Positions 1 through 64,000 of a stretch of DNA of 64,000 nucleotides are shown here, piece after piece. The translations under genes and the position numbers were made by a program. The notes under the pieces are model-generated. The model saw only the letters and a list, made by a program, of their open reading frames with translations. It made no database searches and was not told where the DNA came from. Position 1 is the first letter of the stretch; each line of letters begins with the position of its first letter. The DNA lies in NCBI GenBank assembly GCA_016795505.1, contig JAEUHH010000103.1:1-64000 (forward strand), read 5' to 3'. This DNA is from Verrucomicrobiales bacterium. GTDB lineage: Bacteria; Verrucomicrobiota; Verrucomicrobiia; Verrucomicrobiales; DEV007.

Positions 1-369
1 CCAGCGTTGTGCGGCCACCTCGGCGATGGCGGCGAGCGTCTGCTCGTTGAGCTGGGTCGTCAGGTCGTCGGCCCCCACCAACGCCACCTGCGCATTCTGA
101 TCCAACCCTGTTTCATTGGCGACCAGACCCTGTTGCTCCGCGGATTGCGACTCAGCAGATCCGTTAGAGTCGGAGCTGTTGTCCACCTGGGCCGCCGATT
201 CCGCTTGGTCAGGCGCTTCGACAGGGGCGCCCGAGAAGAGGACGCGTGGCTCGAGCGTGTCGAGTTCGACCTGCCGGTTGGCGTGGGCTGATTCGTGGTT
301 GGGGTGGTTCGCATCAAGGTGCTCCGAACCATTCGATTTGCCGAGAATTCGGCCAAGCGTCTTTTTCAT
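1..369 (-). CDS. LEPR-XLL surface/adhesin-type protein, N-terminal part
   Basis: The reverse strand is open from an ATG at 369 to the window edge (123 codons, no stop), so only the N-terminus is present. Residues 39-47 read LEPRVLFSG, the LEPR-XLL N-terminal motif. In Planctomycetes, Verrucomicrobia and Lentisphaerae this motif marks very large exported surface proteins, often with cadherin, VCBS or lectin repeats. A basic start (MKKTLGRILGK) precedes it. After the motif the sequence is polar and low in complexity (rich in E, Q, S, A). Residues around 77-91 are encoded by two units of the 22-bp dispersed repeat, read in frame. The downstream domains lie outside the window, so the specific role is unknown. 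Confidence 0.7.
   Translation of the reverse strand, partial: MKKTLGRILGKSNGSEHLDANHPNHESAHANRQVELDTLEPRVLFSGAPVEAPDQAESAAQVDNSSDSNGSAESQSAEQQGLVANETGLDQNAQVALVGADDLTTQLNEQTLAAIAEVAAQRW
97..140. repeat. 22-bp repeat family, locus A (two tandem units)
   Basis: Units at 97-118 and 119-140 follow the family pattern CCGATCMRACCC followed by TGTTTCATCG. This pair lies inside the LEPR-type coding sequence and keeps its frame open. It is more diverged than the other loci. Confidence 0.7.
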
Positions 370-785
370 TTACTGGTGGATTACTGGGGGGGGGTGAATA
401 GGGGCAAAGACTGCAATCAAAGGCGAATGTGGCGGTTTTCGCCACTGTAGAATGTCGCCGGTTTATCGATTTTCAAAGGAGCCGTCAACGACAAACTCCA
501 AGTGGCTCCGAGAAAAACCCTCGCCTCTAGCACACGTTGCGGAGTCCGGCAAAAGCTTCGGGCCCACGAGGCAGGAGAGAGTGGAGGGAAGTTCGAGTGC
601 GATGGACGAACGGGAGCTCTTTTTAGGTGGGGGTGTGGTGGTTTTCGTGACGGGTTCGCAGCGGATTTGTCCTCTGCTGAATCACTGTGACGCGATGCGC
701 CAGAAAAATGTCACGAAAACTTAACGGCCTCACTTGAGATAGTCGCACAATCCGTAATCACCAGAATAGTGCTGACAAACCAGAA
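370..785. other. Intergenic region, no gene seen
   Basis: 416 bp lie between the start of the LEPR-type gene (reads left) and the end of the next - strand gene. It must hold the promoter of the LEPR gene. I see a G-run near 387-396 but no convincing promoter, RNA or coding signal. The short + strand ORFs here show no protein-like features. Confidence 0.4.
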
Positions 786-1817
786 TCACCCTTTGCGCGC
801 TTTTTCGATCGAGACCTGCAAATTGGTCGAAACCACATCTCCCATCGTGCGGCATCCCTCAAAGGCTGTGCTCTGGTGAAACTCACCCAGTTCCGCGGAA
901 AGCTGAGCCACCTTTTCCGGGGTCGAAATATCGTCCTGGCGCAAACACGCGAACAGGGCCTCCAGCCGGGGCTGTGCCACCCGGACGCGGCGGGCGATCA
1001 GGGTGCGTTCTTCGTTCTGATATTGCTGCATCGTCGGATAGTTCAGCAATTCCGTGCAGAGCTGGACCACGGGTCGATTTTCCGGAATAAACTGGGTCAG
1101 GTACATTTCCTTGGACCCTTCATAGGACTGCTGGTCGAAATCGATCGCCCGCACGCGGTACTGGACCTCCTCAAAATCGGGCGTGATGTCGACCACGTAG
1201 TTGTAGCTGCGCATATCGCCCAACAGGCGGCAGAAGCAGCGCTCGCTGAATTTCACAAACTCCTTCGCAATGCGGACGCGATTCGTGTCCGGGTGGTCGA
1301 AGTAGTTGCGGATGAAGGCGTCGCCAGGAATGCCGGCGATGTGCTCCTCGATCAGAGTGTTGGCATTGACCAGGTAGTTGATCCGGTTCGGCGACAGGAT
1401 GTGCTCCAGCTCGAGCCCGTAGATCCGGGAGGAATCGGCCACCTTCACGTAAAAGTGGTCATAGTTGTCATTGAAATTATTGACGATCCGGATGCGGAAG
1501 GGCCGGGAGTTGCCGAAATCGCAGAAGTCGACCCGCTCCATGTGCAGATGGTCGACCACACGGGTGTCGCCGGTCTTCAGCAGGGCATAGATGGAGGTGA
1601 GGCGGTCATTCAACTCCATGCGCGTCACCGGATCGTAGTGGACTGTCTTCCAGAGGGTGTCGTTTCCCTCCCGGTCGAAGAGGGGGAACAGGTCGGTGTA
1701 GCGATGCAGATCCTCATAAACGGGCGACAGGGCCAGGGAGCGGCCGTATCGCTCAAGATAGCGATCGAGCGGCGGGCTGACGGGAAAGAAGGCTTTCTTC
1801 TTGAGCGCGATGTTCAT
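786..1817 (-). CDS. Conserved-looking protein of unknown function
   Basis: A 343-residue protein begins MNIALKKKAFFPVSPP. The open frame continues far upstream, but the ATG at 1817 is chosen because the upstream stretch lies antisense to the secreted hydrolase gene and has shadow-like composition. The protein is soluble-looking, with no signal peptide or membrane segment. It is rich in aromatic and charged residues (NNFNDNYDHFYVKVAD around residues 110-125, AIDFDQQSYEG near 255). The AIDFDQ stretch loosely recalls metal-binding acidic motifs of kinase-like folds, but no family is recognised. It is divergent from the hydrolase gene that starts at 1929. Confidence 0.65.
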   Translation of the reverse strand: MNIALKKKAFFPVSPPLDRYLERYGRSLALSPVYEDLHRYTDLFPLFDREGNDTLWKTVHYDPVTRMELNDRLTSIYALLKTGDTRVVDHLHMERVDFCDFGNSRPFRIRIVNNFNDNYDHFYVKVADSSRIYGLELEHILSPNRINYLVNANTLIEEHIAGIPGDAFIRNYFDHPDTNRVRIAKEFVKFSERCFCRLLGDMRSYNYVVDITPDFEEVQYRVRAIDFDQQSYEGSKEMYLTQFIPENRPVVQLCTELLNYPTMQQYQNEERTLIARRVRVAQPRLEALFACLRQDDISTPEKVAQLSAELGEFHQSTAFEGCRTMGDVVSTNLQVSIEKARKG

Positions 1818-1928
1818 GAATAATGGGTTCAGGGTATCGCCGGTGGGGTGGGGGGCGCAAACGCGATGCGCCCACCGGCGCAGTTTTTTCTTGGGTATGG
1901 ACCGGAGGCGGTGAGAGACTTCGGCCCC

Positions 1929-3968
1929 ATGCGATCTGTTCTCATCCCCGCCGCGGCGCTGTCTAGCGCCCTCATCCTGCCTCTGTTGGCCGATGGGCCA
2001 GCTGACAATCAGCCTGCCACCGTGCGCCCGATCCCGCCGCCTGGCATTCCCGTGCCCGAGGATCAGGCGACTGCCCTGCGCGCTTCGTTGGCGGAGTTGA
2101 CGAAAGCGATCGAAGCGCTCCGTGCTCAAAAAGAGCACACCGAAAAGGTCGCCGCTTATCTCCCCGATGTGGAGATTTTCCACAAAGCCGTCCACGACGC
2201 CCTCGAGTACGGGGAAATCTTCGACGCCAAGGAACTGCCCTTCGCCGCCGAGACGATCCGGCGCGGTCTTGAGCGGGCCGCCCAACTCAAGCTGGGTGAG
2301 ACGCCCTGGACCCGCCAGACCGGCGCGGTGGTGCGTGCCTATCGGTCGAAGATCGATGGCTCGGTCCAACCTTACGGTCTCGAGATCCCGGCGGGCCACG
2401 ATCTGGGCCAGAACACGCCGTCGCGGCTCGATTTCTGGTTTCACGGCCGGGGTGAAAAGCTCAGTGAACTCTCTTTCCTCCAACAACGCTCGAGTCTTCG
2501 TGGCGCCCGTATCGCGCCCGCCGGGGCGATCGTGCTGCATCCTTATGGCCGCTATTGCAATGCCAACAAATTCGCCGGCGAAGTCGATACCTTCGAAGCT
2601 CTTGAGCATGCCCGCCGGGACTACGGCATCGACGATGACCGCATTTTCGTCCGTGGCTTTTCGATGGGAGGCGCTGCCTGCTGGCAGTTCGCCGTTCACC
2701 ATGCCGGGCTGTGGGCCGGCGCTCAACCCGGTGCCGGATTCTCGGAAACGCCCGAGTTTCTGCGGGTTTTTCAGGACGAAACCCTGAAACCCACCTGGTG
2801 GGAGCAAAAACTGTGGCGTTGGTACGACGCCACCCACTGGGCCGAGAATCTCTCCAACCTCCCGACCATCGCCTACAGCGGTGACAAGGACCGCCAGAAA
2901 CAGGCCGCCGACATGATGGTGGCCGCGTGTGAGAAAGCCGGCCTGCGCCTCGTCCACCTGATCGGTCCCGACACCGCCCATGCGCTGCATCCGGGGACTT
3001 TGGCCGAGATCGAGCGCCGCCTCGACTCCATCGCCGACCGGGGGCGCCAGTCTGCGCCGCCGGTGGTCCGCTTCGTCACCCACACCCTGCGATATGACCG
3101 GCTCCATTGGGTGCGGATCGATGGGCTGGCCCGGCATTGGGAACCCTCCCGGGTCGAAGCCCGCTGGGAGTGGCCGAATCGCGTGGAAGTAAAAACCGCT
3201 GGCGTCACCGCGCTCTCGCTGGTGTTTCCGGCCGGAGAATGCCCGCTCGATCCTTCCGTTGCCCCCGAGGTCGTCATCGATGGAGCCAGCTTGAAGCCTG
3301 CCGCGATCTGGACGGACCGGTCGTGGGAGGTCTCCTTTCATCGCCCGGATGAGAAAGCCGACTGGGTGCTCGGAGCCGCCACAGCCGACGGCCTCGTCAA
3401 GCGACACGGCCTCCAGGGGCCGATCGACGACGCGTTCCTCGACTCGTTCCTGATGGTGGAGCCAACCGGCGCGCCGGCTCACGAGGCGGTCGGCAAATGG
3501 GTCGGCGCCGAGCGCGAGCGGGCTGTCCGGGAATGGCGCCGGCAGTTCCGCGGCATCGCCCGGCAGAAAAAGGACACCGAGATCACCGACGCCGACATCG
3601 CCAGCCATCATCTGATCCTCTGGGGCGATCCGGCGAGTAACGCGGTGCTGAAAAAGATCGCCGACCGCCTGCCGATTTCGTGGAAAGCCGACAGCATCGT
3701 GGCCGGAGATCGTACCTACGATGCCAAAAGTCACGCTGTCGTCCTCGTCTATCCGAATCCGCTCAATCCCGACCGCTACGTGGTGCTCAACAGTGGTTTC
3801 ACCTACCGCGAATACGACTACCTGAACAATGCCCGCCAGACGCCGAAGTTGCCCGACTGGGCGATCGTCGATCTGTCCGTGCCCGCCGACAGCCAGAAGC
3901 CGGGTGGCATTCCCTATGCCGGCTTCTTTGGCGAACGCTGGGAGTGGCAGACGCCCCCGGCGCCTTGA
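1929..3968 (+). CDS. Secreted alpha/beta hydrolase, prolyl-oligopeptidase type
   Basis: A 679-residue exported protein. The ATG at 1929 is preferred over 1848 because it places a signal peptide (MRSVLIPAAALSSALILPLLA) at the N-terminus. The catalytic region carries GFSMGG, a GXSXG nucleophile elbow, after DDDRIFVR. Further on, YSGDKDRQ and DTAHALHPG supply plausible acid and histidine members of the triad. The arrangement fits the peptidase S9/esterase families of PVC bacteria, which act on peptides or polysaccharide esters outside the cytoplasm. A ~300-residue C-terminal part after residue ~390 looks like beta-rich accessory domains. Substrate is unknown. Confidence 0.75.
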   Translation: MRSVLIPAAALSSALILPLLADGPADNQPATVRPIPPPGIPVPEDQATALRASLAELTKAIEALRAQKEHTEKVAAYLPDVEIFHKAVHDALEYGEIFDAKELPFAAETIRRGLERAAQLKLGETPWTRQTGAVVRAYRSKIDGSVQPYGLEIPAGHDLGQNTPSRLDFWFHGRGEKLSELSFLQQRSSLRGARIAPAGAIVLHPYGRYCNANKFAGEVDTFEALEHARRDYGIDDDRIFVRGFSMGGAACWQFAVHHAGLWAGAQPGAGFSETPEFLRVFQDETLKPTWWEQKLWRWYDATHWAENLSNLPTIAYSGDKDRQKQAADMMVAACEKAGLRLVHLIGPDTAHALHPGTLAEIERRLDSIADRGRQSAPPVVRFVTHTLRYDRLHWVRIDGLARHWEPSRVEARWEWPNRVEVKTAGVTALSLVFPAGECPLDPSVAPEVVIDGASLKPAAIWTDRSWEVSFHRPDEKADWVLGAATADGLVKRHGLQGPIDDAFLDSFLMVEPTGAPAHEAVGKWVGAERERAVREWRRQFRGIARQKKDTEITDADIASHHLILWGDPASNAVLKKIADRLPISWKADSIVAGDRTYDAKSHAVVLVYPNPLNPDRYVVLNSGFTYREYDYLNNARQTPKLPDWAIVDLSVPADSQKPGGIPYAGFFGERWEWQTPPAP

Positions 3969-3972
3969 TTTT

Positions 3973-4037
3973 CGATGCAACCGGGTACGATCGCCGATCA
4001 TACCCTGTTGCATCGGAATCAGAACCCGGTTGGATCG
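3973..4037. repeat. 22-bp repeat family, locus B (one inverted plus two direct units)
   Basis: An inverted unit at 3973-3994 is followed directly by forward units at 3994-4015 and 4016-4037. The locus starts 5 bp after the hydrolase stop codon and ends 33 bp before the next start codon. It could fold into a hairpin between the inverted and first forward units. Confidence 0.75.
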
Positions 4038-4070
4038 TTGAGTCAGGCGCTGTTAGGTTGGCACCCGCCG

Positions 4071-5234
4071 ATGAACCCGTATTTCGATCACAATGCCACC
4101 ACGCCGCTGTGCCCGGCGGCCCGATCGGCGTGGCTCGAGGCGAATGAGCGGCTCTGGCACAATGCGTCGAGCCTCTACCGCGAGGCGGGTGCGGCCCGGC
4201 GGCGGCTGGAAGAGGCCCGCGAAGAACTGGCCGACTGGCTTGGGTGCGAGGCGCCGGAGCGCGTCATTTTCACCTCCGGAGCCACGGAGGGCAATCAGGC
4301 AGTCATGCGCCATGCGGCCGCGCAAGCGGGTGGAAAACGGGTTTTCCTGTCGGCCGTGGAGCATCCGAGCCTGCGCGAGCCAGCGCGGCGGGAGTTCGGA
4401 CCGGATGCGGTGGTCGAGTTGCCACAGATGGCTGACGGCGTCGCCGGGGTGGATGCCTTGGGCGACGAGTCGGAGCGGCCGGCTTGGGTCTCGCTGATGG
4501 CGGCCAACAACGAGACGGGCGTCCTGCAGCCGTGGCGGCAGGCGGCGGCCTGGTGTCGCGGGGCGGGGGTGCCCTTTCACACTGACGCCTCTCAGTGGAT
4601 TGGCAAACTGCCGTGCGGCGGGATGGCTGATGAGGTGGATTGGATCACGGGATGCGCGCACAAGTTCGGCGGTCCGAAGGGCGTCGGCTTTCTCGTCATT
4701 CCCGAAGAGGCGGTTGGGCGGCTTCGCGTCGCGGTCGGCGGACCTCAGGAAGGGGGGCATCGAGCCGGCACCGAGGATCTGCCCGGCATCCTCGCCATGA
4801 TGGCCGCGCTCCGGGAAAAATCCGACGCGTGGTTGGAACAGGAGCATCGCCGCTGGCTGGAGGAGCGTGAGGCTTTCGAACTGGCTTTGCCCGATCGGCT
4901 TCCGGGGGTGCGGGTGGTGGCGCCGAAGATAGAGCGGCTTTGGAACACCACGATGATCATTCTGCCCGGCTCCGACTCGAATCTGAAATGGCTGACCCGG
5001 CTCAGTGACCGTGGCTTTGCCGTCTCGACCGGCTCGGCCTGTAGCGCCGGGAAAGGGGCGCCGTCCCGCGTGCTGGCGGCGATGGGGCTGGCTCCAGAGG
5101 AAATGGGGCGGGTGCTGCGGCTCAGTGGCGGCTGGGAGACGACACCGGCAGACTGGGAGGCGCTCGCCGATGCGCTGGTGGCGGTGGCGGCGGATCTCGC
5201 GGAGGGAAGGCCGACGGTCCGTCTGGGCGGTTGA
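4071..5234 (+). CDS. Cysteine desulfurase family protein (class V aminotransferase, NifS/IscS-like)
   Basis: A 387-residue PLP enzyme that would release sulfur from cysteine as a persulfide for Fe-S cluster or thio-cofactor assembly in the cytoplasm. Visible motifs: N-terminal YFDHNATTP, FTSGATEGNQ, the AVEHPS segment, NNETG, FHTDASQ, the PLP lysine in CAHKFGGPKG (K198), and the persulfide-forming cysteine in STGSACSAGKG (C324). The length matches the family. No IscU, SufE or tRNA-thiolation partner is adjacent, so the sulfur acceptor is unknown. The start at 4071 gives the conserved MNPYFDHNATT opening and avoids translating the repeat just upstream. Confidence 0.9.
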   Translation: MNPYFDHNATTPLCPAARSAWLEANERLWHNASSLYREAGAARRRLEEAREELADWLGCEAPERVIFTSGATEGNQAVMRHAAAQAGGKRVFLSAVEHPSLREPARREFGPDAVVELPQMADGVAGVDALGDESERPAWVSLMAANNETGVLQPWRQAAAWCRGAGVPFHTDASQWIGKLPCGGMADEVDWITGCAHKFGGPKGVGFLVIPEEAVGRLRVAVGGPQEGGHRAGTEDLPGILAMMAALREKSDAWLEQEHRRWLEEREAFELALPDRLPGVRVVAPKIERLWNTTMIILPGSDSNLKWLTRLSDRGFAVSTGSACSAGKGAPSRVLAAMGLAPEEMGRVLRLSGGWETTPADWEALADALVAVAADLAEGRPTVRLGG

Positions 5235-5271
5235 AAACGGGGCAGATTTCGGCTATCGCCATCTTTTCACC

Positions 5272-5484
5272 ATGGACACCCACGCGGCCATTGCCCAGAT
5301 CGAAGACGCCTGCAAGACCATCTCGCTGGCGATGATGAAAGTCGTGCCGGCCGCCCGCCATCTCGGGGACGAGACGGTGCGCGACGAGGTGATGAAATCG
5401 GCCCACCAGCTCACCGTCGAGTTGGAGGTGATCAAAAAGAAGATGATCCGCCTGAAGGGGCGAGACGAGTCGGCCCTGCTCTGA
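5272..5484 (+). CDS. Small helical protein of unknown function
   Basis: A 70-residue protein, MDTHAAIAQIEDACKT at the start, predicted to be mostly alpha-helical with alternating charge. It contains no cysteine pair, signal peptide or membrane segment. It starts 37 bp after the cysteine desulfurase stop codon on the same strand, so the two may be co-transcribed. Codon choice is GC-rich like the neighbours, which supports a real gene. No family is recognised. Confidence 0.55.
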   Translation: MDTHAAIAQIEDACKTISLAMMKVVPAARHLGDETVRDEVMKSAHQLTVELEVIKKKMIRLKGRDESALL

Positions 5485-5505
5485 GAGGGGCGCGACAATT
5501 CCGGC

Positions 5506-5543
5506 AAAAAAAACGCCGCCCCGGACCGAAGTCCGAGGCGGCG
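5506..5543 (-). terminator. Rho-independent terminator for the 5569-5874 gene
   Basis: Read on the - strand, a stem GCCGCC...GGCGGC with an inner CGGA/TCCG pairing and a short loop is followed by eight T residues (A8 at 5506-5513 on the + strand). It lies 26 bp beyond the stop codon of the - strand gene. Confidence 0.75.
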
Positions 5544-5568
5544 CCGATGTGCCATCAGGGGCAGGGAA

Positions 5569-5874
5569 TTACTCCGACTTTTCGATCTTGGAGACGACGA
5601 TGAACTTCTTGCCGTCGCGCTCCTCGACCTTGCCGGTCACCTTGGCTTTGGCTTCGCCGCTGCAGACGTGCTCGGAGGTCTTGCGCTTGCCGTTTTCCTC
5701 GAGTGCGTAAAGCGTGTCGCCAACTTTCAGGGCATCGGCGCAGGCTTCGGCGGTCTTGAGGTTGCATTTTTCACAGGACATCACGCCCTCGAGGGTTTTC
5801 TCCTCGGCTTGGGCGGTGGCGGTGAAGGTGATGGCCAGAGCGGCCCCGAACAGGGCAATGAACAGGTTTTTCAT
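5569..5874 (-). CDS. Small exported protein with CxxC motif
   Basis: A 101-residue protein with a clear signal peptide (MKNLFIALFGAALAITFTAT, cleavage after AQA). The mature part begins with EEKTLEGVMSCEKCNLK, so a CxxC pair lies soon after cleavage, with further cysteines at AEACAD and SEHVCSG. It resembles small periplasmic DUF6370-like proteins of PVC bacteria, whose function is not established. The cysteines suggest metal binding or a disulfide. It has its own terminator downstream. Confidence 0.65.
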   Translation of the reverse strand: MKNLFIALFGAALAITFTATAQAEEKTLEGVMSCEKCNLKTAEACADALKVGDTLYALEENGKRKTSEHVCSGEAKAKVTGKVEERDGKKFIVVSKIEKSE

Positions 5875-6111
5875 AACGATTGAGTTGTGTGTATGGCTTG
5901 TTTTTGATGGTGGTTGTTTCGACCGCGACCCGGCAACAGGCCGGTGCGGGGAAAATCTCTAAATGCCGGCTGGCGGAAGGCGGAACATCCCGTCTGGGCT
6001 TTCCCGTGCGGCCATGCATGGCAGCAGGGTTGCGTTCCGTATCGGGCGGACAATCCAGCCGGAGGCGATTATCGGCCTGAGACGCGGGTGCGGACGGGCT
6101 TCCTCCGGATC

Positions 6112-6522
6112 TTAACAACGGAAGACACCGTAGAGAACGCGCACCGGAGGTCTGGGAGGAACGACCCCCGGGGGGCCGTGATCACCCGCGGCCAGCCGAT
6201 CAAAGGCCAGCCGGGGCAGGGTTTGGGCGGTCTCACAAAACAGCGGGAGAGGGAGATCGACGCCGGAGGGGGGCACCGGGCGCGTCACTTGATCCGTGGC
6301 GACGAATTTGCGGATCGAGAGGCAGGGGCAGGGCATCTGCGCCGGTGTATCCGGAGCCTGCTGCTGCTGTCTTTCTGCCGCGGCGCGCTGCTGGCAGCAG
6401 GGGCGAAGGGGCTTTTCCGCCGTCGAGGAGGCGGCGGTCGCGGGCACCCAGCCGAGGGCGCAACAGCAGACCGGATTGCCGATCAGCAGGGCCAGAGTGA
6501 TGGCGATGATTCCGCGAATCAT
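6112..6522 (-). CDS. Cysteine-rich exported hypothetical protein
   Basis: A 136-residue ORF beginning MIRGIIAITLALLIGNPVCCC, which reads as a signal peptide ending in a cysteine cluster. More cysteine pairs follow (RPCCQQR, MPCPCLS). The C-terminal third is proline-rich and low in complexity. The Cys-cluster opening is reminiscent of small verrucomicrobial exported proteins of unknown function. No strong ribosome binding site is visible. It is the only plausible gene in 5875-6597. Confidence 0.45.
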   Translation of the reverse strand: MIRGIIAITLALLIGNPVCCCALGWVPATAASSTAEKPLRPCCQQRAAAERQQQQAPDTPAQMPCPCLSIRKFVATDQVTRPVPPSGVDLPLPLFCETAQTLPRLAFDRLAAGDHGPPGVVPPRPPVRVLYGVFRC

Positions 6523-6597
6523 GGTGACTCCTTAGAATGCACTGGCGGCGAATTTGTTCAAAAGAAATCCGGAATCCGCTGCCTCCCGCATCCGCGG

Positions 6598-7563
6598 TCA
6601 CAGTCCGAGCAGGTGCCGGACCGATGCCGCGATGCTCTGCCAGGTCGGGCGGTGAGCCCGCCAGAGATTCGGGTGGTAGGGGACAGGCGTGTCCTTTGAG
6701 TTGAGCCGCTGGGGCGGGGCGTCGAGCAGGTGAAAGCCCTCCGTGACGACCCGCGAGACCACCTCGGCGGTGATGCCACCCCAAGGAAAGCTTTCCGCCA
6801 CGGCCAGCAGGCGCCCGGTGCGGGCGACGGAGGCGAGGATCGTGTCGGTATCGATCGGTTTGGCGGTCCGCAGATCCACCACTTCGATCTCCCAGCCTTC
6901 GTCGGCGAGGACACGCGCGGCGCGCAGGGCTTCATGCACCATGGCGGAGCAGGCCACCACGCTGGCATGCCGTCCCACCCGGGCGATCCGGGCCTTGCCC
7001 ACGGGCAGAACGCTGCGGGGCAGGGCGTCGGCTTTCAGATGGTAGTAAAGCAGCTTGTGTTCGCAGAAAATGACCGGGTCCTCGATCCGGATCGCCTCCA
7101 GCAGCATGCCGTAGGCGTCCTCGACCGTGGCCGGAGTCATCACGATCAGGCCGGGATAGTGGGCGTAGAGGGACTCCACGCTCTGGCTGTGGAAAGGGCC
7201 GCTGCCTTCCGTGCCGCCCGAAGGCAGGCGGATCGTGATGGGGCAGGGGACTCCGGTGCGCCAGTAGTGGGTGGCGCTCTGGTTGACGATCTGGTTGAAA
7301 GCCACGGCCGAAAAATCCGCGAATTGCATCTCGACGATCGGCCGCATGCCCTCAATGGCTGCTCCGACTGCGGAGCCGACAATGGCATCCTCCGAGATGG
7401 GGGCATCGATCACGCGACCGGGAAAGCGTTCGGCCAGTCCCTTGGTGGCTTTGAAGGCGCCGCCGAAGTCCGCCACGTCCTGTCCGTAGATGAAGACATT
7501 CGGGTCCTCCTCCAAGGCGCGAGCCTGGGCTTCCCGGATGGCGTCTAGGTAAGTGATGGACAT
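6598..7563 (-). CDS. 2-oxoacid dehydrogenase E1 component, beta subunit
   Basis: A 321-residue transketolase-like subunit (MSITYLDAIREAQARALEEDPNVFIYGQDV) of a pyruvate, branched-chain or acetoin dehydrogenase complex. E1 beta binds the pyrimidine end of thiamine diphosphate and, with E1 alpha, decarboxylates a 2-oxoacid and acylates the lipoyl group of E2. The segments APISEDAIVG, GMRPIVEMQFADF and GGTEGSGPFHSQS, and the C-terminal transketolase domain with VVDLRTAKPIDTDTI, are characteristic. It follows the alpha subunit after a 113-bp gap, and the two are probably one operon. No E2 or E3 gene is in the window. Confidence 0.9.
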   Translation of the reverse strand: MSITYLDAIREAQARALEEDPNVFIYGQDVADFGGAFKATKGLAERFPGRVIDAPISEDAIVGSAVGAAIEGMRPIVEMQFADFSAVAFNQIVNQSATHYWRTGVPCPITIRLPSGGTEGSGPFHSQSVESLYAHYPGLIVMTPATVEDAYGMLLEAIRIEDPVIFCEHKLLYYHLKADALPRSVLPVGKARIARVGRHASVVACSAMVHEALRAARVLADEGWEIEVVDLRTAKPIDTDTILASVARTGRLLAVAESFPWGGITAEVVSRVVTEGFHLLDAPPQRLNSKDTPVPYHPNLWRAHRPTWQSIAASVRHLLGL

Positions 7564-7676
7564 GGGTGGCAGTCCGCCCGGTCTGGGGCCGGATGTGGTT
7601 CGCGGAAACCTCTCTTTCTCCACGGTCCCGCCTTGCGCAAGCGGAAAGCGGCCTCAAAAAAATGCGGCTCAGCGGC

Positions 7677-8726
7677 TCACTGCGCGGGCGGCGTGCCCTC
7701 GGCGAGGTGTTTCGTGGCGAGCGCGTGCCAGGATTCGCGAAAGGGATTCGGTTCGGGCTCGCTCTGGGCGCGGGCAACGGCTTCCTCGACCCGCTCCTGG
7801 GTCTGGGCGTGCCATTCATCGATTTCCTTTGCCGAGGCCCAGGCACTTTTCAGCGCCTTTTCCCGGGCAAGCGCCACGCAGTCGCCGCCATGGGGCTCCT
7901 GACGCTTCCGCGCCGGGATGTAGCGCGCGTCGTCGTGCTCGCCGTGTCCGGCCAGGCGGAGCAACTTGCCCACCACCAGCTGCGGTCCTTCGCCGCGGCG
8001 GGCGCGCTCGATCGCTTCGTGAAAAGTCTCCAGGCAGGCCGTCAGGTCAGTGCCGTCGATGGAGTAGCCGCGCACCCCGTAGCCGGCCGCCCGGTCGGCG
8101 AGATCGGCGCAGGCGTACTGATGACAGGTCGGCGTGGAGTAGGCATATTGGTTGTCGGCCACGGCCACCACCAGCGGCAGTTTCTCCACCGCCGCTTGAT
8201 TCAAGCCTTCGTGAAACGCGCCCGTCGAGGTGCCTCCGTCGCCGATCGTCACGCCGCCCACCACATCGACGCGGCCGTGAAAGCGCTTCGCCATCAGCAT
8301 GCCGTTCACCACCGCGACCATGGTGCCGAGGTGGCTGATCATGGCCGGCATTCCTCGGGTCGGCCGACCGCGATGAATGTTGCCGTCGCGACCGCGCATC
8401 GGCCCCTCCACGGAGCCCAGATAAGTCCGCGCGCTGTCCATCAGGGTCTCCCCGAAGGCCATCCGCCCGCCCTGGTCGCGGATCAGGCCGGCAAAGAGAT
8501 CGCCGTGCGCCTGATCGAGTTGCATCCCCAGAGCCACGCTGAAAGCCTCCTGGCCGCGGCCCAGATAGACGCCGCCGACGATCTTCCCGGCCCGGTACAG
8601 CGCGGCGATCTTCTCCTCAAAAATCCGCGCCAGTATCATCCACCGGTAAGCGGCCAGAAAGCGCTCGCGCTCATTGGCAAACCCTTTCCAGCGAGAGGCA
8701 GTCGGGGATGGACTCAGTGACGGCAT
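7677..8726 (-). CDS. 2-oxoacid dehydrogenase E1 component, alpha subunit
   Basis: A 349-residue thiamine diphosphate enzyme. The diphosphate/Mg site is visible as GDGGTSTG (residues 162-169) ending near DNQYAYST (residues 191-198). The RGQEAFSVALG and RGRDGNIHRG segments are typical of the E1 alpha family. It pairs with the beta subunit immediately downstream. Substrate (pyruvate, branched-chain 2-oxoacid or acetoin) cannot be assigned from sequence alone. The LipA gene elsewhere in the window would supply the lipoyl cofactor the complex needs, but is not linked to it. Confidence 0.9.
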   Translation of the reverse strand: MPSLSPSPTASRWKGFANERERFLAAYRWMILARIFEEKIAALYRAGKIVGGVYLGRGQEAFSVALGMQLDQAHGDLFAGLIRDQGGRMAFGETLMDSARTYLGSVEGPMRGRDGNIHRGRPTRGMPAMISHLGTMVAVVNGMLMAKRFHGRVDVVGGVTIGDGGTSTGAFHEGLNQAAVEKLPLVVAVADNQYAYSTPTCHQYACADLADRAAGYGVRGYSIDGTDLTACLETFHEAIERARRGEGPQLVVGKLLRLAGHGEHDDARYIPARKRQEPHGGDCVALAREKALKSAWASAKEIDEWHAQTQERVEEAVARAQSEPEPNPFRESWHALATKHLAEGTPPAQ

Positions 8727-8780
8727 CGTAACCCTTTTACTTTAGAGACGGCACTTTGCCTTTTTCAAAGGAAAAGTTCC

Positions 8781-9887
8781 TCAGTAGTTCCCGGCCCACA
8801 GACCGCGCAGTTCCTGATTCAGCGCCGGGAAATCGGCCGCCAGGGTCGCCCGGTCAATCTCGCGGGCGAGTTCCTGTCCGTTCTGGCTGCGGATCGTGTA
8901 ACGCGGGCCATCGGGGGCGGAATGTAGCGTGATCTCATAGTCCGCTGCCTTCACCACGCCCACCGGCGGATGCTCAAAGCCCTTCTGAACCGTCGATTCC
9001 GTCCTCGTTCCGAGAAAGCCCATCGCCCGCATCCAGTTTTCCGCAAAGCCGGGCCACTTCTCGACTTCCTCGTTGATCTTCTTCATGCCAAAGCCATGGC
9101 CGCCCTTGGCGAAGATGTGCAGTTCGGCCGAGACGCCGGCCCGTTGCAGTGCCAGATAGAGCAGCGCATTGCCCTCGACGAAGGACTTGTCACCGTGGGC
9201 GATGGTCATGAAAACAGGCGGCGTGTCCTTCGTCACCTTGATCTCGGGCGACAGCGCGTTCGGATCGGCTTCGCTCTTCAGGTAGGCAGGGTAGATCAGA
9301 ATGCCAAAATCCGGCCGGCAACTCACTCCGTCGACTTCCGGCTTCGTCGGATACGTCCGCGGTGCGTCGTAGGCGGTCAGGGCCATCGTAGCGAGATGGC
9401 CGCCGGCGGAAAAACCGAGCACGCCGATTTTCTTGGGATCGATCTTCCATTCCGCCGCCTTGCCGCGGGTCAGGCTGATGGCCCGTTGCACGTCCTGCAG
9501 CGGTGCGTGGTGTTTCTCCAGACCTTCGCGGCGGGGCACGCGGTACTTCAGCAGAATGCCGGTCACGCCGATCGAGTTCAGCCACTCGCAGACCTGTTCG
9601 CCCTCGTGGGTGATGGCCAGAATGTTGTAGCCACCGCCGGGGCACACCACCACCGCCGCGCCCGTGTTCTTGTCAGCCGGAGCCGGATAGACCTGCATCG
9701 TTGGCGTGGCCACATTCCCGACGCGCCAGATGCCGTCCTTGTTTTTCTCCTCCCGCGTCTCGGCCGGCAGCTTGAGTTCGGCTTCGCCCGGCACACCTTC
9801 GGGCCAGAGAGGGATGGGCTCCGCGGCAGACAATGGCGTCAAAAGACCGGCGACAAGGACGACAAGCGGGTTTAGGGGTTTCATCAT
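8781..9887 (-). CDS. Secreted alpha/beta hydrolase (carbohydrate-esterase-like)
   Basis: A 368-residue exported protein. The start at 9887 gives a signal peptide (MMKPLNPLVVLVAGLLTPLSAA). The mature part begins IPLWPEGVPG, followed by VVVCPGGGYNILA (oxyanion-hole HGG-like motif), the nucleophile elbow GFSAGGH, IAHGDKSF and the catalytic-histidine region GGHGFGM. This layout matches BD-FAE/acetylxylan-esterase-like hydrolases common in polysaccharide-degrading PVC bacteria. Up to 60 codons upstream are open but have no signal character. The actual ester substrate is unknown. Confidence 0.8.
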   Translation of the reverse strand: MMKPLNPLVVLVAGLLTPLSAAEPIPLWPEGVPGEAELKLPAETREEKNKDGIWRVGNVATPTMQVYPAPADKNTGAAVVVCPGGGYNILAITHEGEQVCEWLNSIGVTGILLKYRVPRREGLEKHHAPLQDVQRAISLTRGKAAEWKIDPKKIGVLGFSAGGHLATMALTAYDAPRTYPTKPEVDGVSCRPDFGILIYPAYLKSEADPNALSPEIKVTKDTPPVFMTIAHGDKSFVEGNALLYLALQRAGVSAELHIFAKGGHGFGMKKINEEVEKWPGFAENWMRAMGFLGTRTESTVQKGFEHPPVGVVKAADYEITLHSAPDGPRYTIRSQNGQELAREIDRATLAADFPALNQELRGLWAGNY

Positions 9888-10282
9888 CGCGACTATGCGC
9901 GCAAAAGTCCGATTTTTCACGATTTTCTGAACGCTTTCACCGTCCCCTTCGTCATATTTCATGGAGTGGTTCGCAAGGGCCACTCGGAAGTTTCCAGACT
10001 CTGAACCGTTTCCAACCCGACTTTTCAACCCCTTACCCCACCTTTACCAAAACCCGCCCCCCGGTGAATTGCCGCCCCGCTTTGCCGGAGGGTTTCCCAC
10101 CAAGAAAAGACAGTCGCGTGACGCTCACGCATCCGAATTCCGATCCGACCCTCTTTGATCGCCGATCCAACCCTGTTTCATCGGAAATCCGAAACAGAAG
10201 CGGAAAGGCCGCTGGGAAGCCCCCCGCCAACTCCGGGCAGCCGGCCACCGGTGGACAGGTTAGTCAAACGAACCTACCACCG
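9888..10282. other. Divergent intergenic region with a 22-bp repeat pair
   Basis: 395 bp separate the divergent hydrolase and patatin genes, so both promoters should lie here. I could not assign -35/-10 boxes with confidence. Besides the repeat at 10140-10183 the sequence shows no gene. Confidence 0.4.
10140..10183. repeat. 22-bp repeat family, locus C (two tandem units)
   Basis: Units at 10140-10161 and 10162-10183 are followed by GAAA, as at other loci. The pair sits 100 bp upstream of the patatin start codon. Confidence 0.8.
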
Positions 10283-11323
10283 ATGAATCCGATGAAAGCT
10301 GCCATCGATACCCTGGTGAAAACCGCGCGCCGCCCCGTGTCGGCCCTGCGCGACTGGCTGCCGGGTCGGGAGCGGCCGGAGACACCGGACGAGCCCGGAA
10401 ACCCTCCGAATGCCGACGGCGTCGTCACTCCCGCGACCCGGCCCCGCATCGGGCTCGCGCTTTCAGCCGGCGGTGCCAAGGGTCTCGCCCATATCGGCGT
10501 GATCCAGGTGCTGGAGGAAAATGGCATCCCGGTGGATGCTGTCTCTGGCACCAGCATGGGCGCCTACGTCGGCGCGATGTGGGCGGCCGGCCAGAACGGC
10601 GACCAACTGGAGGAACTGGCCGCCTCGATGCGGGAAACGCGCGACCTGTGGTCATTGGTCGATCCGGTACTGTTCCCGCGCCGCGGCTTCATCCGGGGTG
10701 TGAAGATTGAGCAACGGCTCCGGGCCACGTTGGGCGATGCCACGTTCGCAGATCTGAAACGGCCGCTGTATCTCATGGCGACGGAGTTTGAGGGCTTTCG
10801 CAGCCGCACCTTGTGCGAGGGCGATGTCGTCTCGGCTGTCCTCGCCAGTCTGGCCATTCCGGGCATCGTGGTGCCGGTGACGCGCGATGGCGTCGAATAT
10901 GTCGATGGCGGCGTCTGCGATCCGCTTCCCGTCAGCGTCCTGCGGAATGCGGCCGGAATGGATCGCGTCATCGCCGTGAACGTGCTGCCGACGGTCGAGG
11001 AGTTCTACCTGAGCCGGAAGAAGATGACCGACTGCCCGGCTTTGCCCCTCTGGAAGCAACCCCTGTGCTGGCTGAACAAGCAGGTCAACTGGTTCGCCCG
11101 GGGCAACATCCTCGACACCCTCCGCAGCGCCGCGATGGCCGCCCAGATGCAGATTGTGGAGCAAAGCGCCGTGCTGGCCGACGTCACGCTGCGGCCGGTC
11201 GACCAGGCCGCGCGCTGGCACGACTACACCAATTACCGCCGCTACATCGAAGTCGGCCGCGAGGTCGCGACCGAGGCGCTGCCGAGGATACAGGTGCTGC
11301 TCAACGCCAAACCGCATCAATGA
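10283..11323 (+). CDS. Patatin-like phospholipase
   Basis: A 346-residue lipid acyl hydrolase. The Ser-Asp dyad is visible: nucleophile elbow GTSMG (S91) and DGG (D208-G210), with the glycine-rich oxyanion motif SAGGAKGLAH at 61-70. The domain matches the RssA/patatin class. About 50 residues of polar sequence precede the catalytic domain, and no signal peptide is evident, so it is probably cytoplasmic or membrane-associated. It would release fatty acids from phospholipids. It lies directly upstream of acyl-CoA ligase-like, thiolase and beta-oxidation genes on the same strand, so it may feed that pathway. Confidence 0.85.
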   Translation: MNPMKAAIDTLVKTARRPVSALRDWLPGRERPETPDEPGNPPNADGVVTPATRPRIGLALSAGGAKGLAHIGVIQVLEENGIPVDAVSGTSMGAYVGAMWAAGQNGDQLEELAASMRETRDLWSLVDPVLFPRRGFIRGVKIEQRLRATLGDATFADLKRPLYLMATEFEGFRSRTLCEGDVVSAVLASLAIPGIVVPVTRDGVEYVDGGVCDPLPVSVLRNAAGMDRVIAVNVLPTVEEFYLSRKKMTDCPALPLWKQPLCWLNKQVNWFARGNILDTLRSAAMAAQMQIVEQSAVLADVTLRPVDQAARWHDYTNYRRYIEVGREVATEALPRIQVLLNAKPHQ

Positions 11324-11349
11324 AGCCCGTTTACGCTAACTGCAAACCC

Positions 11350-11415
11350 ACTGGGACCGCGGGCGTCTCGCCCGCCCCGATGCACTGGAGCAGGCGGGAC
11401 GCCTGCGGTCCCAGT
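11350..11415. repeat. Dispersed palindrome between patatin and ligase genes
   Basis: Arms ACTGGGACCGC and GCGGTCCCAGT, extended by imperfect GGGCGTC/GACGCC pairing, form a long hairpin around a GATGCACTGGAG centre. It looks like a REP-type intergenic repeat, but only one copy is in the window. It may also act as a processing or termination structure after the patatin gene. Confidence 0.55.
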
Positions 11416-11435
11416 ATGTTTCCCCCGAAAAAAAT

Positions 11436-11519
11436 AATCCTGCATAATCCTGTCAATCCTGTCCAAAAAACACCAAAGCCCTCCTGTTAATCCTGTCCCC
11501 AATCCTGTTAATCCTGTCT
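11436..11519. repeat. Short-period AATCCTGT repeat tract
   Basis: The motif AATCCTGT or TTAATCCTGT recurs about six times just before the ligase start. The reverse complement of the same motif occurs near 28830-28850 (ACAGGATGGACAGGATT). This is a simple dispersed repeat rather than coding sequence. Confidence 0.55.
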
Positions 11520-11524
11520 AAAAA

Positions 11525-12973
11525 ATGCCCACCCGAGACCGCCAGCTTTCTCAGCTCCGTCGCTACCTGCGCGACGCGGTCCTGCCGTTTTCCAAATACT
11601 ACGGCCGGCTCTTCGCGCGCGAGGGCATTATGGGGGCGAACGACATCCGCACTTGGGCGGACTGGGAGCGTGTGCCCTTCACCTCGAAGAGCGATCTGCT
11701 GAGCATTCCCGGCAGCGCCGCCAGGACGCGCGACTTTGTCCTCATTCCCGATCCGGAAGTGCTCAAAAAGCGCCCGTCCACCCTCTGGAAGGCCCTGACC
11801 CGCGGCCCCGCCGCCGCCAAGGCCGCGCTGGAGCGCGAGTACCGGCCCATTCTGATGACCAGCACGACGGGGCGCTCCACCGAGCCGGTGCCTTTTCTCT
11901 ATACTCAGCACGATCTCGACAATCTCGAGACCGCTGGCCGGCGCATGATGGAGATCTGCGATTCGCGGCCCGACTGGCGGCACCTGAATCTCTTTCCTTT
12001 CGCCCCGCACCTGGCCTTCTGGCAGGCGCACTACGCGGGCTTGGGCTATAACACCTTTTGCCTGTCCACCGGCGGAGGCAAGGTGATGGGCACCGATGGC
12101 AATGTACGCCTGCTCGAAAAAATCCAGCCCGACGCCCTTATCGGGATGCCGACTTTCATCTATCATGTGATGCAGGAGGCCGTGACCCGCGGCGTGAAAT
12201 GCCCGCCGCTGAAGCGCATCGTCCTCGGCGGCGAAAAGGTGCCCGACGGCATGCGCCGCAAGCTGCGCGCCCTCTGCACGGAACTGGGCGCCGACGGCGA
12301 GGCGGTCGCCGTGATGGCCACCTACGGCTTCACCGAGGCGCGCATGGCCTGGCCGGAGTGCCCCTTCAAAAGCGACGAGGAATCCGGCGGCTATCATCTC
12401 TATCCTGACCTCGGCTTGATCGAAATCATCGATCCCGCGACGGGCCGGACCGTGCCGGACGGCACCGGCGGCGAGATCGTCTTCACCCCGCTCGATGGCC
12501 GCGGCAGCGTGGTGCTGCGCTACCGGACCGGCGACCATATCTCCGGCGGGCTCGTCCATGGCCCGTGCCCGCGCTGCGGACGCGACCTGCCACGCCTGCT
12601 GGGACGCATCTCGCGGGTCAGTGACGTGCGGGAGATGAACATCGACAAACTCAAGGGCACGCTCGTCAATTTCAACGACCTCGAGAACCTGCTCGACGAC
12701 ATCGATCAGATCGGCGCCTGGCAGATCGAACTGAAGAAGCGGAACGACGACCCGCTCGACACCGACGAGATCATCGTCCACGTCGCCCCGAAGAACGGCG
12801 CCGCGCCCGAGTCCATCAAGCGCGAGATCGAGCGCCACTTCCTCGCCGCCACCGAGATCTCCCCGAACCAGATCGAATTCCACGATGCCGAGACCCTGCG
12901 GACAATGCAGGGGGTGGGGGTGAAGCTGAAGGAAGACAAGGTCGTAGATCGGAGAGGTGGTGTCAGTAGGTAG
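11525..12973 (+). CDS. Phenylacetate-CoA ligase-like AMP-forming enzyme
   Basis: A 482-residue member of the PaaK/CoF-synthetase branch of adenylate-forming enzymes. It would activate a carboxylate as acyl-AMP and then usually acyl-CoA. The phosphate-binding loop is TSTTGRSTEPVPF (residues ~115-127). Later motifs include VLGGEKVPDGMR, ATYGFTEARMAWPEC and YRTGD near residue 337. A cysteine pair (GPCPRCGRDLPR) follows, as in PaaK relatives. It sits between a lipase and three beta-oxidation activities, which suggests a fatty or aromatic acid substrate. The specificity is inferred from neighbours only. Confidence 0.75.
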   Translation: MPTRDRQLSQLRRYLRDAVLPFSKYYGRLFAREGIMGANDIRTWADWERVPFTSKSDLLSIPGSAARTRDFVLIPDPEVLKKRPSTLWKALTRGPAAAKAALEREYRPILMTSTTGRSTEPVPFLYTQHDLDNLETAGRRMMEICDSRPDWRHLNLFPFAPHLAFWQAHYAGLGYNTFCLSTGGGKVMGTDGNVRLLEKIQPDALIGMPTFIYHVMQEAVTRGVKCPPLKRIVLGGEKVPDGMRRKLRALCTELGADGEAVAVMATYGFTEARMAWPECPFKSDEESGGYHLYPDLGLIEIIDPATGRTVPDGTGGEIVFTPLDGRGSVVLRYRTGDHISGGLVHGPCPRCGRDLPRLLGRISRVSDVREMNIDKLKGTLVNFNDLENLLDDIDQIGAWQIELKKRNDDPLDTDEIIVHVAPKNGAAPESIKREIERHFLAATEISPNQIEFHDAETLRTMQGVGVKLKEDKVVDRRGGVSR

Positions 12974-13125
12974 TAAAAAGTAAAAGACAAAAAGTGATTG
13001 GAAATCTCACATCAAAGGGCTCAGTCACCAAAAACAAGCTTTCCAGACACCTTTAAAGCAACGAATCACCACGAATTAATCACTTATTACTGATTTCTTT
13101 TCACTTTATACCACCCCCTAAACCC

Positions 13126-14382
13126 ATGTCCCTAGTCATCATCGACGGCATCCGCACCCCCTTTTCCAAACTGGGCAGTTCCCTCGCATCGGTCGACGCC
13201 GTGGAACTGGGCCGCATCGCCGTGTCCGCGCTGCTGGCGCGCACCGGCTTTGATCCGGAGCAGGTGGACGAGACCATTTTCGGCTGTGTTTCCCAGCCCT
13301 TCGACGCCGCCAACATCGCCCGCGTCATCGCCCTGCGGGCCGGCATTCCCAAATCGAAGCCGGCCATGACGGTGCATCGCAACTGCGCCAGCTCGCTCGA
13401 AAGCCTGACCACCGCCGCCGAGCGCGCCGCGGCCGGGCACGGGGAAGTGTTCATTGTCGGCGGCACCGAGAGCATGAGCCGGGTGCCGCTTCTCTTCTCA
13501 GCGGCCGCGGCCGCCAAATTCGCCGCGCTCGCGCGTGCGAAAACCTGGGGCGGTAAAGCGGCCGCGGCCCTGAGTTTCCGCCCCAGGGACTTTTCGCCGG
13601 TCATCGGCCTGCGCCTCGGGCTGACCGATCCGGTCGTCAGTATGGGCATGGGCGAGACGGCCGAGGTCATCGCCCGCGAGTATGGCGTCACCCGCGCTGA
13701 GCAGGACGCCTTCGCCCTCGCCTCGCACCAGAGGGCCGCCGCCGCCCGCGAGATTCTGCGCGAGGAAATGTGCCCGGCTTACGTCCCCGGAGCGAAGGGC
13801 GGCTTCGTTCTCGACGACAACGGCGTCCGCGACGGCCAGTCGCTCGCCGCGCTCGCCAAATTGCCGCCGGCTTTTGAAAAGAACACCGGCACCGTGACCG
13901 CCGGGAACAGCTCCCAGCTCACCGACGGCGCGGTGGCGATGCTCGTCATGACCGAGGCCCGCGCCGAGAAACTCGGCCTCACCCCGCTCGGCCGCCTGAT
14001 CGATCACGCCTACGCCGGCTGCGATCCCGCGCGCATGGGATTGGGTCCGGCCTATGCGATCCGGAAGCTCGCCGAACGCTGCGGCCTCAAGCCCGCAGAC
14101 GCCGACGTAATCGAGATCAACGAAGCCTTCGCCGCCCAGGTCCTCGCCGTGGTGAAGCTGATGGAAACGCCCGACTTTGCCGCCGCCGGATTGCAGATCC
14201 CGGTCGAAAAGCTCAATCCCAACGGCGGCGCCATCGCCCTCGGCCATCCCGTCGGCGCCAGCGGTGGACGCCTCGTCCTCACCGCCCTGAAGCAACTCCA
14301 CCGCACCGGTGGCAAGCGAGCCCTGTGCAGCGCCTGCATCGGCGGCGGGCAGGGGGGGGCGGTGTGGGTAGAGCGCCCCTGA
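13126..14382 (+). CDS. Acetyl-CoA acyltransferase (thiolase)
   Basis: A 418-residue thiolase that would cleave 3-ketoacyl-CoA to acetyl-CoA plus a shortened acyl-CoA. The nucleophilic cysteine is in HRNCASS (C87). The conserved C-terminal motifs NGGAIALGHPVGASGGR and CSACIGGGQGG carry the catalytic histidine and second cysteine. Length is within the FadA/FadI range. It lies 131 bp before the FadB-type fusion gene on the same strand, the usual alpha-beta pairing of beta-oxidation. The last codons merge with a dispersed repeat that contains the stop. Confidence 0.92.
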   Translation: MSLVIIDGIRTPFSKLGSSLASVDAVELGRIAVSALLARTGFDPEQVDETIFGCVSQPFDAANIARVIALRAGIPKSKPAMTVHRNCASSLESLTTAAERAAAGHGEVFIVGGTESMSRVPLLFSAAAAAKFAALARAKTWGGKAAAALSFRPRDFSPVIGLRLGLTDPVVSMGMGETAEVIAREYGVTRAEQDAFALASHQRAAAAREILREEMCPAYVPGAKGGFVLDDNGVRDGQSLAALAKLPPAFEKNTGTVTAGNSSQLTDGAVAMLVMTEARAEKLGLTPLGRLIDHAYAGCDPARMGLGPAYAIRKLAERCGLKPADADVIEINEAFAAQVLAVVKLMETPDFAAAGLQIPVEKLNPNGGAIALGHPVGASGGRLVLTALKQLHRTGGKRALCSACIGGGQGGAVWVERP

Positions 14383-14420
14383 CGGGGAAATCCGAAATCC
14401 GAAGCTCGAAATCCGAAACA
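14376..14420. repeat. ATCCGAAATCC-type dispersed repeat
   Basis: The sequence CTGACGG followed by GAAATCCGAAATCC, then AAGCTCGAAATCCGAAAC, matches two copies at 25951-25998 and 26095-26141. The thiolase stop codon (14380-14382) lies inside this repeat, so the gene's 3' end is set by it. Confidence 0.65.
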
Positions 14421-14513
14421 AATTCCCATTCAGAAAACAGAACTGCCCAAACGACCCGTGCGCCTACCGCAGCCCTGAAAACGGAATTTTGAAAACTGAA
14501 ATCTTTCCCAGCC

Positions 14514-17500
14514 ATGCCCCACCTCACCACCGCCCACCGGCCCGACGGCCTCGTCATCGTCACCTTCGACGCCCCCGACTCGCCGGCGAACATCTTCGAC
14601 GCCGCCACACTCGCTGAGCTGGAGGCCGTCGTCGATGCCCTCGCGGCCGATGCGCAGGTTCGCGGCATCATTTTCACCAGTGCTAAGGCGGGCATTTTCA
14701 TCGCCGGGGCCGACATCAAGGCGCTTGCTCAGGCCGAGGGCACCGCCTTGCGGCAGTCGGTGGAGACCGGTCAGCGCCTGTTCCAAAAAATCGCCGACCT
14801 GCGCGTGCCGACGGCCGCCGCCATCCACGGCGCCTGTCTCGGCGGCGGACTTGAACTTGCCCTGGCCTGCGACTGGCGGGTCGCCAGCCCTGACCACGCC
14901 ACCCGCATCGGCCTGCCCGAGACGCAGCTCGGCATTCTGCCCGCCTGGGGCGGCTCCACCCGGCTGCCGCGCCTCATCGGCCTGCCCAAGGCGTTGGACC
15001 TCATTCTCGCCGGCAAGCAGCTCGCCCCGAAGCTCGCCAAGAAACTCGGCGTCATCGACGACCTCGCGCCCCGCGAGCGCCTCATCGACCGCTGCGCCCA
15101 ATTCCTCGCCACCGGCAAAGCCAGACGCCCCCGCCACGCCCTTTCGAACAACCGCCTCGCCGCCGCCATCGTCCGCGATGTCTCGGAGAGCCGGGTCGTG
15201 AAGAAAACCCGCGGCAATTACCCCGCCGTCGAGGCCGCCCTCGACGTGGTGACCCAAAGCGTCAGCCGCTCGTTGCCCGATTCTCTCGCCGCCGAGCGTG
15301 ACACCGTCATCCGCCTCGCCAACACGCCGGAGGCCGAGCAGCTCATCCGCGTGTTCCTCCTCCAGGAGCATGCCAAAAAAGCCCAGCACGCCCCCGGCAT
15401 CGCCGCCGCGCCGATCCACCGCACCGCCGTCATCGGCGCCGGGGTCATGGGCGCCGGCATCGCCCAGTGGCTGAGTTCCCGCGAGATCCCCGTCCTGCTC
15501 CAGGACATCGATCCCGCCCGCGTCGCCGCCGGCATGAACGCCATCGCCAAGGTCTATGCCGGCGGGGTGAAGCGCCATCTCTTCACCGCCGGCGAGGCCC
15601 GGCGCCTCGCCGATCACGTCATGCCCAGCGCCGACCGCGTGCCGCTGACCGGGGTGGACCTCGTCATCGAGGCGGCCGTCGAGCGGCTCGACGTGAAGAA
15701 GAAAATCTTCGCCGATCTTTGCGCCCGCTCCCGGCCCGACACCGTGCTGGCCACGAACACTTCTGCCCTGCCCATCGCGGAATTGAGCCGCGCCGAGGGC
15801 ATCACCCATCCCGAGCGCATCGTGGGGCTGCATTTCTTCAATCCCGTGCACCTCATGCGCCTGGTCGAGATCGTGGTCATCCCCGACACCTCGGAGGAGA
15901 CCATCGCCACCGCGCTGGCCTTCGTCCGCCGCATCGGCAAGCTGCCCGTGGTGGTGAAGGACTCGCCCGGCTTTCTCGTGAACCGCATCCTCATGCCCTA
16001 CCTCATCGAGGCCGGGCGCCTGTTCGACCAGGGCGTCAACCCCCAGGAGATCGACGCCGCCATGCTCGATTTCGGCATGCCGATGGGGCCCATCCGCCTG
16101 CTAGACGAAGTGGGGCTCGATGTCGCCCTCCACGTCGCCGAGACCATGATCGACGCCTTCGGCGAGCGCTTCGCCGTGCCCGCCACGCTGCAAAAGCTGG
16201 TCGAGGCCGGCCACACCGGACGCAAGAGCGGGCGAGGCTTCTACGTGTATCACGGCGAAAAGACCACGCCGAATCCCGAGGCCCTCGCTCTGCGCTGGGG
16301 TCGCGACGTGCCCTCCATCGACCGCGCCGCCCTCGCCGAGCGCCTCGCCCTCCTCATGACCAACGAGAGCTTCCGCGTTCTCGAGGAAAAGGTGGCCGAA
16401 AGCGCCGACGACATCGATTTCGCCATGATCCTCGGCACCGGCTACGCGCCCTTCCGCGGCGGACCGATGACTTGGGCGCAGCGTACCGGCCTCGGCAAAG
16501 TGAAAACCCGCCTCGAAAGCCTCGCCGCCACCGATGGCCAGGCCTATGCGCCCGCCGCCTCGCTCGTCGAGGCCGCCCGCGTTTCCGATCAGACCCTGTT
16601 GCCTCGCCGATCCAACCCGGTTTCATCGGAATGGGGCAACGGCGGATCCCCGGGAGCGCCCGCTTCCAGCGGGCCGCCCACCAGTCCTGAGACAAAAGAT
16701 GACGCCGGCAGGTTGCTAGCGCTCCCAGCGGTCCATGCAACCACCCCCCAAGCCGCCATGAACACGCCTCCTCCCGACGACAGCCCCACGCCGTCCGTCA
16801 TCGACACCTCGAAGATGTCCACCGGCGAGCGCGCCGCGCTGGAACTCGCCGAGTCCTCCCGCGTCGCCGCCGGTCCGCGCAACAGTTTTGCCGGCTCCCT
16901 TTTTATGGGAAATCCCGATTTCAGCCTGCTGTTCCCGTTCCCCGAGCAATCACCCGAGGACAAAGCCGAGGGCGATGCCTTCCTCGCGAAGTTGGAAACC
17001 TTTCTCCAGGAAAAGGTCGATCCCGACGCGATCGACGCCACCGGCGAGATTCCCGACGACGTCATCCAGGGCCTCGCGGAACTCGGCGCCTTCGGCATCA
17101 AGATTCCCAAGGAGTATGGCGGCCTCGGCCTGTCGCAGACCAATTACTCCCGCGCCGCCATGGTGCTGGGCCGGTATTGCGGCAACCTGACCGCCCTGCT
17201 CAGCGCCCACCAGAGCATCGGCGTGCCCCAGCCTCTCCTCGTCTTCGGCACTCCCGAGCAAAAGGCCAAATTTCTGCCCCGCTGCGCGAAAGGGGAGATC
17301 TCCGCCTTCGCCCTCACCGAGCCCGATGTCGGCTCCGATCCCGCCAAGATGAGCACCACCGCGCGGCTCAGCGACCACGGCACGGAATACATCCTCAACG
17401 GCGAGAAGCTCTGGTGCACGAACGTGGTCAAGGCCGGCGTCATCGTCGTCATGGCCAAGATGCCCGAGTCCACCGAGGGACGGCCCAAGATCTCCGCCTT

Positions 17501-18455
17501 CATCGTCGAGATGGACACCCCCGGCATCACGGTCACCCACCGCTGCCGTTTCATGGGCCTGCGCGCTTTGTATAATGGCGTCGTCACGTTCCAGGACGTC
17601 CGCGTGCCGCGGGAGAACCTCATCGCCGGAGAGGGCAGGGGACTGAAGGTCGCCCTCACCACGCTGAATACCGGCCGCATCACCCTGCCTGCCGCCTGCG
17701 CGGGCATGGCGCGGCAGTGCCTCGAATGGTGCACCGACTGGGCTGCCAAACGCGTCCAGTGGGGCCAGCCCATCGGGAAGCACGAGGCCATCGCCGACAA
17801 GCTGCGCCGGATGGAGCGGAACACCCGCGCCATCGAGGCCATGGTGCGCTACGTCTCCGCCCTGGTCGATCAGGACAAGAACGCCGACATCCGCATCGAG
17901 GCCGCCATGGCCAAGCTCTGGGGCACCGAGAAGGCGTGGGAAATCGTCAACGACACCATGCAGATCCGCGGCGGCCGCGGCTACGAGACCGGCCCATCGC
18001 TGGCGGCCCGAGGTGAGCCGAACATCCCCGTTGAGCGGATGATGCGCGACTGCCGGATCAACACCATTTTCGAGGGCTCCAGCGAGATCATGCGCCTCTT
18101 CATCGCCCGCGAGGCCCTCGACCCGCACCTCAAGATCGGCGGCCCGGTGCTGAACACCACCCTGCCCACCGAGGTCCGCCTCAAAGCCGCCCTGAACGCC
18201 GCTTGGCGCTACGCCCTCTGGTATCCGCGCCTCTGGATCCCGTATCTCACCGCCGGCAACGCCGACGTGCCCAAAGAGCAGCGCGCCGAAGTCCGCCGCA
18301 TCCGCAATGCCTCGCGACGCCTCGCCCGGCGCCTGTTCCACGCCATGCTCCGCCACGGTCCGAAGCTCGACAAGCGGCAGGTGCTGCTGGGGAGATTCGT
18401 GGATGAAGGGGCGGAGTTGCTGGCGCGGGCGGTGGTGGTGGGTGAGAGGCAGTAG
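14514..18455 (+). CDS. Fused FadB/FadJ-type enoyl-CoA hydratase/3-hydroxyacyl-CoA dehydrogenase and acyl-CoA dehydrogenase
   Basis: One open frame of 1313 residues. Residues ~1-190 are an enoyl-CoA hydratase (IAGADIKALA, GACLGGGLELALACD). Residues ~304-480 are the NAD-binding part of 3-hydroxyacyl-CoA dehydrogenase (VIGAGVMGAGIAQWL), followed by its C-terminal domains (DSPGFLVNRILMPY) to ~690. Residues ~691-748 are a linker translated from a 22-bp repeat pair and intergenic-like DNA. Residues 749-1313 form a complete acyl-CoA dehydrogenase beginning MNTPPPDD, with FALTEPDVGSDPAKMST, WCTNVVKAG and the catalytic-glutamate region NTIFEGSSEIMRLF. Together they give three of the four beta-oxidation steps. 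Usually these are two proteins, so the fusion probably came from loss of the first stop codon, or reflects a sequence error. Internal initiation at 16758 remains possible. Confidence 0.85.
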   Translation: MPHLTTAHRPDGLVIVTFDAPDSPANIFDAATLAELEAVVDALAADAQVRGIIFTSAKAGIFIAGADIKALAQAEGTALRQSVETGQRLFQKIADLRVPTAAAIHGACLGGGLELALACDWRVASPDHATRIGLPETQLGILPAWGGSTRLPRLIGLPKALDLILAGKQLAPKLAKKLGVIDDLAPRERLIDRCAQFLATGKARRPRHALSNNRLAAAIVRDVSESRVVKKTRGNYPAVEAALDVVTQSVSRSLPDSLAAERDTVIRLANTPEAEQLIRVFLLQEHAKKAQHAPGIAAAPIHRTAVIGAGVMGAGIAQWLSSREIPVLLQDIDPARVAAGMNAIAKVYAGGVKRHLFTAGEARRLADHVMPSADRVPLTGVDLVIEAAVERLDVKKKIFADLCARSRPDTVLATNTSALPIAELSRAEGITHPERIVGLHFFNPVHLMRLVEIVVIPDTSEETIATALAFVRRIGKLPVVVKDSPGFLVNRILMPYLIEAGRLFDQGVNPQEIDAAMLDFGMPMGPIRLLDEVGLDVALHVAETMIDAFGERFAVPATLQKLVEAGHTGRKSGRGFYVYHGEKTTPNPEALALRWGRDVPSIDRAALAERLALLMTNESFRVLEEKVAESADDIDFAMILGTGYAPFRGGPMTWAQRTGLGKVKTRLESLAATDGQAYAPAASLVEAARVSDQTLLPRRSNPVSSEWGNGGSPGAPASSGPPTSPETKDDAGRLLALPAVHATTPQAAMNTPPPDDSPTPSVIDTSKMSTGERAALELAESSRVAAGPRNSFAGSLFMGNPDFSLLFPFPEQSPEDKAEGDAFLAKLETFLQEKVDPDAIDATGEIPDDVIQGLAELGAFGIKIPKEYGGLGLSQTNYSRAAMVLGRYCGNLTALLSAHQSIGVPQPLLVFGTPEQKAKFLPRCAKGEISAFALTEPDVGSDPAKMSTTARLSDHGTEYILNGEKLWCTNVVKAGVIVVMAKMPESTEGRPKISAFIVEMDTPGITVTHRCRFMGLRALYNGVVTFQDVRVPRENLIAGEGRGLKVALTTLNTGRITLPAACAGMARQCLEWCTDWAAKRVQWGQPIGKHEAIADKLRRMERNTRAIEAMVRYVSALVDQDKNADIRIEAAMAKLWGTEKAWEIVNDTMQIRGGRGYETGPSLAARGEPNIPVERMMRDCRINTIFEGSSEIMRLFIAREALDPHLKIGGPVLNTTLPTEVRLKAALNAAWRYALWYPRLWIPYLTAGNADVPKEQRAEVRRIRNASRRLARRLFHAMLRHGPKLDKRQVLLGRFVDEGAELLARAVVVGERQ
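16585..16628. repeat. 22-bp repeat family, locus D (two tandem units, in frame)
   Basis: Units at 16585-16606 and 16607-16628 are followed by GAA. They are translated within the linker between the two halves of the beta-oxidation fusion (SDQTLLPRRSNPVSSE). Confidence 0.8.
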
Positions 18456-18477
18456 AAACCACCCTGCTCCCATGTGG

Positions 18478-18496
18478 CACGGGCATCCTGCCCGTG
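18478..18496. repeat. Short perfect palindrome after the fusion gene
   Basis: CACGGGCA and TGCCCGTG flank TCC, giving an 8-bp perfect stem 22 bp after the stop codon. There is no T-run, so it is not a classical terminator. It may be a REP-like or attenuating hairpin. Confidence 0.45.
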
Positions 18497-18630
18497 ATTG
18501 AGGCGTCCCGTAGCCGCCGTCACCAAAGCGCAAACCGTAGCCGCCGTCGCCAGGCCGGTGGCCGATAGCCCGTGCCGCATTTCTTTGCCCACCTACGACA
18601 CAAAACACATTCCCCTCGCCAAAGCAGCAG

Positions 18631-20243
18631 AAAACTGTTCTAAAGAACAGTTTTCATGCCCTCCATCTACCGACCTCGCCGACCCCGCGCCTCGCCCCTC
18701 TGGCAGATCGTCCACCACGCCTGGGCCGAGTTCGAGTCCGGCTACGAGCGCCGCCACCGTCCCATCCACGGACCCCTGCGGCCCGACACCGTCGAGGTCG
18801 TCCGCCAGTTCTACCGCTGCGGCGATCTCGCCGCCGGCTTCAACCGCCTCCAGTGTCCCGAGTGCGGCCACGAAAAGCTCCTCGCCTTCACCTGCAAGAC
18901 CCGCCACTTCTGCCCCAGTTGCCATCAGAGGAAAGTCCGCGCTGTCGGCGATTGGATCGCCCGCGAGTTGTGCTTCGACGTGCCGCACCGGCAGTTCGTT
19001 TTTACCATGCCCAAACCCCTGCGCGGCATCTTCCGCAAACGGCGCAAACTCCTCGACCACCTTTTCCGCATCAGCCTCGAGAGCCTGCGCGACTGGATGC
19101 GTGCCCGGCTCGATTTGCCCGAGGGCCGGCTTGCCGCCGTCGCTTCCGTGCAGACCTTCGGCGACTACCTGAATTTCCACCCTCATCTCCACGTCCTCAC
19201 CGCCTGCGGCCTCGTCGATCGCGCAGGTCGCTTCCATCTCCTGCCCGTCGAATCCATCGAGCCACTCGCCGAACTCTTCCGCCACCGCTTCATCGCCGCG
19301 CTCCACCACGAAAAGCTCATCAGCGAAAAGAAAGCCCGCCAGCTTCTCGCCTGGACCCACAGCGGCTTCAGCCTCGACGCCGGAGAAAAACCCGTCGCCT
19401 CCCACGATGTCGAGGGCCGCCGGAGATTGGCCGAATATCTCCTGCGCGCCCCGTTCTCGCTCGAAAAAATCACCTGGAACCCCACCGCCGAAAAAGTCGT
19501 ATACCGCTCCAAGCGCAGTTGGCACACCAAGAAAAACTACCAGGTCTTCACCGCGCCCGACTTCCTCGCCGCCCTCGTCGAACACATCCCGCCCAAGAGC
19601 CAGCACACCGTTCGTTACTACGGCCTCTACTCCAACAAAAGCCGTGGACTCGGCGCCAAGGCCGGCCGGCCTCGCCCAGTCATGCCGCCCGCGGAACCGG
19701 AACGCCGCCTGGCATTGCCGGCCGCCACCGCGCCCACCCTGTTCGTCCTGCCGCCACCTGAACCAAAAAGCGCCCGCGCCCTCAGGCCCCTGTGGCGCGA
19801 CCTCATCAGGAAAGTATGGGGCGAGGACCCGCTCATCTGCCCCTGTTGCCGGGGAACGATGAAAAATGTCGGCACGATGATCCGGCGAAGCGAAGTAGAA
19901 TTTTTCCTGAGACTCCATGGCTTGTGGGAAGGAATCATCGCCCTGCCACCACCCCCATGTCCTCCGTTCGACATCGAGACCATGGAGCCGCTCGACGTGC
20001 CGCCCCAGTGGGGCTGGAGCGACGACATCGAGCCACCGCCGCCCGACTGGTGGTTGGGCGACATGCCCGATCCCGCCTGGCAGGAACCCGAGTTCGATTT
20101 TGGAGACGGCCGCTCTCTGAGTCTCGAAACCTCTGATCCCTTTCCGCCGGACGAGGTGCCCGTCTTCCGCTGGGATTGAGGAGGCATGACAGCAGTTGAA
20201 AGACCCGGATCGTTTCGTTGAATTTGATCCGGGGCGGTTCCCC
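18631..20243 (+). mobile_element. IS91-family insertion sequence (approximate limits)
   Basis: The element is defined by its HUH transposase gene. The left limit is set at an 11-bp inverted repeat (AAAACTGTTCT/AGAACAGTTTT, 18631-18654) ending one base before the transposase ATG. The right limit is set after two hairpins at 20204-20233 (CCCGGATC/GATCCGGG) and 20230-20243 (GGGG/CCCC), which resemble the structured ori end of rolling-circle elements. True ends were not proven and no target duplication is expected for this family. The ~70-bp repeat array begins about 130 bp to the right. Confidence 0.6.
18656..20179 (+). CDS. IS91-family HUH transposase
   Basis: A 507-residue protein for rolling-circle transposition. 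The N-terminal zinc ribbon is visible at C67, C70, C80, C86 and C89 (CPECGHEK...TRHFCPSCHQRK). The HUH metal motif is FHPHLHV (H177, H179). The catalytic tyrosine region is VRYYGLYSNKSRG (Y321, Y322, Y325), typical of IS91/ISCR enzymes. A C-terminal CPCCRGTM cluster at ~395-402 adds a possible second zinc site. The frame is intact, so the enzyme may be active. It lies at the edge of the repeat-rich accessory region. Confidence 0.93.
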   Translation: MPSIYRPRRPRASPLWQIVHHAWAEFESGYERRHRPIHGPLRPDTVEVVRQFYRCGDLAAGFNRLQCPECGHEKLLAFTCKTRHFCPSCHQRKVRAVGDWIARELCFDVPHRQFVFTMPKPLRGIFRKRRKLLDHLFRISLESLRDWMRARLDLPEGRLAAVASVQTFGDYLNFHPHLHVLTACGLVDRAGRFHLLPVESIEPLAELFRHRFIAALHHEKLISEKKARQLLAWTHSGFSLDAGEKPVASHDVEGRRRLAEYLLRAPFSLEKITWNPTAEKVVYRSKRSWHTKKNYQVFTAPDFLAALVEHIPPKSQHTVRYYGLYSNKSRGLGAKAGRPRPVMPPAEPERRLALPAATAPTLFVLPPPEPKSARALRPLWRDLIRKVWGEDPLICPCCRGTMKNVGTMIRRSEVEFFLRLHGLWEGIIALPPPPCPPFDIETMEPLDVPPQWGWSDDIEPPPPDWWLGDMPDPAWQEPEFDFGDGRSLSLETSDPFPPDEVPVFRWD

Positions 20244-20345
20244 GTGTCCAAACTTCACGAAAAAGGACCATTTCCCTTCCGCAAATCAGTCAATCTGAGA
20301 AAACCGGTTGACCAAGGCACCGAATTCAGTCCAAAATGGCTCGAA
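20180..20345. other. Transposase 3' flank with hairpins
   Basis: This stretch holds the two hairpins at 20204-20243 described under the IS and, from 20323, a 53-bp block that recurs at 31360-31412. An open frame from 20196 runs into the beta-propeller gene, but its first ~110 codons are translated from this flank and the repeats. Confidence 0.45.
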
Positions 20346-20531
20346 ATGAGCCCCATTTTACCCTTCCTCCCCCTGAACCCCCTCCAACCCGGCCCCAAGG
20401 TCGGCGAGGGAACGGAGGGGTTGAAAAAGCGATTTCCTAGCAGTTTACCCTTCCTCCCCCTGAACCCCCTCCAACCCGGCCCCAAGGTCGGCGAGGGAAC
20501 GGAGGGGTTGAAAAAGCGATTTCCTAGCAGT
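20323..20531 (+). repeat. ~70-bp repeat, locus 1: 53-bp block plus two copies
   Basis: A 53-bp block (20323-20375) contains the hairpin AAAATGGCTC-GAAAT-GAGCCCCATTTT. It is followed by full repeats at 20376-20444 and 20463-20531, with an 18-bp spacer that repeats the end of the block. Each copy starts (G)AACCCCCTCC, has an outer stem with GGAGGGGTT and an inner CCGGCC/GGTCGG stem, and ends GATTTCCTAGCAGT. Confidence 0.95.
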
Positions 20532-23189
20532 AATTCTGCCTGCATTCCCATCTCCATTTTCCGCCGCATCCTCCCGTCCTCGCGTTGTCTGCTTTCGCTG
20601 CTCTGTGCGCTGATAGCCACGGGATCATACGGCGCGGATGCTCCTCCCGCAGCGATCAAAACCAACTGGCAGCAGGCAGGTTGGGGCGGTGGCGGGTTTT
20701 ATTTTTCCGCCGTCTATCACCCGACGCAGGACGGTGTGATCTACATGGCCGGGGATGTGAATGGTGTTTACAAAACGGAGGACCACGGGAAGCACTGGCG
20801 CATCATCAACAATGGTATCGCCTCGTATGCGGTTTATTCGCTCGCGGTGAGCCAGAGCGAGCCGCAGACGGTCTTCGCTGCGACGGAAGATGGGCTGTCC
20901 AAAAGCACGGATGCGGGTGAGCACTGGCGCACGCTGCCGCAGACGGGGCGCAAGGAACTGCGCATCACGGGGGAGCGAAAGCTCAGCATCCGTGCCATCG
21001 CGGTGGACCCGAGCGACGCGCGCATCGTGTATGCCGCCAGTCCGTCTGGCAAAGTTTACAAGAGCAGCGATGGCGGCGAAACCTGGGCGGTGTCCTATGA
21101 AACGAAACCGGTGGCAGAAGAAGGCGGTGCCCTGCGGGTTCAGTTCGGCAAGATCAATGGCGAATACTACGGTGATCTGGCATTGCCGGTGGCGACCCCT
21201 GCTGGGGTGAATGCCGCCGATTGCAACGGCATCGGATTTTCGGTGAAGGGCGATGGTTCGCTGCCCAAGGATTGCTTTTTGGTGCTCAAGACGAGCGGGG
21301 GCACTGCCTTTCGCAGCAAGAACCTGAACGCTATGTTCAAAGAAACGGCGTGGAATGAGGTGCGACTGAAGGCTGAGGATTTCGCCGTCGATTCAGATTA
21401 CCTGAAGAAACATCCCGAAGCCGCGTCCGCCACGTTCAGCGACAAGAATTGGCCGGACGTTACTCGCTTGGACATTGCCTGCTCGGGCAATCTGCCAAAT
21501 GAGGCGAGCGTGGGTTTGTTTGCGAAATTCTTCTTCACGGTAAACCAGGTCTCGTCGGCGAAAGACGGCACGGTGACGTTTCGCGACTTCGTTCAGGACC
21601 AGACAGCCCAGACCTTTGGCAATATCCATCTCGGAGCACCGCCCTCGGGAACGATTTACAGCGTGACGGTATCTGCTGCCAATCCATCGCATGTGATCGC
21701 AGCCACCCACGATTCGGGTCTTGTCTTGAGTCGCAATGCTGGCCGCACATGGACACGTCTCGCTACACCTGCCCGAGCTGCGAGCGCCACATTTGACCCA
21801 GCCAATCCCGACCTGATTTATGGAGCGTTCTTCAAGAACGGCGTGATGAAGTCCACCGACGGCGGGAAGCGATGGGACAAGCTATCGAAGGACATCTCAG
21901 AGAACGTCGAGGTGATCGAGGTGGCCGTGAGTCCTGGCAATCCGAGTGATCTCTACGCCATCGGTTCGGTCGATTACAATGGCGCGTGTTACGTCTCGAA
22001 CAACGGCGGCGAATCGTGGACGAAGTCCAACAAGATCAAAGTCGATACCAAGGCCAATCCCACGCTCGATGGCATCAGTGGCAGTATGGCAAGCATGAGT
22101 GCGGCGAGAAACATCACGCTCAATCCGCGCAATCCGAAAGAGATTTTCATCGCCGCCAACTGGCGTCCCTGCATGAGCCTTGACGGTGGCGTCACTTGGG
22201 CCGAGCGCGATGCTGGCACGGACATCTCCTGCATCACCGACATCCGTTTTCACCAAGGCAAAACCTATGTCACCGCCATGGATGAGGGCACGCTCGTTAG
22301 TGACAATGACGGTGGCCAGTGGCGGCAGCTCTGGCCACTCAAGCACACGCCCGGTCTGAGCGGTCACAACTGGCGAGTCGCGATCGACGAGGTCAATGGC
22401 TCCACCCGCATCATCAGCACGGTGACGCCTTGGTATAAAGTGCCGACCTGCGTGGTGCGGAGCGAAGATGGCGGCAAGACATTCCAGTCGGTTCAGACCG
22501 GTTTGCCCGACTATACCATCCGCCCCAACACCATGTGGGGACAAGGCCACCCACGCGCCCTCGCCGTCGATCCAAACAACCCTCAGATCATCTACCTGGG
22601 CATTGATGGTGATGCTGCGAATGGCAAATCTGGCGGCGGCCTTTTCAAATCCACCGACGGCGGCGCATCGTGGTCGCAACTTCCGAATCAGCCTGCCAGC
22701 CGCCGCATGTTTTTCGCTCTGGCCGTGGACCCGACTGATTCCAAGCGGCTGTTCTGGGGCGCGTGCGGCACTGGTGGCGGCGTTCACCGCAGCGAGGACG
22801 GAGGCAACTCCTGGCAACAGGTCTTCCCAACGGAAAGCTTCATCTGGAACCTGCACATCACGACCGATGGCACCATCTACTGCTCCGGTCAGCATCTCTG
22901 GCGCAGCAGCGATCACGGCACGACATGGACACAAGTGACCCGCTTTGCCGAGAAACGATCCATCGTCGGCATCGAAGTGCATCCCACTGACCCAAAAACG
23001 ATGTGGATCTCCGCCACGACCTGGAACACCAAGCCCGACGGTGCCATCTATAAAACCACCGACGGCGGCACCACCTGGCAAAACATCACCGGGAACATCC
23101 CGTATGTAAAACCGATCCTCCTGCGCTTCAATCCAGCTACCAGCGAGCTATGGGCCGGCGGCGTCGGTTTATACAAAACGAAGCAGTAA
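20346..23189 (+). CDS. Exported Asp-box beta-propeller protein (sialidase/sortilin-like fold), 5' end rebuilt by repeats
   Basis: The recognisable protein starts only at 20532. A signal-like stretch (CLLSLLCALIATGSYGADA) leads into ~850 residues with about twelve Asp-box motifs (SSDGGETW, STDGGKRW, SNNGGESW, SLDGGVTW, STDGGASW, SEDGGNSW, TTDGGTTW). These fit two beta-propellers, as in VPS10/sortilin or GH74-type proteins. No ATG lies between the repeat and the signal, so any start must fall inside the repeats (20196 or 20346) or be a rare codon at about 20540. I infer that the native 5' end was removed where the repeat joins. No catalytic residues were assigned, so a specific glycosidase activity is not claimed. 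Confidence 0.7.
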   Translation: MSPILPFLPLNPLQPGPKVGEGTEGLKKRFPSSLPFLPLNPLQPGPKVGEGTEGLKKRFPSSNSACIPISIFRRILPSSRCLLSLLCALIATGSYGADAPPAAIKTNWQQAGWGGGGFYFSAVYHPTQDGVIYMAGDVNGVYKTEDHGKHWRIINNGIASYAVYSLAVSQSEPQTVFAATEDGLSKSTDAGEHWRTLPQTGRKELRITGERKLSIRAIAVDPSDARIVYAASPSGKVYKSSDGGETWAVSYETKPVAEEGGALRVQFGKINGEYYGDLALPVATPAGVNAADCNGIGFSVKGDGSLPKDCFLVLKTSGGTAFRSKNLNAMFKETAWNEVRLKAEDFAVDSDYLKKHPEAASATFSDKNWPDVTRLDIACSGNLPNEASVGLFAKFFFTVNQVSSAKDGTVTFRDFVQDQTAQTFGNIHLGAPPSGTIYSVTVSAANPSHVIAATHDSGLVLSRNAGRTWTRLATPARAASATFDPANPDLIYGAFFKNGVMKSTDGGKRWDKLSKDISENVEVIEVAVSPGNPSDLYAIGSVDYNGACYVSNNGGESWTKSNKIKVDTKANPTLDGISGSMASMSAARNITLNPRNPKEIFIAANWRPCMSLDGGVTWAERDAGTDISCITDIRFHQGKTYVTAMDEGTLVSDNDGGQWRQLWPLKHTPGLSGHNWRVAIDEVNGSTRIISTVTPWYKVPTCVVRSEDGGKTFQSVQTGLPDYTIRPNTMWGQGHPRALAVDPNNPQIIYLGIDGDAANGKSGGGLFKSTDGGASWSQLPNQPASRRMFFALAVDPTDSKRLFWGACGTGGGVHRSEDGGNSWQQVFPTESFIWNLHITTDGTIYCSGQHLWRSSDHGTTWTQVTRFAEKRSIVGIEVHPTDPKTMWISATTWNTKPDGAIYKTTDGGTTWQNITGNIPYVKPILLRFNPATSELWAGGVGLYKTKQ

Positions 23190-23319
23190 ACAGGTAAGGA
23201 AAGCAATTTAACGGTCATCGCACCTACGCTCATTATGCGTTGAGTCGTAGCTTCACCGCGCCACCGGAAGTTTGGAAACGTTATGGGCGTTTGGTCGCTG
23301 CTACTACAGCATTCAAACC

Positions 23320-23379
23320 ATGTCCCCAATCACCCGCCGCGCCGCCTTCACCTCCGCAGGACTCGCCATGCTTGGCTGA
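23320..23379 (+). pseudogene. Truncated start of a Tat-exported protein (19 codons)
   Basis: ATG at 23320 opens MSPITRRAAFTSAGLAMLG, a twin-arginine signal start typical of DUF1501, Gfo/Idh/MocA or sulfatase-type proteins in PVC bacteria. The next codon is TGA at the join to the repeat (23379). This is the 5' remnant of a gene cut by the repeat. It sits about 130 bp after the propeller gene, in the position of a second operon gene. Confidence 0.6.
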
Positions 23380-23546
23380 ACCCCCTCCAACCCGGCCCCA
23401 AGGTCGGCGAGGGAACGGAGGGGTTGAAAAAGCGATTTCCTAGCAGTAGTTTGAAAAAGCGATTTCCTAGCAGTCTGAACCCCCTCCAACCCGGCCCCAA
23501 GGTCGGCGAGGGAACGGAGGGGTTGAAAAAGCGATTTCCTAGCAGT
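23379..23546 (+). repeat. ~70-bp repeat, locus 2: full, partial, full copies
   Basis: Full copies at 23379-23447 and 23478-23546 flank a partial copy at 23451-23474 that contains only the 3' end (TTGAAAAAGCGATTTCC to CAGT). Confidence 0.95.
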
Positions 23547-23637
23547 AATATGGAATCTCGCAGGTAAGAGAATCCGGGCCGGGCGCGTCAGAAAAGGAAA
23601 GGAACACAGTTCCAGAATTCATCCCAACAACGACAAC

Positions 23638-24138
23638 ATGAGCACACCAGCATCGATTCAGTCCACAAGCCGTAATTTCATCCAACCCCAACTCATTGAA
23701 AAGGTGGGTATTCATTCCACACGATTTGGTCTGGTGCTTGTCTTGATCTGGATTGGAGGAATGAAGTTCACATCCTATGAGGCCGAAGGCATCAAGCCAT
23801 TCGTGGAAAACAGTCCATTGATGTCCTTCGTTTATCAATTTCTAAGTGTAAGGAGCTTCTCCGCCTTCCTTGGCGTAACCGAGATCGTGATTGGTTTGAT
23901 GATCGCTTCCCGGCACTTTACTCCAAAGACCTCGGCTGCGGGAAGCCTCCTCGCAACTGGCATGTTTCTCACGACAATGACCTTCATGCTCTCTACGCCG
24001 GGAATATTTGAGCCCTCTGAAGGTGGTTTTCCGGCGATCTCGATAACGGGCCAGTTTCTGCTCAAAGATCTGGTTTTGCTAGGTGCTTCCATCCTGACGT
24101 GCGGCGAAGCCCTGATAAATAGAAAGCAGTATCGCTGA
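23638..24138 (+). CDS. DUF417 family membrane protein (YkgB/RclC-like)
   Basis: A 166-residue protein with four hydrophobic segments (FGLVLVLIWIGGMKF, FLGVTEIVIGLMIA, GSLLATGMFLTTMTFML, LLKDLVLLGASILTC). The motifs WIGGMKFTSYEAEGIKPFVENSPLMSF and FPAISITGQFLLKD are characteristic of DUF417, the family of E. coli RclC, an inner-membrane protein of the reactive chlorine response. Base composition is visibly less GC-rich than the core genes of the window. The gene is complete and lies between two repeat loci, so it probably arrived with that segment. Confidence 0.8.
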   Translation: MSTPASIQSTSRNFIQPQLIEKVGIHSTRFGLVLVLIWIGGMKFTSYEAEGIKPFVENSPLMSFVYQFLSVRSFSAFLGVTEIVIGLMIASRHFTPKTSAAGSLLATGMFLTTMTFMLSTPGIFEPSEGGFPAISITGQFLLKDLVLLGASILTCGEALINRKQYR

Positions 24139-24470
24139 GTGATTCCCTGACCGAAACACTAACATCACACTGGCACATAACTACGAAAAGACAGAAGTTT
24201 TGCCTTCCGTTTGCGAAGGCTTCGGTCGGTATGCAAATGCCGAAATCGATAAGCGTTGGCTGGTGCGTGGATCGCTGTCATGGCCTCGGATCCCGTTGCG
24301 CTGGAGAGTTCGAATGAACCGTGCAATCCGATGAGTCGGACTAATCCTCCTCTGGTGCCATTAGCATTTCGGGTTCGATAAGATACTAGGAATTTATCCA
24401 AAGAAAATAAGGCACTCTCATTTCTGTCAGTCAGACATCGGGACAAAAACACGTAGATATAAGTATACCA
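24139..24470. other. Intergenic stretch before trpG-like gene
   Basis: 332 bp of moderately AT-rich sequence. No RNA gene, repeat or convincing ORF is seen. The promoter of the amidotransferase gene should lie near its 3' end, where AT-rich sequence (TATAAGTATACC) ends just before the ATG. Confidence 0.35.
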
Positions 24471-25034
24471 ATGTTGCTCATTATTGATAATTACGATTCC
24501 TTCACCTACAATCTCGTCCAGTATTTTGGCGAACTCGGTGCTGAGATGAAGATCGTGCGCAATGACGCAATCACCGTGGAGCAGGTGAGAGAACTCAAGG
24601 CCGATCGGATTTGCATCTCTCCCGGCCCATGCACACCCTATGAAGCGGGCATTTCCTGTAACGTGATCGAGAAGCTAGGGGCCCACACCCCCATTTTGGG
24701 AGTTTGCCTCGGCCACCAAGCGATTGGGCAGGTTTATGGTGGAGAGGTGGTGCGTGGCGCACATCCAATGCATGGGAAAAGCTCGCCTATTCTCCACAAA
24801 GGCAAAGGCGTTTTCACCGGTCTACCGAGTCCGTTTGAGGCGACACGATATCACTCGCTAATTGTGAACCGCCAGTCTCTCCCGGACTGCTTGGAGGTCA
24901 CCGCGTGGACGGACGATAACGTGATTATGGGCCTCCGGCACAAGGAGCATCCGGTCCATGGCGTTCAGTTCCATCCGGAGTCGATCCTGACGGAGGATGG
25001 GAAACGGATACTTGAGAACTTTCTTCGAATGTAA
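24471..25034 (+). CDS. trpG/pabA: Glutamine amidotransferase, anthranilate/aminodeoxychorismate synthase component II
   Basis: A complete 187-residue class I glutamine amidotransferase. It would hydrolyse glutamine and pass ammonia to TrpE or PabB to make anthranilate or aminodeoxychorismate. Visible motifs: N-terminal [22 protein letters not shown], the [12 protein letters not shown] oxyanion region, the catalytic cysteine in [10 protein letters not shown], and the His-Glu pair in VQFHPESIL. No component I gene is adjacent. It lies in a segment between repeat loci with lower GC than the chromosome around it, so it may be an extra copy acquired horizontally. Confidence 0.9.
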
Positions 25035-25374
25035 TGGAGGCTTATCCATGTAATGGCAGATGGAGAAGTGCCTGCACTCCAATGCTGTTGATCGTTCTCA
25101 CACCGCCAATGGATATGCCTTCACCCGTCTTTCCGGTCAAGGCGGAGGAAATTGTGCATTGGTGGAAGATCTTCATCACGTGCGGGGCCTGGGGGTGTTT
25201 TTCATTTTCAGCATCCCCGCTGAATGGCGCGGCAAATCCGAAAACTTTCGCATCCTGCCTCTCGTGACGACAACATCCGCTCAAAGATCGTAAGCGTCAA
25301 GCCGAGCACCTCTTGAGGAGGGCATCATAAACGTCGTAGCATATGTGCTATGACGTTTATGACCGAAGGCGATG
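25035..25374. other. Intergenic stretch ending in a large palindrome
   Basis: 340 bp after the amidotransferase gene. The short ORFs here lack protein-like features. The notable structure is the inverted repeat at 25326-25361, next to the repeat pair. Confidence 0.4.
25326..25361. repeat. 36-bp near-perfect inverted repeat
   Basis: Arms CATAAACGTC-G-TAGCA and TGCTA-T-GACGTTTATG pair through 16 positions with one G:T pairing and a 4-base TATG loop. It ends 13 bp before the repeat pair at 25375. It lacks a T-run, so a recombination or binding site is as likely as a terminator. Confidence 0.75.
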
Positions 25375-25514
25375 AACCCCCTCCAACCCGGCCCCAAGGT
25401 CGGCGAGGGACCGGAGGGGTTGAAAAAGCGATTTCCTAGCAGTTGAACCCCCTCCAACCCGGCCCCAAGGTCGGCGAGGGAACGGAGGGGTTGAAAAAGC
25501 GATTTCCTAGCAGT
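25375..25514 (+). repeat. ~70-bp repeat, locus 3: two copies
   Basis: Full copies at 25375-25443 (one substitution, GGGACCGG for GGGAACGG) and 25446-25514 are separated by only 2 bp. Confidence 0.95.
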
Positions 25515-25901
25515 AAAAACCACGCCTCGGTCAAGAGCCGCTTCCTCGCGGGCAGCAAGGATCGCTTCGCGGTGCCGGACCTCAATGACTTCGGCCAGAT
25601 GCTGATCGCGCGGCCGGAGGCCCGCGTCTCGCTGATGTGCTACGACACCGCCCCCGAGGGCAAGGCGGAGAGCATCAGCTTCGTCCTGGACGGCGACATC
25701 CTGGTCTTTGCCCGGAAGCCGAACCCGAACCGGTTCGACCCCAGCTTCATGAAGACCTTCCGTCTGCGCAACAAGTGGATGGTGCCCGGCACCTACTCCC
25801 GTCCGGACGGGCGCGGCGAGGTCGCGAAGTTCGACTGGTCCGAAGACATCAAAGTCACCAACTCGGCGGCTGCGGTGCGCCGCACCGTGGCGCTGTCCTG
25901 A
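25515..25901 (+). pseudogene. 5'-truncated phage structural gene, possibly major capsid protein C-terminus
   Basis: The frame is open immediately from the repeat boundary and encodes ~128 residues starting KNHASVKSRFLAGSKDRF and ending at 25901. The segment RFDPSFMKTFRLRNKWMVPGT, then AKFDWSEDIKVTNSAAAVRR, resembles C-termini of phage major capsid proteins. This call rests partly on the three phage-type genes that follow. There is no native start codon, so the 5' part was removed at the repeat join. An unrelated protein cannot be excluded. Confidence 0.45.
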
Positions 25902-25950
25902 TCCCCAACAACCCCCGAAGAGCGCTGGCAGACCGCTTTGTAGTCTGCCT

Positions 25951-26141
25951 CCCCGCCTGACGGCGGAAATCCGAAATCCTAAGCTCGAAATCCGAAACAA
26001 TCTCGAATCTCCAATCAGGAAGGTTCAAAACGGAAACGCTCCTCTTGCTCCCCTCGCTCTCTGCGGCTCTGCGCCTCTGCGTGGGACATCCATCCCCGCC
26101 TGACGGCGGAAACTCGCAATCCTAAGCTCGAAATCTGAAAC
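25951..26141. repeat. Two direct copies of the ATCCGAAATCC-type repeat
   Basis: Copies at 25951-25998 and 26095-26141 share CCCCGCCTGACGGCGGAAA and AATCCTAAGCTCGAAAT, about 95 bp apart. A third copy is at 14376-14420. A small hairpin GGCAGAC/GTCTGCC precedes them at 25927-25949. Confidence 0.65.
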
Positions 26142-26147
26142 GGTACC

Positions 26148-26597
26148 ATGTGGCGCGCCCTCACAGAAGACGATCTGTTCTCTGCCATGCACAAGGCCGA
26201 GATCGCCGCGGTGCGGTCCAAGGCTCTGGCCGACGGGCAGTCCGATCCGGTGGCAGAGGTGATCGCCCAGGTGACGATGATGATGCGCGAGGCGATCCGC
26301 TCGTGCCGGGATAACCGGCTGCACCCGGAGGCGGCCTATCTGCCGGAGGCGGCGATGCTGCACGCGGTGGCGATCGTGCGCCACCGCCTGGGGACGCGCT
26401 TCGGGGGACTGATCAAAGGCGGTGAAGACCGGCTGGAGGAATATCGGCGGGCCAACCGCTATCTGGACCAGGTGGCGAGCTGCGCCCAGGCCGTCGAGCG
26501 CTACGGCGCCGAGGAGTCGGCCGCCGCCCCGCAACCCGCGCCTCGCATCACCGCCCGCCGCCGGCACTACGGCCGCGATGACCAGGACGGTATTTGA
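26148..26597 (+). CDS. Phage gp36-like head-tail joining protein (DUF1320-like)
   Basis: A 149-residue protein: MWRALTEDDLFSAMHKAEI, then an alpha-helical region with REAIRSCRDNRLHPEAAYLPE and HAVAIVRHRLGTRF, and a short basic tail. The layout matches Mu gp36/DUF1320 proteins, small helical head-completion proteins encoded after the capsid gene. It follows the probable capsid remnant and precedes the minor head protein by 15 bp. Assignment is by pattern and context, not by strict motif. Confidence 0.5.
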   Translation: MWRALTEDDLFSAMHKAEIAAVRSKALADGQSDPVAEVIAQVTMMMREAIRSCRDNRLHPEAAYLPEAAMLHAVAIVRHRLGTRFGGLIKGGEDRLEEYRRANRYLDQVASCAQAVERYGAEESAAAPQPAPRITARRRHYGRDDQDGI

Positions 26598-26612
26598 TAG
26601 ACAACCACGAAG

Positions 26613-28046
26613 ATGGCCACTCAAATCCAGCCGGTCGACCTGCTCGATCTGAAGACGCTGCGCCCGACCGAACTGCGGACGGCGGAGTGGTCGCGGGTGG
26701 ACCAATGGGCGCGGGAGCGGGCCTTCTACATGGCCGGTGTCGCTGAGGCGGAGACGCTGCAGGAAATGCGGGAGTTGGTGCGGCTGAATGCGACGGGGCA
26801 GGCGGGCGAGTTCGAGCTGCTGAAACGGTGGGAGGCCTTCCTCGATCGCAAGGGCTACACGCCGGAGCCCGGCCAGGAGGGCACGATCAAGGATCTCCGC
26901 TCCCTGAGGCGGTTCAATGTGGCGCTGCGCACGAACACGGCGCTGCTGCACGAGTGGGCGGCCAAGGAGAATGATCTGCGACCGGGACCGATGCGGGCCT
27001 TCCCCGCCTGGGAACTGGTCCGGCTGAAGGCGGCGCGGGTGCCGCGCGACTGGCCTGCGCGCTGGGTGCGGGCCGGCGGCGTGCTGACCGACGATGGCCG
27101 CATGATCGCGGGCAAGCTGGACGAGGTGTGGCCACGACTCGGCGACCGGTCGCTGTTTGCCGATGCCCTGGGAGTCGATTATCCGCCGCTCGCCTGGGGC
27201 AGCGGGATGGGTCGCCGGGGCGTGGGGGCGCGGGAATGTCTCGCCCTGGGCGTGCTGACGAAGGAAGACATCGAGGCGTCGGTCGCGTACGTGAAGGCGC
27301 GGCCGCTGCACAGTCCGAGCGAGGGGCTGCAGGCGACGCCGCGGGTGACGGACCGCGATCTGCGCGAGGATCTGGGCGAGAAGCTGCAGGGGCTGGCCCG
27401 GTGGGAAGGGAAGACGCTGGTCTTCACCGATCCCAATGGCACCCGGCCGGCGACGCAGGCGGAGCTGCTGGAGATGTGGTCGCGGCCGCTGCCGGAGAAG
27501 TTTCGCACGGAGGCGCATCCGGAGGGGCTGCTGCAGAAGGATGCGCTGAAGCGCTTTGTCGAGCAAAACGACCGCTTCCGTGACGCCGCCGACACGGACC
27601 GATGGGAGGACTTGGTGCGCCTGCACGCGCGCCTCGTGAATGATCGTGAGCGAGACCGCCTGCACCGGGGCCTGAGACTCCGGGATGCTGAGATCGATGG
27701 ATTCCTCTCCCGCATCCAAAAAACCGGGTATGGCGTGCGCCCCGCATACCCGGTCGAGTCGTGGACGGCTTCGCCCGCGGCGGCCGAGCGATTCGCCAAG
27801 GTGGGCAGAATCCCGGACGGGCAATGGTCGGTGCTGCTGTCGATCGACAGGCCCGAGCGGGTCGCCTTCAAAGACATCTCCACGCTGGTCCGGACGCTCC
27901 GACGCGAGATCAATCTTGAAACGGCTTCGCCGCTGGAAACTGAGAGCGAATGGCTCCTGGCTGCGGGCTGGCGATTTGTCGTTAAAGACATCCTCCGTGA
28001 CGCAGAGGCTCGCGTCATCCGCATCCTGCTCAGTACGACCTCTTGA
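26613..28046 (+). CDS. Phage minor head-type protein with C-terminal ADP-ribosyltransferase-like domain
   Basis: A 477-residue protein. Residues ~20-330 are a helical phage-morphogenesis-like region (WARERAFYMAGVAEAETLQ, then a region around GSGMGRRGVGARECLALGVLTKEDIE). Residues ~349-470 match the R-S-E pattern of ADP-ribosyltransferases: LHRGL (R352), SWTAS (383-387) followed by PAAAERFA, and the E-x-E motif ETESEWLL (E444, E446). Phage minor head proteins fused to such domains are known and can be injected into the host. The frame is intact. It lies in a phage module trimmed at both ends by repeats. The family of the N-terminal half is less certain than the C-terminal call. Confidence 0.6.
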   Translation: MATQIQPVDLLDLKTLRPTELRTAEWSRVDQWARERAFYMAGVAEAETLQEMRELVRLNATGQAGEFELLKRWEAFLDRKGYTPEPGQEGTIKDLRSLRRFNVALRTNTALLHEWAAKENDLRPGPMRAFPAWELVRLKAARVPRDWPARWVRAGGVLTDDGRMIAGKLDEVWPRLGDRSLFADALGVDYPPLAWGSGMGRRGVGARECLALGVLTKEDIEASVAYVKARPLHSPSEGLQATPRVTDRDLREDLGEKLQGLARWEGKTLVFTDPNGTRPATQAELLEMWSRPLPEKFRTEAHPEGLLQKDALKRFVEQNDRFRDAADTDRWEDLVRLHARLVNDRERDRLHRGLRLRDAEIDGFLSRIQKTGYGVRPAYPVESWTASPAAAERFAKVGRIPDGQWSVLLSIDRPERVAFKDISTLVRTLRREINLETASPLETESEWLLAAGWRFVVKDILRDAEARVIRILLSTTS

Positions 28047-28197
28047 CCTTGACCTTGTCCGGCCCTCCCCAATGCCCCCGACTGTTCCCCAGCTTCACAT
28101 CCCGCACCAGATTGCGGGCCCCACACCGGCGCTCCGGCTCCATGGCCTCGGCCTCGCGGATCTCGCGGGGAGGTTGGTGCAGGGGTTTGCGTTTCAT
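28030..28197 (-). CDS. Possible small antisense protein in the phage module
   Basis: A 55-residue ORF, MKRKPLHQPPREIREAEAM at its start and RGHWGGPDKVKVKRSY at its end, fills the only gap between the two flanking phage genes, on the opposite strand. It is very basic and has no signal or membrane segment. It overlaps the end of the minor head gene by 17 bp. Nothing in the sequence proves expression, and it could be chance. Confidence 0.3.
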   Translation of the reverse strand: MKRKPLHQPPREIREAEAMEPERRCGARNLVRDVKLGNSRGHWGGPDKVKVKRSY

Positions 28198-28215
28198 GTC
28201 TGACCAAAAACTACC

Positions 28216-28827
28216 ATGCTGATCCTGACCGTCCAGATCGAAGATGCGGCCACGAGCGCCCTGCAGCGCACGATGGCGCGCCTGGACGCGGCCACGGAGC
28301 TGCACGAGGCGATGGGCGTGGGCGTAAAACAGGCGGCGGTCGATCACCTGGTGGCGACGAAAAACAGCCCGAACACCGGCTGGTGGGGCCGGGCCGCCCG
28401 CATGGTGAGCCACACGGCGACGGCGACGGAGGCGACGGTGATCTACAACCAGCGCGGCGTGGCGCTGCGCTACCACGGCGGGACCGTGAAGAAGAAGGTG
28501 GACGGGCCGCTGCTGACCATCCCGCTGGCCACGGTGCCGGTGGTCGATGGCACGCGCAAGCCGGCGCGGATGATGGGGTCGCTGGCCTTCATCTCCGCGC
28601 GCAAGGGGCATCGACGCGGACTCCTGGTGGAGGGCGAGGCCTACACGCCGAAAAAGGGCAAGCACGCGGGCCAGGAGCGGACGCGGCCGAAGAAAGGCGG
28701 CCAGCTCTACTACGTGCTGATGGACCAGGTGACGCACCAGCCGGACCCGACAGTGCTGCCGACAGAGAAGGACCTGTCGGCGGCGGCGGTCAATGCGGCG
28801 GAGGAATACCTGACGACGGCGGACTGA
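28216..28827 (+). CDS. Phage virion morphogenesis/tail completion protein (Mu gpG-like)
   Basis: A 203-residue protein with an N-terminal beta strand (MLILTVQIEDAATSALQR), an amphipathic helix, HLVATKNSPNTGWWGRAAR, VIYNQRGVALRYHGG and a basic central part. These are hallmarks of gpG/HK97 gp10-type neck or tail completion proteins. Position after the minor head protein agrees. A short repeat tract (ACAGGATGGACAGGATT) follows the stop codon. Confidence 0.6.
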   Translation: MLILTVQIEDAATSALQRTMARLDAATELHEAMGVGVKQAAVDHLVATKNSPNTGWWGRAARMVSHTATATEATVIYNQRGVALRYHGGTVKKKVDGPLLTIPLATVPVVDGTRKPARMMGSLAFISARKGHRRGLLVEGEAYTPKKGKHAGQERTRPKKGGQLYYVLMDQVTHQPDPTVLPTEKDLSAAAVNAAEEYLTTAD

Positions 28828-28863
28828 GACAGGATGGACAGGATTTTTTTGCGAACCAAACCC

Positions 28864-29265
28864 ATGAAGACGACGCTTTTTATCATGCTGATGCTGGGGC
28901 TGTGCGGCTGCACCGTCACGCGGTCGAAGTCCGTGAATGGACAGGCCTTCACCACGGCCTCGGTGCTGGAAAACGCGGAGTCGAAGACGGTGACCTTTGA
29001 CCCGTCCAGCGGCTTCGTCACCATCGCCGTATCCCAACAAGACCAGGTATCGGGCGCCAAAGCCATCGGGGCGGCGATGGCTACTCTGGAGACGATCGAC
29101 GCCGGCGCGGAATACCTGATGCGACGCCTGGGCAAGGAGCAGGCGATCGAGACGGCCACGAACCCCCTCCAACCCGGCCCCAAGGTCGGCGAGGGAACGG
29201 AGGGGTTGAAAAAGCGATTTCCTAGCAGTAGGCATCCCGCAGGAGGCGGAGGCGTGGCGGTATGA
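28864..29265 (+). pseudogene. Small lipoprotein gene cut at its 3' end by a repeat
   Basis: The ATG at 28864 starts MKTTLFIMLMLGLCGCTVTRS, a lipoprotein signal with lipobox LCGC. About 99 native residues follow, ending at AIETA. From 29161 the frame reads into the ~70-bp repeat (TNPLQPGPK...) and stops at 29265 after ~35 foreign residues. The native C-terminus is therefore missing or replaced. In phage modules such small lipoproteins can be lysis or superinfection proteins, but no function is assigned. Confidence 0.6.
29161..29229 (+). repeat. ~70-bp repeat, locus 4: single copy
   Basis: One full copy joins the truncated lipoprotein gene to the truncated Rhs gene. This is the only locus with a single copy. 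Confidence 0.95.
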
Positions 29266-30577
29266 CGAGCAGGGCAATTGGCTCGCCTACGACAAGGCCG
29301 AAAACGGCACCGAGGTCATCGACCAGACCCGCCGCTCCAACGTCTCTAATCAAATCATCGATATTGACGGCACTAACGAGGGCGTCGCCTACGACAAGAA
29401 CGGCAACATGTTCCGCATCCCGACCGGCGATCCCCTCACCGGCGCGCCGCGCAAACTGGTCTGGAACGCCTGGGATCAGTTGGTTGAGGTGCGCGTCGAG
29501 TCCAGCAACGCCCTCCTCCAGACCAACGCCTACGACGGCCTCTTCCGGCGCACCACCCGCACCCTGGCCGACAGCACCGTGATCCACCAGTACTACAACG
29601 ACCAGTGGAAGCCCATCGAGGAGCGGAAAGACGCCGCCACCACCGCGCTGAATGTTTACTACTGGGGCGCCCGGCCCGGCCATCGCGACGAGCTGATCCG
29701 GCGGGACCGCGATACCGACGGCAATGGCACCCTCGACGAGACTCTGTGGTGCCTGATGGATTATTTCGATCCCATGGCAATCTTGGACAGCGGCGGCGCG
29801 GTCCAGGAGCGCTACACCTATTCCGCCTTTGGGGTGCCGCTGATCCTGGCACCCGATTACGCGACCCGCGGTTCCAGCTCCTTCGCTTGGGACTTCCTGT
29901 TCCACGGGCAGTTCACGGACGCGGAGACGGGGTATCAGAATTATGGGTTTCGGTTCTATGTGCCCGCACTGGGAACCTGGCCAAGCAGAGATCCCTTTTT
30001 TCCAATACCAAATCCATACCACTTTTCAAAGAATTCCCAGCCAAATTTCGTCGACTTTCTTGGATTGTTAACAATTGCAGAAGTAATACTTTTCGCATCC
30101 CTTGCCGCCATTGTGATAATTGCGGCTATAGCCACTTACCACGAATACATTCGCATCTATCGCCTCGAAGACGTGGATTGCGATTGCACCGATTTGTGCC
30201 TTCAAAGGGAGAGAACGAAGACAGCAATTCGAGTGGGTTGGAGCCTATTGATGGATGGGCAATATTCAGATTTCGACTCAATGAGAGACGCCTTAGAAAA
30301 ATTAGGCATTAATACAGTTGGAAGGCTCAATGAGGGCGTCTCGTCACTTGGTAAAGAATTTCTTAACCCAGGCGAAAGGAATATCGTTGATGCAATGGAG
30401 AAAAATAGGAGCGATTTGAATCGGAATCCTGATGCAAAAACCCACCCCGGATTAACTACCGGAATGGTCAAAAATAAGGGATGGGCCGACCAATGGCTTG
30501 AAGCTGAGATTCAGCGGCTCGAAATTTATAAGGATTTGTTGGAAAATGAAATCTCACGACTTGGGTGTAAATGCTGA
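29231..30577 (+). CDS. 5'-truncated Rhs protein with variable C-terminal tip (Rhs-CT 1)
   Basis: The Rhs/YD-repeat frame is open from 29231, directly after the repeat, but its first ATG is at 29408 (MFRIPTGDP). It encodes the last ~230 core residues: YDEQGNWLAYDKAENG, YDKNGNM, WNAWDQLVEV, HQYYNDQWKPIEE, VYYWGARPGHRDEL, and the terminal signature YGFRFYVPALGTWPSRDPF ending FVDFLGL. After that, ~165 AT-richer residues form the tip: a membrane-like segment (AEVILFASLAAIVIIAAIA), a Cys cluster (DCDCTDLC) and a charged helical end. The tip has no recognised toxin family. The stop overlaps the next start (TGATG at 30575-30579). Without its N-terminal shell it is probably not secretable as it stands. 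Confidence 0.75.
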   Translation, partial: GIPQEAEAWRYDEQGNWLAYDKAENGTEVIDQTRRSNVSNQIIDIDGTNEGVAYDKNGNMFRIPTGDPLTGAPRKLVWNAWDQLVEVRVESSNALLQTNAYDGLFRRTTRTLADSTVIHQYYNDQWKPIEERKDAATTALNVYYWGARPGHRDELIRRDRDTDGNGTLDETLWCLMDYFDPMAILDSGGAVQERYTYSAFGVPLILAPDYATRGSSSFAWDFLFHGQFTDAETGYQNYGFRFYVPALGTWPSRDPFFPIPNPYHFSKNSQPNFVDFLGLLTIAEVILFASLAAIVIIAAIATYHEYIRIYRLEDVDCDCTDLCLQRERTKTAIRVGWSLLMDGQYSDFDSMRDALEKLGINTVGRLNEGVSSLGKEFLNPGERNIVDAMEKNRSDLNRNPDAKTHPGLTTGMVKNKGWADQWLEAEIQRLEIYKDLLENEISRLGCKC

Positions 30578-30957
30578 TGAAAAGAAAACTTATGACCGTC
30601 TTTTTTGGATTCGCATCTTTAGTGTCTTGCTATTGCGTTAACTCAATTCTTGGCGGATATGGAATATACCCAAATCCATCCAAAAAATACGTTCACAGAA
30701 GTGGCTTACGCATACCATCTAGCATTGACTGGTATCCATATTTTGGCTATGACGGGAAACTAGGCAAGAACTCTCTTTCAGAGGCGATTCAGGCGCCGTT
30801 TATTTGGGCTGATCGAAGATATTGGCACAAATCTAAAGATATAGCTGATGACGACTTTGAAGATTGGCTCAGTAAAATTGAAATCGAGAAGATACACCCT
30901 GCAGACAGGGGTGCGTTCTTAGAAATCGATGGAGAATCTTTGAAGAATAGTAAATAG
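30577..30957 (+). CDS. Putative lipoprotein, candidate immunity protein for Rhs-CT 1
   Basis: A 126-residue protein, MKRKLMTVFFGFASLVSCYC, with a lipobox-like LVSC after a hydrophobic stretch. An in-frame ATG at 30571 would add two residues. The gene is translationally coupled to the Rhs tip and shares its AT-rich composition, as expected of an immunity gene. The mature part is soluble and aromatic-rich (SIDWYPYFGYDGK, AIQAPFIWADRRYWH). No family is recognised, so the immunity role is inferred from position only. Confidence 0.55.
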   Translation: MKRKLMTVFFGFASLVSCYCVNSILGGYGIYPNPSKKYVHRSGLRIPSSIDWYPYFGYDGKLGKNSLSEAIQAPFIWADRRYWHKSKDIADDDFEDWLSKIEIEKIHPADRGAFLEIDGESLKNSK

Positions 30958-31290
30958 TAGCAACCAATCGCAGTAAACGTGCCGCTTGACTTGGGAAATT
31001 AAAAGCGAAACAGCTTCTTGAGGAGGGGTCTGATCACAATAGCGGCATGACTTCTCCCATATCCATCCAGACGCGGCAATTGCCTTTACTTCGTTCCGGC
31101 TATGCAAATTTCCTGTGTTCAATCTGAAACCAGATTCTCCCTGCCGCCAGGGCGGCCAAGGCATTCAAATTCCAATGCACTCACTCCGTTCATGCCATGC
31201 CGACTTCCCGCTTTCTCCTCCGAAAGCGGATGTTTCATGCGGCTCTGCCGCCAACGCATTCACTCTATGGGCTGTCTTATGACTCAACTG
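30958..31290. other. AT-rich to mixed stretch between Rhs module and repeat locus 5
   Basis: 333 bp with no convincing gene. The + strand ORF at 31102-31386 runs into the repeat and has shadow-like composition. The DNA may contain degraded Rhs-associated or flanking sequence. Confidence 0.35.
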
Positions 31291-31481
31291 AACCCCCTCC
31301 AACCCGGCCCCAAGGTCGGCGAGGGAACGGAGGGGTTGAAAAAGCGATTTCCTAGCAGTAATTCAGTCCAAAATGGCTCGAAATGAGCCCCATTTTACCC
31401 TTCCTCCCCCTGAACCCCCTCCAACCCGGCCCCAAGGTCGGCGAGGGAACGGAGGGGTTGAAAAAGCGATTTCCTAGCAGT
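31291..31481 (+). repeat. ~70-bp repeat, locus 5: two copies around the 53-bp block
   Basis: Full copies at 31291-31359 and 31413-31481 flank a 53-bp block (31360-31412) matching 20323-20375, including its hairpin. Confidence 0.95.
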
Positions 31482-31489
31482 AATACCCC

Positions 31490-33211
31490 GTGCCCAATGC
31501 CGAGCTGAGCTACCTCACGGCGGGTGCCTTCAATGGCGATGCCGGCGATCCCATGACCGGTTATGACCGCTTCGGCCGCACGACCCGGATGCCGTGGAAG
31601 AATGGCGGCACCGTGCTCGCCGACATCGCCTACGGTTACGACCGCGCCAGCCGGAGAACTTGGCGGCAGGACCTGACGCCGGCCGCCCAGGCCGCCTTCG
31701 ACCGCGCCTACGGCTACGACGCCCTCGGCCAAGTGAAGGCCGCTGATCGCGGCACCCTGAATGAGAACCGCACCGCCATCGGCGGAGTGCCGCAGGAAGC
31801 TGAGGCCTGGCAATACGACGAGCAGGGCAATTGGCTCGCCTACGACAAGGCCGAGGGCGGTGCCTCTGTCATCGACCAGACCCGCCGCTCCAACGTGTCC
31901 AACCAGATCGTGACCATCGACGGCAGCAACGAAGGCGTCGCCTACGACAAGAACGGCAACATGATCCGCATCCCGACGGGCGATGCCCTGACCGGCGCGC
32001 CGAGGAAGCTGGTCTGGAATGCCTGGGATCAGTTGGTCGAGGTGCGCATCAAGTCTAGCAATGCGCTCGTCCAGCGCAACGCCTACGATGGGTTGTTCCG
32101 GCGCACGACGCGGACCTTCCCGGCAGCCCCAAGCGGCGAGACGGTCATCCACCAATACTACAACGACCAGTGGAAGCCGATTGAGGAGCGCAAGGACTCA
32201 GCTACCACGGCACTCAATGTCTATTATTGGGGCGCACGTCCCGGCCATCGGGACGATCTCATCCGCCGCGACCGCGACGCCAATGGCGATGGCACACTGG
32301 ATGAACCGCTATGGTGCCTCATGGATTACTTTGATCCGATGGCGATCCTGAACAGCAGCTGCGCGGTGCAGGAGCGGTATGCCTATTCCGCTTTCGGCAT
32401 ACCACTGATCCTGGCGCCAGATTTCATTGCGCACTCATCGACCGACTTTGGTTGGGACTTCCTGTTCCACGGGCAGTTTACCGATCTGGAGTCGGGGTAT
32501 CAGAACTATGGGTATCGGTTCTATTTGCCGGTTTTAGGTCTATGGCTTAGCCGGGATCCGATTGATGAAGAAGGGGGGAGCAATCTTTTTGTATTTTCTC
32601 AGAATGATCCGAATAGTAGCATCGATCTGTTTGGGCTTCAATCCATGAAACCGGCTGAGCGGAAGAGGCCAAGTTCATCGACGCCACAAAAAAATGGCCC
32701 CTTGATTGCTGGCGGTTGCGGTGTACATCCTGCTGAAACTGCCCCCAAACCCGATTCAAATGAATCCGATCCATTTGCCGCTCAACGTCAGAAATGGGCA
32801 AATGAGACGGCAAACTACCTGAATAATTTGAAAAGCGGCAAGGCGGATGGTGGGTTTGTTATTTTGGAAGTGGGTGATTTTTCTAGCCCAAGCACCGATC
32901 CGGATCAAAATTACTGTTGGGAATTTTCTTATAGTTCAATTCGTAGTTGTATTTTATATGACTTCCCTGGGAAGAGATGCGGACTGACCTGTTCGTCAAC
33001 GGGTTTTGCGGTCGGAAAGCTTAGATCCGAGATAACTCAGCGATTTGGTATCGCTGCATCAGAATGCTCTGGAGGCGAGGGGCAAAAAGTTCAGACGTGG
33101 GGGATTCAAGGTGATGCCACGGTTTGGTGGTCTGGGAATGAACTTGGGGGTTGCGGATGCCGCTATTCAATCACCGGATTTGATGCGAAACTTTATTGCG
33201 TAAAACAATGA
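31490..33211 (+). CDS. 5'-truncated Rhs protein with a different C-terminal tip (Rhs-CT 2)
   Basis: The frame opens after a TAA at 31481-31483, at the edge of the repeat. The first usable start is GTG at 31490. About 380 core residues contain YD-repeat motifs (YDRFGRTTRMPW, YGYDALGQVKAADRG, YDKNGNMIRIPTG, WNAWDQLVEV), nearly the same as Rhs-CT 1, and the terminal signature YGYRFYLPVLGLWLSRDPIDEEGG, then SSIDLFGL. The ~190-residue tip is unrelated to tip 1, AT-rich, and cysteine-rich (YCWEFSYSSIRSC, CGLTCSS, GGCGCRY). No toxin family is recognised. The stop (33209-33211) overlaps the next ATG. This is an orphan-type Rhs cassette lacking its N-terminal shell. Confidence 0.78.
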   Translation: MPNAELSYLTAGAFNGDAGDPMTGYDRFGRTTRMPWKNGGTVLADIAYGYDRASRRTWRQDLTPAAQAAFDRAYGYDALGQVKAADRGTLNENRTAIGGVPQEAEAWQYDEQGNWLAYDKAEGGASVIDQTRRSNVSNQIVTIDGSNEGVAYDKNGNMIRIPTGDALTGAPRKLVWNAWDQLVEVRIKSSNALVQRNAYDGLFRRTTRTFPAAPSGETVIHQYYNDQWKPIEERKDSATTALNVYYWGARPGHRDDLIRRDRDANGDGTLDEPLWCLMDYFDPMAILNSSCAVQERYAYSAFGIPLILAPDFIAHSSTDFGWDFLFHGQFTDLESGYQNYGYRFYLPVLGLWLSRDPIDEEGGSNLFVFSQNDPNSSIDLFGLQSMKPAERKRPSSSTPQKNGPLIAGGCGVHPAETAPKPDSNESDPFAAQRQKWANETANYLNNLKSGKADGGFVILEVGDFSSPSTDPDQNYCWEFSYSSIRSCILYDFPGKRCGLTCSSTGFAVGKLRSEITQRFGIAASECSGGEGQKVQTWGIQGDATVWWSGNELGGCGCRYSITGFDAKLYCVKQ

Positions 33212-33567
33212 AAATTAAGTACAATACCAAGGTGATTATCCGATCAATAATTTGCACCTTACTGTTTTCTTCTCTTCTCAGTGGTTGCGGTACGTCAAGC
33301 GGTTACCGAAGCGTTTCTGAAGGGTATCTCTGGAGGCGGGCAACTTCTACGCTAGGTGTATTGCATTACGTTGGCACCAAAGATAATAATGATTACTTTG
33401 ATTACAATGTTGTCCCAACTGAAATTGCCTCATATTTTTTTCACTCTTTAACGAATATAGATAAAATTGAAAAATTTAAAGTCGCGTCCGGAAAGATACC
33501 GCTTGAAGAGAGGTACGATTTAAATTCGAAGAATACTTATATTTCTCCTCCGGATAAGTCTTGGTAG
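33208..33567 (+). CDS. Putative lipoprotein, candidate immunity protein for Rhs-CT 2
   Basis: A 119-residue lipoprotein with signal MKIKYNTKVIIRSIICTLLF and lipobox LLSGCG. The ATG at 33208 overlaps the Rhs stop (ATGA). A TTG four codons earlier is less likely. The mature part is AT-rich and charged, with no recognised family. Like the gene after Rhs-CT 1 it is a lipoprotein, which would fit protection in the periplasm, but this is inference. Its 3' end overlaps the repeat-extended tail of the convergent sulfatase frame by 48 bp. Confidence 0.6.
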   Translation: MKIKYNTKVIIRSIICTLLFSSLLSGCGTSSGYRSVSEGYLWRRATSTLGVLHYVGTKDNNDYFDYNVVPTEIASYFFHSLTNIDKIEKFKVASGKIPLEERYDLNSKNTYISPPDKSW

Positions 33568-35109
33568 AAGATTGAACCCCCTCCAACCCGGCCCCAAGGT
33601 CGGCGAGGGAACGGAGGGGTTGAAAAAGCGATTTCCTAGCAGTAAAAGCGATTTCCTAGCAGTCAGTAACCCCCTCCAACCCGGCCCCAAGGTCGGCGAG
33701 GGAACGGAGGGGTTGAAAAAGCGATTTCCTAGCAGTTCCACCGGGTCGGCTTGGGCCTTCTTTTTCCGCTTTTCCTTTTTCCGGGCCTTTTTATCCGGCG
33801 CCGATCCATCCGAAACCCATTTCTTCGCCCCCGCCTTCACGGGGGCTGCCATCTCGGCGAGCCAGGCATCGTGCAGGGCGCGGAGGCGGGTGACTTGATC
33901 GGGATGGGCCGAGGACAGGTCGGTGCTCTCGCCGGGATCTTGGGCGAGGTCGAAGAGTTCGATGCGGTCGCGCTCGGCGACGAGTTTCCAATCGCCCGAT
34001 CGCACCGCCCACCAGCCGCCTTCTTCGGCGGATGACCAGTAGAGGGTTCTCGGTTCCGCCGGTTTTTCGCCGCTGAGGACCGGGATCAAGTCGATGCCGT
34101 CGGAAGGACGCTCCGCCGGTGCCTCGACGCCGGCCGCGGCGAGGACGGTGGGCAGAACATCGAGCGAGCTCACCACCGCGTCGGAAGTGCCGGGCTGGAG
34201 CCGGTCCGGCCAGGCCACGAGGAAGGGGGTGCGCACCCCGCCCTCGTAATCGGTGTGTTTGCCGCCCCGCAGGGGCGTGTTGTCGGCCGATTGGGCAAGC
34301 GGCCCGCCGTTGTCGCTGAAGAAGAAGATCAGGGTGTTTTCCCAAGCGCCGGTCTCCTTCAGGGCGGCGACGACTTTTCCGACGGCATCGTCGAGACGCT
34401 TGCCCATGGCGAGGCGGGTGTCGCGGATGGGATCGCCGGTGTGGAATCTCGCGATCTCGTCCTCGGGTGCCTGCATCGGGGCATGGACGGCGTTGAAGGC
34501 GAGGTAGGCAAAGAAGGGGGTGCCTGCGTGTCTCCGGACGAAGTCGGCAGTCTCGTCGCCGAGCCGGTCGGTGAGGTAGCCCGAATCTTTCACCACCTCG
34601 AGCCCCCGGTAGATCGGGTCTTCGGGATCATCGAGTTTGAAGTAATCTTGGGCGCCGCGGCCAAGGAATCCGTAGACTTCGTCGAAGCCCCGGTGGGCCG
34701 GGCTCCACTCCGGGGTCGGGCCGAGATGCCATTTGCCGAACTGTCCGGTGACATAACCGGCGGGTTTGAGGAAGCCGGGGAGGATGGTTTCCGACAGGGG
34801 GAGGCCCGAGCCCGCTTCGCCGCCGGTGTAGAGGCCGAGGCGCTGTTGGTAGCGGCCGGTCATGAGCCCGGCGCGTGTCGGGGAGCAGACCTGGCCGGTC
34901 ACGTAGCCCTGCCGGCAGACCACGCCGGCGGCGGCAATGGCGTCGAGGTGGGGCGTGTGGACGTAATCGGCGTGTTTTTGCTGAAAGGATACCTCGGCAT
35001 ACCCGAGGTCGTCGGCGACGATGACGACGATATTGGGCTTTTCGGCGGCGTGTCCCGACAGGAAAAACGCGGAGGAAAGGAAAAGGCCGGACAGGAAACG
35101 GATTCGCAT
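33520..35109 (-). CDS. Exported sulfatase with repeat-derived C-terminal extension
   Basis: A 529-residue ORF. The signal peptide (MRIRFLSGLFLSSAFFLSGHA) precedes a type I sulfatase: KPNIVVIVADDLGY (metal-binding DD), the formylglycine motif CSPTRAG, GKWHLG, and FFFSDNGG. It would hydrolyse sulfate esters of polysaccharides outside the cytoplasm after maturation by an FGE enzyme not seen here. The native protein probably ends near the basic tail (RKKEKRKKKAQADPVE). From 33736 downward the frame reads through two ~70-bp repeats, adding about 72 residues of LLGNRFFNPSVPSPTLGPG type. The native stop codon appears lost at the join. Confidence 0.85.
   Translation of the reverse strand: MRIRFLSGLFLSSAFFLSGHAAEKPNIVVIVADDLGYAEVSFQQKHADYVHTPHLDAIAAAGVVCRQGYVTGQVCSPTRAGLMTGRYQQRLGLYTGGEAGSGLPLSETILPGFLKPAGYVTGQFGKWHLGPTPEWSPAHRGFDEVYGFLGRGAQDYFKLDDPEDPIYRGLEVVKDSGYLTDRLGDETADFVRRHAGTPFFAYLAFNAVHAPMQAPEDEIARFHTGDPIRDTRLAMGKRLDDAVGKVVAALKETGAWENTLIFFFSDNGGPLAQSADNTPLRGGKHTDYEGGVRTPFLVAWPDRLQPGTSDAVVSSLDVLPTVLAAAGVEAPAERPSDGIDLIPVLSGEKPAEPRTLYWSSAEEGGWWAVRSGDWKLVAERDRIELFDLAQDPGESTDLSSAHPDQVTRLRALHDAWLAEMAAPVKAGAKKWVSDGSAPDKKARKKEKRKKKAQADPVELLGNRFFNPSVPSPTLGPGWRGLLTARKSLLLLGNRFFNPSVPSPTLGPGWRGFNLLPRLIRRRNISILRI
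33575..33736 (+). repeat. ~70-bp repeat, locus 6: full, partial, full copies
   Basis: Full copies at 33575-33643 and 33668-33736 flank a 20-bp partial 3' end at 33644-33663. The last copy is preceded by TAAC rather than GAAC. Confidence 0.95.
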
Positions 35110-35224
35110 GGAGGGCTCAACCCCGCGCCGGCCGCGAAGTTTTCCCGCTCACGGGGTGTGGTGGCCCTGCCCGTCGGTGGCGTGACGGTCTGGTGGGGTT
35201 CCGTGCCCGGTATGGGCCATTCCC

Positions 35225-36718
35225 TCACAAGCGCTTCGGATTCACCCCACTGGCAGGTGGGCGGGGCTGGGTACGGCCTTCGAAGAGGGGGCGCAGGCTG
35301 GCGATGGCGGCACGGGCCTCGGGATCGGGATGGCGGGCGCGATTGGTGAATTCGGCGGGATCGGCCAGGTGATCATACAGTTCGACCCCATCGGCGCCGC
35401 CGTTCCACTCGGTGTAGCGCCAGCGCTCGGTGCGGACGCTGCGTCCCATGACCGGAGCGGGCAGACGGGCATCGGCAGGGCGGAGGATCTGGGTGAAGGC
35501 GGGGTGATCCCAAGGGGCGTCCGGATTGGCCAGCAAGGGCCGCAGGCTGCGTCCGGCGGGAAGGGGCGCAGGAGCCGTCGGCAGGGGCAGGGCCGCGAGA
35601 TCGGCGAGCGTGGGGTACAGGTCGATGAACTCCACCACGCGGCCGCAGGGTCGTCCATGGTCGGTCAGGCCGGGAGCCCGGATGAGAAACGGGGCGCGGG
35701 CGGATTCCTCAAACAGGGTGCGCTTTTGCCACAGGCCGCCGTGCTCGCCGAGGTGGTAGCCGTGATCGCTCCAGAGCGCGACAATGGTGTGGCGGCTGAG
35801 GTCGAGTTCATCAAGGGCGGTGAGGAGTCGGCCGACCTGGGCATCGACGAACGAAACGCAGGCATGATAGGCGCGGGTGGCCTGGAGGCAGGTGGGCTCG
35901 GGCAGGCCGTAGTGGGGCACGGGATTGTTGTGGGCAAAGGCGGCGGCGGGGATGTCGTCGCGGTCATCGGCGGGGGCGATGGGCAGGCGGAATCGTCCGG
36001 GCGGGTGCCGGTCGAACCAAGGGCGCGGGGCCACGAAAGGGGTGTGGGGCCGGAAGAAGCCGACTCCGAGAAAGAAGGGCCGGTCGCGGTGCTGCCGCAT
36101 CAGGCGGATGGCTTCGGTGGCGATGAGGCCATCGGTCTGCTCCTCGTCGGTGCCGTCGGCGGCGAGCCAACTGAGGGCGGCGCTGATGGGACGGTGGGGT
36201 TCGGCATTGGTGATCTGGCTGGCATCGGTCACGTCGCGGCCGCGGGGATTGACGGTGAGGTCCCACGAGGCCGGGTCGTCAAGGCCATCGGTGCCGATGC
36301 CGTTGGGTACGTCGTAGTGGTAGAGTTTGCCGACGCGGGCGCTGAACCAGCCGTACTGACGAAATAGCTGGGGCAGGGTGATGACGTCGGGGACCGTTTC
36401 GCGAAAGTGCCGGTCGAGATCGTAGACTTGGGTCTGGTCAGGCCGCAGCCCGGTGAGCAGGGAGGCGCGGCTGGGATTGCAGAGGGGTATCTGACAGTAG
36501 GCACGGTCAAAGCGCACGCCGGAGGCGGCGAGGGCATCGATGTGCGGGGTGATGGCCGCGGGGTGACCGTAGCAGCCGAGGGCATTCGACAGATCGTCAA
36601 CGGCGATGAGGAGGACGTTGGGCCGGTCCGGTGCCGCCACGGCCACGGTGGAGCCGGCAAACAGAACGATGAGGATGCGGGAGAGAAGCCTCGAGTGAAA
36701 GCGAGAGCGGGCACTCAT
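35225..36718 (-). CDS. Exported sulfatase, iduronate-2-sulfatase-like
   Basis: A 497-residue exported sulfatase. The start at 36718 ([20 protein letters not shown]) gives a signal peptide ending at [10 protein letters not shown]. An upstream in-frame start would only add a non-signal stretch. Motifs: [18 protein letters not shown] (metal site), the formylglycine sequence [30 protein letters not shown] and [12 protein letters not shown]. These are typical of the iduronate-2-sulfatase branch acting on sulfated polysaccharides. It is adjacent to, and co-oriented with, a second sulfatase. Confidence 0.9.
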
Positions 36719-36845
36719 GGCGGCAGATCGACGGTCATTCAGAGCCGGCAGGCCTAAGCCTGGTCGGATCGCGAGCGAAGGACGGGAAGACAGAAAAGGT
36801 GAGGGCCGTATCCGGCTGATCACGCCCGGCATCGGCTCCGTGCGG

Positions 36846-37352
36846 CTACTCGGTCTCGACGACGCGTTTTTTCCGGGGCAGGGCGCGGAAAAGCTGGATC
36901 ATGCTCGCGGCGACGCGGCCGGCTTCGGCGCCACGGTTGATGGGCGAGTCGAGGGCCGATCGTTCGGCGGCATGTTCGGGGCGATCGACCAGCAGCACCT
37001 CGTGGATGACCGGCACCAGATGGGTGCGCGCGGTGGTGGCCAGGGAATCGGTGATGCTGGCAGCGATGAGATCGGCATGGGCCGTCTTGCCGCGGATGAT
37101 GACGCCGAGCGCGACGATGGCGGCGGGTTGGCGCGGAGCTTCGCGGCAGAGTTGCTCGACCACCACGGGAATCTCAAAGGCGCCGGGCACCCGGTAGATG
37201 TCGATCTCGGCATTCGGCAGCAGGGCCTCCAGTTCGCGCTGCGCTCCGGCGAGCAGGCCGTCGGTGAACTCGGGGTTGTAGCGGCTGGCCACAATGGCGA
37301 CCGGATGCGGGTCGGTATCGATGTCGGGGGCGTCGGGGAGCGGGGTGATCAT
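36846..37352 (-). CDS. ribH: 6,7-dimethyl-8-ribityllumazine synthase
   Basis: A 168-residue lumazine synthase, the penultimate step of riboflavin synthesis, condensing the ribitylaminouracil with dihydroxybutanone phosphate. Motifs: [20 protein letters not shown], the [16 protein letters not shown] segment, and [17 protein letters not shown] with the catalytic histidine. Usually GETxHF follows the IRG, so GKTAHAD is slightly unusual. No other rib or nusB gene is adjacent. Confidence 0.92.
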
Positions 37353-37408
37353 GATGGGGGCGAAAAGGGAGGGATACTAGGCGTGGAATGGGGGATGTCG
37401 AACGCGTA

Positions 37409-40400
37409 TCACCGCGTCGTCAACCAGGCGATCACATCCGCGATCTGTTGCGGCGTCATCACGGCCTCCAGGCCTTCGGGCATGACGGAGTGGCCACTGT
37501 TGCGCACCGATTGGATGTCCCGGCGGGGGACGGACTCGCGGGAGCCGTCGGGTCGCTTCAGCAGCACGGCAGCCTCGGTCTCGCTCACCAGCGTGCCGCT
37601 CACCACGGTGCCGTCGCGCTTCTCCACGAGATACTCGGCAAAGTCCGGGCTGACCTCGCGGTTGGGATCCAGCAAGTTCGTCAGGATCTGGCCCCGGTCC
37701 CAGGCGCGCACCGTGGCGAGGTTCGGCCCGATTTCGGAAAAGCCCTCCTCACCGGCCCGGTGGCATGCCAGGCAGAATTGCTGGAAGACCGCCTGGCCCG
37801 CGGTGGCGTCGGGCGTCAGGCTGGCCAGGGCGGCTTCGGTCTCGCGGATGGCCTGCTCGCGATCGGCTTTGCCGGCAAACAAGGCCCGCGCCCGATCCGC
37901 GATCGCCGCGTCGGCATGGGCAATGAGTTGATCCCGCCGGGCGCGGCTGAGGTAATGCGGGGAGATCTGACCGATCTCGATCGCCTCCAGCAGCGGCGGC
38001 ACCCAGGCCGTGCGGCTGAGCAGCACCTCGACGGTCTGCTGCTGCATCGCGGGTGTCATGCCGGAAAAGGCCGACACCAGCGACGCGCCGACCGCCGGGG
38101 TGGACAAGCCGCCGAGCGTTCGCAGGGCCGACAGTTGCACTTCGGACGGCACTTCCGAGGCCAGCAGATTCAGCAAGGCCGGAGCCGTCGCCTCGCTGTC
38201 GGGCGGCAGCAGGCTCAGCGCGAGCCGGTAGGTCGCCGCGTCGGTCTGCGGCGACACCGTGGCCGCCGCCAACGCCTTTTCCGCGAGTGCGGCGAGGTCT
38301 TTCACCACCGGCAGCTCTTCGCCGAGGGAAAACAGGTCCACTTTCTGCGATTTCAACCCGTCCCGCAGGCCGGCCAGGGCGCAGAGCGCCACCTCGGGCA
38401 CGGGAGCCGCCGCGCCGGAGAAAATCCGCCGCGAATCGCCGAATTCCGCGTGGCTCCGCATCACATCCATCAGCAGCAGCAGGTAATCGTGCAGGTCCAC
38501 CGCCTCCTGGCTCGCCCCGGCCATGCGGGCCAGTTGATACACGTATTCCAACTGCCCTGACGAGGTGCGGATGCCCATCGAGCGGTTCATCGCCAGTGGC
38601 TTGGCGATCGCCTCCGCCGCGCTCAGGGCCGCGAGCCGCAGCCAGGGATCGGCCTCGATCTGGGGCGCGGCTTTGATGGCAAACGCCTTTGCCCGCTCCG
38701 AATCGATCTCGGCCAGCGCCATCAGCGCGTAGGCCAGCACGGAGGCCTCGCGCTCATTCGCCAGACCGCTCAGCGCATCCTTGAGCGGGGCATTGGCTTT
38801 CAGGAAAGGTTCGGACGCCATCACTGCGTGCGTTTTCAGGCCCGGCTCGGGGCTTTCCAGCGCCTTGAGCAGATCCTCCGACCGCAGCGCGCCCATGCCT
38901 TCCAGTGTGCGCAGGGCATGGATGCGGCCCAGCTCTGAGCCGTAGTCGTCAGCCAGCAGTTTTCGCAAGGGCTCCACCGCGGCCTGGTCCTGGCGCTCCA
39001 CCAGCAGGCGTTGCGCCGTCTCGCGATGCCAGGCATTCGCATGATCCAGCAATTTCACCAAATCCGCCGCCGACGCCTGGCTGAGCCGCGGGGTGGGGCG
39101 GCGCTGGAAGTCGCCCGGCGGCACCAGCCGGTAGATCCGACCCCGATCCATCCCGCGCCGCAGGTCCACCCGCGCATGGAGATCGTCCGGGATGGACCAC
39201 GGGTGCTCGATCGCCTCCCGATACATGTCCAGCACATGGAGGCAGCCATCCGGGGCGTTCTCAAAGTTCACCGGGCGGAACCACACATCCTCCGATGCCG
39301 CGAAGTCCGCCTCCGTGTCCGGCCGCGTGGCGCGGAAAGTCATCCCGTCCCGCTCCAGTTCCAGCCGGAAAAAGAGATTCGATGCCACATCGGCCACGAA
39401 GAGCTGGCCCCGCCAAGACTCAGGCCAGGCATCGCCCCGGTAGATGGTGATCCCGCATGACGAAGTCACCGCGCCCGCGCCGACCAGCTCCGTGCTGGGG
39501 TGCTTCGCCGCTTCCGTGACCGACCAGCGTTGTGCCCGCTCCACCCGCCAGGCTTCCGGCGGGCTGATGCGGTGCACCGGGATGTAATCGCCGAACCCGC
39601 AGATGTCCTGCCGTGCATCGGTCGCCGGCAGCAGGGGATTGCGGTCCAGATAGTGCTTCGGCAGCACGATGTGCAGTGCCGGATTGCGAATATTGCAGAC
39701 GAAACGGTGCCCCAAATCATCATAGGCATTCCCAAAACGCCCGTGCCCTGTGTCCAGGCTCAGCGTCTCCGTGCGGGGATCCAGCCGCAGGTCGTGCCGC
39801 GACAGCGTCAGCGGCGGTGCCGCCGGATCGTCGACTTTGGTGACCGTCCCGCCGTTCGTGCTCCCCGAGATGGAGAAATGGTTATCGAGGCCCCAGATCG
39901 GATTGTTGATCAGCGCCTGCACATTCAGCTTCCGGAAGCCTGTATAGACTTTCCGCCGCTCGTCCGCCACCCCGTCACCGTCGTGGTCTTTCAGGTACCA
40001 GAGATCGGGCGTCGCGGTGACAAAAATGCCGCCTTTCCAGCACGCCACCCCGGTCGGCCAGCTCAGCCCCTCGGCGAAGACCGTCGACCGGTCGAAGACC
40101 CCATCGTCGTCGGAGTCCACCAACAGCCGAATCTTTCCGATAGCCGCATCGGTGGGATTCTCCTGGTTTGGCTTGTGGCTGGCTTTGTCCGTGTAGGGAT
40201 AGTCATTCATCTCCGCCACGTAGGCCCGGCCGTCCTCATCGTAGGCGATGTCCACCGGGTCGGTCACCAGCGGCTCCGCCGCGATCAGCTCCAGTCGGAA
40301 ACCATGCAGCAACTTCACCCGGCCCGCCGAGACCTCTGGCGGCGTGGGCGGCGTCTCGGGAAACGGCGCCTGAGCCGGGGTCTGCGCCCGCGCCCCGCCG

Positions 40401-40489
40401 ATCATGAGGGCCAAAGAGCCGGCCAGAACCAGCAGGGAAAAGCGGCCGGGAAGACCGGGACAAGCAAAACGAAGAAAGCGGGGCGGCAT
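37409..40489 (-). CDS. PVC-type haem-binding CxxCH protein with dehydrogenase-like propeller
   Basis: A 1026-residue exported protein. The start at 40489 (MPPRFLRFACPGLPGRFSLL) gives a signal peptide ending GGARAQ. Residues ~30-480 form a sugar-dehydrogenase-like beta-propeller (GFRLELIAAEPLVTDPVDIAYDEDGRAYVAEM, DSDDDGVFD, DHDGDGVADE, FVADVASNLFFR). A helical HEAT-like region follows at ~500-850. A C-terminal cytochrome c domain has FCLACHRAGEEG and ends in SVMPEGLEAVMTPQQIADVIAWL. This matches the PVC membrane-bound dehydrogenase families. It probably acts in periplasmic electron transfer; the substrate is unknown. Confidence 0.85.
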   Translation of the reverse strand: MPPRFLRFACPGLPGRFSLLVLAGSLALMIGGARAQTPAQAPFPETPPTPPEVSAGRVKLLHGFRLELIAAEPLVTDPVDIAYDEDGRAYVAEMNDYPYTDKASHKPNQENPTDAAIGKIRLLVDSDDDGVFDRSTVFAEGLSWPTGVACWKGGIFVTATPDLWYLKDHDGDGVADERRKVYTGFRKLNVQALINNPIWGLDNHFSISGSTNGGTVTKVDDPAAPPLTLSRHDLRLDPRTETLSLDTGHGRFGNAYDDLGHRFVCNIRNPALHIVLPKHYLDRNPLLPATDARQDICGFGDYIPVHRISPPEAWRVERAQRWSVTEAAKHPSTELVGAGAVTSSCGITIYRGDAWPESWRGQLFVADVASNLFFRLELERDGMTFRATRPDTEADFAASEDVWFRPVNFENAPDGCLHVLDMYREAIEHPWSIPDDLHARVDLRRGMDRGRIYRLVPPGDFQRRPTPRLSQASAADLVKLLDHANAWHRETAQRLLVERQDQAAVEPLRKLLADDYGSELGRIHALRTLEGMGALRSEDLLKALESPEPGLKTHAVMASEPFLKANAPLKDALSGLANEREASVLAYALMALAEIDSERAKAFAIKAAPQIEADPWLRLAALSAAEAIAKPLAMNRSMGIRTSSGQLEYVYQLARMAGASQEAVDLHDYLLLLMDVMRSHAEFGDSRRIFSGAAAPVPEVALCALAGLRDGLKSQKVDLFSLGEELPVVKDLAALAEKALAAATVSPQTDAATYRLALSLLPPDSEATAPALLNLLASEVPSEVQLSALRTLGGLSTPAVGASLVSAFSGMTPAMQQQTVEVLLSRTAWVPPLLEAIEIGQISPHYLSRARRDQLIAHADAAIADRARALFAGKADREQAIRETEAALASLTPDATAGQAVFQQFCLACHRAGEEGFSEIGPNLATVRAWDRGQILTNLLDPNREVSPDFAEYLVEKRDGTVVSGTLVSETEAAVLLKRPDGSRESVPRRDIQSVRNSGHSVMPEGLEAVMTPQQIADVIAWLTTR

Positions 40490-40604
40490 GGCGAAAAGAA
40501 CCGCAACCGGGGAAAAAGACCCGTATGGGGGCCCGATCGCGACCCCGCCAGTCAAGCGACAGCCGTCCCCCGGCGCAAGCGGCATCTTCCGGTCGCCGCG
40601 TTTC

Positions 40605-40670
40605 CGGTGAAAGAGGGTCTGATCTCCGATCAAAGAGGGTCTGATCGGAGAGGAGACAGGGTTCGATCGG
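40605..40670. repeat. 22-bp repeat family, locus E (three tandem units, reverse)
   Basis: Reading the - strand, units occupy 40670-40649, 40648-40627 and 40626-40605. It lies between the ABC ATPase stop and the start of the haem protein gene on the same strand. This is the only locus with three direct units. Confidence 0.8.
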
Positions 40671-40709
40671 AAAGCCGGTCGCGAATGCAGGCCACGGGCG
40701 CGCGGTGTC

Positions 40710-41654
40710 TCAGCCGTCTTTCCCGGCATCCTGGATGATGTCGACGAAGGCGTCTTCGAGGGAGGCCTGGTGGCGGGTCAGCTCGCGGAGCTTCCAGCGT
40801 TTTGCGACGGCGAGGTTGTAGATCTCCTCGCGGACATCGACGAGGGAGTCGGTGCGGATCTCCACACAGGCCCAGCCCTGGCGGGTCTCGATGTGGGCGG
40901 CGGATTTGACGCCGGGGAGCCGCTCCAGCAGGGCGATGGTGTCGGCGGGCGGGTCGAGAATTTCCATCCGCACGGCACCGGCATCGCGGAGGCGGCGGAT
41001 GAGGTTTTTCGGAGTGTCGGAGGCTTTGATCCGCCCGCGGTGCAGGATGATGACGCGGCCGCAGGTCATCTCGACCTCGTGCAGGATGTGGGTCGAGATA
41101 AGAATGGTGTGACGCTCGCCGAGCTGGCGAATGAGCTCGCGCACCTGCCGGATCTGATTGGGGTCGAGTCCGTTGGTCGGTTCGTCGAGGATGAGCAGGT
41201 CCGGCTTGTTGACGAGGGCATCGGCGAGACCAACGCGCTGGCGGTAGCCCTTCGACAGGGTGCCAATGAGCTTGCTCCGCACGTCGGCGAGGGCGCAGAT
41301 GTCCATCGCCTCCTCGACGGCGCGCCGGCTCTCGCGCCAGCCGAGGCCTTTCAGCCGGGCGCGGAAGCGGAGGTACTCGTGGATGCGCATGTCGGTGTAG
41401 AGCGGCACGTTTTCCGGCATGTAGCCGACGTGGCGGCGCACGGCGATGGAGTCCTTGAAAATGTCATGCCCGGCGACGGTGGCGGTGCCCTCGGTGGCGG
41501 ACAGGAAACAGGTCAGGATGCGCAGGGTGGTGCTTTTGCCCGCTCCGTTGGGGCCGAGAAAGCCGACGATCTCGCCGCGACCGACATCGAAGGAGATCCG
41601 GTCCACGGCGGTGCGTCCGGCGTAGCGTTTGGTCAGGTGCTCGACGTGGATCAT
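40710..41654 (-). CDS. ABC transporter ATP-binding protein (GldA-like)
   Basis: A 314-residue ATPase. Walker A is GPNGAGKST, the Q-loop region GYMPENVPLY, the ABC signature LSKGYRQRVGLA, Walker B LLILDEPTNGLD, and the switch histidine STHILHE. The PENVPLY form and ~90-residue C-terminal extension match GldA/ABC-2-type export ATPases. The membrane partners (usually GldG/ABC-2 permease) are absent downstream, where a 22-bp repeat locus and an unrelated gene lie instead. It follows the xanthine-dehydrogenase-like pair. Confidence 0.88.
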   Translation of the reverse strand: MIHVEHLTKRYAGRTAVDRISFDVGRGEIVGFLGPNGAGKSTTLRILTCFLSATEGTATVAGHDIFKDSIAVRRHVGYMPENVPLYTDMRIHEYLRFRARLKGLGWRESRRAVEEAMDICALADVRSKLIGTLSKGYRQRVGLADALVNKPDLLILDEPTNGLDPNQIRQVRELIRQLGERHTILISTHILHEVEMTCGRVIILHRGRIKASDTPKNLIRRLRDAGAVRMEILDPPADTIALLERLPGVKSAAHIETRQGWACVEIRTDSLVDVREEIYNLAVAKRWKLRELTRHQASLEDAFVDIIQDAGKDG

Positions 41655-41716
41655 GGTTCGGGACGGGCAGGATGGCCGCGGCGGGCGGTGCGGTCAACGG
41701 AGAAAGGGCGGCGGGA

Positions 41717-43987
41717 TCAGCCGGGCTGGCCGGAGAGGCGGCGGCTCAGGTCGCGCAGGGCCTCGAGGATGTCGATGGGGGTGGCTGGGATGGGCAGTTC
41801 GACTTCGACAGTGGGATCGACGGGGGTGCCGAAGGCGCGGATGGCTTCGCGGACGGCCTCGCGGGCGGCGGCGGCGAGGAAGACGGCCCCTTCGGCCCCG
41901 CTGGCGGCGGCGAATTCGGCCGGTTGCCGGGGCGAGGCGAGCAGACCGACGCTGAGTTGCAGCGGGGCATCGCCAAAGCCGGGCAGCAGGTAGTTTTCTC
42001 CGCCGGTTTGCCGCGGGAGGCCATCGGAGGTCCAGGAGACGGATTCGCTGAGCATCCAGCCGAGCCCCATCTGGAGGGCGCGGCCGATCTGGGCGCGCTC
42101 CTGAGGGCCGCCGGCGGCATTGCTGCCCTGGTGGACCAGGTCGGCACGGAGGAGTTGGATTTCGCCGGTGAACGCATCGAGTTGCACCTCGATGGCGGCG
42201 GCTCCGCAGACGAAGCCGGAGAAAGGCCAGCCGGCGCCGACTTCGCGGTCCCACCAGAGGTTCGGGGTACGATGAAAGCCGGTCGCGGTGAGGAGGATGC
42301 GGCGGCGCCAGGCAGCTTCGGCCAATTGGGCAAAGGGGATGCGGTGATTCGACCGCCCGCCGGCCGTGACGAAGCTGTCGGCAAAGCGGATGGTATCGGC
42401 GTCGATGTCGGTGGCGCCGGTGCTGGCCAGAACTTGGACGGCAACAGGGCGGAGCCGGCTTTTCAGGGCCTCGCAGGCATCGGCCACGGCGCGGCGCATC
42501 AGGCCGACGGCGTCGATTCCGAGCCGCGGGGTGAGGTGGGGCGTGGTGTGGAGATCTCCACAGGTGACGCTGACGCGGTCGGGGCTGAGCCCAAGCTGCT
42601 GGGCAGCTTCCTCGCCCACGCGGCGGGCGAGACCGTCACCGGCATCCTGACAGCCGGCCCAGACGCAGACGGAGCCGTCGACGAGGATCTGGACCTGCAC
42701 CATGGCCTGGTTGCGCTCGGCACGGGGATCGCCGAAGCCGAATTTCATGGGCACGACGCCGAGGCCGCGTTTGTAGCAGGGATTGCCGGCATTCCACTGC
42801 TCGATGGCCTGGCGGCGGGCGGAAATCTCAGCGCGGCGGAGGAGGTCATTCCAGGCGCGCTGCAAGGGATCGCAATCAACGGGCTGGCCGTAGGGGGTGG
42901 AGTGGCGGTTTTCGGATTCGCGGTAGAGATTGAGTCCGCGGATGGCCTCGAGGGGTTTTCCCAGATGATGGGCGATGCGGGTGAGGATCTCCTCCATGAT
43001 CAGAGATCCCTGGGCGGATCCCTCGGCTGGCAGGGCGTGGCCGGTGAGGTGATGGGTGCGGCAAAGGCGGCCCGAGGCGCGGAAGTCGGGCACGTAGTAG
43101 GCGCCGTCGGCATGCAGCAGAGCGAGGTCGAGCGACGTTTCGGAATCGCCGATCTCATGCCCGCCATCCATGGCGAGGCGGATGTCGACGGCCTCGAGCC
43201 GGCCTTCGTCGGAGAAACCGGCCTGAAAATCGGCCCGGACGGCATGGCGACGGGGAGTGAGGGCCAGATCGAGCTCGCGGGGAATGACCAGCGAGACCGG
43301 ACGACCGGTGCGGCGGGCGGCCAGCGAGGCCAGCACGGCGACATGAGCAGACTCGGCCTGGCGTCCGCCGGACAGCGAGGCCAGCGGCGGCGACTGGACA
43401 TCGATGCGGCTCTCGGGCTCCGCCAGAGCGGTCGCGACAGCGGCGCGAACCCGCGAGGGCAACTCAGCCGTCGTCTCAACGGTCAGCCGTCCATCGTCTC
43501 CGGGATTGGCGAGGGCGGAGACGGGCCTCTCCGACAAGGGAAGCTGGCTGCCGATCTCAAGAGCACCCGTGAGTCGGCGGCTGGCTTTGGCCAACGCCGC
43601 GGTGGCATCGCCGCGCGCGATGGTCACCGCCTCGGTGAGGTAGCTCTGCATGGCGAGCGCGTGGTCGAGATCGGCGGTGGCGGGCAGGGGATGGTAGGCC
43701 ACCTCGATCAGGGCGGCGGCGGCAGCGGCGGCTTCTTCCGTCTCCGCGACGACGAGCGCGACCGGCTGGCCGTGGTAGCGGACGGCATCCGCCGCGAGGA
43801 TGGCCTCGTCGGGTCGCAGAGGGCGGAGTCGGTTGCGGACGCCGAGGTCGCTGGCGAGCATCACCAACACGGTGCCGGGATGGCTCCGCGCGGCATCGGC
43901 CTGAATCGAGCCGATGGAGGCGGCGGCGTGAGGTGAGGTGACGAGCCGGGCGTGGAGCGGGAGGGAATCTGGGGCGTGGGATTTCAA
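41717..43987 (-). CDS. Xanthine dehydrogenase-like large (molybdopterin) subunit with decayed cofactor motifs
   Basis: A 756-residue protein with the two-domain architecture of XdhB/aldehyde oxidase large subunits (N-terminal hammerhead-like region, LRPDEAILAADAVRYHGQPVALVVAET). Many Moco-site motifs are altered. The GQxHFYLE motif appears as GSQLPLSERP (146-155). The GGGFGGKE motif appears as LASLSGGRQAES (202-213). The AFRGFGxPQ motif appears as HALPAEGSAQG (317-327). The GxEMGQGLxTK region appears as AGCQDAGDGLARR. A GAEG near residue 707 may keep the catalytic glutamate. The frame is intact over its full length, so a non-enzymatic or altered role is possible. It is the downstream partner of the small subunit by 51 bp. 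Confidence 0.75.
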   Translation of the reverse strand: MKSHAPDSLPLHARLVTSPHAAASIGSIQADAARSHPGTVLVMLASDLGVRNRLRPLRPDEAILAADAVRYHGQPVALVVAETEEAAAAAAALIEVAYHPLPATADLDHALAMQSYLTEAVTIARGDATAALAKASRRLTGALEIGSQLPLSERPVSALANPGDDGRLTVETTAELPSRVRAAVATALAEPESRIDVQSPPLASLSGGRQAESAHVAVLASLAARRTGRPVSLVIPRELDLALTPRRHAVRADFQAGFSDEGRLEAVDIRLAMDGGHEIGDSETSLDLALLHADGAYYVPDFRASGRLCRTHHLTGHALPAEGSAQGSLIMEEILTRIAHHLGKPLEAIRGLNLYRESENRHSTPYGQPVDCDPLQRAWNDLLRRAEISARRQAIEQWNAGNPCYKRGLGVVPMKFGFGDPRAERNQAMVQVQILVDGSVCVWAGCQDAGDGLARRVGEEAAQQLGLSPDRVSVTCGDLHTTPHLTPRLGIDAVGLMRRAVADACEALKSRLRPVAVQVLASTGATDIDADTIRFADSFVTAGGRSNHRIPFAQLAEAAWRRRILLTATGFHRTPNLWWDREVGAGWPFSGFVCGAAAIEVQLDAFTGEIQLLRADLVHQGSNAAGGPQERAQIGRALQMGLGWMLSESVSWTSDGLPRQTGGENYLLPGFGDAPLQLSVGLLASPRQPAEFAAASGAEGAVFLAAAAREAVREAIRAFGTPVDPTVEVELPIPATPIDILEALRDLSRRLSGQPG

Positions 43988-44038
43988 ATCTGGGGGGAAA
44001 CGCGGGAAAATCGGGAAATCGGCGGTGACTTCGGGCCG

Positions 44039-45607
44039 TCAGGGCTGAGCGGCAGCGGGCGGAAGGCGTTTGGGGGCGAGGTAGTCGCCGACCACGCCGA
44101 GCGGAGCGGCCGGGCGGCCCGGTGTGGCATGTTGATAGAAAAACTTCTGTAACAAGGTGATGATGAGCTGGCGACGGTATTCCTTTTCCCGGTCGGTGGG
44201 CGCAGGGGCTCCGCCTGTGGTCGACGCTGCGCCTTCGATCTCCTGACTGACCCGGCCGAGGATGCCGATGATGGTTTCCTCCGACCAGAATCGACCGATG
44301 AGGGCCTTTTCGGCCTCGCGGGCGCGGAGGGGGCGGTCGCCGATGCCAGCGTAGGCCAGAATGGCCTGGGTGATGCGGGTATTGACGTCGAGTTCCACTG
44401 CAAAGGCCGCCGAGAGGGTCGCCGGGGCATCGGTGCGCCGAGGAGACGCCAGATAGGTGTCGCACAGCCGGAGCACGCCGCCGCCACGGGAGGCGAGACT
44501 TTCGCGGGTGAACTTCGGCAGCACGAGGTGGGCGATGACTTCGCCCGGGCGGAGATTGGTGCGGCCCTGGCCTTCGAAAAAGCGGGAGACCGGGATGTCG
44601 CGCTCGCCGTCGTGTGAAACGACGCGCACCACGGCATCCAGCGCGATGATGGAAGGAGCCAGCGGGTCGTCCAGGCGGGCGCTGGCCAGACAGCCACCCA
44701 GAGTGGCCCGGTTGCGATGCGGACGGGTGCCAAGACGCCGGATGACTTTCGCGAGCAGCGGACAGGCGTCGCCGAGGCGCTCGCCGAGTCCGGTCAGGGT
44801 GACGGCCGAGCCGACGAGCCAGCGGTCGTTTTCTTCAAACACGGTCCGGAGGTCCGGCACGCCATCGGTGGCGATGAGGCAGTTCGCCGCGGCCAGGTCT
44901 GCCGATGAGCGGCCGTGAGCCAGGCCGGCGGAGCCGCCAATGAGGAGGGCTTTGGGAAACTGGGAAAGCAGCCGGGTGAGGTCCACCAGCGTGTGCGGGC
45001 GATAAAAGCGGCGTTTGCCCGAATCGACGTAGCTGAATTCCTCGCTGTCGGGCCAGACTCCGGAAAGGGCGCTCGCGAAGGGCTCCACCGGGGCCGCGCG
45101 GCGGGGAGCGGGCAGGATGGACTGGGCGAGATCCCGCAGACCGCCGTAGTGGATGGAGCGCGAGAGGCAGCCGTCAAAGTGGTCAGTGATCTGCCCCGGC
45201 CGCGACCATTCCGGCCGGTGCCAGGCCTCGATGAGAGCGGTGATGACCTGGGCGCGGGCTTTCCACGAGGTGGCGACATCCGGCTGGGCATTGAGCAAAT
45301 CGAGAGCGGGGTGCGAACGACCCCGTTGGGCAGCGAGGGCGAGGCCCTCCGCCGACCAGAATCGCCGTCCGGCAACGGTGGGCAGCAAAAGGAGCGAGGC
45401 ATCGACGGACCGAAGCGCCGGTCGCCCCTGCGGATCGACGTCAAGCAGGAGCAGCGGCGCGCCACCGAGAGCGGATTCGGCTTGGGCAAAACGCCGCTCC
45501 CGGCCATAGCCCTGTCGGTCGAGATAATCGGCCAGGGTGGTGAAAACTGGCTCTCCCGCCACCCGGATGGTCTCTCCGTCGAGATCAAACGTGTAACTGC
45601 TCTGCAT
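44039..45607 (-). CDS. Xanthine dehydrogenase-like small (FeS/FAD) subunit lacking FeS cysteines
   Basis: A 522-residue XdhA-like protein. The fold order is preserved: a ferredoxin-like region (TFDLDGETIRVAGEPVFTTLADYL), a helical domain, then an FAD-binding domain (YRPHTLVDLTRLLSQFP, LLIGGSAGLAHG, VGSAVTLTGLGERL, RNRATLGGCLASA) and a CO-dehydrogenase flavoprotein C-terminal domain. In the first 240 residues there is only one cysteine (C147), whereas the two [2Fe-2S] clusters of the family need eight. The GNLCRCTGY site reads DGCLSRSIHYGG. Electron transfer through FeS clusters therefore looks impossible. The TGG-type FAD motif is also changed to GGSAG. The ATG is at 45607. Confidence 0.8.
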   Translation of the reverse strand: MQSSYTFDLDGETIRVAGEPVFTTLADYLDRQGYGRERRFAQAESALGGAPLLLLDVDPQGRPALRSVDASLLLLPTVAGRRFWSAEGLALAAQRGRSHPALDLLNAQPDVATSWKARAQVITALIEAWHRPEWSRPGQITDHFDGCLSRSIHYGGLRDLAQSILPAPRRAAPVEPFASALSGVWPDSEEFSYVDSGKRRFYRPHTLVDLTRLLSQFPKALLIGGSAGLAHGRSSADLAAANCLIATDGVPDLRTVFEENDRWLVGSAVTLTGLGERLGDACPLLAKVIRRLGTRPHRNRATLGGCLASARLDDPLAPSIIALDAVVRVVSHDGERDIPVSRFFEGQGRTNLRPGEVIAHLVLPKFTRESLASRGGGVLRLCDTYLASPRRTDAPATLSAAFAVELDVNTRITQAILAYAGIGDRPLRAREAEKALIGRFWSEETIIGILGRVSQEIEGAASTTGGAPAPTDREKEYRRQLIITLLQKFFYQHATPGRPAAPLGVVGDYLAPKRLPPAAAQP

Positions 45608-45792
45608 GCCGGCGAAAAACGGGAGTAGGGGGCTAAAAATGAGAGAAAAGCGGAAAACCGGGACGAAGTCGAGACAGTAGCATGCGGGTGACGGTCCTGC
45701 TTGTAGGAAAATTCCGACGGCGTGCCTTCAAAGGGGCCATCGGGGCGCGGATCGACCCTTGCCGGGGGCGGGAAGGCCGCTAGACTCATCGG

Positions 45793-47178
45793 GTGAAACG
45801 GAAGCTTTTTCTCACTCTGATCATTCTGGGCGTGCTACTGGTCGCGGGCGTCTGGATTGGCTGGCGGGTCACGGTCGGCTATCTGACACCGGATTTTCTG
45901 GTCGCCCAGATCGAGCGGAAGTGGCATTGCCGCGCCCACATCGACGCCGTCACGGTCCGGATGACGGGAACGGCGGCGGTCGAACTGACCGGGCTGGCCC
46001 TGGCACCGCGGGATGAACATGCCGGGCAGGGCAAGCCGCTGGCGGAGCGCCCCGCTCTGGAAGCCGGAGCCGCGCCGCTGCGCTGCGAATCGGTGTCCCT
46101 CGAAATCCGCCCCGCGGAACTGATCCAGCGCAAGGTGAACATCCAGCGCCTGACCATCGCCGGGCTGGCGGTAGATACGGCGATCGACCGGAATGGCGAT
46201 GCCACGGTCGAGCGCCTCTTCGATCCGCTGCCGGCCGCCCATCCGGCGGGAGACGAGACCGTGAGCGCGATGGCCGCAGCTGGCGCGGAGATGGAAGCCG
46301 GCACCTTTTCCACGGTCGCCGACCGGGTCGAGGTGAAAGGCGGGCAGGCGAGCTTTTTGGTCGAAGCCAGCGGCACGATCATTCGGCTGGACGGGTTGGA
46401 ACTGGCCCTGACGGAGATCGATGTCGATCCGGCGGAGCCTGCCGCTCATAACCGGGCACGGTTCCAGTTTTCCAGTGAACTGATCGTCGCGCCGCCGTCG
46501 TCCGATCAGGCGGAAACGGCCGAGCACCTGCGCGGGCGCGTGTCCGGCTCGGGCGAGGCGGCGCCGCTCAATGTTACCACGGGGCGGATGGATCCGGCCT
46601 GGACTTGCGATCTGACCCTGCATCAGGGCACGCAGATCAACACCTTTCCGGTCATCGACCGGCTCCAGAAACTTCTGGAGGGCATTGACACCGCGGGAGT
46701 GGATCTGAAGGATCTCAACATCCGCGGCACGCTGCTGGCCGACGCCAATACCCGGGTGGCTCATGCAGGTGGTCGTTATCTGATCGAACAGCCGCTGCAA
46801 CTGGCGCTGCCTGACACCCAACTGGTCCTCAACGACGGGTCCTGGCTCCACACCGGCACCAACCAGCACGAGATCCGCGGGCAGGTCGTCGCCTCCGAGG
46901 TGTTGACGCGGAAAATCGAGGGAAAGGTCGACGCGTATTTAAAAAAGAAAGCCCGCGGACTGCCCGCCGAGAGCCTGCGGCAGTTGGTGCTGGGGCCGGT
47001 GACGAAGGACGGCCGTCTCGCCCTCGAATTCACCTCCAGTGGCGATCTCGCCAAGCCCAAGGCCGACATCGTGACGCCGTTGGGCAATCTCTCCGAGGTC
47101 ATCGACACCGGCAAGGAGACGATCAAGACCCTGGAAGAGGTCGGGAAAAGCCTGCTGAAAGGGCTTTTCGGGAACTGA
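45793..47178 (+). CDS. AsmA-like membrane-anchored protein
   Basis: A 461-residue protein from a GTG start. One N-terminal membrane segment (LFLTLIILGVLLVAGVWIGW) is followed by a long beta-rich periplasmic-type region (GYLTPDFLVAQIERKWHCRAHIDAVTVR, then VNIQRLTIAGLAVDTAIDRNGD). The N-terminal layout resembles AsmA/DUF748 proteins, which are linked to outer-membrane lipid and envelope maintenance. The C-terminus ends in an amphipathic helix (IKTLEEVGKSLLKGLFG). It is divergent from the XdhA-like gene. The family call is by general pattern. Confidence 0.55.
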   Translation: MKRKLFLTLIILGVLLVAGVWIGWRVTVGYLTPDFLVAQIERKWHCRAHIDAVTVRMTGTAAVELTGLALAPRDEHAGQGKPLAERPALEAGAAPLRCESVSLEIRPAELIQRKVNIQRLTIAGLAVDTAIDRNGDATVERLFDPLPAAHPAGDETVSAMAAAGAEMEAGTFSTVADRVEVKGGQASFLVEASGTIIRLDGLELALTEIDVDPAEPAAHNRARFQFSSELIVAPPSSDQAETAEHLRGRVSGSGEAAPLNVTTGRMDPAWTCDLTLHQGTQINTFPVIDRLQKLLEGIDTAGVDLKDLNIRGTLLADANTRVAHAGGRYLIEQPLQLALPDTQLVLNDGSWLHTGTNQHEIRGQVVASEVLTRKIEGKVDAYLKKKARGLPAESLRQLVLGPVTKDGRLALEFTSSGDLAKPKADIVTPLGNLSEVIDTGKETIKTLEEVGKSLLKGLFGN

Positions 47179-47227
47179 TGCCAAGCCGGGGCATCCCGGA
47201 AAAGCCGGCCAAGCCAAAGGCTGCGGA

Positions 47228-48283
47228 TCAGGCGACCTGCGCCGCAAAGTCATCCGCTTCGCCGGTCTCGGCTTCGTGGGCGAGACGCTCGATGTATTCC
47301 TCGACCGGGAAGGCGCGATCTTCCAGCAGGCACTGTGACAGCCAGCCATCGAGCAGGGCGAAGTCGTCCTGCTTGCCGCGCTGATCCACCACATGCTGCC
47401 AGTCGAAGCGATCCATAACCCGCGACGAGGAGATGCGGCGCAACCGGAACAGGCTTTGGATGGCCTCGAACTCGCGGGGAATGAGATTGGCGATCGAAGC
47501 CGGCTCGGGCAGGTCGTCGATGACATCCGCATCCATGCCGAAAGTGGTGACGCCAACGCCGAAACGGGCGGCGAACTGGCGGATCTCCTCGACGAGGTGC
47601 TCGTCATCGATGGGACCGGCGACCATGAGTTCGCCCGAATTGGCCCAGCCGGAAGTGCTGAGGCATTGGAACAGGTCTTCACGCAGGCTGGTGTAGTCCA
47701 TCTCCAGCTTCAGTTTCACGGCGATCATGCGGAAAGGGGCATCGCCGAGCCGGCGGCGCACTTCCAACTGATCGGGACGCAGGGAAAAGCCGCCATCCTC
47801 GCTCACTTCGCCGACGAGCCACTCCACAGCGATCATGTCCGGGAAGCGCCAGCGGTTGGCCGAGGCATACTGGTCGGAAAAGGAACGCTCGAACGCCATC
47901 GGGAAACGGTGGATCGACTCGAAGTAGCGGCTCACCACGGCGCGGAATTTGTTGGCCCGGGCGATGGCGAGGTCCTGGCTGCCGCCGTGGGACGGATCCT
48001 CGCCCAGCAGGGCCTGGCTGGCACCGAGCAGGTTCCGCGCGCTGTTCAGCGAGTGGATGGTGGTGGAGCGCAGGTAGTAGCCTTGGCCCTGTTCCACCTT
48101 TGCGATCGGCGACGACGGGTCGCACGACATGATCGAGAAATGGTAGCGCAGCGTGGCGTCGCTGTAGCCTTGCTTGAGCCGGTATTTGACCAGTTCGATG
48201 AGTTCGGTGCCCTTGATGGCCTGAGCCGGATTGCGGGGCAGGATGCTGGGCAGAATATCCTTGAGTTGGTCGCGAAGGTTCAT
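47228..48283 (-). CDS. HrgA-like protein (COG2958 type) with N-terminal winged helix
   Basis: A 351-residue protein. Residues ~1-75 look like a HARE-HTH/winged-helix domain (AIKGTELIELVKYRLKQGYSDATLRYHFSIM). The C-terminal half resembles HrgA/COG2958 proteins: FPDMIAVEWLVGEV, MIAVKLKLEMDYTSLREDLFQCLSTSGWANSGELMVAG and RFGVGVTTFG, which in that group sit near restriction-type systems. The second lysine-containing strand (AVKLKLE) could be a remnant of a PD-(D/E)xK fold. No methylase or nuclease is adjacent here, so the role is unknown. It converges with the AsmA-like gene. Confidence 0.5.
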   Translation of the reverse strand: MNLRDQLKDILPSILPRNPAQAIKGTELIELVKYRLKQGYSDATLRYHFSIMSCDPSSPIAKVEQGQGYYLRSTTIHSLNSARNLLGASQALLGEDPSHGGSQDLAIARANKFRAVVSRYFESIHRFPMAFERSFSDQYASANRWRFPDMIAVEWLVGEVSEDGGFSLRPDQLEVRRRLGDAPFRMIAVKLKLEMDYTSLREDLFQCLSTSGWANSGELMVAGPIDDEHLVEEIRQFAARFGVGVTTFGMDADVIDDLPEPASIANLIPREFEAIQSLFRLRRISSSRVMDRFDWQHVVDQRGKQDDFALLDGWLSQCLLEDRAFPVEEYIERLAHEAETGEADDFAAQVA

Positions 48284-48449
48284 AGGGACGGAAGACGCAA
48301 GATTGAGCAGGGGATGGGGATGGGGTCAAGCGGGAAGGGTGCCCGATAGAAGCATTTTTTTGCGCCCGAAACGGGAGTTTCGACAAGGACTCAAACCGCC
48401 ATAACTGGCCGGATTCTCTGCGAAAAAATCCGCTAACGGAAAAGCTCGC

Positions 48450-49430
48450 TCACTCCGCGGCGGCTTTGGCCAGGGGAATCACAGTGTCGTAGAGCCAGGC
48501 GATGACTTTCGTCTTTTCGGTCTCGGGAAAGGCGTGGCCGACATCTTCCATCGGCGATTCGACCACCTCCATGCCAGCCCGCCGGGCGCGGCGCACCACT
48601 TCCTCGGAATTGGGGGCGTTGGGCGACTTCGTTCCCCAGGCGACGTAGCAGTGCTTGCCCTTGGCGTCGCGATAGCGGCTGGGCAACGCGCCCCCGCCAT
48701 CGATCAAAAAATAGGCGCTGAAAAAGCGGGTGAATTCCTCCTCGCCGAGCACACCGTCGATGGCGTGTCCGCCATTGCTGAAGCCCCCGATGACCCGGAG
48801 CCGCGGGTCGAGATTCGGCACCGCCTCGGTCAGTTTTTCCAGCATCGGCTTCCAGTATTTCCAGACATTCTCGAAGTCGCCCACCATGTTGGCCTGCGCG
48901 GGGTTGCGACCGTTGTCGGGATAGGGCAGGGCGGCGCAGACAAATTCTCCGCGGGTCAGTCCGACTGCCGCGCCGGGTTCGTTACCGCCGTCGCCACCGC
49001 CGAGGAAAATCATGAGGGGCGCCGGCTTGGCCGGATCATAGCCGTCGGGGATGCGAACCTTGAAGGCGGCGGGCTGGCCGCGGAAATCCTTCGGCAGATC
49101 GGGAAACTCAAAGGTCAGCGTCTCTCCCGGCTTGGGCGTTTTGGCGGCGAGGGTGGTCCGGCGTTCTTCGGCCCATTTGGCGACATACTCGCGATCGGCT
49201 GGCGAAAGCCGCTCCAGGGGCAGGGCGAACTCGCCACCGGCCTTGCGCCGGATCTTGGCTTGATCGGCCGTGACTTCGATGAGCTCCGCCTCGATCTGCC
49301 GGCCCTGCACATCCGTGAAGACACGCACCTCGGCCATCAGCGAAGGGACCGACGCCCCTGCTGACACCGCCAGCAACGCGGCGATGAATCGGCAGCGGGA
49401 TTTTTGAAAGACAGATGCGGGAACCTTCAT
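48450..49430 (-). CDS. Exported esterase with SHD1 domain
   Basis: A 326-residue exported protein. The start at 49430 gives MKVPASVFQKSRCRFIAALL, a signal peptide ending MAEV. Residues ~33-85 form an SLA1-homology (SHD1) domain (VRVFTDVQGRQIEAELIEVT, then LPLERLSPADREYVAKWAE), a hallmark of PVC exported proteins. The rest is an alpha/beta hydrolase: PLMIFLGGGDGGN, the nucleophile elbow GGFSNGGH, and a late DVGHAFPE with the histidine. This resembles PHB-depolymerase/dienelactone-hydrolase-like esterases. Confidence 0.75.
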   Translation of the reverse strand: MKVPASVFQKSRCRFIAALLAVSAGASVPSLMAEVRVFTDVQGRQIEAELIEVTADQAKIRRKAGGEFALPLERLSPADREYVAKWAEERRTTLAAKTPKPGETLTFEFPDLPKDFRGQPAAFKVRIPDGYDPAKPAPLMIFLGGGDGGNEPGAAVGLTRGEFVCAALPYPDNGRNPAQANMVGDFENVWKYWKPMLEKLTEAVPNLDPRLRVIGGFSNGGHAIDGVLGEEEFTRFFSAYFLIDGGGALPSRYRDAKGKHCYVAWGTKSPNAPNSEEVVRRARRAGMEVVESPMEDVGHAFPETEKTKVIAWLYDTVIPLAKAAAE

Positions 49431-49500
49431 CCCGAACTCCCTATCAAAAATCCCGGTTCCGTGAAACAGGAAAATGCGGTCTGAAGCCACCGCGGCCGCG

Positions 49501-51732
49501 TTAGTGATTGAACACGAAAGCCGCGGAATTCACCACCGACCACATCAGGTCCTCGATCGCCGCCTGGCGGGCGATGCCCTCGGTCTTGAAGTAGGCCAGC
49601 GCGACCGTGCGCTCCTCATCGGTGGGCTGGCGGGCGAGGGTGGCGAGGTAGACCTGCTCAATCAATTCGGCATCCGACGCGGTCGATTTCGCGAGAGAGG
49701 CGGCCCAGCCTTCGGCGCTGGTGAGTTTCGCCTGAAGCTGGTCGGAATTCATCAGATGCAGCCCCTGGACCACGCTGCTGTCGCGGTCGCGCTCGCAGGG
49801 GCAGTCGGCGCTGGAGTCAGGACGGCCGAAGGCGTCGAGAAACTCGCTCCGCATCAGGTGATTCCACTGCTGCACAGCCCGCGCGCCGACCGGGAGGCCG
49901 GAGAATGTCTCGGGTCGTTTGGTGAGGTCAGACACCGCGTCCAGCATCACCTCGGCGGGCAGCCGGCGGCGGTAGGCACGGGAAAAGCTGGTCGTGTCGG
50001 AGAGATTCGTCGGATTCGGCAGGGAACTGAGCTGATACAGCCGGCTGTTCATCACCGTGCGGAGCAGTTTTTTGAAATCGTAGCCCTGCCGCGAAAAGTC
50101 GGAAGCCAGCCACTCCAGCAGCGGCTCGTTGGTCGGGGGATTCGAGGCGCGGAAGTCATCCACCGGATGCACGATGCCACGGCCGAAGAGTTCGCCCCAG
50201 ACCCGGTTCACGGCCGCGCGGGCAAACTGCGGGTGCTCCGGATTCGTCATGTAATCGAGCAGGACGGTGCGGGGATCGGTCTCGGCCGGAATTTTGTCGA
50301 ACACCGGTCCCTCCGGCGGCTTGGGCGCCAGCACCACGTCGGTGACGGGATGCTTGACCGTGCCCGTCACGCCGGGCTGGAACCACCAATACTCAGGCTC
50401 TCCCGAGATCGGGGCACTGATGCCCTGGCCCTTGCGCTTCATCGAGCCGAAAAAGGCGGCCAGCGAGTAGTAGTCGTCCTGGCTCCATTTCTCCGAGGGA
50501 TGGTGGTGGCATTTGGCACAGTCGAGCCGCACCCCGAGGAAAATCCGGCTTACATACTCGGCCATGTCGGCAGGCTCGCGCTTGTCGCGCCAGATGGCGA
50601 GCGGTCCCACCTGGTGGGTAGAGCCCTGAGCGGTGAGCAACTCGCGGACAAAGGCGTCCCACGGCGTGTTCTCGCGGAATTTCCGGCGGATCCAGTCATC
50701 CATCAGATAGACGGGCTTCACGCCGACCCGCTGGGTGTTCGGGCGCAGGAGATCGCCCCATTTCGTGGCCCAGTAATCAGCGTAGGCGGTGGCGTTCGCG
50801 TCGGACAGCAGTTCGTCGATCAATTTGGCCCGCTTGTCCGGTGCCTGATCGGCCAGGAAGGCCTTGACCCGTTCCGGCTCGGGCAGTCGACCAATGGCGT
50901 CGAGGGTGGCGCGGCGGATGAACTCCGAGTCCGTGCACAATTCGGAGGGCAGGATGCCGAGCTTTTTGAACCGTTCGTGGGCGTAGCGGTCGATCTCGTT
51001 GTTTTCCTTCAGGGCCGCGTAGGCGGAATCCGGCTGGAGCTTGTCGGGCGGCAGGGTGATGCGGGCGATGTCCACATGGTCGAGGTAGCGCACCACGATG
51101 GTGCCTTCGCCGGGCGTGTTGCCCATCGTGACGTGACCATCATGGTCCACCGTGGCGAACTTCGTGTCGGGCGAGGTGAACTCGCTCAGCCCCGTGATGT
51201 CGCGGGTCGAGCCGTCGGTGAAATGGGCGGTCACCGTCACCGATTGTTTCTGGCCCTTTGCGTAGCGGGCGTCGGGAGGGGAGACCGCGATGCGCTCTAC
51301 CTTTGGTTCACCCGGAATTTCCCACGGCATGCCCTGCCGAATCCAATCCAACAGGGTCTTCTCGGCGATCGAACCCGGTTTGATCATCTCGCCGCCCTCA
51401 TGATCGATGCGATTGGTGGCTTTGAGAATGAGGAGTGACTGCTCTGGCGCGGCCGGAAAGACGCGGCGTCCGCGGGCATTGTGAACGATCTCGCGATAGT
51501 CGGCCTGGGGATTGTAGGCGAAAACGGAAAGGGCGAATCCATTCTGACCCTCGGCCTTGGCGTGGCAGGAGCCGCCGGCGCAGCCGTGGCGGCTCAGGAT
51601 GGGCAGGACATCGTTTTTGAACGACAGCGTCGGCTTCGGCGCTTCGGCCGCGGATGCCGTGCACAAGCCGGCCATCACGGTCAACAGGGCCGTCAGGCGG
51701 AGATGGAGGAGGGCAGAGGAGGCGGTTTTCAT
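49501..51732 (-). CDS. DUF1549/DUF1553 (PSCyt2/PSD1) cytochrome-type protein
   Basis: A 743-residue exported protein. A signal peptide (MKTASSALLHLRLTALLTVM) leads to a haem-type motif GCAGGSCHAKAEGQNGF, a Big_2-like domain (TVTAHFTDGSTRDITGLSEFTS), a PSCyt2/DUF1549 domain (FIRRATLDAIGRLPEPERVKAFL and DCAKCHHHPSEKWSQDDYY, a second CxxCH), and a PSD1/DUF1553 domain (QFARAAVNRVWGELFGRGIVHPVDDFR). These are abundant PVC proteins thought to act in periplasmic redox steps of polymer breakdown. The ATG shares one base with the upstream gene's stop (TGATG), so they are translationally coupled. Confidence 0.92.
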   Translation of the reverse strand: MKTASSALLHLRLTALLTVMAGLCTASAAEAPKPTLSFKNDVLPILSRHGCAGGSCHAKAEGQNGFALSVFAYNPQADYREIVHNARGRRVFPAAPEQSLLILKATNRIDHEGGEMIKPGSIAEKTLLDWIRQGMPWEIPGEPKVERIAVSPPDARYAKGQKQSVTVTAHFTDGSTRDITGLSEFTSPDTKFATVDHDGHVTMGNTPGEGTIVVRYLDHVDIARITLPPDKLQPDSAYAALKENNEIDRYAHERFKKLGILPSELCTDSEFIRRATLDAIGRLPEPERVKAFLADQAPDKRAKLIDELLSDANATAYADYWATKWGDLLRPNTQRVGVKPVYLMDDWIRRKFRENTPWDAFVRELLTAQGSTHQVGPLAIWRDKREPADMAEYVSRIFLGVRLDCAKCHHHPSEKWSQDDYYSLAAFFGSMKRKGQGISAPISGEPEYWWFQPGVTGTVKHPVTDVVLAPKPPEGPVFDKIPAETDPRTVLLDYMTNPEHPQFARAAVNRVWGELFGRGIVHPVDDFRASNPPTNEPLLEWLASDFSRQGYDFKKLLRTVMNSRLYQLSSLPNPTNLSDTTSFSRAYRRRLPAEVMLDAVSDLTKRPETFSGLPVGARAVQQWNHLMRSEFLDAFGRPDSSADCPCERDRDSSVVQGLHLMNSDQLQAKLTSAEGWAASLAKSTASDAELIEQVYLATLARQPTDEERTVALAYFKTEGIARQAAIEDLMWSVVNSAAFVFNH

Positions 51733-52685
51733 CACTTCAGCGGCGGCCACGCCACGGGCTGGCCGTTGGTGGTGAGGACATGGATTTCGTGGATGCCGGT
51801 GAGGCCGGCGTTCAAATATTCCCATACGACCTGCTTGTCGCGGGTGATTTCAAAGGCCTTGGGGCGATCCGGCGCCTTCTGGCCGTAGCTGCAAATGACC
51901 GTGTTTCCGTTTTCGAGCCGTTGTCCGCCGCAGGGATCGGCAAAACGGCCGCCCACGTCGGCATTGGTGGCTTTCCAGACGACTTGTCCGGTCGGGGAGA
52001 ACTCAGCCGTTTGATTTCCGTGAGTCAGATTTACCAGCGTGTTGCCATCGGCGAGGCGGATGGCGGTGAAGGGCCAGTTTTGCGCCGGACGACCGCCCAA
52101 CTCGGGCAGATCGGTGGCGATGACAGCCGCCACCGTGCCGTCGGGCCGGTATTCCTTCACTTTGAAAGCCAGCAGGTGCGGGACGAGGTAGTTTCCATTC
52201 GCCAGCTTGCGCGCCTTGCGGGTCTGCATGTGGTGATTGTCGGTTTCGGGCTGAAGCGGGACGCTTTTGGCGATCTCACCACCGGGCGTCACCTCGATCA
52301 GCCGGGGCTGGGCGCCGCGCTCGACGATGAGCGTATGGCCGTCGGCAAGGCGCACCGCCGTGCCCATTTCAGCATTCTCCGGGCTCAACTGGTAGCGGAA
52401 CACCACCCGGCCATCCCGGGTGTATTCGCGCACCTCGCGATGATGGGAAACGAGGACATTCCCGCTGGGCAGCACGAATCCGTCACGCGACCGGTCAGCC
52501 ACTTCCCAGAGGATCCGGCTGTCCTCACCAATGATGGCCGTCTTCGAGCCGGTGATGAGGAATGAGTGGCGAACGCCCGACGCCGAGCGCTGCTCGCCAA
52601 AAGCCGGAGCATCGGCGCCCGAAGCCCGCCAGCCGGCCGCCAGGGTGAACAGTGCGAAAAGAGTGAAAAAACGGTTCAAAAGCAT
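51732..52685 (-). CDS. Exported PQQ-like beta-propeller protein
   Basis: A 317-residue exported protein with signal MLLNRFFTLFALFTLAAGWR and repeated blades of the type RDGFVLPSGNVLVSHH, RLADGHTLIVERG, KLANGNYLVPHLL, RLADGNTLVNLTHG and RLENGNTVICSYG. Such blades occur in PQQ-like and arylsulfotransferase-like propellers. No catalytic motif is evident. It is the middle gene of a three-gene operon with a cytochrome/WD40 protein upstream and a DUF1549 protein downstream, so it is probably part of one periplasmic complex. Confidence 0.75.
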   Translation of the reverse strand: MLLNRFFTLFALFTLAAGWRASGADAPAFGEQRSASGVRHSFLITGSKTAIIGEDSRILWEVADRSRDGFVLPSGNVLVSHHREVREYTRDGRVVFRYQLSPENAEMGTAVRLADGHTLIVERGAQPRLIEVTPGGEIAKSVPLQPETDNHHMQTRKARKLANGNYLVPHLLAFKVKEYRPDGTVAAVIATDLPELGGRPAQNWPFTAIRLADGNTLVNLTHGNQTAEFSPTGQVVWKATNADVGGRFADPCGGQRLENGNTVICSYGQKAPDRPKAFEITRDKQVVWEYLNAGLTGIHEIHVLTTNGQPVAWPPLK

Positions 52686-52690
52686 GACTT

Positions 52691-54298
52691 TCAGGGTTTG
52701 GCTTGAGCCAAGGGAGCCGCTTGAGCTTCGGATTTTACCGCGATTTTGCCGTTTTCCTCCCAAGCCACGACCGAGCCGCGGGTGGAACCGGCAAACATCC
52801 GGCGTGTGGCTGGATCGAGGGCCAGCGCGGTCAATTCCTCGCCAGTGACGGCGTCGAAATTGCGCTCGCGGGCACCGGTGGAGGTCTGCTCGCCCTCGTG
52901 CTCCTTGAGATCGGAGTAGACGCGAGGCTGACCGGATTCGTTGACCGCGGCGATGCGGTCGGTGTTGATGAGCTTGGCTTTCTCCGGATCTTTCTCGGCG
53001 GCTTTCTGCTTTTCCTTTTCCGGATCGACCGACCACGCGAGCGCCGTGACGGGACCGGTGCGGACGCCGCCAAAGTTGGCCACCTGCTTGCCGGTTTCCA
53101 GCAGCCAGATCTTGATCACTTCGTCGTCTCCGCCCGTCGCGAGACGGTCGCCCGTGGGGCTGAATGTGGCGGAGAGCACATAGCCGGTGTGGCCTTCGAG
53201 CGTGTGAATCGGCTTGGCATCAGCCGCCGCCCAGACCCGGGCGCTCTTGTCGGCGCTGACGGTGGCGAATTTCTTTCCATCGGGGCTCACGGCGATGGCG
53301 AAAATGGTGTCGCGATGGGCCTCGGTCGTCCGGGTGATCTTGGCAGTCGCCGGATCGAGGTTCAGCATCAAACCGCTGGCAGCATCGACCGAATCGGCCG
53401 CGAGAAGGGTCTTCGAATCGGGCGTGAAAGCCAGGGCCGACACCCGGCCGCGTAGATCGGCGCTCAGCTCGGCCTTTTTCTGCCGCGTGACCGCATCCCA
53501 TATCGTAACCCGCCGAAAAGAGCCGGCTGCCACCAACTTGCCGTCTGGCGACCAGGCGAGCGACTGAACCGGGTCTGGACCGGGCTCCGCCGTGCCAGCC
53601 GAAGTGAAGGACAGCGTCTTGCCATCGGCGGACGGCGTCAGACCGAGCCACTCGATGCGCGGGCCGCGACCGGCGGCGAGCGTCTTGCCATCGGGCGACA
53701 GGGCGACCGCAAAGACCGGCTGATAGGCCGGAGGAAGAGCCGTGAGCGTTACCGGGCCGTCGAGCGGAGAGAGGCGGAGTTTGTCCCATAGCGCGGCATC
53801 CCAAGGCGCTCCGGCATCAATCCAGTTCGCCAGCGTCTCGATTTCGGTCGGCGATAGCTGTCCCTTCGGCGGCATGTGATTTTCCGCGTCGGGGAAAAGG
53901 GTCTCGATGAGCAGGCTGCCGCCGGACTGCCCAGCCTCGAAAGCCGGCCCGCTATCGCCGCCTTCCAGCAGGGCGTCTCGATTTGTCATCAGCAGGCCGC
54001 CCTTGCGCTTGTCCTCGGTGTGGCAGCGCACGCAATTCCGCTGAAGGATCGCGAGCGGATGGGCGGAGCCCTGAGGCTCGGCGGCCACGGATGGAGCCGG
54101 GGTGATAGCGGAAGCGAGGCTGCCCAGCAGTGCGATGAGGGGCAGGGGGGATGGATGGGAAAAGCTCAAGATACCGGACAGTGTTCCTCCCTCTGCCAAC
54201 CGCTTCAACGGCGCGAAAGCGCGGGACGCCCTGATCACCACCCCGGAGGCGCTGAAAAAGGGGCGGCAGCAAAATCCGCGGTCAGTTGGGCAATTCAC
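52691..54298 (-). CDS. Planctomycete-type cytochrome c with WD40 propeller
   Basis: A 535-residue ORF from an ATG at 54298. A TTG at 54169 would place the signal-like stretch SPLPLIALLGSLASAITPAPSVAA at the N-terminus and may be the true start. The PSCyt1 domain has QRNCVRCHTEDKRKGGLLMTNRDALLEGGDSGPA and HMPPKGQLSPTEIETLANWIDAG. WD40 blades follow (VFAVALSPDGKTLAAG, VQSLAWSPDGKLVAAGSFRRVTIWD, IFAIAVSPDGKKFATVSADKSARVW, VLSATFSPTGDRLATGGDDEVIKIW). It ends in an A/Q-rich tail. It heads the operon. Confidence 0.85.
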   Translation of the reverse strand: MNCPTDRGFCCRPFFSASGVVIRASRAFAPLKRLAEGGTLSGILSFSHPSPLPLIALLGSLASAITPAPSVAAEPQGSAHPLAILQRNCVRCHTEDKRKGGLLMTNRDALLEGGDSGPAFEAGQSGGSLLIETLFPDAENHMPPKGQLSPTEIETLANWIDAGAPWDAALWDKLRLSPLDGPVTLTALPPAYQPVFAVALSPDGKTLAAGRGPRIEWLGLTPSADGKTLSFTSAGTAEPGPDPVQSLAWSPDGKLVAAGSFRRVTIWDAVTRQKKAELSADLRGRVSALAFTPDSKTLLAADSVDAASGLMLNLDPATAKITRTTEAHRDTIFAIAVSPDGKKFATVSADKSARVWAAADAKPIHTLEGHTGYVLSATFSPTGDRLATGGDDEVIKIWLLETGKQVANFGGVRTGPVTALAWSVDPEKEKQKAAEKDPEKAKLINTDRIAAVNESGQPRVYSDLKEHEGEQTSTGARERNFDAVTGEELTALALDPATRRMFAGSTRGSVVAWEENGKIAVKSEAQAAPLAQAKP

Positions 54299-54374
54299 GC
54301 CGAGGGCAGGGGCAGGATATCGGATTTCTTCCTCCTCGTTCCTTGGATCAACATCACTTCAGCCACTCAACCCC

Positions 54375-55577
54375 ATGATCGACATCAGTGTTTTGTATTG
54401 CGGACTGGAAACGCCCAGCACGCCTCACCGATATGGCCGCACCATCACCGAGATCGACCCGCCGGAGCATCAGCGGATGCGCCTCGCGAAATCAGCCTCG
54501 GAGCGTCGCCCCATCGTGGTCTGGAATCTCACCCGGACCTGCAATCTGAAATGCCAGCATTGCTACACGGACTCCTCGAATCGGCGGTACTCCGGCGAGT
54601 TGAACACGGAGGAATGCCGCGCCGTGCTCGACGACCTGGCCGACTTCCGGGTGCCGGCCGTGTTGTTCTCCGGCGGCGAGCCACTCACCCGGCCAGATCT
54701 GTATGAACTGGCTGCCTACGCCCGCAGCAAGGGGCTCCATGTCGTGCTGAGCACCAATGGCACCCTGATCGACCGATCGGCGGCGGAGCGACTGAAAGAG
54801 CTGCAATTCGCCTACGTGGGCATCAGTCTGGACAGCGCCTTCCCCGAGGTGCATGACCGTTTCCGGGGTGTCTCGGGCGCCTACGAGCGCACCATGCGCG
54901 GCTTCCGGCATTGTGTCGAAGTCGGCCAAAAAGTCGGCCTGCGACTCACCCTGACTCGTGAGACCTGCGAAAATCTTGACGATATTTTCGATCTGATCGA
55001 GCGCGAGGGGATCAACCGCGCCTGCTTCTATCACCTGTGCCCATCCGGCCGGGGCAAGGATCTCTATCGGATGGATCCCGAGCAAAGCCGCCGGGCCATG
55101 GACACCATTTTCGAGCGCACCCGGCAGCTCAATGCCGATGGCCGGCGCGTCGAGATCCTCACCGTGGACAACCACTGCGACGGCGCCTATCTGCATCGCA
55201 AAATGCAGGCGGAGAGCCATCCGCGGGCCGATCAGGTGCGCGAGATGCTCGAGTGGAATGGCGGCGCGAGGTACTCCAGCGGCGTGGGCATTTCGAACAT
55301 CGACTTCAATGGCGATGTCCACGCGGACCAGTTCTCGATGTTCCGCACCTTTGGCAATGTCCGGGAGCGACCCTTTTCCGAGATCTGGCAGGACACCACC
55401 GACGAGATCATGGCCGGCCTCAAGGAGCGTCTCGGTCTGTTGGGAGGTCGCTGCGCTGATTGCCAGTATCTCAATCTGTGCGGCGGCGGCCTGCGGGCAA
55501 GAGCCGAGGTCGTAACTGGCGATCCGTGGGCGCCCGACCCAGGGTGCTATCTCTCGGATGAAGAGATCGCGGCTTGA
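54375..55577 (+). CDS. Radical SAM/SPASM protein, AhbC-like
   Basis: A 400-residue radical SAM enzyme. The N-terminus (MIDISVLYCGLETPSTPHRYGR) and RPIVVWNLTRTCNLKCQHCYTDSS are typical of the AhbC/AhbD/NirJ group that modifies sirohaem side chains. The SAM cluster cysteines are C56, C60 and C63. SGGEPLTRPDLYEL gives the SAM-binding GGE motif. A C-terminal SPASM-type set (CADCQYLNLCGGG, then DPGC) binds auxiliary FeS. AhbC removes acetyl groups in the alternative haem route. No other ahb, nir or hem gene is near, so the substrate is not settled. Confidence 0.8.
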   Translation: MIDISVLYCGLETPSTPHRYGRTITEIDPPEHQRMRLAKSASERRPIVVWNLTRTCNLKCQHCYTDSSNRRYSGELNTEECRAVLDDLADFRVPAVLFSGGEPLTRPDLYELAAYARSKGLHVVLSTNGTLIDRSAAERLKELQFAYVGISLDSAFPEVHDRFRGVSGAYERTMRGFRHCVEVGQKVGLRLTLTRETCENLDDIFDLIEREGINRACFYHLCPSGRGKDLYRMDPEQSRRAMDTIFERTRQLNADGRRVEILTVDNHCDGAYLHRKMQAESHPRADQVREMLEWNGGARYSSGVGISNIDFNGDVHADQFSMFRTFGNVRERPFSEIWQDTTDEIMAGLKERLGLLGGRCADCQYLNLCGGGLRARAEVVTGDPWAPDPGCYLSDEEIAA

Positions 55578-55719
55578 GTCACAACAGGCAGGCCAGTGGC
55601 CGGATGATGGGTAGTGAAAGCTGTCTGACGGGGGCCTTTCCGCGCCGCTTTTTGCCGGCATCAATCTGCCGGAGCGGTCGATCCGATCTTCCAGATCGGG
55701 AAGCCGGCCTCCAAAACGC

Positions 55720-55755
55720 AAAAAGCCGGCCCTTCGTGAGAAGGACCGGCTTTTT
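55720..55755. terminator. Bidirectional terminator between convergent genes
   Basis: A stem AAAAAGCCGG/CCGGCTTTTT, extended by CCTTC/GAAGG around a GTGA loop, has A-runs on the left and T-runs on the right. It can end transcription of both the radical SAM gene (+) and the response regulator gene (-). Confidence 0.85.
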
Positions 55756-55791
55756 CGAAAAACGGGATTCGCTCGCTGGGCGGGCGTCCGA

Positions 55792-56352
55792 TCAGGCGGC
55801 GTCGGCGCCCTTGTGGCCGAGGATTTTGACGGTGCGGTTGAGCTGATCGAATTCGATCGGCTTCTTGATCACCGTGACGGGGCCGCTGGCGAGGATCTTG
55901 GTCAGGATCTCGCTGTCCGGATAGCCCGTGATGATGACGATGGGCAGGTCCGGGTGCTTGGCCTTGAGCTTGGTGTAAAGCTCGTCGCCGGGGATGTCGG
56001 GCAACTTCAGGTCGAGGAAGACGAGGTCGAAGCGCTGCTTGTCGGCATACGCGATGGCCTCGGCTCCGGTACCGACCACGATGCGGCCGAAACCTGCCTT
56101 TTTGAGGAACTGCTTGAAGAGAGTCTGCAGGGCGGGGTCATCGTCCACCACCAACACGGTCGGCTGCCCGCCCTGGTCGGTCTTGAGGATGTCCCGGTCG
56201 AGCAGGCTCCGCTTGATGCGCCAGCGACCGCCGATCTGGATGGCGGGCAACTGGCCTCGTTGCACGAGATAGTAGACGGTGGGGAGAGGAATGCGGAGAT
56301 ACTCCGACGTTTCCTTCACCGTCATCAATTCTGGGGTGTCTTCTTCTGCCAT
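55792..56352 (-). CDS. Response regulator with N-terminal excisionase-type HTH domain
   Basis: A 186-residue protein. Residues ~8-55 form a MerR/excisionase-type DNA-binding domain (ELMTVKETSEYLRIPLPTVYYLV, then IGGRWRIKRSLLDRDI). Residues ~64-182 are a receiver domain with the acidic set D70-D72, phospho-acceptor D114 (FLDLKLPD), T in IITGYPDS and the lysine in VIKKPIE. The DNA-binding domain precedes the receiver, the reverse of most response regulators. No histidine kinase is adjacent. The HTH-then-REC order is seen as full length and in frame, so it is not an assembly join. Confidence 0.82.
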   Translation of the reverse strand: MAEEDTPELMTVKETSEYLRIPLPTVYYLVQRGQLPAIQIGGRWRIKRSLLDRDILKTDQGGQPTVLVVDDDPALQTLFKQFLKKAGFGRIVVGTGAEAIAYADKQRFDLVFLDLKLPDIPGDELYTKLKAKHPDLPIVIITGYPDSEILTKILASGPVTVIKKPIEFDQLNRTVKILGHKGADAA

Positions 56353-56940
56353 GCTGGTCTGTTTGCTGAATGTCTCGATAGTCTGACTGCGTCCGGGGGG
56401 AATTTGGCTTGAGACAAAGATTAAAATTGGCGGTTCCTGACCGGCGACCGTTGCGAGCGCTGGTTTGTAGATTCCATAATTTCAATAATTGTAAAACCTA
56501 GCCTCCCTTATTACAACCGAAGAATGCTCTTTTGACAAGGAAAATTTGCGAAAAATTTTCAAACTTGAATTTCTTCCCTGCGATTTTGAAAAACGCCAAC
56601 GTTGGGGTATTCCTGAAAATTCTCCCTCAGCCCTTGAATTTCAGGCGCCATTTGGCATCTGATGAGGGCCTTTTCAAGCAGTCAGTTTGAGCGCTGCCGT
56701 TATCCGCAAAAATTTCCCCGGATCGACCTGTTCTCTGCAAAAAACAGGGGGGAGCGAATCGCCGCCAATGTGGGCAGGGTGGGAACTTTTAAAAAGGAAA
56801 TTTGCAGACGCGATTGCGCTGGGTGTCCTGGTCAGGATTTTCGCCAGCCGGGCGCCCTTTCCGTTGTTGGTCGCCGAAGTCGGCGCTTGAATCGGTATCC
56901 GTTGGCGATTACCGGACACGGGCTTCGCCACCAACCCCTC
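56353..56940. other. AT-rich intergenic region between response regulator and rarD genes
   Basis: 588 bp serve divergent genes. The middle (about 56470-56660) is clearly AT-rich with A- and T-tracts. A TTGACA occurs at 56532-56537, but the spacing partner is poor, so no promoter is called. I see no RNA gene. An open frame from 56662 into rarD has no protein-like features before 56941. Confidence 0.4.
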
Positions 56941-57834
56941 ATGCAATCTCTCAATCGATCCGCCGTGGCGGGAGCCGTGCTGGCTTTCGGTTTCTGGGGA
57001 GTGCTGCCGGTCTTCTGGCGACAGCTTCATCATGTGGGGGCTGATCTGACGCTGGCTCACCGCGTGGTGTGGACGATGCTTACGGTGGCGCCGTTGCTTG
57101 CGCTCCGCGGCGAAGGGCCGGCGTGGCGGGATGCGCTCCGTGATGGGCGAAATCTCTCCACACATGCCCTGGCGGGCCTGCTGCTCACGATCAACTGGGG
57201 CACCTTCATCTGGGCGGCGAATCACGATCGCATTGTCGATTGCAGTCTCGGCTATTTCATCAACCCACTGCTGAACGTGTTCATCGGCGGGCTGCTGCTC
57301 GGGGAAACGCTGCGTCCGCTCCAGAAAGCCAGCGTCGGCTTTGCCGCGACCGGCGTCTGCCTCCAGGTGCTGGCGGTGGGACGATTTCCCTGGGTCGGAC
57401 TGATTCTGGCCTTCAGCATGGCTGGCTACGGGCTCGTGCGGCGGCGCAGCGCCCTCGGCTCGATGAATGGGCTCGCCACCGAGACGCTGATCTTTCTGCC
57501 TGTCGCCCTCGGCTACCTGATCTGGGCGGCCGGGGTGGGTCGGGACCTCTGGGGCCGCGGCGACGCCCATGATCTCGCCTGCATCGGGGCGCTTGGCGTC
57601 GTGACCACGATCCCCCTGCTGGGCTTCGCGCACGCGGCCCGGCATCTGCCATTCTCGGTGCTGGGCCTCCTGCAGTTTCTCGCGCCGACGGGGCAGTTCC
57701 TGACCGGCGTGCTCCTTTATAAAGAGCCGTTCACGTTGCGGTCTCTGGGCTCGTTCGGCTTCATCTGGACCGGCGTGGCCCTGTTTTGCCTCGATTTGTG
57801 GCTTCGGCGGCGTGACCGAAGCCCGGCTGCATGA
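56941..57834 (+). CDS. rarD: EamA-family permease RarD
   Basis: A 297-residue membrane protein with about ten hydrophobic segments. MQSLNRSAVAGAVLAFGFWGVLPVFWRQL is the typical RarD opening. HRVVWTMLTVAPLLAL, INWGTFIWAANHDRIVDCSLGYFINPLLNVFIGGLLLGE and GLLQFLAPTGQFLTGVLLYKEPF are conserved RarD segments. It is an inner-membrane drug/metabolite transporter-type protein of unclear substrate. The ATG at 56941 is chosen because the family motif begins there. It precedes the lipA gene by 90 bp on the same strand. Confidence 0.88.
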   Translation: MQSLNRSAVAGAVLAFGFWGVLPVFWRQLHHVGADLTLAHRVVWTMLTVAPLLALRGEGPAWRDALRDGRNLSTHALAGLLLTINWGTFIWAANHDRIVDCSLGYFINPLLNVFIGGLLLGETLRPLQKASVGFAATGVCLQVLAVGRFPWVGLILAFSMAGYGLVRRRSALGSMNGLATETLIFLPVALGYLIWAAGVGRDLWGRGDAHDLACIGALGVVTTIPLLGFAHAARHLPFSVLGLLQFLAPTGQFLTGVLLYKEPFTLRSLGSFGFIWTGVALFCLDLWLRRRDRSPAA

Positions 57835-57924
57835 CGCATTCCGCGGGCCCGTGGCAACGACCCTTCGTTGCGCGGAGCGTCCTTTTCTGCCATGGTTCGC
57901 GCCTCGCCACTCCGTTTTCCCGCC

Positions 57925-58827
57925 ATGCCGAAGATCGATCCCGCTCTGCACCAGGCCAAAAAGCCGCCGTGGATCCGCGTCAAACTGCCCAACAATCCCG
58001 TCTTCTGGGACACCAAGGGCCTCATCGAAGACCTGCGCCTCGTCACCGTGTGCGAGGAAGCCCAGTGTCCCAACCGCTGGGAATGCTGGGGCCAGGGCAC
58101 CGCGACCATGATGATCGCCGGCGACCGCTGCACACGCGCCTGTGGCTTTTGTGCCGTCGATACCCGCAAGCCGCTGCCGCTTGAGGCCGACGAACCCCAG
58201 CGCGTCGCCGAAGCCGTGCGTCGCATGCGGCTCAATCACGTGGTCATCACCGCCGTGGCCCGCGACGACCTCGCCGATGGCGGCGCCTGTCATTTTGCCG
58301 AGACCATCGCCCGCGTCCGCGAGGTGAATCCCCAGATCGTCATCGAAGTCCTGACGCCCGATTTCAACGGCCACGAGGATCAACTCTTCGTCGTCATGGA
58401 GGCCCGGCCGCACATTTTCAATCACAACATCGAGACCGTCGAGCGGCTCACCCCGGTGGTCCGATCGCGGGCGCGCTACTGGCAGTCCCTCCAGGTGCTC
58501 AAGAATGCCAAGGCCATCGCCCGCCGACTCGGACACCGCGTCGCCACCAAGAGCGGCATCATGCTCGGCCTCGGCGAGAGCGAGCCGGAGGTGTTGCAGG
58601 CCCTCGATGATCTGCGCGACCACGATGTGACCGTCCTCACCCTGGGCCAGTATCTGCGTCCGTCTGAAAAGCACCTGCCCGTCGTCGAATACATCCTGCC
58701 CGAGACCTTCGACCGGCTCAAAGCCATTGCGTTGGAGAAAGGCTTCCGCCACGTCGCTTCCGGTCCTCTGGTCCGGAGTTCGTATCACGCTGCGGACTTC
58801 AAGCCGGAACTCGATCTCGAGGACTGA
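57925..58827 (+). CDS. lipA: Lipoyl synthase
   Basis: A 300-residue radical SAM enzyme that inserts two sulfurs into octanoyl groups of lipoyl domains. The auxiliary cluster set is C43, C48, C54 (CEEAQCPNRWECW). The SAM cluster set is C69, C73, C76 (DRCTRACGFCAVDT). The C-terminal serine ligand is in PLVRSSYHA. The start at 57925 (MPKIDPALHQAKKPPW) matches the family. It would serve the E1 alpha/beta-containing complex encoded at 6.6-8.7 kb, although it is not linked to it. Confidence 0.97.
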   Translation: MPKIDPALHQAKKPPWIRVKLPNNPVFWDTKGLIEDLRLVTVCEEAQCPNRWECWGQGTATMMIAGDRCTRACGFCAVDTRKPLPLEADEPQRVAEAVRRMRLNHVVITAVARDDLADGGACHFAETIARVREVNPQIVIEVLTPDFNGHEDQLFVVMEARPHIFNHNIETVERLTPVVRSRARYWQSLQVLKNAKAIARRLGHRVATKSGIMLGLGESEPEVLQALDDLRDHDVTVLTLGQYLRPSEKHLPVVEYILPETFDRLKAIALEKGFRHVASGPLVRSSYHAADFKPELDLED

Positions 58828-58833
58828 GCCGCT

Positions 58834-59391
58834 TCACACCGACACCCCGCCGCGGAAGCCCCGCACCGCGTAATAGGACTGCGCGCCATTGTGCCCGATG
58901 AAGACCCGTCCGTAGCGACGCTCGCCGTAGAGCGCTCCGCCGCGCTCGCGGATGTCTGGCGGGCTCTTCAGCCAGCTCGAAGTCTTCGTATCGAACTCAC
59001 CCAGCGACTGGAGATCGAGGTATTCCGCCTCCGTCAGCAATTCGATGCCCATTTCCGCCGCCAGATCCGCCGCCGACGTCCGCGGTCGGTGTTCCTTGCG
59101 CGATTCCAGCCCGGCGCGGTCGTAGCAAACACTGGTCCGGCCCTGTGGCGTCTCGCGGGAACAATCGACGAACCGGATCGCCCCTGTCGCCGGCTCGTAT
59201 CCCGTGACATCCGGCTCGCCGCCGCTCTGTTCCATCGCCTGGAGCGTCCACAGCCGGTCCGGATGACTTTCCAGCCGCTCACGCACCACTGACCAAGCCA
59301 GGCCCGGATGACGCTCCGGATGTGAGTCAAAGCGGGCGCTCAGGGTTGCGAGCAATTCGTTGCGTAGTTGAGGAGAGAGGGATTTTTTCAT
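58834..59391 (-). CDS. DUF4256 family protein
   Basis: A 185-residue protein, MKKSLSPQLRNELLATLSARF, with LWTLQAMEQSGGEPDVTGY, IRFVDCSRETPQGRTSVCYDRAGLESRK and an YGERRYGRVFIGHNGAQSYYAVRGFRG ending. These are the hallmark segments of DUF4256, a soluble family of unknown function. The start at 59391 gives the family's usual length. It converges with lipA, with only 6 bp between the stop codons. Confidence 0.8.
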   Translation of the reverse strand: MKKSLSPQLRNELLATLSARFDSHPERHPGLAWSVVRERLESHPDRLWTLQAMEQSGGEPDVTGYEPATGAIRFVDCSRETPQGRTSVCYDRAGLESRKEHRPRTSAADLAAEMGIELLTEAEYLDLQSLGEFDTKTSSWLKSPPDIRERGGALYGERRYGRVFIGHNGAQSYYAVRGFRGGVSV

Positions 59392-59554
59392 GGCTGGCGG
59401 GAGCATCATTCGGATGATCGGGAAAATATCAATCAAATAGGGCAGCCGGTCGCTTCGGCGACTGGAAAGAACTCGGCTTCAAGTGGTTCAAGCCAAACAA
59501 AATCCGGCTCCGCCAGTTGCGGCGGCGCGGGCATGGGGTAGGGAAGGGGAAATC

Positions 59555-61153
59555 ATGAGTGAAAGCGCTGCCCGGATCGAGACGGTTGATGTCATTTTAT
59601 CCCTGGATGAGTCCGAGGACGAGGCGGCGCGTCGGCGCGTGGTCGCGGCGAAACTCGGGGTGCCCGAACGTCGCATCGGCGGAATGCGGCTGCGAAAGCA
59701 CTCGATCGACGCGCGAAAGCCGTGGATCAAGGTGCAACTCCGCCTCGAGGTGTCGCTGGCAGGCCCGTTGCCGGCCGAATCCAGGCCTGCGCCGGCTTAT
59801 CCCGCCGTGGTCAGCGGCGCCAGGACCGTGGTCATCGTCGGTTCCGGGCCGGCGGGGATGTTTGCGGCCTTGCGTTGCCTGGAACTCGGCGCCAAGCCGG
59901 TCATTCTCGAGCGGGGCAAGGACGCCTCGGCGCGGCGCTACGATCTGGCGCCCATTCTGCGGCATGGTACGGTGATCGAGGACTCGAACTACTGCTTCGG
60001 CGAAGGCGGGGCGGGCACCTTTTCCGATGGCAAACTCTACACCCGCGCCGACAAGCGCGGCCCGGTCTCCGAGGTCTATCGCACCCTGGTGGCCCATGGG
60101 GCACCGGAGCGCATCCTGATCGATGCGCACCCTCACATCGGCTCGAACCTGCTGCCGAACGTGGTCAAAGCGATGCGCGAGAGCATCCTGCAGGCGGGCG
60201 GCGAGGTGCATTTTCAGACCAAAGTCACCGACTTCGAGGTCGAGTCCGGCCGGATTCGGGCGGCCATCACGGCGGACGGGCGGACCTTTGCCGGCGACGC
60301 CGTCATCCTCGCGACGGGGCACTCGGCCCGCGACATCTATCGGCTGCTGGCAGGCAAGGGGGTGATGATGGAGCCGAAACCCTTTGCCATGGGCGTGCGG
60401 ATCGAGCATCCCCAGGCCCTGATCGACGGCATACAGTATCACATGCGGCGCGGACAGACCCGGCACCGGCTGCTGCCGGCGGCGAGCTACCACCTGGCGA
60501 CGAAACTGGAAGGCCGCGGCGTACACTCCTTCTGCATGTGTCCCGGCGGCTTCATCGTCCCGGCGGCCACGGAAAACGACGAGGTGGTGGTCAATGGCAT
60601 GAGCCTGTCAAAGCGCGACTCGCTATACGCCAACAGCGGGCTCGTCGTCACCGTGGAACCGGAGGATTGTGCCCCCTATCAGGCCGAACATGGCGTGCTG
60701 GCCGGCATGGCGTTCCAGAAGGCGCTCGAAACGGCCGCGAAACAGGCTGGCGGAGGCGGACAGGTGGCTCCGGCGCAGCGGCTCACGGACTTTATGGCGG
60801 CACGGGAGTCGGCCGACCTCCCGCCGTGCAGCTACAAGCCCGGCCTGCGCCCGGCTCGAATCGATACCCTGCTCCCGAAGTGGATGGTGAGCCGGATGCG
60901 ACGCGGCTTCGATCTGTTCGGCAAACAAATGCGCGGCTACGTCACCGCGGAGGCGAATCTGGTTGGCTTTGAGACCCGGACCAGTTCGCCGGTGCGCATT
61001 CCCCGCGAGCCCGGCACGCTCCAGCACCCGGAGATCGCGGGCTTGTATCCCTGCGGCGAGGGCGCGGGCTATGCCGGCGGCATTGTGAGCGCCGCCCTCG
61101 ATGGCCGGAAGTGTGCCGAGGCAGCCGTGGCCGCGGGCGTGACGTATCCTTGA
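59555..61153 (+). CDS. FAD-dependent dehydrogenase, COG2509 type
   Basis: A 532-residue flavoprotein. An N-terminal ~80-residue alpha/beta domain (VDVILSLDESEDEAARRRVVA, then RRIGGMRLRKHSIDARK) precedes the dinucleotide-binding motif VVIVGSGPAGMFAALRCLELG. Then come FGEGGAGTFSDGKLYTRADKRG, VILATGHSARDIYRLL, MEPKPFAMGVRIEHPQ, SFCMCPGGFIVPAATE and YPCGEGAGYAGGIVSAALDG. These identify the COG2509 group of uncharacterised FAD-dependent oxidoreductases. A purine-rich Shine-Dalgarno (GGAAGGGGA) precedes the ATG at 59555. Confidence 0.88.
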   Translation: MSESAARIETVDVILSLDESEDEAARRRVVAAKLGVPERRIGGMRLRKHSIDARKPWIKVQLRLEVSLAGPLPAESRPAPAYPAVVSGARTVVIVGSGPAGMFAALRCLELGAKPVILERGKDASARRYDLAPILRHGTVIEDSNYCFGEGGAGTFSDGKLYTRADKRGPVSEVYRTLVAHGAPERILIDAHPHIGSNLLPNVVKAMRESILQAGGEVHFQTKVTDFEVESGRIRAAITADGRTFAGDAVILATGHSARDIYRLLAGKGVMMEPKPFAMGVRIEHPQALIDGIQYHMRRGQTRHRLLPAASYHLATKLEGRGVHSFCMCPGGFIVPAATENDEVVVNGMSLSKRDSLYANSGLVVTVEPEDCAPYQAEHGVLAGMAFQKALETAAKQAGGGGQVAPAQRLTDFMAARESADLPPCSYKPGLRPARIDTLLPKWMVSRMRRGFDLFGKQMRGYVTAEANLVGFETRTSSPVRIPREPGTLQHPEIAGLYPCGEGAGYAGGIVSAALDGRKCAEAAVAAGVTYP

Positions 61154-61203
61154 GCCGCGCAGTTCCAGGCTGCCAGCCGGCGCCTTTTCTCATGCGGCGA
61201 TTT

Positions 61204-61247
61204 CCGATCAGACAGGGTATCATCTCCGATCAAACCCTGTTTCATCG
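61204..61247. repeat. 22-bp repeat family, locus F (two units)
   Basis: Units at 61204-61225 and 61226-61247 are followed by GAAA. In the first unit the central CCCTGTTT is replaced by an AGGGTATC-like sequence, so outer TTTCCGAT/ATCGGAAA and inner ACAGGGT/ACCCTGT can form one long hairpin. It lies between convergent genes. Confidence 0.8.
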
Positions 61248-61264
61248 GAAAGCAGGCACCCTGC

Positions 61265-62680
61265 CTACGCCACGATGTCGGTCACGACGCGGCCGTGGAC
61301 ATCGGTGAGGCGGAAGTCGCGACCGGCGTAGTTGTAGGTCAGCTTTTCGTGATTCAGGCCGAGCAGGTGGAGGATGGTGGCGTGCCAGTCGTGGATGTGA
61401 ACCTTGTTCTCAACCGCCTGATAGCCGTATTCGTCGGTGGCGCCGTAGGTGAGGCCACCCTTCACCCCGCCGCCGGCCATCCAGAGGGAAAAGCCCTTGT
61501 TGTTGTGGTCGCGACCGTCGGTGCCCTGGGAATGCGGCGTGCGGCCGAATTCACCGGACCACATCACCAGGGTGTCCTTGAGCAGGTCGCGGCGCTTCAG
61601 ATCCTCCAGCAGCCCCGCGATCGGCAGATCGGTCTGTCCGCAATTGGTCTCCAGGCCGTTGGTGAGGTTGCGGTGATGATCCCAGCCGCCGTGGCTCAAT
61701 TCGATGAAGCGCACCCCGGCCTCGGCCATGCGGCGGGCGATGAGGCATTGACGGCCGAAAGTATCCGTCGTGCCCGCGCCAATGCCATAGAGCTTCAGCG
61801 TCTCGGCGGACTCGCCGGAGATGTCCAGCACCTTCGGCACCTCGTCCTGCATGCGGAAGGCCAGTTCAAAGGATTCGATCACGCCCTCGACTTCAGGCTG
61901 GTGGACATCGCGATTGAGTTTCTCGATGTTGAGCGATTTGATGTAGTCGAGTTGGACGCGCTGCAGGTCCTTCGGCAGCCTGGGATTGGCGACGTTCGAG
62001 ACGGGGGCCTTCGGTTCGTTTCCCATCGCATTGGCCAGCCGGGCACGCAGTCCTCCGGCTCCGCCGACGGCGATGGGCGTGCCCTGATAGATCGCCGGCA
62101 GGAAGGCGCTGCCGAAATTCTGCGAGCCGCCGTCGCCGTTGGGCGGCGCGATAGTGACGAATCCGGGCAGGCTGTCATTGTCCGTCCCCAGGCCGTAGAG
62201 CGTCCAGGCGCCCAGCGAGGGGCGGACGAACTGGAAATTGCCGGTGTGCAGTTGGATGGTCGCCTGCGGGTGGTTCGGGATGTCCGTGTGCATGCTGTTG
62301 ATGATGCACAGGTCGTCGGCGTGGCGGGCGACGTGGGGAAACAGGCTCGAAATCCGCTGGCCGCTCTGGCCATGCTGGGAAAACTCCCACTTCGACCCGA
62401 GCAACTTCGCGCCCGGTCGCTGGCCGGCTTTGCCCGAGTCGCGGGTCAGGTCCGGCTTGTAGTCGAAGGTGTCGACATGGGACGGCGCACCGCGCATGCA
62501 GAGGAAGATGACGCGCTTGGCTTTGCCGGCGAAGTGCGGAGCCTTCGGCGCGAGCGGATTGGCGGCGCGATCCGCTGCCAGCGTGCTCAGGGCGGAAAAG
62601 GCGAGGTAGCCGAAGCCGGCCGAGGCGCTTTGCAGGGCGAGCCGGCGGGACAAAACGGGAGGCAGGAGGGAGTCATTCAT
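61265..62680 (-). CDS. DUF1501 family protein
   Basis: A 471-residue exported protein. The N-terminus SRRLALQSASAGFGYLAF is a Tat-like signal. RVIFLCMRGAPSHVDTFDYKPDL opens the sulfatase-like DUF1501 fold. GGQ-type metal regions appear as FIELSHGGWDHH and LVMWSGEFGRTPHSQGTDGRDHN. It follows a DUF1553 protein gene by 34 bp on the same strand. Such pairs are typical of PVC bacteria and are believed to act together in the periplasm, though no reaction has been established. Confidence 0.92.
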   Translation of the reverse strand: MNDSLLPPVLSRRLALQSASAGFGYLAFSALSTLAADRAANPLAPKAPHFAGKAKRVIFLCMRGAPSHVDTFDYKPDLTRDSGKAGQRPGAKLLGSKWEFSQHGQSGQRISSLFPHVARHADDLCIINSMHTDIPNHPQATIQLHTGNFQFVRPSLGAWTLYGLGTDNDSLPGFVTIAPPNGDGGSQNFGSAFLPAIYQGTPIAVGGAGGLRARLANAMGNEPKAPVSNVANPRLPKDLQRVQLDYIKSLNIEKLNRDVHQPEVEGVIESFELAFRMQDEVPKVLDISGESAETLKLYGIGAGTTDTFGRQCLIARRMAEAGVRFIELSHGGWDHHRNLTNGLETNCGQTDLPIAGLLEDLKRRDLLKDTLVMWSGEFGRTPHSQGTDGRDHNNKGFSLWMAGGGVKGGLTYGATDEYGYQAVENKVHIHDWHATILHLLGLNHEKLTYNYAGRDFRLTDVHGRVVTDIVA

Positions 62681-62714
62681 GGCGGGTCGGATGGTTGGGG
62701 AGATGGGTGGGAAA

Positions 62715-64000
62715 TCAGTTCAGGTAGCGGAATTCGGCGCTCGACAGGAGCGATTGGCAAAAGGTGGTCAGGGCAGTCCGGCGCGCAGAGTCCTCGTCGA
62801 GTCCCGATTCCTTCGCCGTGGCGAGGAAGCGCTCGAAGTAGGCGGCCGTCTTGCGGGCTTCCTCATCAGTCGGCGGGCGCGAGTAAGCCAACTGAAAGGC
62901 CATCAGGCCCAATTGCGGACCACGCAGGCCCAGGTCACCGGTCAGACGGTTGGCCATGGCCTCAGACTGGCGCAGGATGAAGCCGGAATTCATCAGATAG
63001 AGCGCCTGCGACGGGACCGTGGTCGTGTCGCGGTCGCCCGTCATCAGGCTCGGGTCGGCAAAGTCGAACAATTCCAGCGACTCCGGCACCAGATCGCGCA
63101 CGATGGGCAGATAGACCGAGCGGTGGTCGCTTTCCGCTGTGAGACTGGCCTGGTCGCGCACGGTGCGGCCGACAAAGCCATCGCCGGTCCGCGCCACGGG
63201 CGATCCCACGGGACGCTCCAGATCGAGCGAGCCGCTGACGGCCAGCACGGCGTCGCGGAGTTGCTCGGCCTCCAGCCGGCGCGGGGTGAAACGCCAGATC
63301 AGCCGGTTGTCGGGATCTTTGAGGAACTTTGCCTCGTCATAGGCCGAACTCTGACGGTAGGCCCGGCTCAGCACGATCTCGCGGATCAGCGACTTCACCG
63401 ACCAGCCTCCTTCGACCAAGCTCAGCGCGAGGTGGTCCAGCAATTCGGGATGGCTGGGCGTCTGTCCGGTGGCGCCGAAATTGTCCACCGTCGTCACCAG
63501 GCCGGCCCCGAACAGCCAATGCCAGACCCGGTTCGCCATCACCCGCGCCGTCAGGGGATTGTGCGGCGAGGTCATCCACTGGGCCAGTTGCAGGCGGCCG
63601 CTCTGGCCGGTCGGGATGGCCTCCTCGTCGCCGGTGTGGATGACCTGGACAAAACCGCGGGACACGCGCTCCGGGGTGGCGTTGTCCTCCTCTCCGCGAA
63701 TGAGCAATTGTGAGTCGAAAGGCTCGGCGCTGTCCTGCGTGGCCATGGCGAGCGGGAGCGGGCGGCCATCATCATCGTACTTCGCCAGAGCCGTCTCCAG
63801 CAGCCCGATTTCGCTGCGCGTCCGCAACAGGCCCAGAGTGATCCGCTGCGCGCCGTCGTTATCGCCGGAGCGGCGCAGCTCGGCGGCCTCGGCCACGCGC
63901 TCGCGCAGTTGCTCACGCTCGCGGTCGAGGCGGAACTGGACATCGATGAGTTGACCGAGCGACATCGGCTCCACGGGCGGCTTCGCATCGGGGACCGGCA
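62715..64000 (-). CDS. DUF1553 (PSD1) protein, 5' part outside window
   Basis: The frame is open to the window edge, so the N-terminal cytochrome/DUF1549 part is missing. The visible ~428 residues contain the PSD1/DUF1553 domain: QLAQWMTSPHNPLTARVMANRVWHWLFGAGLV, then DNFGATGQTPSHPELLDHLAL, RLEAEQLRDAVLAVSGSLD, RSVYLPIVRDLVPESLELFDFADPS and ALYLMNSGFILRQS. It forms an operon with the DUF1501 gene downstream. Confidence 0.9.
   Translation of the reverse strand, partial: PVPDAKPPVEPMSLGQLIDVQFRLDREREQLRERVAEAAELRRSGDNDGAQRITLGLLRTRSEIGLLETALAKYDDDGRPLPLAMATQDSAEPFDSQLLIRGEEDNATPERVSRGFVQVIHTGDEEAIPTGQSGRLQLAQWMTSPHNPLTARVMANRVWHWLFGAGLVTTVDNFGATGQTPSHPELLDHLALSLVEGGWSVKSLIREIVLSRAYRQSSAYDEAKFLKDPDNRLIWRFTPRRLEAEQLRDAVLAVSGSLDLERPVGSPVARTGDGFVGRTVRDQASLTAESDHRSVYLPIVRDLVPESLELFDFADPSLMTGDRDTTTVPSQALYLMNSGFILRQSEAMANRLTGDLGLRGPQLGLMAFQLAYSRPPTDEEARKTAAYFERFLATAKESGLDEDSARRTALTTFCQSLLSSAEFRYLN

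Follow-up and report, generated by a model that had tools for sequence, protein, structure and literature searches.

In an integron, a single recombinase lies beside a one-way array in which each piece has one recombination end, and the integrase is often under SOS control. Elements of the IS91 family are about 1.5-1.8 kb long. One of them, IS801 of Pseudomonas syringae (1512 nt), yields one-ended products, miniature fragments, caught in a trap gene, that keep the right end intact and start at GAAC, GCAC or a similar tetranucleotide (PMC3189936). ISCR elements also have an IS91-type transposase, with genes downstream of the ori side that vary in ISCR1; according to a report on them, the transposases of ISCR1, ISCR2 and ISCR8 are under LexA control in E. 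coli, with the LexA box at the transposase promoter, and the transposition mechanism has not been experimentally proven (PMC13393415). In the filler-DNA capture of Helitrons, a rolling-circle element gains host fragments stepwise, and this capture is internal to the element (PMC6544945).

The locus described here shares features with each of these systems. The window, by which we mean the whole stretch of DNA analysed (64,000 nucleotides), comprises bases 1-64000 of contig C24 (100,320 bases) in a 6.55-Mb assembly. As in an integron, a single recombinase adjoins a one-way array of DNA pieces with one end each, but the recombinase is an HUH transposase and the pieces are random-looking gene fragments. 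Whereas the IS801 fragments were caught in a trap gene, the copies found here are confined to one side of the IS and share a single orientation, and the segments that separate them differ in composition. Unlike in Helitrons, the DNA is found outside the element, past its right end, and copies of that end separate the pieces. Among the papers listed in our literature search on such arrays, none described arrays of solo ori ends.

The resident IS91-family element

The whole element measures about 1.8 kb (18630-20444) and has a single transposase ORF and non-identical ends, as is usual for the IS91 family (Table 1). The intact HUH transposase named in the earlier note is present: the 507-aa ORF contains the Pfam domains Zn_Tnp_IS91 and Y2_Tnp, scores above the cut-off of the NCBIfam equivalog 'IS91 family transposase' and, in an alignment of eight transposases, shows the invariant residues H175-P-H177-x-H179 and Y321/Y325, which we take to be the HUH and Y2 motifs. 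The gap between its stop codon and the first repeat, however, is 193 bp and not about 150 bp. With the model for ISCR clade Ia transposases (NF052416) it scores 108.4 bits against a cut-off of 925, which places it outside that clade. The closest named relatives (at least 66% identity) come from metagenome-assembled genomes labelled Verrucomicrobia or subgroups of it. The genomes used for comparison are drafts, and those with names were assembled from metagenomes.

Within the window's own group of transposases, homology between relatives ends 20 to 27 bases before the transposase ATG, mostly at -23 to -26, and in some transposase subgroups the common sequence reaches further upstream than the palindrome. 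Judged by these sequence features, the element is a real member of the IS91 family that carries an unusual array.

Table 1. Coordinates of the element, the right-end blocks and the segments between them in the window
Feature	Positions	Strand	Basis
IS left end, 26-bp palindrome GAAAACTGTTC-TAAA-GAACAGTTTTC	18630..18655	+	homology limit among relatives
LexA (SOS) box TGTTCTAAAGAACA, putative	18636..18649	.	exact motif
IS91-family transposase (Zn-finger, HUH, Y2), 507 aa, intact	18656..20179	+	Pfam, NCBIfam, alignment
IS 3' untranslated part	20180..20372	+	aligned in diverged copies L012, L013, L018, L020
IS right (ori-side) end, source of the repeat	20373..20444	+	alignment with diverged copies
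Second right-end copy, tandem, period 87	20441..20531	+	
Segment A-B: VPS10/BNR-domain gene, probably 5'-cut, and first codons of next gene; GC 0.584	20532..23375	+	
Block B: two solo right ends flanking a tail-only copy (about 23448-23474)	23376..23546	+	
Segment B-C: DUF417 gene and class-I glutamine amidotransferase gene; GC 0.507	23547..25372	+	
Block C: two solo right ends, exact tandem, period 71	25373..25514	+	
Segment C-D: genes of unknown function, one weakly phage Mu gp36-like; GC 0.664, native-like	25515..29159	+	
Block D: solo right end	29160..29229	+	
Segment D-E: RHS-core gene, homology from 29231, 5' side missing, and linker; GC 0.512	29230..31287	+	
Block E: two right ends, the second with 52 nt extra of IS 3' region	31288..31481	+	
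Segment E-F: second RHS-core gene, homology from 31482, 5' side missing; GC 0.533	31482..33572	+	
Block F: solo right end, tail-only copy (about 33644-33663), solo right end	33573..33736	+	

Origin of the repeat

Eleven near-identical repeats of 69-72 bp lie between 20373 and 33736, all on the + strand, and a 47-nt core is found in the 11 copies, again all on the + strand, with 0-1 mismatches each. Besides the IS's own end, the window therefore holds ten full copies and two tail-only copies: a 19-nt tail gave 13 matches in the window and 0 in 100 shuffles, two of the 13 being the tail-only pieces of blocks B and F. The comparison of IS ends from other genomic copies with the repeat, which the earlier note had suggested, identified four diverged copies in the same genome that end in it. 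Transposase remnants on contigs C49 (two places), C74 and C35 each have a repeat downstream in the same orientation, and they align unbroken with the window through the transposase end, the 3' untranslated part and the repeat, the alignment halting no more than about 5 bases from the repeat end. Because these alignments run through the 3' untranslated part into the repeat and then halt, the repeat can be identified with high confidence as the right end of the resident IS91-family element.

The right edges of the copies are uniform, all reading CCTAGCAGT, and the final bases differ between IS copies (CAGT, CAAC, GAGA and CAAT), so that the right limit can be placed only to within a few bases. 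When four strands of three ends were folded as DNA, no unusual fold was seen (z -0.59, -0.77, +0.66 and +0.63), and the idea of the right end as a strongly folded hairpin ori was dropped, z being only -0.77 to +0.66. Between 18000 and 34500, no known RNA from Rfam was matched at the gathering threshold.

Left edges of the copies and the GAAC tetranucleotide

As the earlier note had counted, the base preceding AACCCCC is G in 10 of the 11 repeats, with the exception at 33668 (T). The corresponding place in the IS itself reads CCCCCTGAACCCCC, and since all are copies of this one sequence, the ten G's are not independent evidence. The left edge lies 0-2 nt from GAAC in 8 of the 10 window solos, one of which begins at AAC without the G, and these eight have the form of one-ended products, namely an intact right end with a left edge at an IS91-type tetranucleotide within the IS; the remaining two extend 18 and 52 nt further into the IS. 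Left edges 0-2 nt from GAAC or GCAC were also found at G012:C15, G012:C14, G028:C93 and the distal copy of G012:C81, and several other family genomes have one of these two tetranucleotides at the corresponding place. The solos of G039:C8 start CATACC-like, with neither GAAC nor GCAC, which counts against the model of array growth set out below.

With high confidence, then, the other ten copies can be regarded as solo right ends that look like products of one-ended events, one of the readings proposed earlier. They share a fixed 3' end and are truncated from the 5' side, as is consistent with replication that initiates at the right end and terminates prematurely. The companion proposal, that GAAC is the insertion target beside each copy, did not hold up: the tetranucleotide would best be read as a stop signal within the copied unit and not as a flanking target, because it is copied with the unit, is present in the source IS and is replaced by GCAC in some family genomes. 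That the tetranucleotide itself matters agrees with the GAAC or GCAC at the left edge of one-ended IS801 fragments (PMC3189936). Among the right flanks examined, none has GAAC or CAAG directly after the aligned unit, the end of which is uncertain by a few bases; this sets the array apart from IS801 and from the IS91-family pattern in which the right end abuts such a target. In one tandem, GAAC appears one base past the unit end.

Side, strand and spread of the copies

Loci with a nearly full-length IS were probed with each locus's own right end, five loci and then 14 further, one of the latter (L091) being G039:C8 again. Seven loci have extra full-length copies, and all of these (18/18) are on the right (ori) side and on the IS strand: 10/10 in the window, 3/3 at G039:C8, where the transposase has internal stops, and 1/1 each at G012:C15, G012:C14 (a tandem), G028:C93, L066 and L037. 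The 18 copies are 98.6-100% identical over the matched length and lie up to 14.8 kb from the IS, the DNA to the left of the IS in the probed loci being 1-19 kb long. L069 and L072 have their own right end alone, and nine further loci have no recognisable right end; in some of these nine the contig stops there or the element has diverged. The IS-remnant locus G012:C81 agrees with this pattern of side and strand. At G012:C14, an older end, 74% identical, is found on the left side adjoining IS 3' sequence, and L066 and L072 have weak partial matches (76-79% over 39-51 nt) on the left side and opposite strand, which count against the model.

In the window's genome outside the cluster, no scored copy exceeds 93% (40 of 46 candidates scored). 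Outside the window, among the matches listed, 29 of 33 neighbouring pairs of copies are on the same strand (p = 5e-6) and 4 are on opposite strands, and the same-strand bias is seen in 23 of 27 contigs. Mean copy identities within and between loci, which take in older copies, clearly differ only in G000 (0.970/0.834) and G029 (0.855/0.775); they are similar in G066 (0.865/0.838), G061 (0.871/0.876), G028 (0.934/0.933) and G012 (0.914/0.893), and the similarity in these four genomes counts against the model. Across 74 family genomes, the matches listed include the repeat in at least 37, the transposase in at least 14 and both in at least 10, with the repeat alone in 27 and the transposase alone in 4, the transposase being counted at E <= 1e-60, so that its weaker matches are excluded; the copies in these genomes are diverged.

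DNA between the copies and its junctions

The native parts of the contig have a GC content of 0.646, to be compared with the values for the five segments in Table 1. By trinucleotide distance, four of the five segments exceed every native chunk; segment C-D does not, and its native look counts against capture. The phage Mu gp36 match in segment C-D is below the Pfam cut-off. Genes neighbouring the gp36-like one had no Pfam or PHROGs match at E <= 0.001, and a second kind of dispersed repeat, at most about 190 bp long and matched more than 30 times in the window's own genome, lies at 25953-26141.

The homology of the RHS genes starts at the first base after the right end at block E and the second base at block D, while their homologues on C54 and C36 extend further upstream than the window copies. 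To the left of block E, the linker agrees with C54 as far as the bases preceding TGAAC, beyond which C54 carries other sequence, and the flanks of block E are not contiguous in the C54 paralogue. The genes that follow blocks A and C have probably lost their 5' side as well. Those adjoining blocks B and F are not 5'-cut, which counts against the model; block F adjoins the 3' end of a sulfatase gene. The two 5'-truncated RHS-core genes (29230-33211) are adjacent and 80% alike over 740 bp, and their C-terminal ends differ.

We found no source for the fragments, which counts against the model: a search of G000, G012 and G029 gave no other copy of the cargo at high identity. In the window's own genome there were no recent copies of the cargo elsewhere, the best being RHS paralogues at 79-87%. 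Joining the reading frames on either side of the window blocks did not clearly restore any gene, and three same-genus genomes compared by synteny were too diverged to yield an empty site for the window.

Junctions in relatives add to this picture. At G012:C14, a frameshifted fragment of an AcrB-family gene, covering profile positions 646-1020 of 1021, starts a few bases from an older right end, whereas the AcrB-family frame in G005 continues upstream. At G029:C94, collinearity with G020 and G030 begins 11 bases to the right of the last solo, and for the genes to the left of that solo homologues are found on three other G028 contigs. An island of 12.85 kb at G012:C81, made up of an IS remnant, right ends and cargo, sits where nine relatives have an empty site, a spacer of 58-92 bp, these nine being the genomes with both sides present in the stretches compared (five further genomes have one side only). 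Its last solo is followed by 1.0-1.4 kb before the conserved neighbour, which counts against the model; this stretch holds a second, 70% identical piece of the junction region.

Several other repeats were observed in these loci. The first 52 or so bases of L145 (1-52, G029:C94) recur in at least eight other contigs of the assembly, often at their ends, and are probably another repeated element at contig breaks. In L137, the right-end copies at 2482-2689 and 12090-12297 are 93% identical including about 140 bp of right flank, unlike the usual fixed edge. Two solo pairs, at 3183-3378 and 13087-13282 of L132 and at 5051-5142 and 9958-10049 of L148, have a common left flank (about 150 and 20 bp, respectively) and no common right flank, as if the solo end had carried host DNA along.

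A putative LexA box at the transposase start

The exact pattern TGTTC-N4-GAACA occurs at only two places in the 6.55-Mb assembly, and the reversed control pattern at one. The first site is in the IS left end, 6 bp before the transposase ATG, and the second is just upstream of a 204-aa lexA with LexA_DNA_bind and Peptidase_S24 domains. A LexA motif of Verrucomicrobia was reportedly described by Erill in 2016. The upstream regions of 17 relatives, the subset of 45 transposase loci chosen for having the start and upstream DNA at hand, carry the box with no mismatch in five cases, one mismatch in five, two in four and four or more in three. For comparison, 5000 random 83-base pieces of the window, which itself contains the box, included 7 with no mismatch, none with one and 71 with two. 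The transposase start thus appears to carry an operator in common with the lexA promoter region of the host, which would make it a member of the predicted LexA regulon. The box may follow the same logic as in ISCR elements while using the LexA box of another host, being TGTTC-N4-GAACA, this host's type, and not CTGT-N8-ACAG.

Proposed mechanism and alternatives

Copies with differing DNA between them suggest that the element collects gene fragments, perhaps when the DNA of the cell is damaged. In the reading we favour, the array grows at its right end by abortive rolling-circle events that capture DNA, and we put the probability of this whole inferred chain at about 0.5. The transposase would nick the right end and strand displacement would start, often aborting after about 70 nt with a transposase cut at GTTC, which reads GAAC on the + strand. 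The short new end copy could then be joined to the displaced end, giving tandem or tail-only copies without cargo, or both could be joined to the ends of another DNA fragment, giving the order IS, fragment, solo end, flank. Over repeated cycles a one-way array of fragments would accumulate, with a newly made 70-nt copy of the ori end sealing each of them. Since the transposase would be under LexA repression, the events are predicted to occur mostly in cells with damaged DNA, in which broken or single-stranded DNA is available. More tentatively, the SOS-controlled HUH transposase might be an integron-like collector of DNA, each abortive event ligating a foreign or broken fragment that is sealed by a fresh 70-nt ori copy, as the one-way array grows beside the IS.

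The main rival to growth at the right end is local insertion on one strand, in which IS801-like one-ended transposition would place 70-nt right-end fragments into nearby pre-existing DNA (such as the lagging-strand template of a fork), and recombination between identical solos would then cause deletions. Right-end fragments of 229, 360 and 679 nt at such tetranucleotides made up 26.3% of IS801 insertions (PMC3189936). Identical direct repeats would indeed recombine, and the block E linker and the RHS gene both read AAT past the break, as two independent targets might. What this explanation leaves unaccounted for is the confinement of all 18 extra full-length copies to the right side, the absence of copies above 93% among those scored elsewhere in the assembly, and the island that fills the short G012 spacer, and we judge it somewhat unlikely.

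A second alternative is cassette traffic of the ISCR kind, with a circle of fragment plus solo end, formed by rolling-circle replication at a solo, integrating at the resident end. It would suit arrays of uniform orientation with one end per fragment, and ISCR1 offers a precedent in the varied genes downstream of its ori side (PMC13393415). The window solos, however, are 98.6-100% identical to the local IS end and at most 94% to the genome's other loci, and were probably made locally; this, together with the lack of a high-identity cargo duplicate in the three genomes searched, makes such traffic improbable. That the repeats belong to some unrelated dispersed or REP-like family beside which the IS happens to lie is hardly credible: although in 27 of the 37 family genomes with the repeat no transposase match among those listed reached E <= 1e-60, a distribution that the earlier note would have held against an origin from the IS if its ends were also unrelated to the repeat, the IS ends are clearly related to it, the remnants at four other genome places terminate in it, so that their alignments already contradict this idea, and the local IS end is identical to the neighbouring copies. 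Overall, the earlier interpretation of the repeats as IS-derived is supported as far as solo ends go, and unsupported in its use of GAAC as a target.

Implications

The array in the window bears on how IS91 and ISCR elements gain foreign genes downstream of the ori end. It records what look like single events, each with an end copy, a stop site and a DNA piece, and it offers an environmental element for testing abortive rolling-circle capture. The host-specific LexA box at its transposase start suggests that SOS control of IS91-type transposases extends beyond proteobacteria.

What the first reader, a model, noticed from the sequence alone, without database searches (positions are those of the whole stretch)
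41717..45607. Full-length xanthine-dehydrogenase-like pair with FeS ligands lost and Moco motifs changed
The small subunit keeps the fold order but has one cysteine where eight ligate the two [2Fe-2S] clusters. The large subunit has changed sequence at the GQxHFYLE, GGGFGGKE, AFRGFG and GxEMGQGL positions. Both frames are long and unbroken, so they appear to be maintained. This suggests a pseudoenzyme pair with a structural, regulatory or new catalytic role rather than recent decay.
Basis: partly seen in the sequence, partly recalled or inferred. Interest (0 to 1): 0.75.

Follow-up and report, generated by a model that had tools for sequence, protein, structure and literature searches.

The report
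Xanthine dehydrogenase stripped of its cofactors
A two-protein relative of the purine-oxidising enzyme xanthine dehydrogenase has lost the parts that hold its iron-sulfur and molybdenum cofactors, yet it is kept intact, with its own new conserved pocket, across a family of uncultured Verrucomicrobiales bacteria, so an old redox enzyme appears to have been turned into something else.

Summary
Both proteins keep the full xanthine dehydrogenase (XDH) fold (predicted models; TM 0.86 and 0.90 to R. capsulatus XDH). None of the eight FeS ligand positions in the small subunit is Cys, and the Moco loops of the large subunit are replaced. This is not decay of one genome: a single clade (support 100/100), seen in 37 genomes of six genera in one Verrucomicrobiales family, shares the losses, and dN/dS is 0.04-0.16 in close pairs. 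The clade has its own invariants: the two Phe that sandwich xanthine are Glu and Asp in all 31 members inspected, a Gln of the Moco loop is Asp, a Gly is Arg, while the catalytic-base Glu is kept. The Moco chaperone XdhC is present in 15 of 15 relatives with intact XDH but convincingly in only 1 of 27 genomes with the odd pair, and that one also carries an intact XDH. The window's genome has no other XDH-family gene. A probable sister lineage has altered Moco motifs but, in some members, intact FeS ligands, suggesting Moco was lost first. The pseudoenzyme reading is supported. A non-redox binding or structural role is most likely; the actual function is not shown.

The parts
44039..45607 (-). 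small subunit of the XDH-like pair, 522 aa (two former FeS domains plus FAD domain; cluster ligands lost)
41717..43987 (-). large subunit of the XDH-like pair, 756 aa (hammerhead plus two Moco-binding domains by profile; Moco and substrate residues replaced)
45458..45484 (-). stretch aligned with the C39/C44/C47 cluster-ligand loop of R. capsulatus XdhA; no Cys
45260..45271 (-). stretch aligned with ligands C103/C106; no Cys here (most relatives keep a lone Cys at C103)
45155..45163 (-). stretch aligned with ligands C134/C136 (GNLCRCTGY becomes GCLSRSIHY)
44663..44704 (-). FAD loop TLGGCLASARLDDP: GG kept, the Asn and Asp that are invariant in intact XDH replaced
43007..43033 (-). new clade motif LPAEGxAQG in place of FRGFGGPQG; Phe344 (Rc) is Glu in all 31 inspected
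42722..42745 (-). new clade motif KFGxGDPR in place of KFGISFTL; Phe459 (Rc) is Asp in all 31
42629..42646 (-). DAGDGL in place of EMGQGL; Gln490 (Rc) is Asp in 30 of 31
42080..42082 (-). Arg653 (P0001 numbering) in place of Gly666 (Rc), invariant in the clade
41891..41893 (-). Glu716 (P0001 numbering), aligned with the catalytic base Glu730 (Rc), invariant in the clade

Best explanation
This is a lineage of xanthine dehydrogenase that stopped being a molybdo-iron-sulfur redox enzyme and was kept for another job. Shown by sequence: the cluster ligands and Moco loops are gone in the whole clade, selection preserves both proteins, and XdhC is missing; the fold is predicted to be kept. Inferred: the pair still assembles as an XDH-like heterodimer or heterotetramer without Moco and FeS (perhaps with FAD), and the old purine/Moco cavity is now a charged pocket (E339, D437, D468, R653, E716 in P0001 numbering) that binds a different small ligand or a metal, or serves structurally. 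A non-redox binding, scaffold or non-redox catalytic role is the most likely function. It does not act as a partner of a genuine XDH here, because the genome has none.
For: 0 of 8 FeS ligands and no Fer2 or Fer2_2 hit; only 4 of 42 positions conserved in intact FeS domains are kept. The active-site signature Q197-E232-R310-R342-F344-F459-E730 reads QERRFFE in the intact XDHs of 39 loci or references, against mostly LERPEDE in the clade and EQLPEDE in the window. Eight conserved-but-different positions, most of them at the Moco or substrate site (Q203R, F344E, P347A, S458G, F459D, Q490D, G662A, G666R). dN/dS 0.04-0.16 in close pairs; within the window's genus below 0.4 with near-saturated dS. 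The window's path to its genus node is no longer than its sisters'. Clade support 100/100. XdhC 15/15 in intact-XDH genomes, convincingly 1/27 in pair-bearing genomes, the one also having an intact XDH; an R. capsulatus xdhC mutant makes XDH without Mo-MPT (PMC2997495). Only MoCoBD_1 gene in the genome and no Fer2_2 anywhere, although Moco synthesis and other molybdopterin oxidoreductases are present. Predicted folds match XDH.
Against: The catalytic-base Glu is invariant in the clade, and outside the window's genus the purine-binding Glu232 and Arg310 are mostly kept, which would be odd if the pocket had no chemistry or purine-like ligand. The FAD domain keeps 16 of 31 conserved positions, so a flavin function is not excluded. 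No biochemical data; no partner or operon points to a function. All named members are MAGs.
Confidence: 0.72

Rival explanations
1. The pair is still an enzyme that uses the old pocket with a new cofactor or metal: the acidic residues that replaced the two Phe, with the retained catalytic Glu, form a new catalytic site.
For: Invariant E339, D437, R653, near-invariant D468 and retained E716 in the clade; Glu232 and Arg310 kept outside the window's genus.
Against: The window's own genus has changed the Glu232 and Arg310 equivalents to Gln and Leu/Gln. No conserved His/Cys set of a usual metal site was seen at these positions. Pocket geometry was not measured.
Confidence: 0.3
2. FAD-only flavoprotein: the small subunit still binds FAD and works as an NAD(P)H-linked flavoenzyme without Moco and FeS.
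For: FAD_binding_5 hit at 103.6 bits; R276, T280, G282, G283, P296 and others kept; 16 of 31 conserved FAD-domain positions kept.
Against: N284, S289, P290, I291, D293, K352 and D360, conserved in intact XDH, are replaced in most of the clade. A flavin alone would not explain the conservation of the large subunit.
Confidence: 0.2
3. Ongoing decay: a pseudogene pair that has not yet acquired stops.
For: Motifs lost; the window's copy has also lost the lone Cys that most relatives keep and is separated from the LplA-like neighbour.
Against: Unbroken frames in over 30 genomes, dN/dS 0.04-0.16 in close pairs, new invariant residues, no rate increase on the window's branch.
Confidence: 0.03
4. Pseudo-subunit that regulates or stabilises an intact XDH in the same cell.
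For: Two family genomes (G159, G156) carry a second, intact-looking gene.
Against: The window's genome has only this MoCoBD_1 gene and no Fer2_2, and nearly all pair-bearing genomes gave no second full-length gene.
Confidence: 0.03

Closest known systems
Bacterial xanthine dehydrogenase XdhAB (R. capsulatus, PDB 1jro/2w3r; TIGR02963 and TIGR02965)
   Same: Two-gene split, domain order, predicted fold over the full length (TM normalised by the XDH chains 0.86 small, 0.90 large), 33% identity of the large subunit in the structural alignment, catalytic-base Glu kept.
   Different: No FeS Cys ligands, Moco loops replaced, both purine-sandwiching Phe changed to Glu/Asp, FAD loop partly changed, no XdhC in the genome, scores well under the XDH cut-offs.
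Fused xanthine dehydrogenases of other Verrucomicrobiales families (f2-f4, loci L031-L038)
   Same: Intact relatives within the order, 33-40% identical in the large subunit.
   Different: One chain (frames of about 1,230-1,580 aa), FeS and Moco motifs intact, XdhC present in all 15 genomes checked.
Second degenerate lineage in the same bacterial family (genera g6, g11, g13, g17; loci L039, L041, L043, L045, L046, L048, L051)
   Same: Split pair, altered Moco motifs, no convincing XdhC; shares Arg at Rc 203 and Gly at Rc 458 with the finding's clade.
   Different: Three members keep all eight FeS Cys; catalytic-base Glu not kept at the aligned position; separate clade (100/100).

Membership tests
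Functional xanthine dehydrogenase (XdhAB) | Overall fold and domain order of both subunits | tested here: met
   (predicted models)
Functional xanthine dehydrogenase (XdhAB) | Curated family score (TIGR02963 467 bits; TIGR02965 849.5 bits) | tested here: not met
   148 and 453 bits
Functional xanthine dehydrogenase (XdhAB) | Eight Cys ligands of two [2Fe-2S] clusters | tested here: not met
   0 of 8
Functional xanthine dehydrogenase (XdhAB) | Moco-binding loops (GGGFGGKE, AFRGFG, EMGQG, SSG, GEPP) | tested here: not met
Functional xanthine dehydrogenase (XdhAB) | Substrate residues Glu232, Arg310, Phe344, Phe459 | tested here: not met
   Gln, Leu, Glu, Asp in the window
Functional xanthine dehydrogenase (XdhAB) | Catalytic base Glu730 | tested here: met
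   Glu716 of P0001
Functional xanthine dehydrogenase (XdhAB) | FAD-binding residues | tested here: inconclusive
   16 of 31 FAD-domain positions kept in the clade, loop Asn and Asp lost
Functional xanthine dehydrogenase (XdhAB) | XdhC Moco chaperone encoded in the genome | tested here: not met
Functional xanthine dehydrogenase (XdhAB) | Purine oxidation activity | not testable with these tools
   needs purified protein
Pseudoenzyme (residues for the ancestral reaction lost, gene maintained) | Loss of residues required for the ancestral reaction, shared by orthologues | tested here: met
Pseudoenzyme (residues for the ancestral reaction lost, gene maintained) | Purifying selection on the protein | tested here: met
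Pseudoenzyme (residues for the ancestral reaction lost, gene maintained) | No catalytic activity | not testable with these tools
   needs purified protein

The most novel reading that the evidence does not exclude
The Moco/purine cavity of an ancient redox enzyme was rebuilt into a new active or binding site: the two substrate-sandwiching Phe became Glu and Asp, an Asp and an Arg took positions beside the Moco site, the old catalytic Glu was kept, and the whole heterodimer now does non-redox chemistry or sensing in a family of Verrucomicrobiales.
Probability: 0.3. Interest if true: 0.85.

Novelty: new variant of a known kind. Interest (0 to 1): 0.7.

Why it matters
Pseudoenzymes are well known among kinases and other enzyme families (general knowledge), but the papers searched here gave none in the xanthine oxidase family, whose members are defined by their redox cofactors. 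Here an enzyme of about 1,280 residues in two chains seems to have shed Moco and FeS and lived on as a conserved pair in many species, with a probable sister lineage at an intermediate stage (Moco motifs changed, FeS ligands intact). That makes the order in which a multi-cofactor enzyme loses its cofactors directly testable. It also warns that automatic annotation would call these genes xanthine dehydrogenase and predict purine oxidation that is probably absent.

Tried and rejected
Decay or pseudogene: rejected on selection, spread and rates. Alignment slip hiding ligands: the Cys of the small subunit are not in ligand positions or spacing, and the predicted fold aligns over the whole length. 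Genome-wide loss of Moco synthesis as the cause: rejected, MoaC and molybdopterin oxidoreductases are present. Partner of an intact XDH: rejected for this genome. Operon partner: an LplA/LipM-like ligase gene lies directly upstream of the pair in the three other genomes of the genus, in most of genus g2 and in g9, but it has homologues throughout the order, also in genomes without the pair, and in the window's genome it sits on another contig; kept as a lead only. Downstream genes are not conserved across genera. My first reading of the alignment took the kept Gln171 for the Mo-contacting Gln; residue numbering showed that the latter is Gln197, which is lost. Literature searches found no description of such a lineage, within a library of open-licence papers only. 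The complex was not predicted and pocket geometry was not measured, because only single-chain summaries are returned.

Full report
What is there. On the minus strand, a 522-aa gene (45607..44039) is followed after 51 bases by a 756-aa gene (43987..41717, TTG start, frame open up to the preceding stop). Pfam and NCBIfam place them as the small and large subunits of a split xanthine dehydrogenase: FAD_binding_5 and CO_deh_flav_C in the small one, Ald_Xan_dh_C, MoCoBD_1 and MoCoBD_2 in the large one, but no Fer2 or Fer2_2, and scores far under the curated XDH cut-offs. The best solved relatives are R. capsulatus XDH chains. In the window's 6.5-Mb, 97%-complete genome this is the only MoCoBD_1 gene, and no Fer2_2 domain is found anywhere.

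The losses. In an alignment with R. capsulatus XDH and about 50 homologues, none of the eight cluster Cys positions is Cys in the window; the single Cys in that region is displaced. In the large subunit the GGQEHFYLE, GGGFGGKE, AFRGFGGPQG, EMGQG, ASSG and GEPP loops are all changed. Mapping by residue number gives Rc Q197, E232, R310, R342, F344, F459, E730 = E, Q, L, P, E, D, E in the window. Roles of Glu730 (general base), Glu232 and Arg310 are from PMC9966888; that Phe344 and Phe459 sandwich the purine, and that Gln490 and Gln663 lie by the pterin, is from general knowledge of the bovine numbering, not tested here.

Not a private loss. A search of 289 genomes of the order found matches in 72. 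By my count from that table, 37 genomes in six genera (g1, g2, g3, g8, g9, g14) of the window's own family carry this type, some only as fragments or not inspected for motifs; 31 large subunits were inspected and all share Glu at Phe344 and Asp at Phe459. A scan of one genome per species of GTDB r220 found the Glu/Asp type only in Verrucomicrobiota MAGs, mostly labelled Verrucomicrobiales (for example Akkermansiaceae bacterium UBA2381), while the other relatives have Phe/Phe or the states of more distant family members. A maximum-likelihood tree makes the type one clade (100/100). Relatives in families f2-f4 of the order that were inspected are fused chains with intact motifs.

It is maintained and re-patterned. 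Pairwise dN/dS in close pairs is about 0.065-0.14 for the large and 0.04-0.16 for the small subunit; for the window against its genus mates it stays below 0.4, with dS near saturation. The window's path to its genus node equals that of its sisters. Of 169 large-subunit positions conserved in intact XDH, 49 are kept in the clade and eight are conserved but different: Q203R, F344E, P347A, S458G, F459D, Q490D, G662A, G666R, most of them at the Moco or substrate site; the catalytic-base Glu730 is kept. In the small subunit only 4 of 42 conserved FeS-domain positions are kept, against 16 of 31 in the FAD domain, where however the loop Asn, Ser-Pro-Ile and Asp are replaced. So the FeS function is lost, Moco binding is very unlikely, FAD is open.

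Independent support from maturation. XdhC, without which R. capsulatus XDH lacks Mo-MPT (PMC2997495), is found (E below 1e-27) in 15 of 15 genomes of the order with intact XDH. In 27 genomes with the odd pair only G159 has it convincingly, next to its own intact XDH gene. G090 and G082 give marginal matches (E 3e-4 and 7e-4; the G090 one passes the cut-off only when neighbouring matches in its frame are added), in frames of about 470-490 aa; similar weak matches in frames of 450-539 aa occur in intact-XDH genomes in addition to their true XdhC, so I take them for another protein. The window's genome still has MoaC and other molybdopterin oxidoreductases.

Structure. AlphaFold2 models from alignments of 28-29 sequences have mean pLDDT of about 86.5 and pTM 0.87 for both chains. 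Foldseek matches the large one to 1jro_B at TM 0.91 (query) and 0.90 (target) over 744 columns and the small one to 2w3r_A and 1jro_A at TM 0.86 (target-normalised) over about 506 columns. The whole architecture, including the former FeS domains, is therefore predicted to be kept. Models were built from homologue alignments, so this is support, not proof.

An apparent order of loss. A second clade in the same bacterial family (genera g6, g11, g13, g17) also has altered Moco motifs and no convincing XdhC, but L039, L041 and L043 keep all eight cluster Cys, while L045, L046 and L048 have lost most of them. It shares Arg203 and Gly458 with the finding's clade. The two group together at 91/81, which is not decisive. 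If they are sisters, Moco was lost first and FeS at least twice afterwards.

How it most likely works. Shown: shared losses, conserved new residues, selection, missing chaperone. Predicted: kept fold. Inferred: the proteins still pair as in XDH; the cavity that held purine and Moco now presents acidic residues and an Arg; the pair binds a different ligand or metal, or acts structurally, without redox chemistry through Moco and FeS. Gene neighbourhood gives no clear partner: an LplA/LipM-like ligase gene directly upstream recurs in three genera but has homologues order-wide without the pair.

Limits. The named orthologues are all MAGs; single-chain models only; no pocket geometry; NG86 distances with partly saturated dS; the literature search covers open-licence papers only.

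Noticed in passing
L039, L041, L043 (genomes G102, G221, G093): Split XDH-like pairs with all eight FeS cysteines kept but Moco and substrate residues, including the catalytic-base Glu, replaced: possibly a FAD/FeS protein without Moco. Relatives L045, L046 and L048 have lost most cluster ligands as well.
   Followed up: partly
L075:6312-7091, L078:1700-2443, L122:6558-7277; own genome G000:C15:49784-50467 (L150): LplA/LipM-like ligase family protein (LplA-B_cat) directly upstream of the pair in several genera, with GGGAQRR and GPCF-type motifs; homologues occur order-wide, and it is separated from the pair in the window's genome.
   Followed up: partly
L050 (genome G191): A very long-branched copy of the pair (frames of 716 and 508 aa) in genus g2, still next to the LplA-like gene; may be decaying or specialising faster.
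   Followed up: no
L047 (G159) and L049 (G156): Two genomes with the odd pair also carry a second, intact-looking XDH-family gene; in G159 an XdhC gene lies beside it.
   Followed up: partly
large-subunit relatives in genus g2, e.g. L056, L062, L067: An N-terminal extension of roughly 50 residues with a recurring pattern (MSxxDNITPFRLP...ETFGERLRRRR) precedes the large subunit in genus g2; it is short and different in the window's genus.
   Followed up: no
G000:C24:91776-93044: A molybdopterin oxidoreductase (PF00384, 987-aa frame) on the same contig, outside the window, so the organism probably does use molybdenum or tungsten.
   Followed up: no
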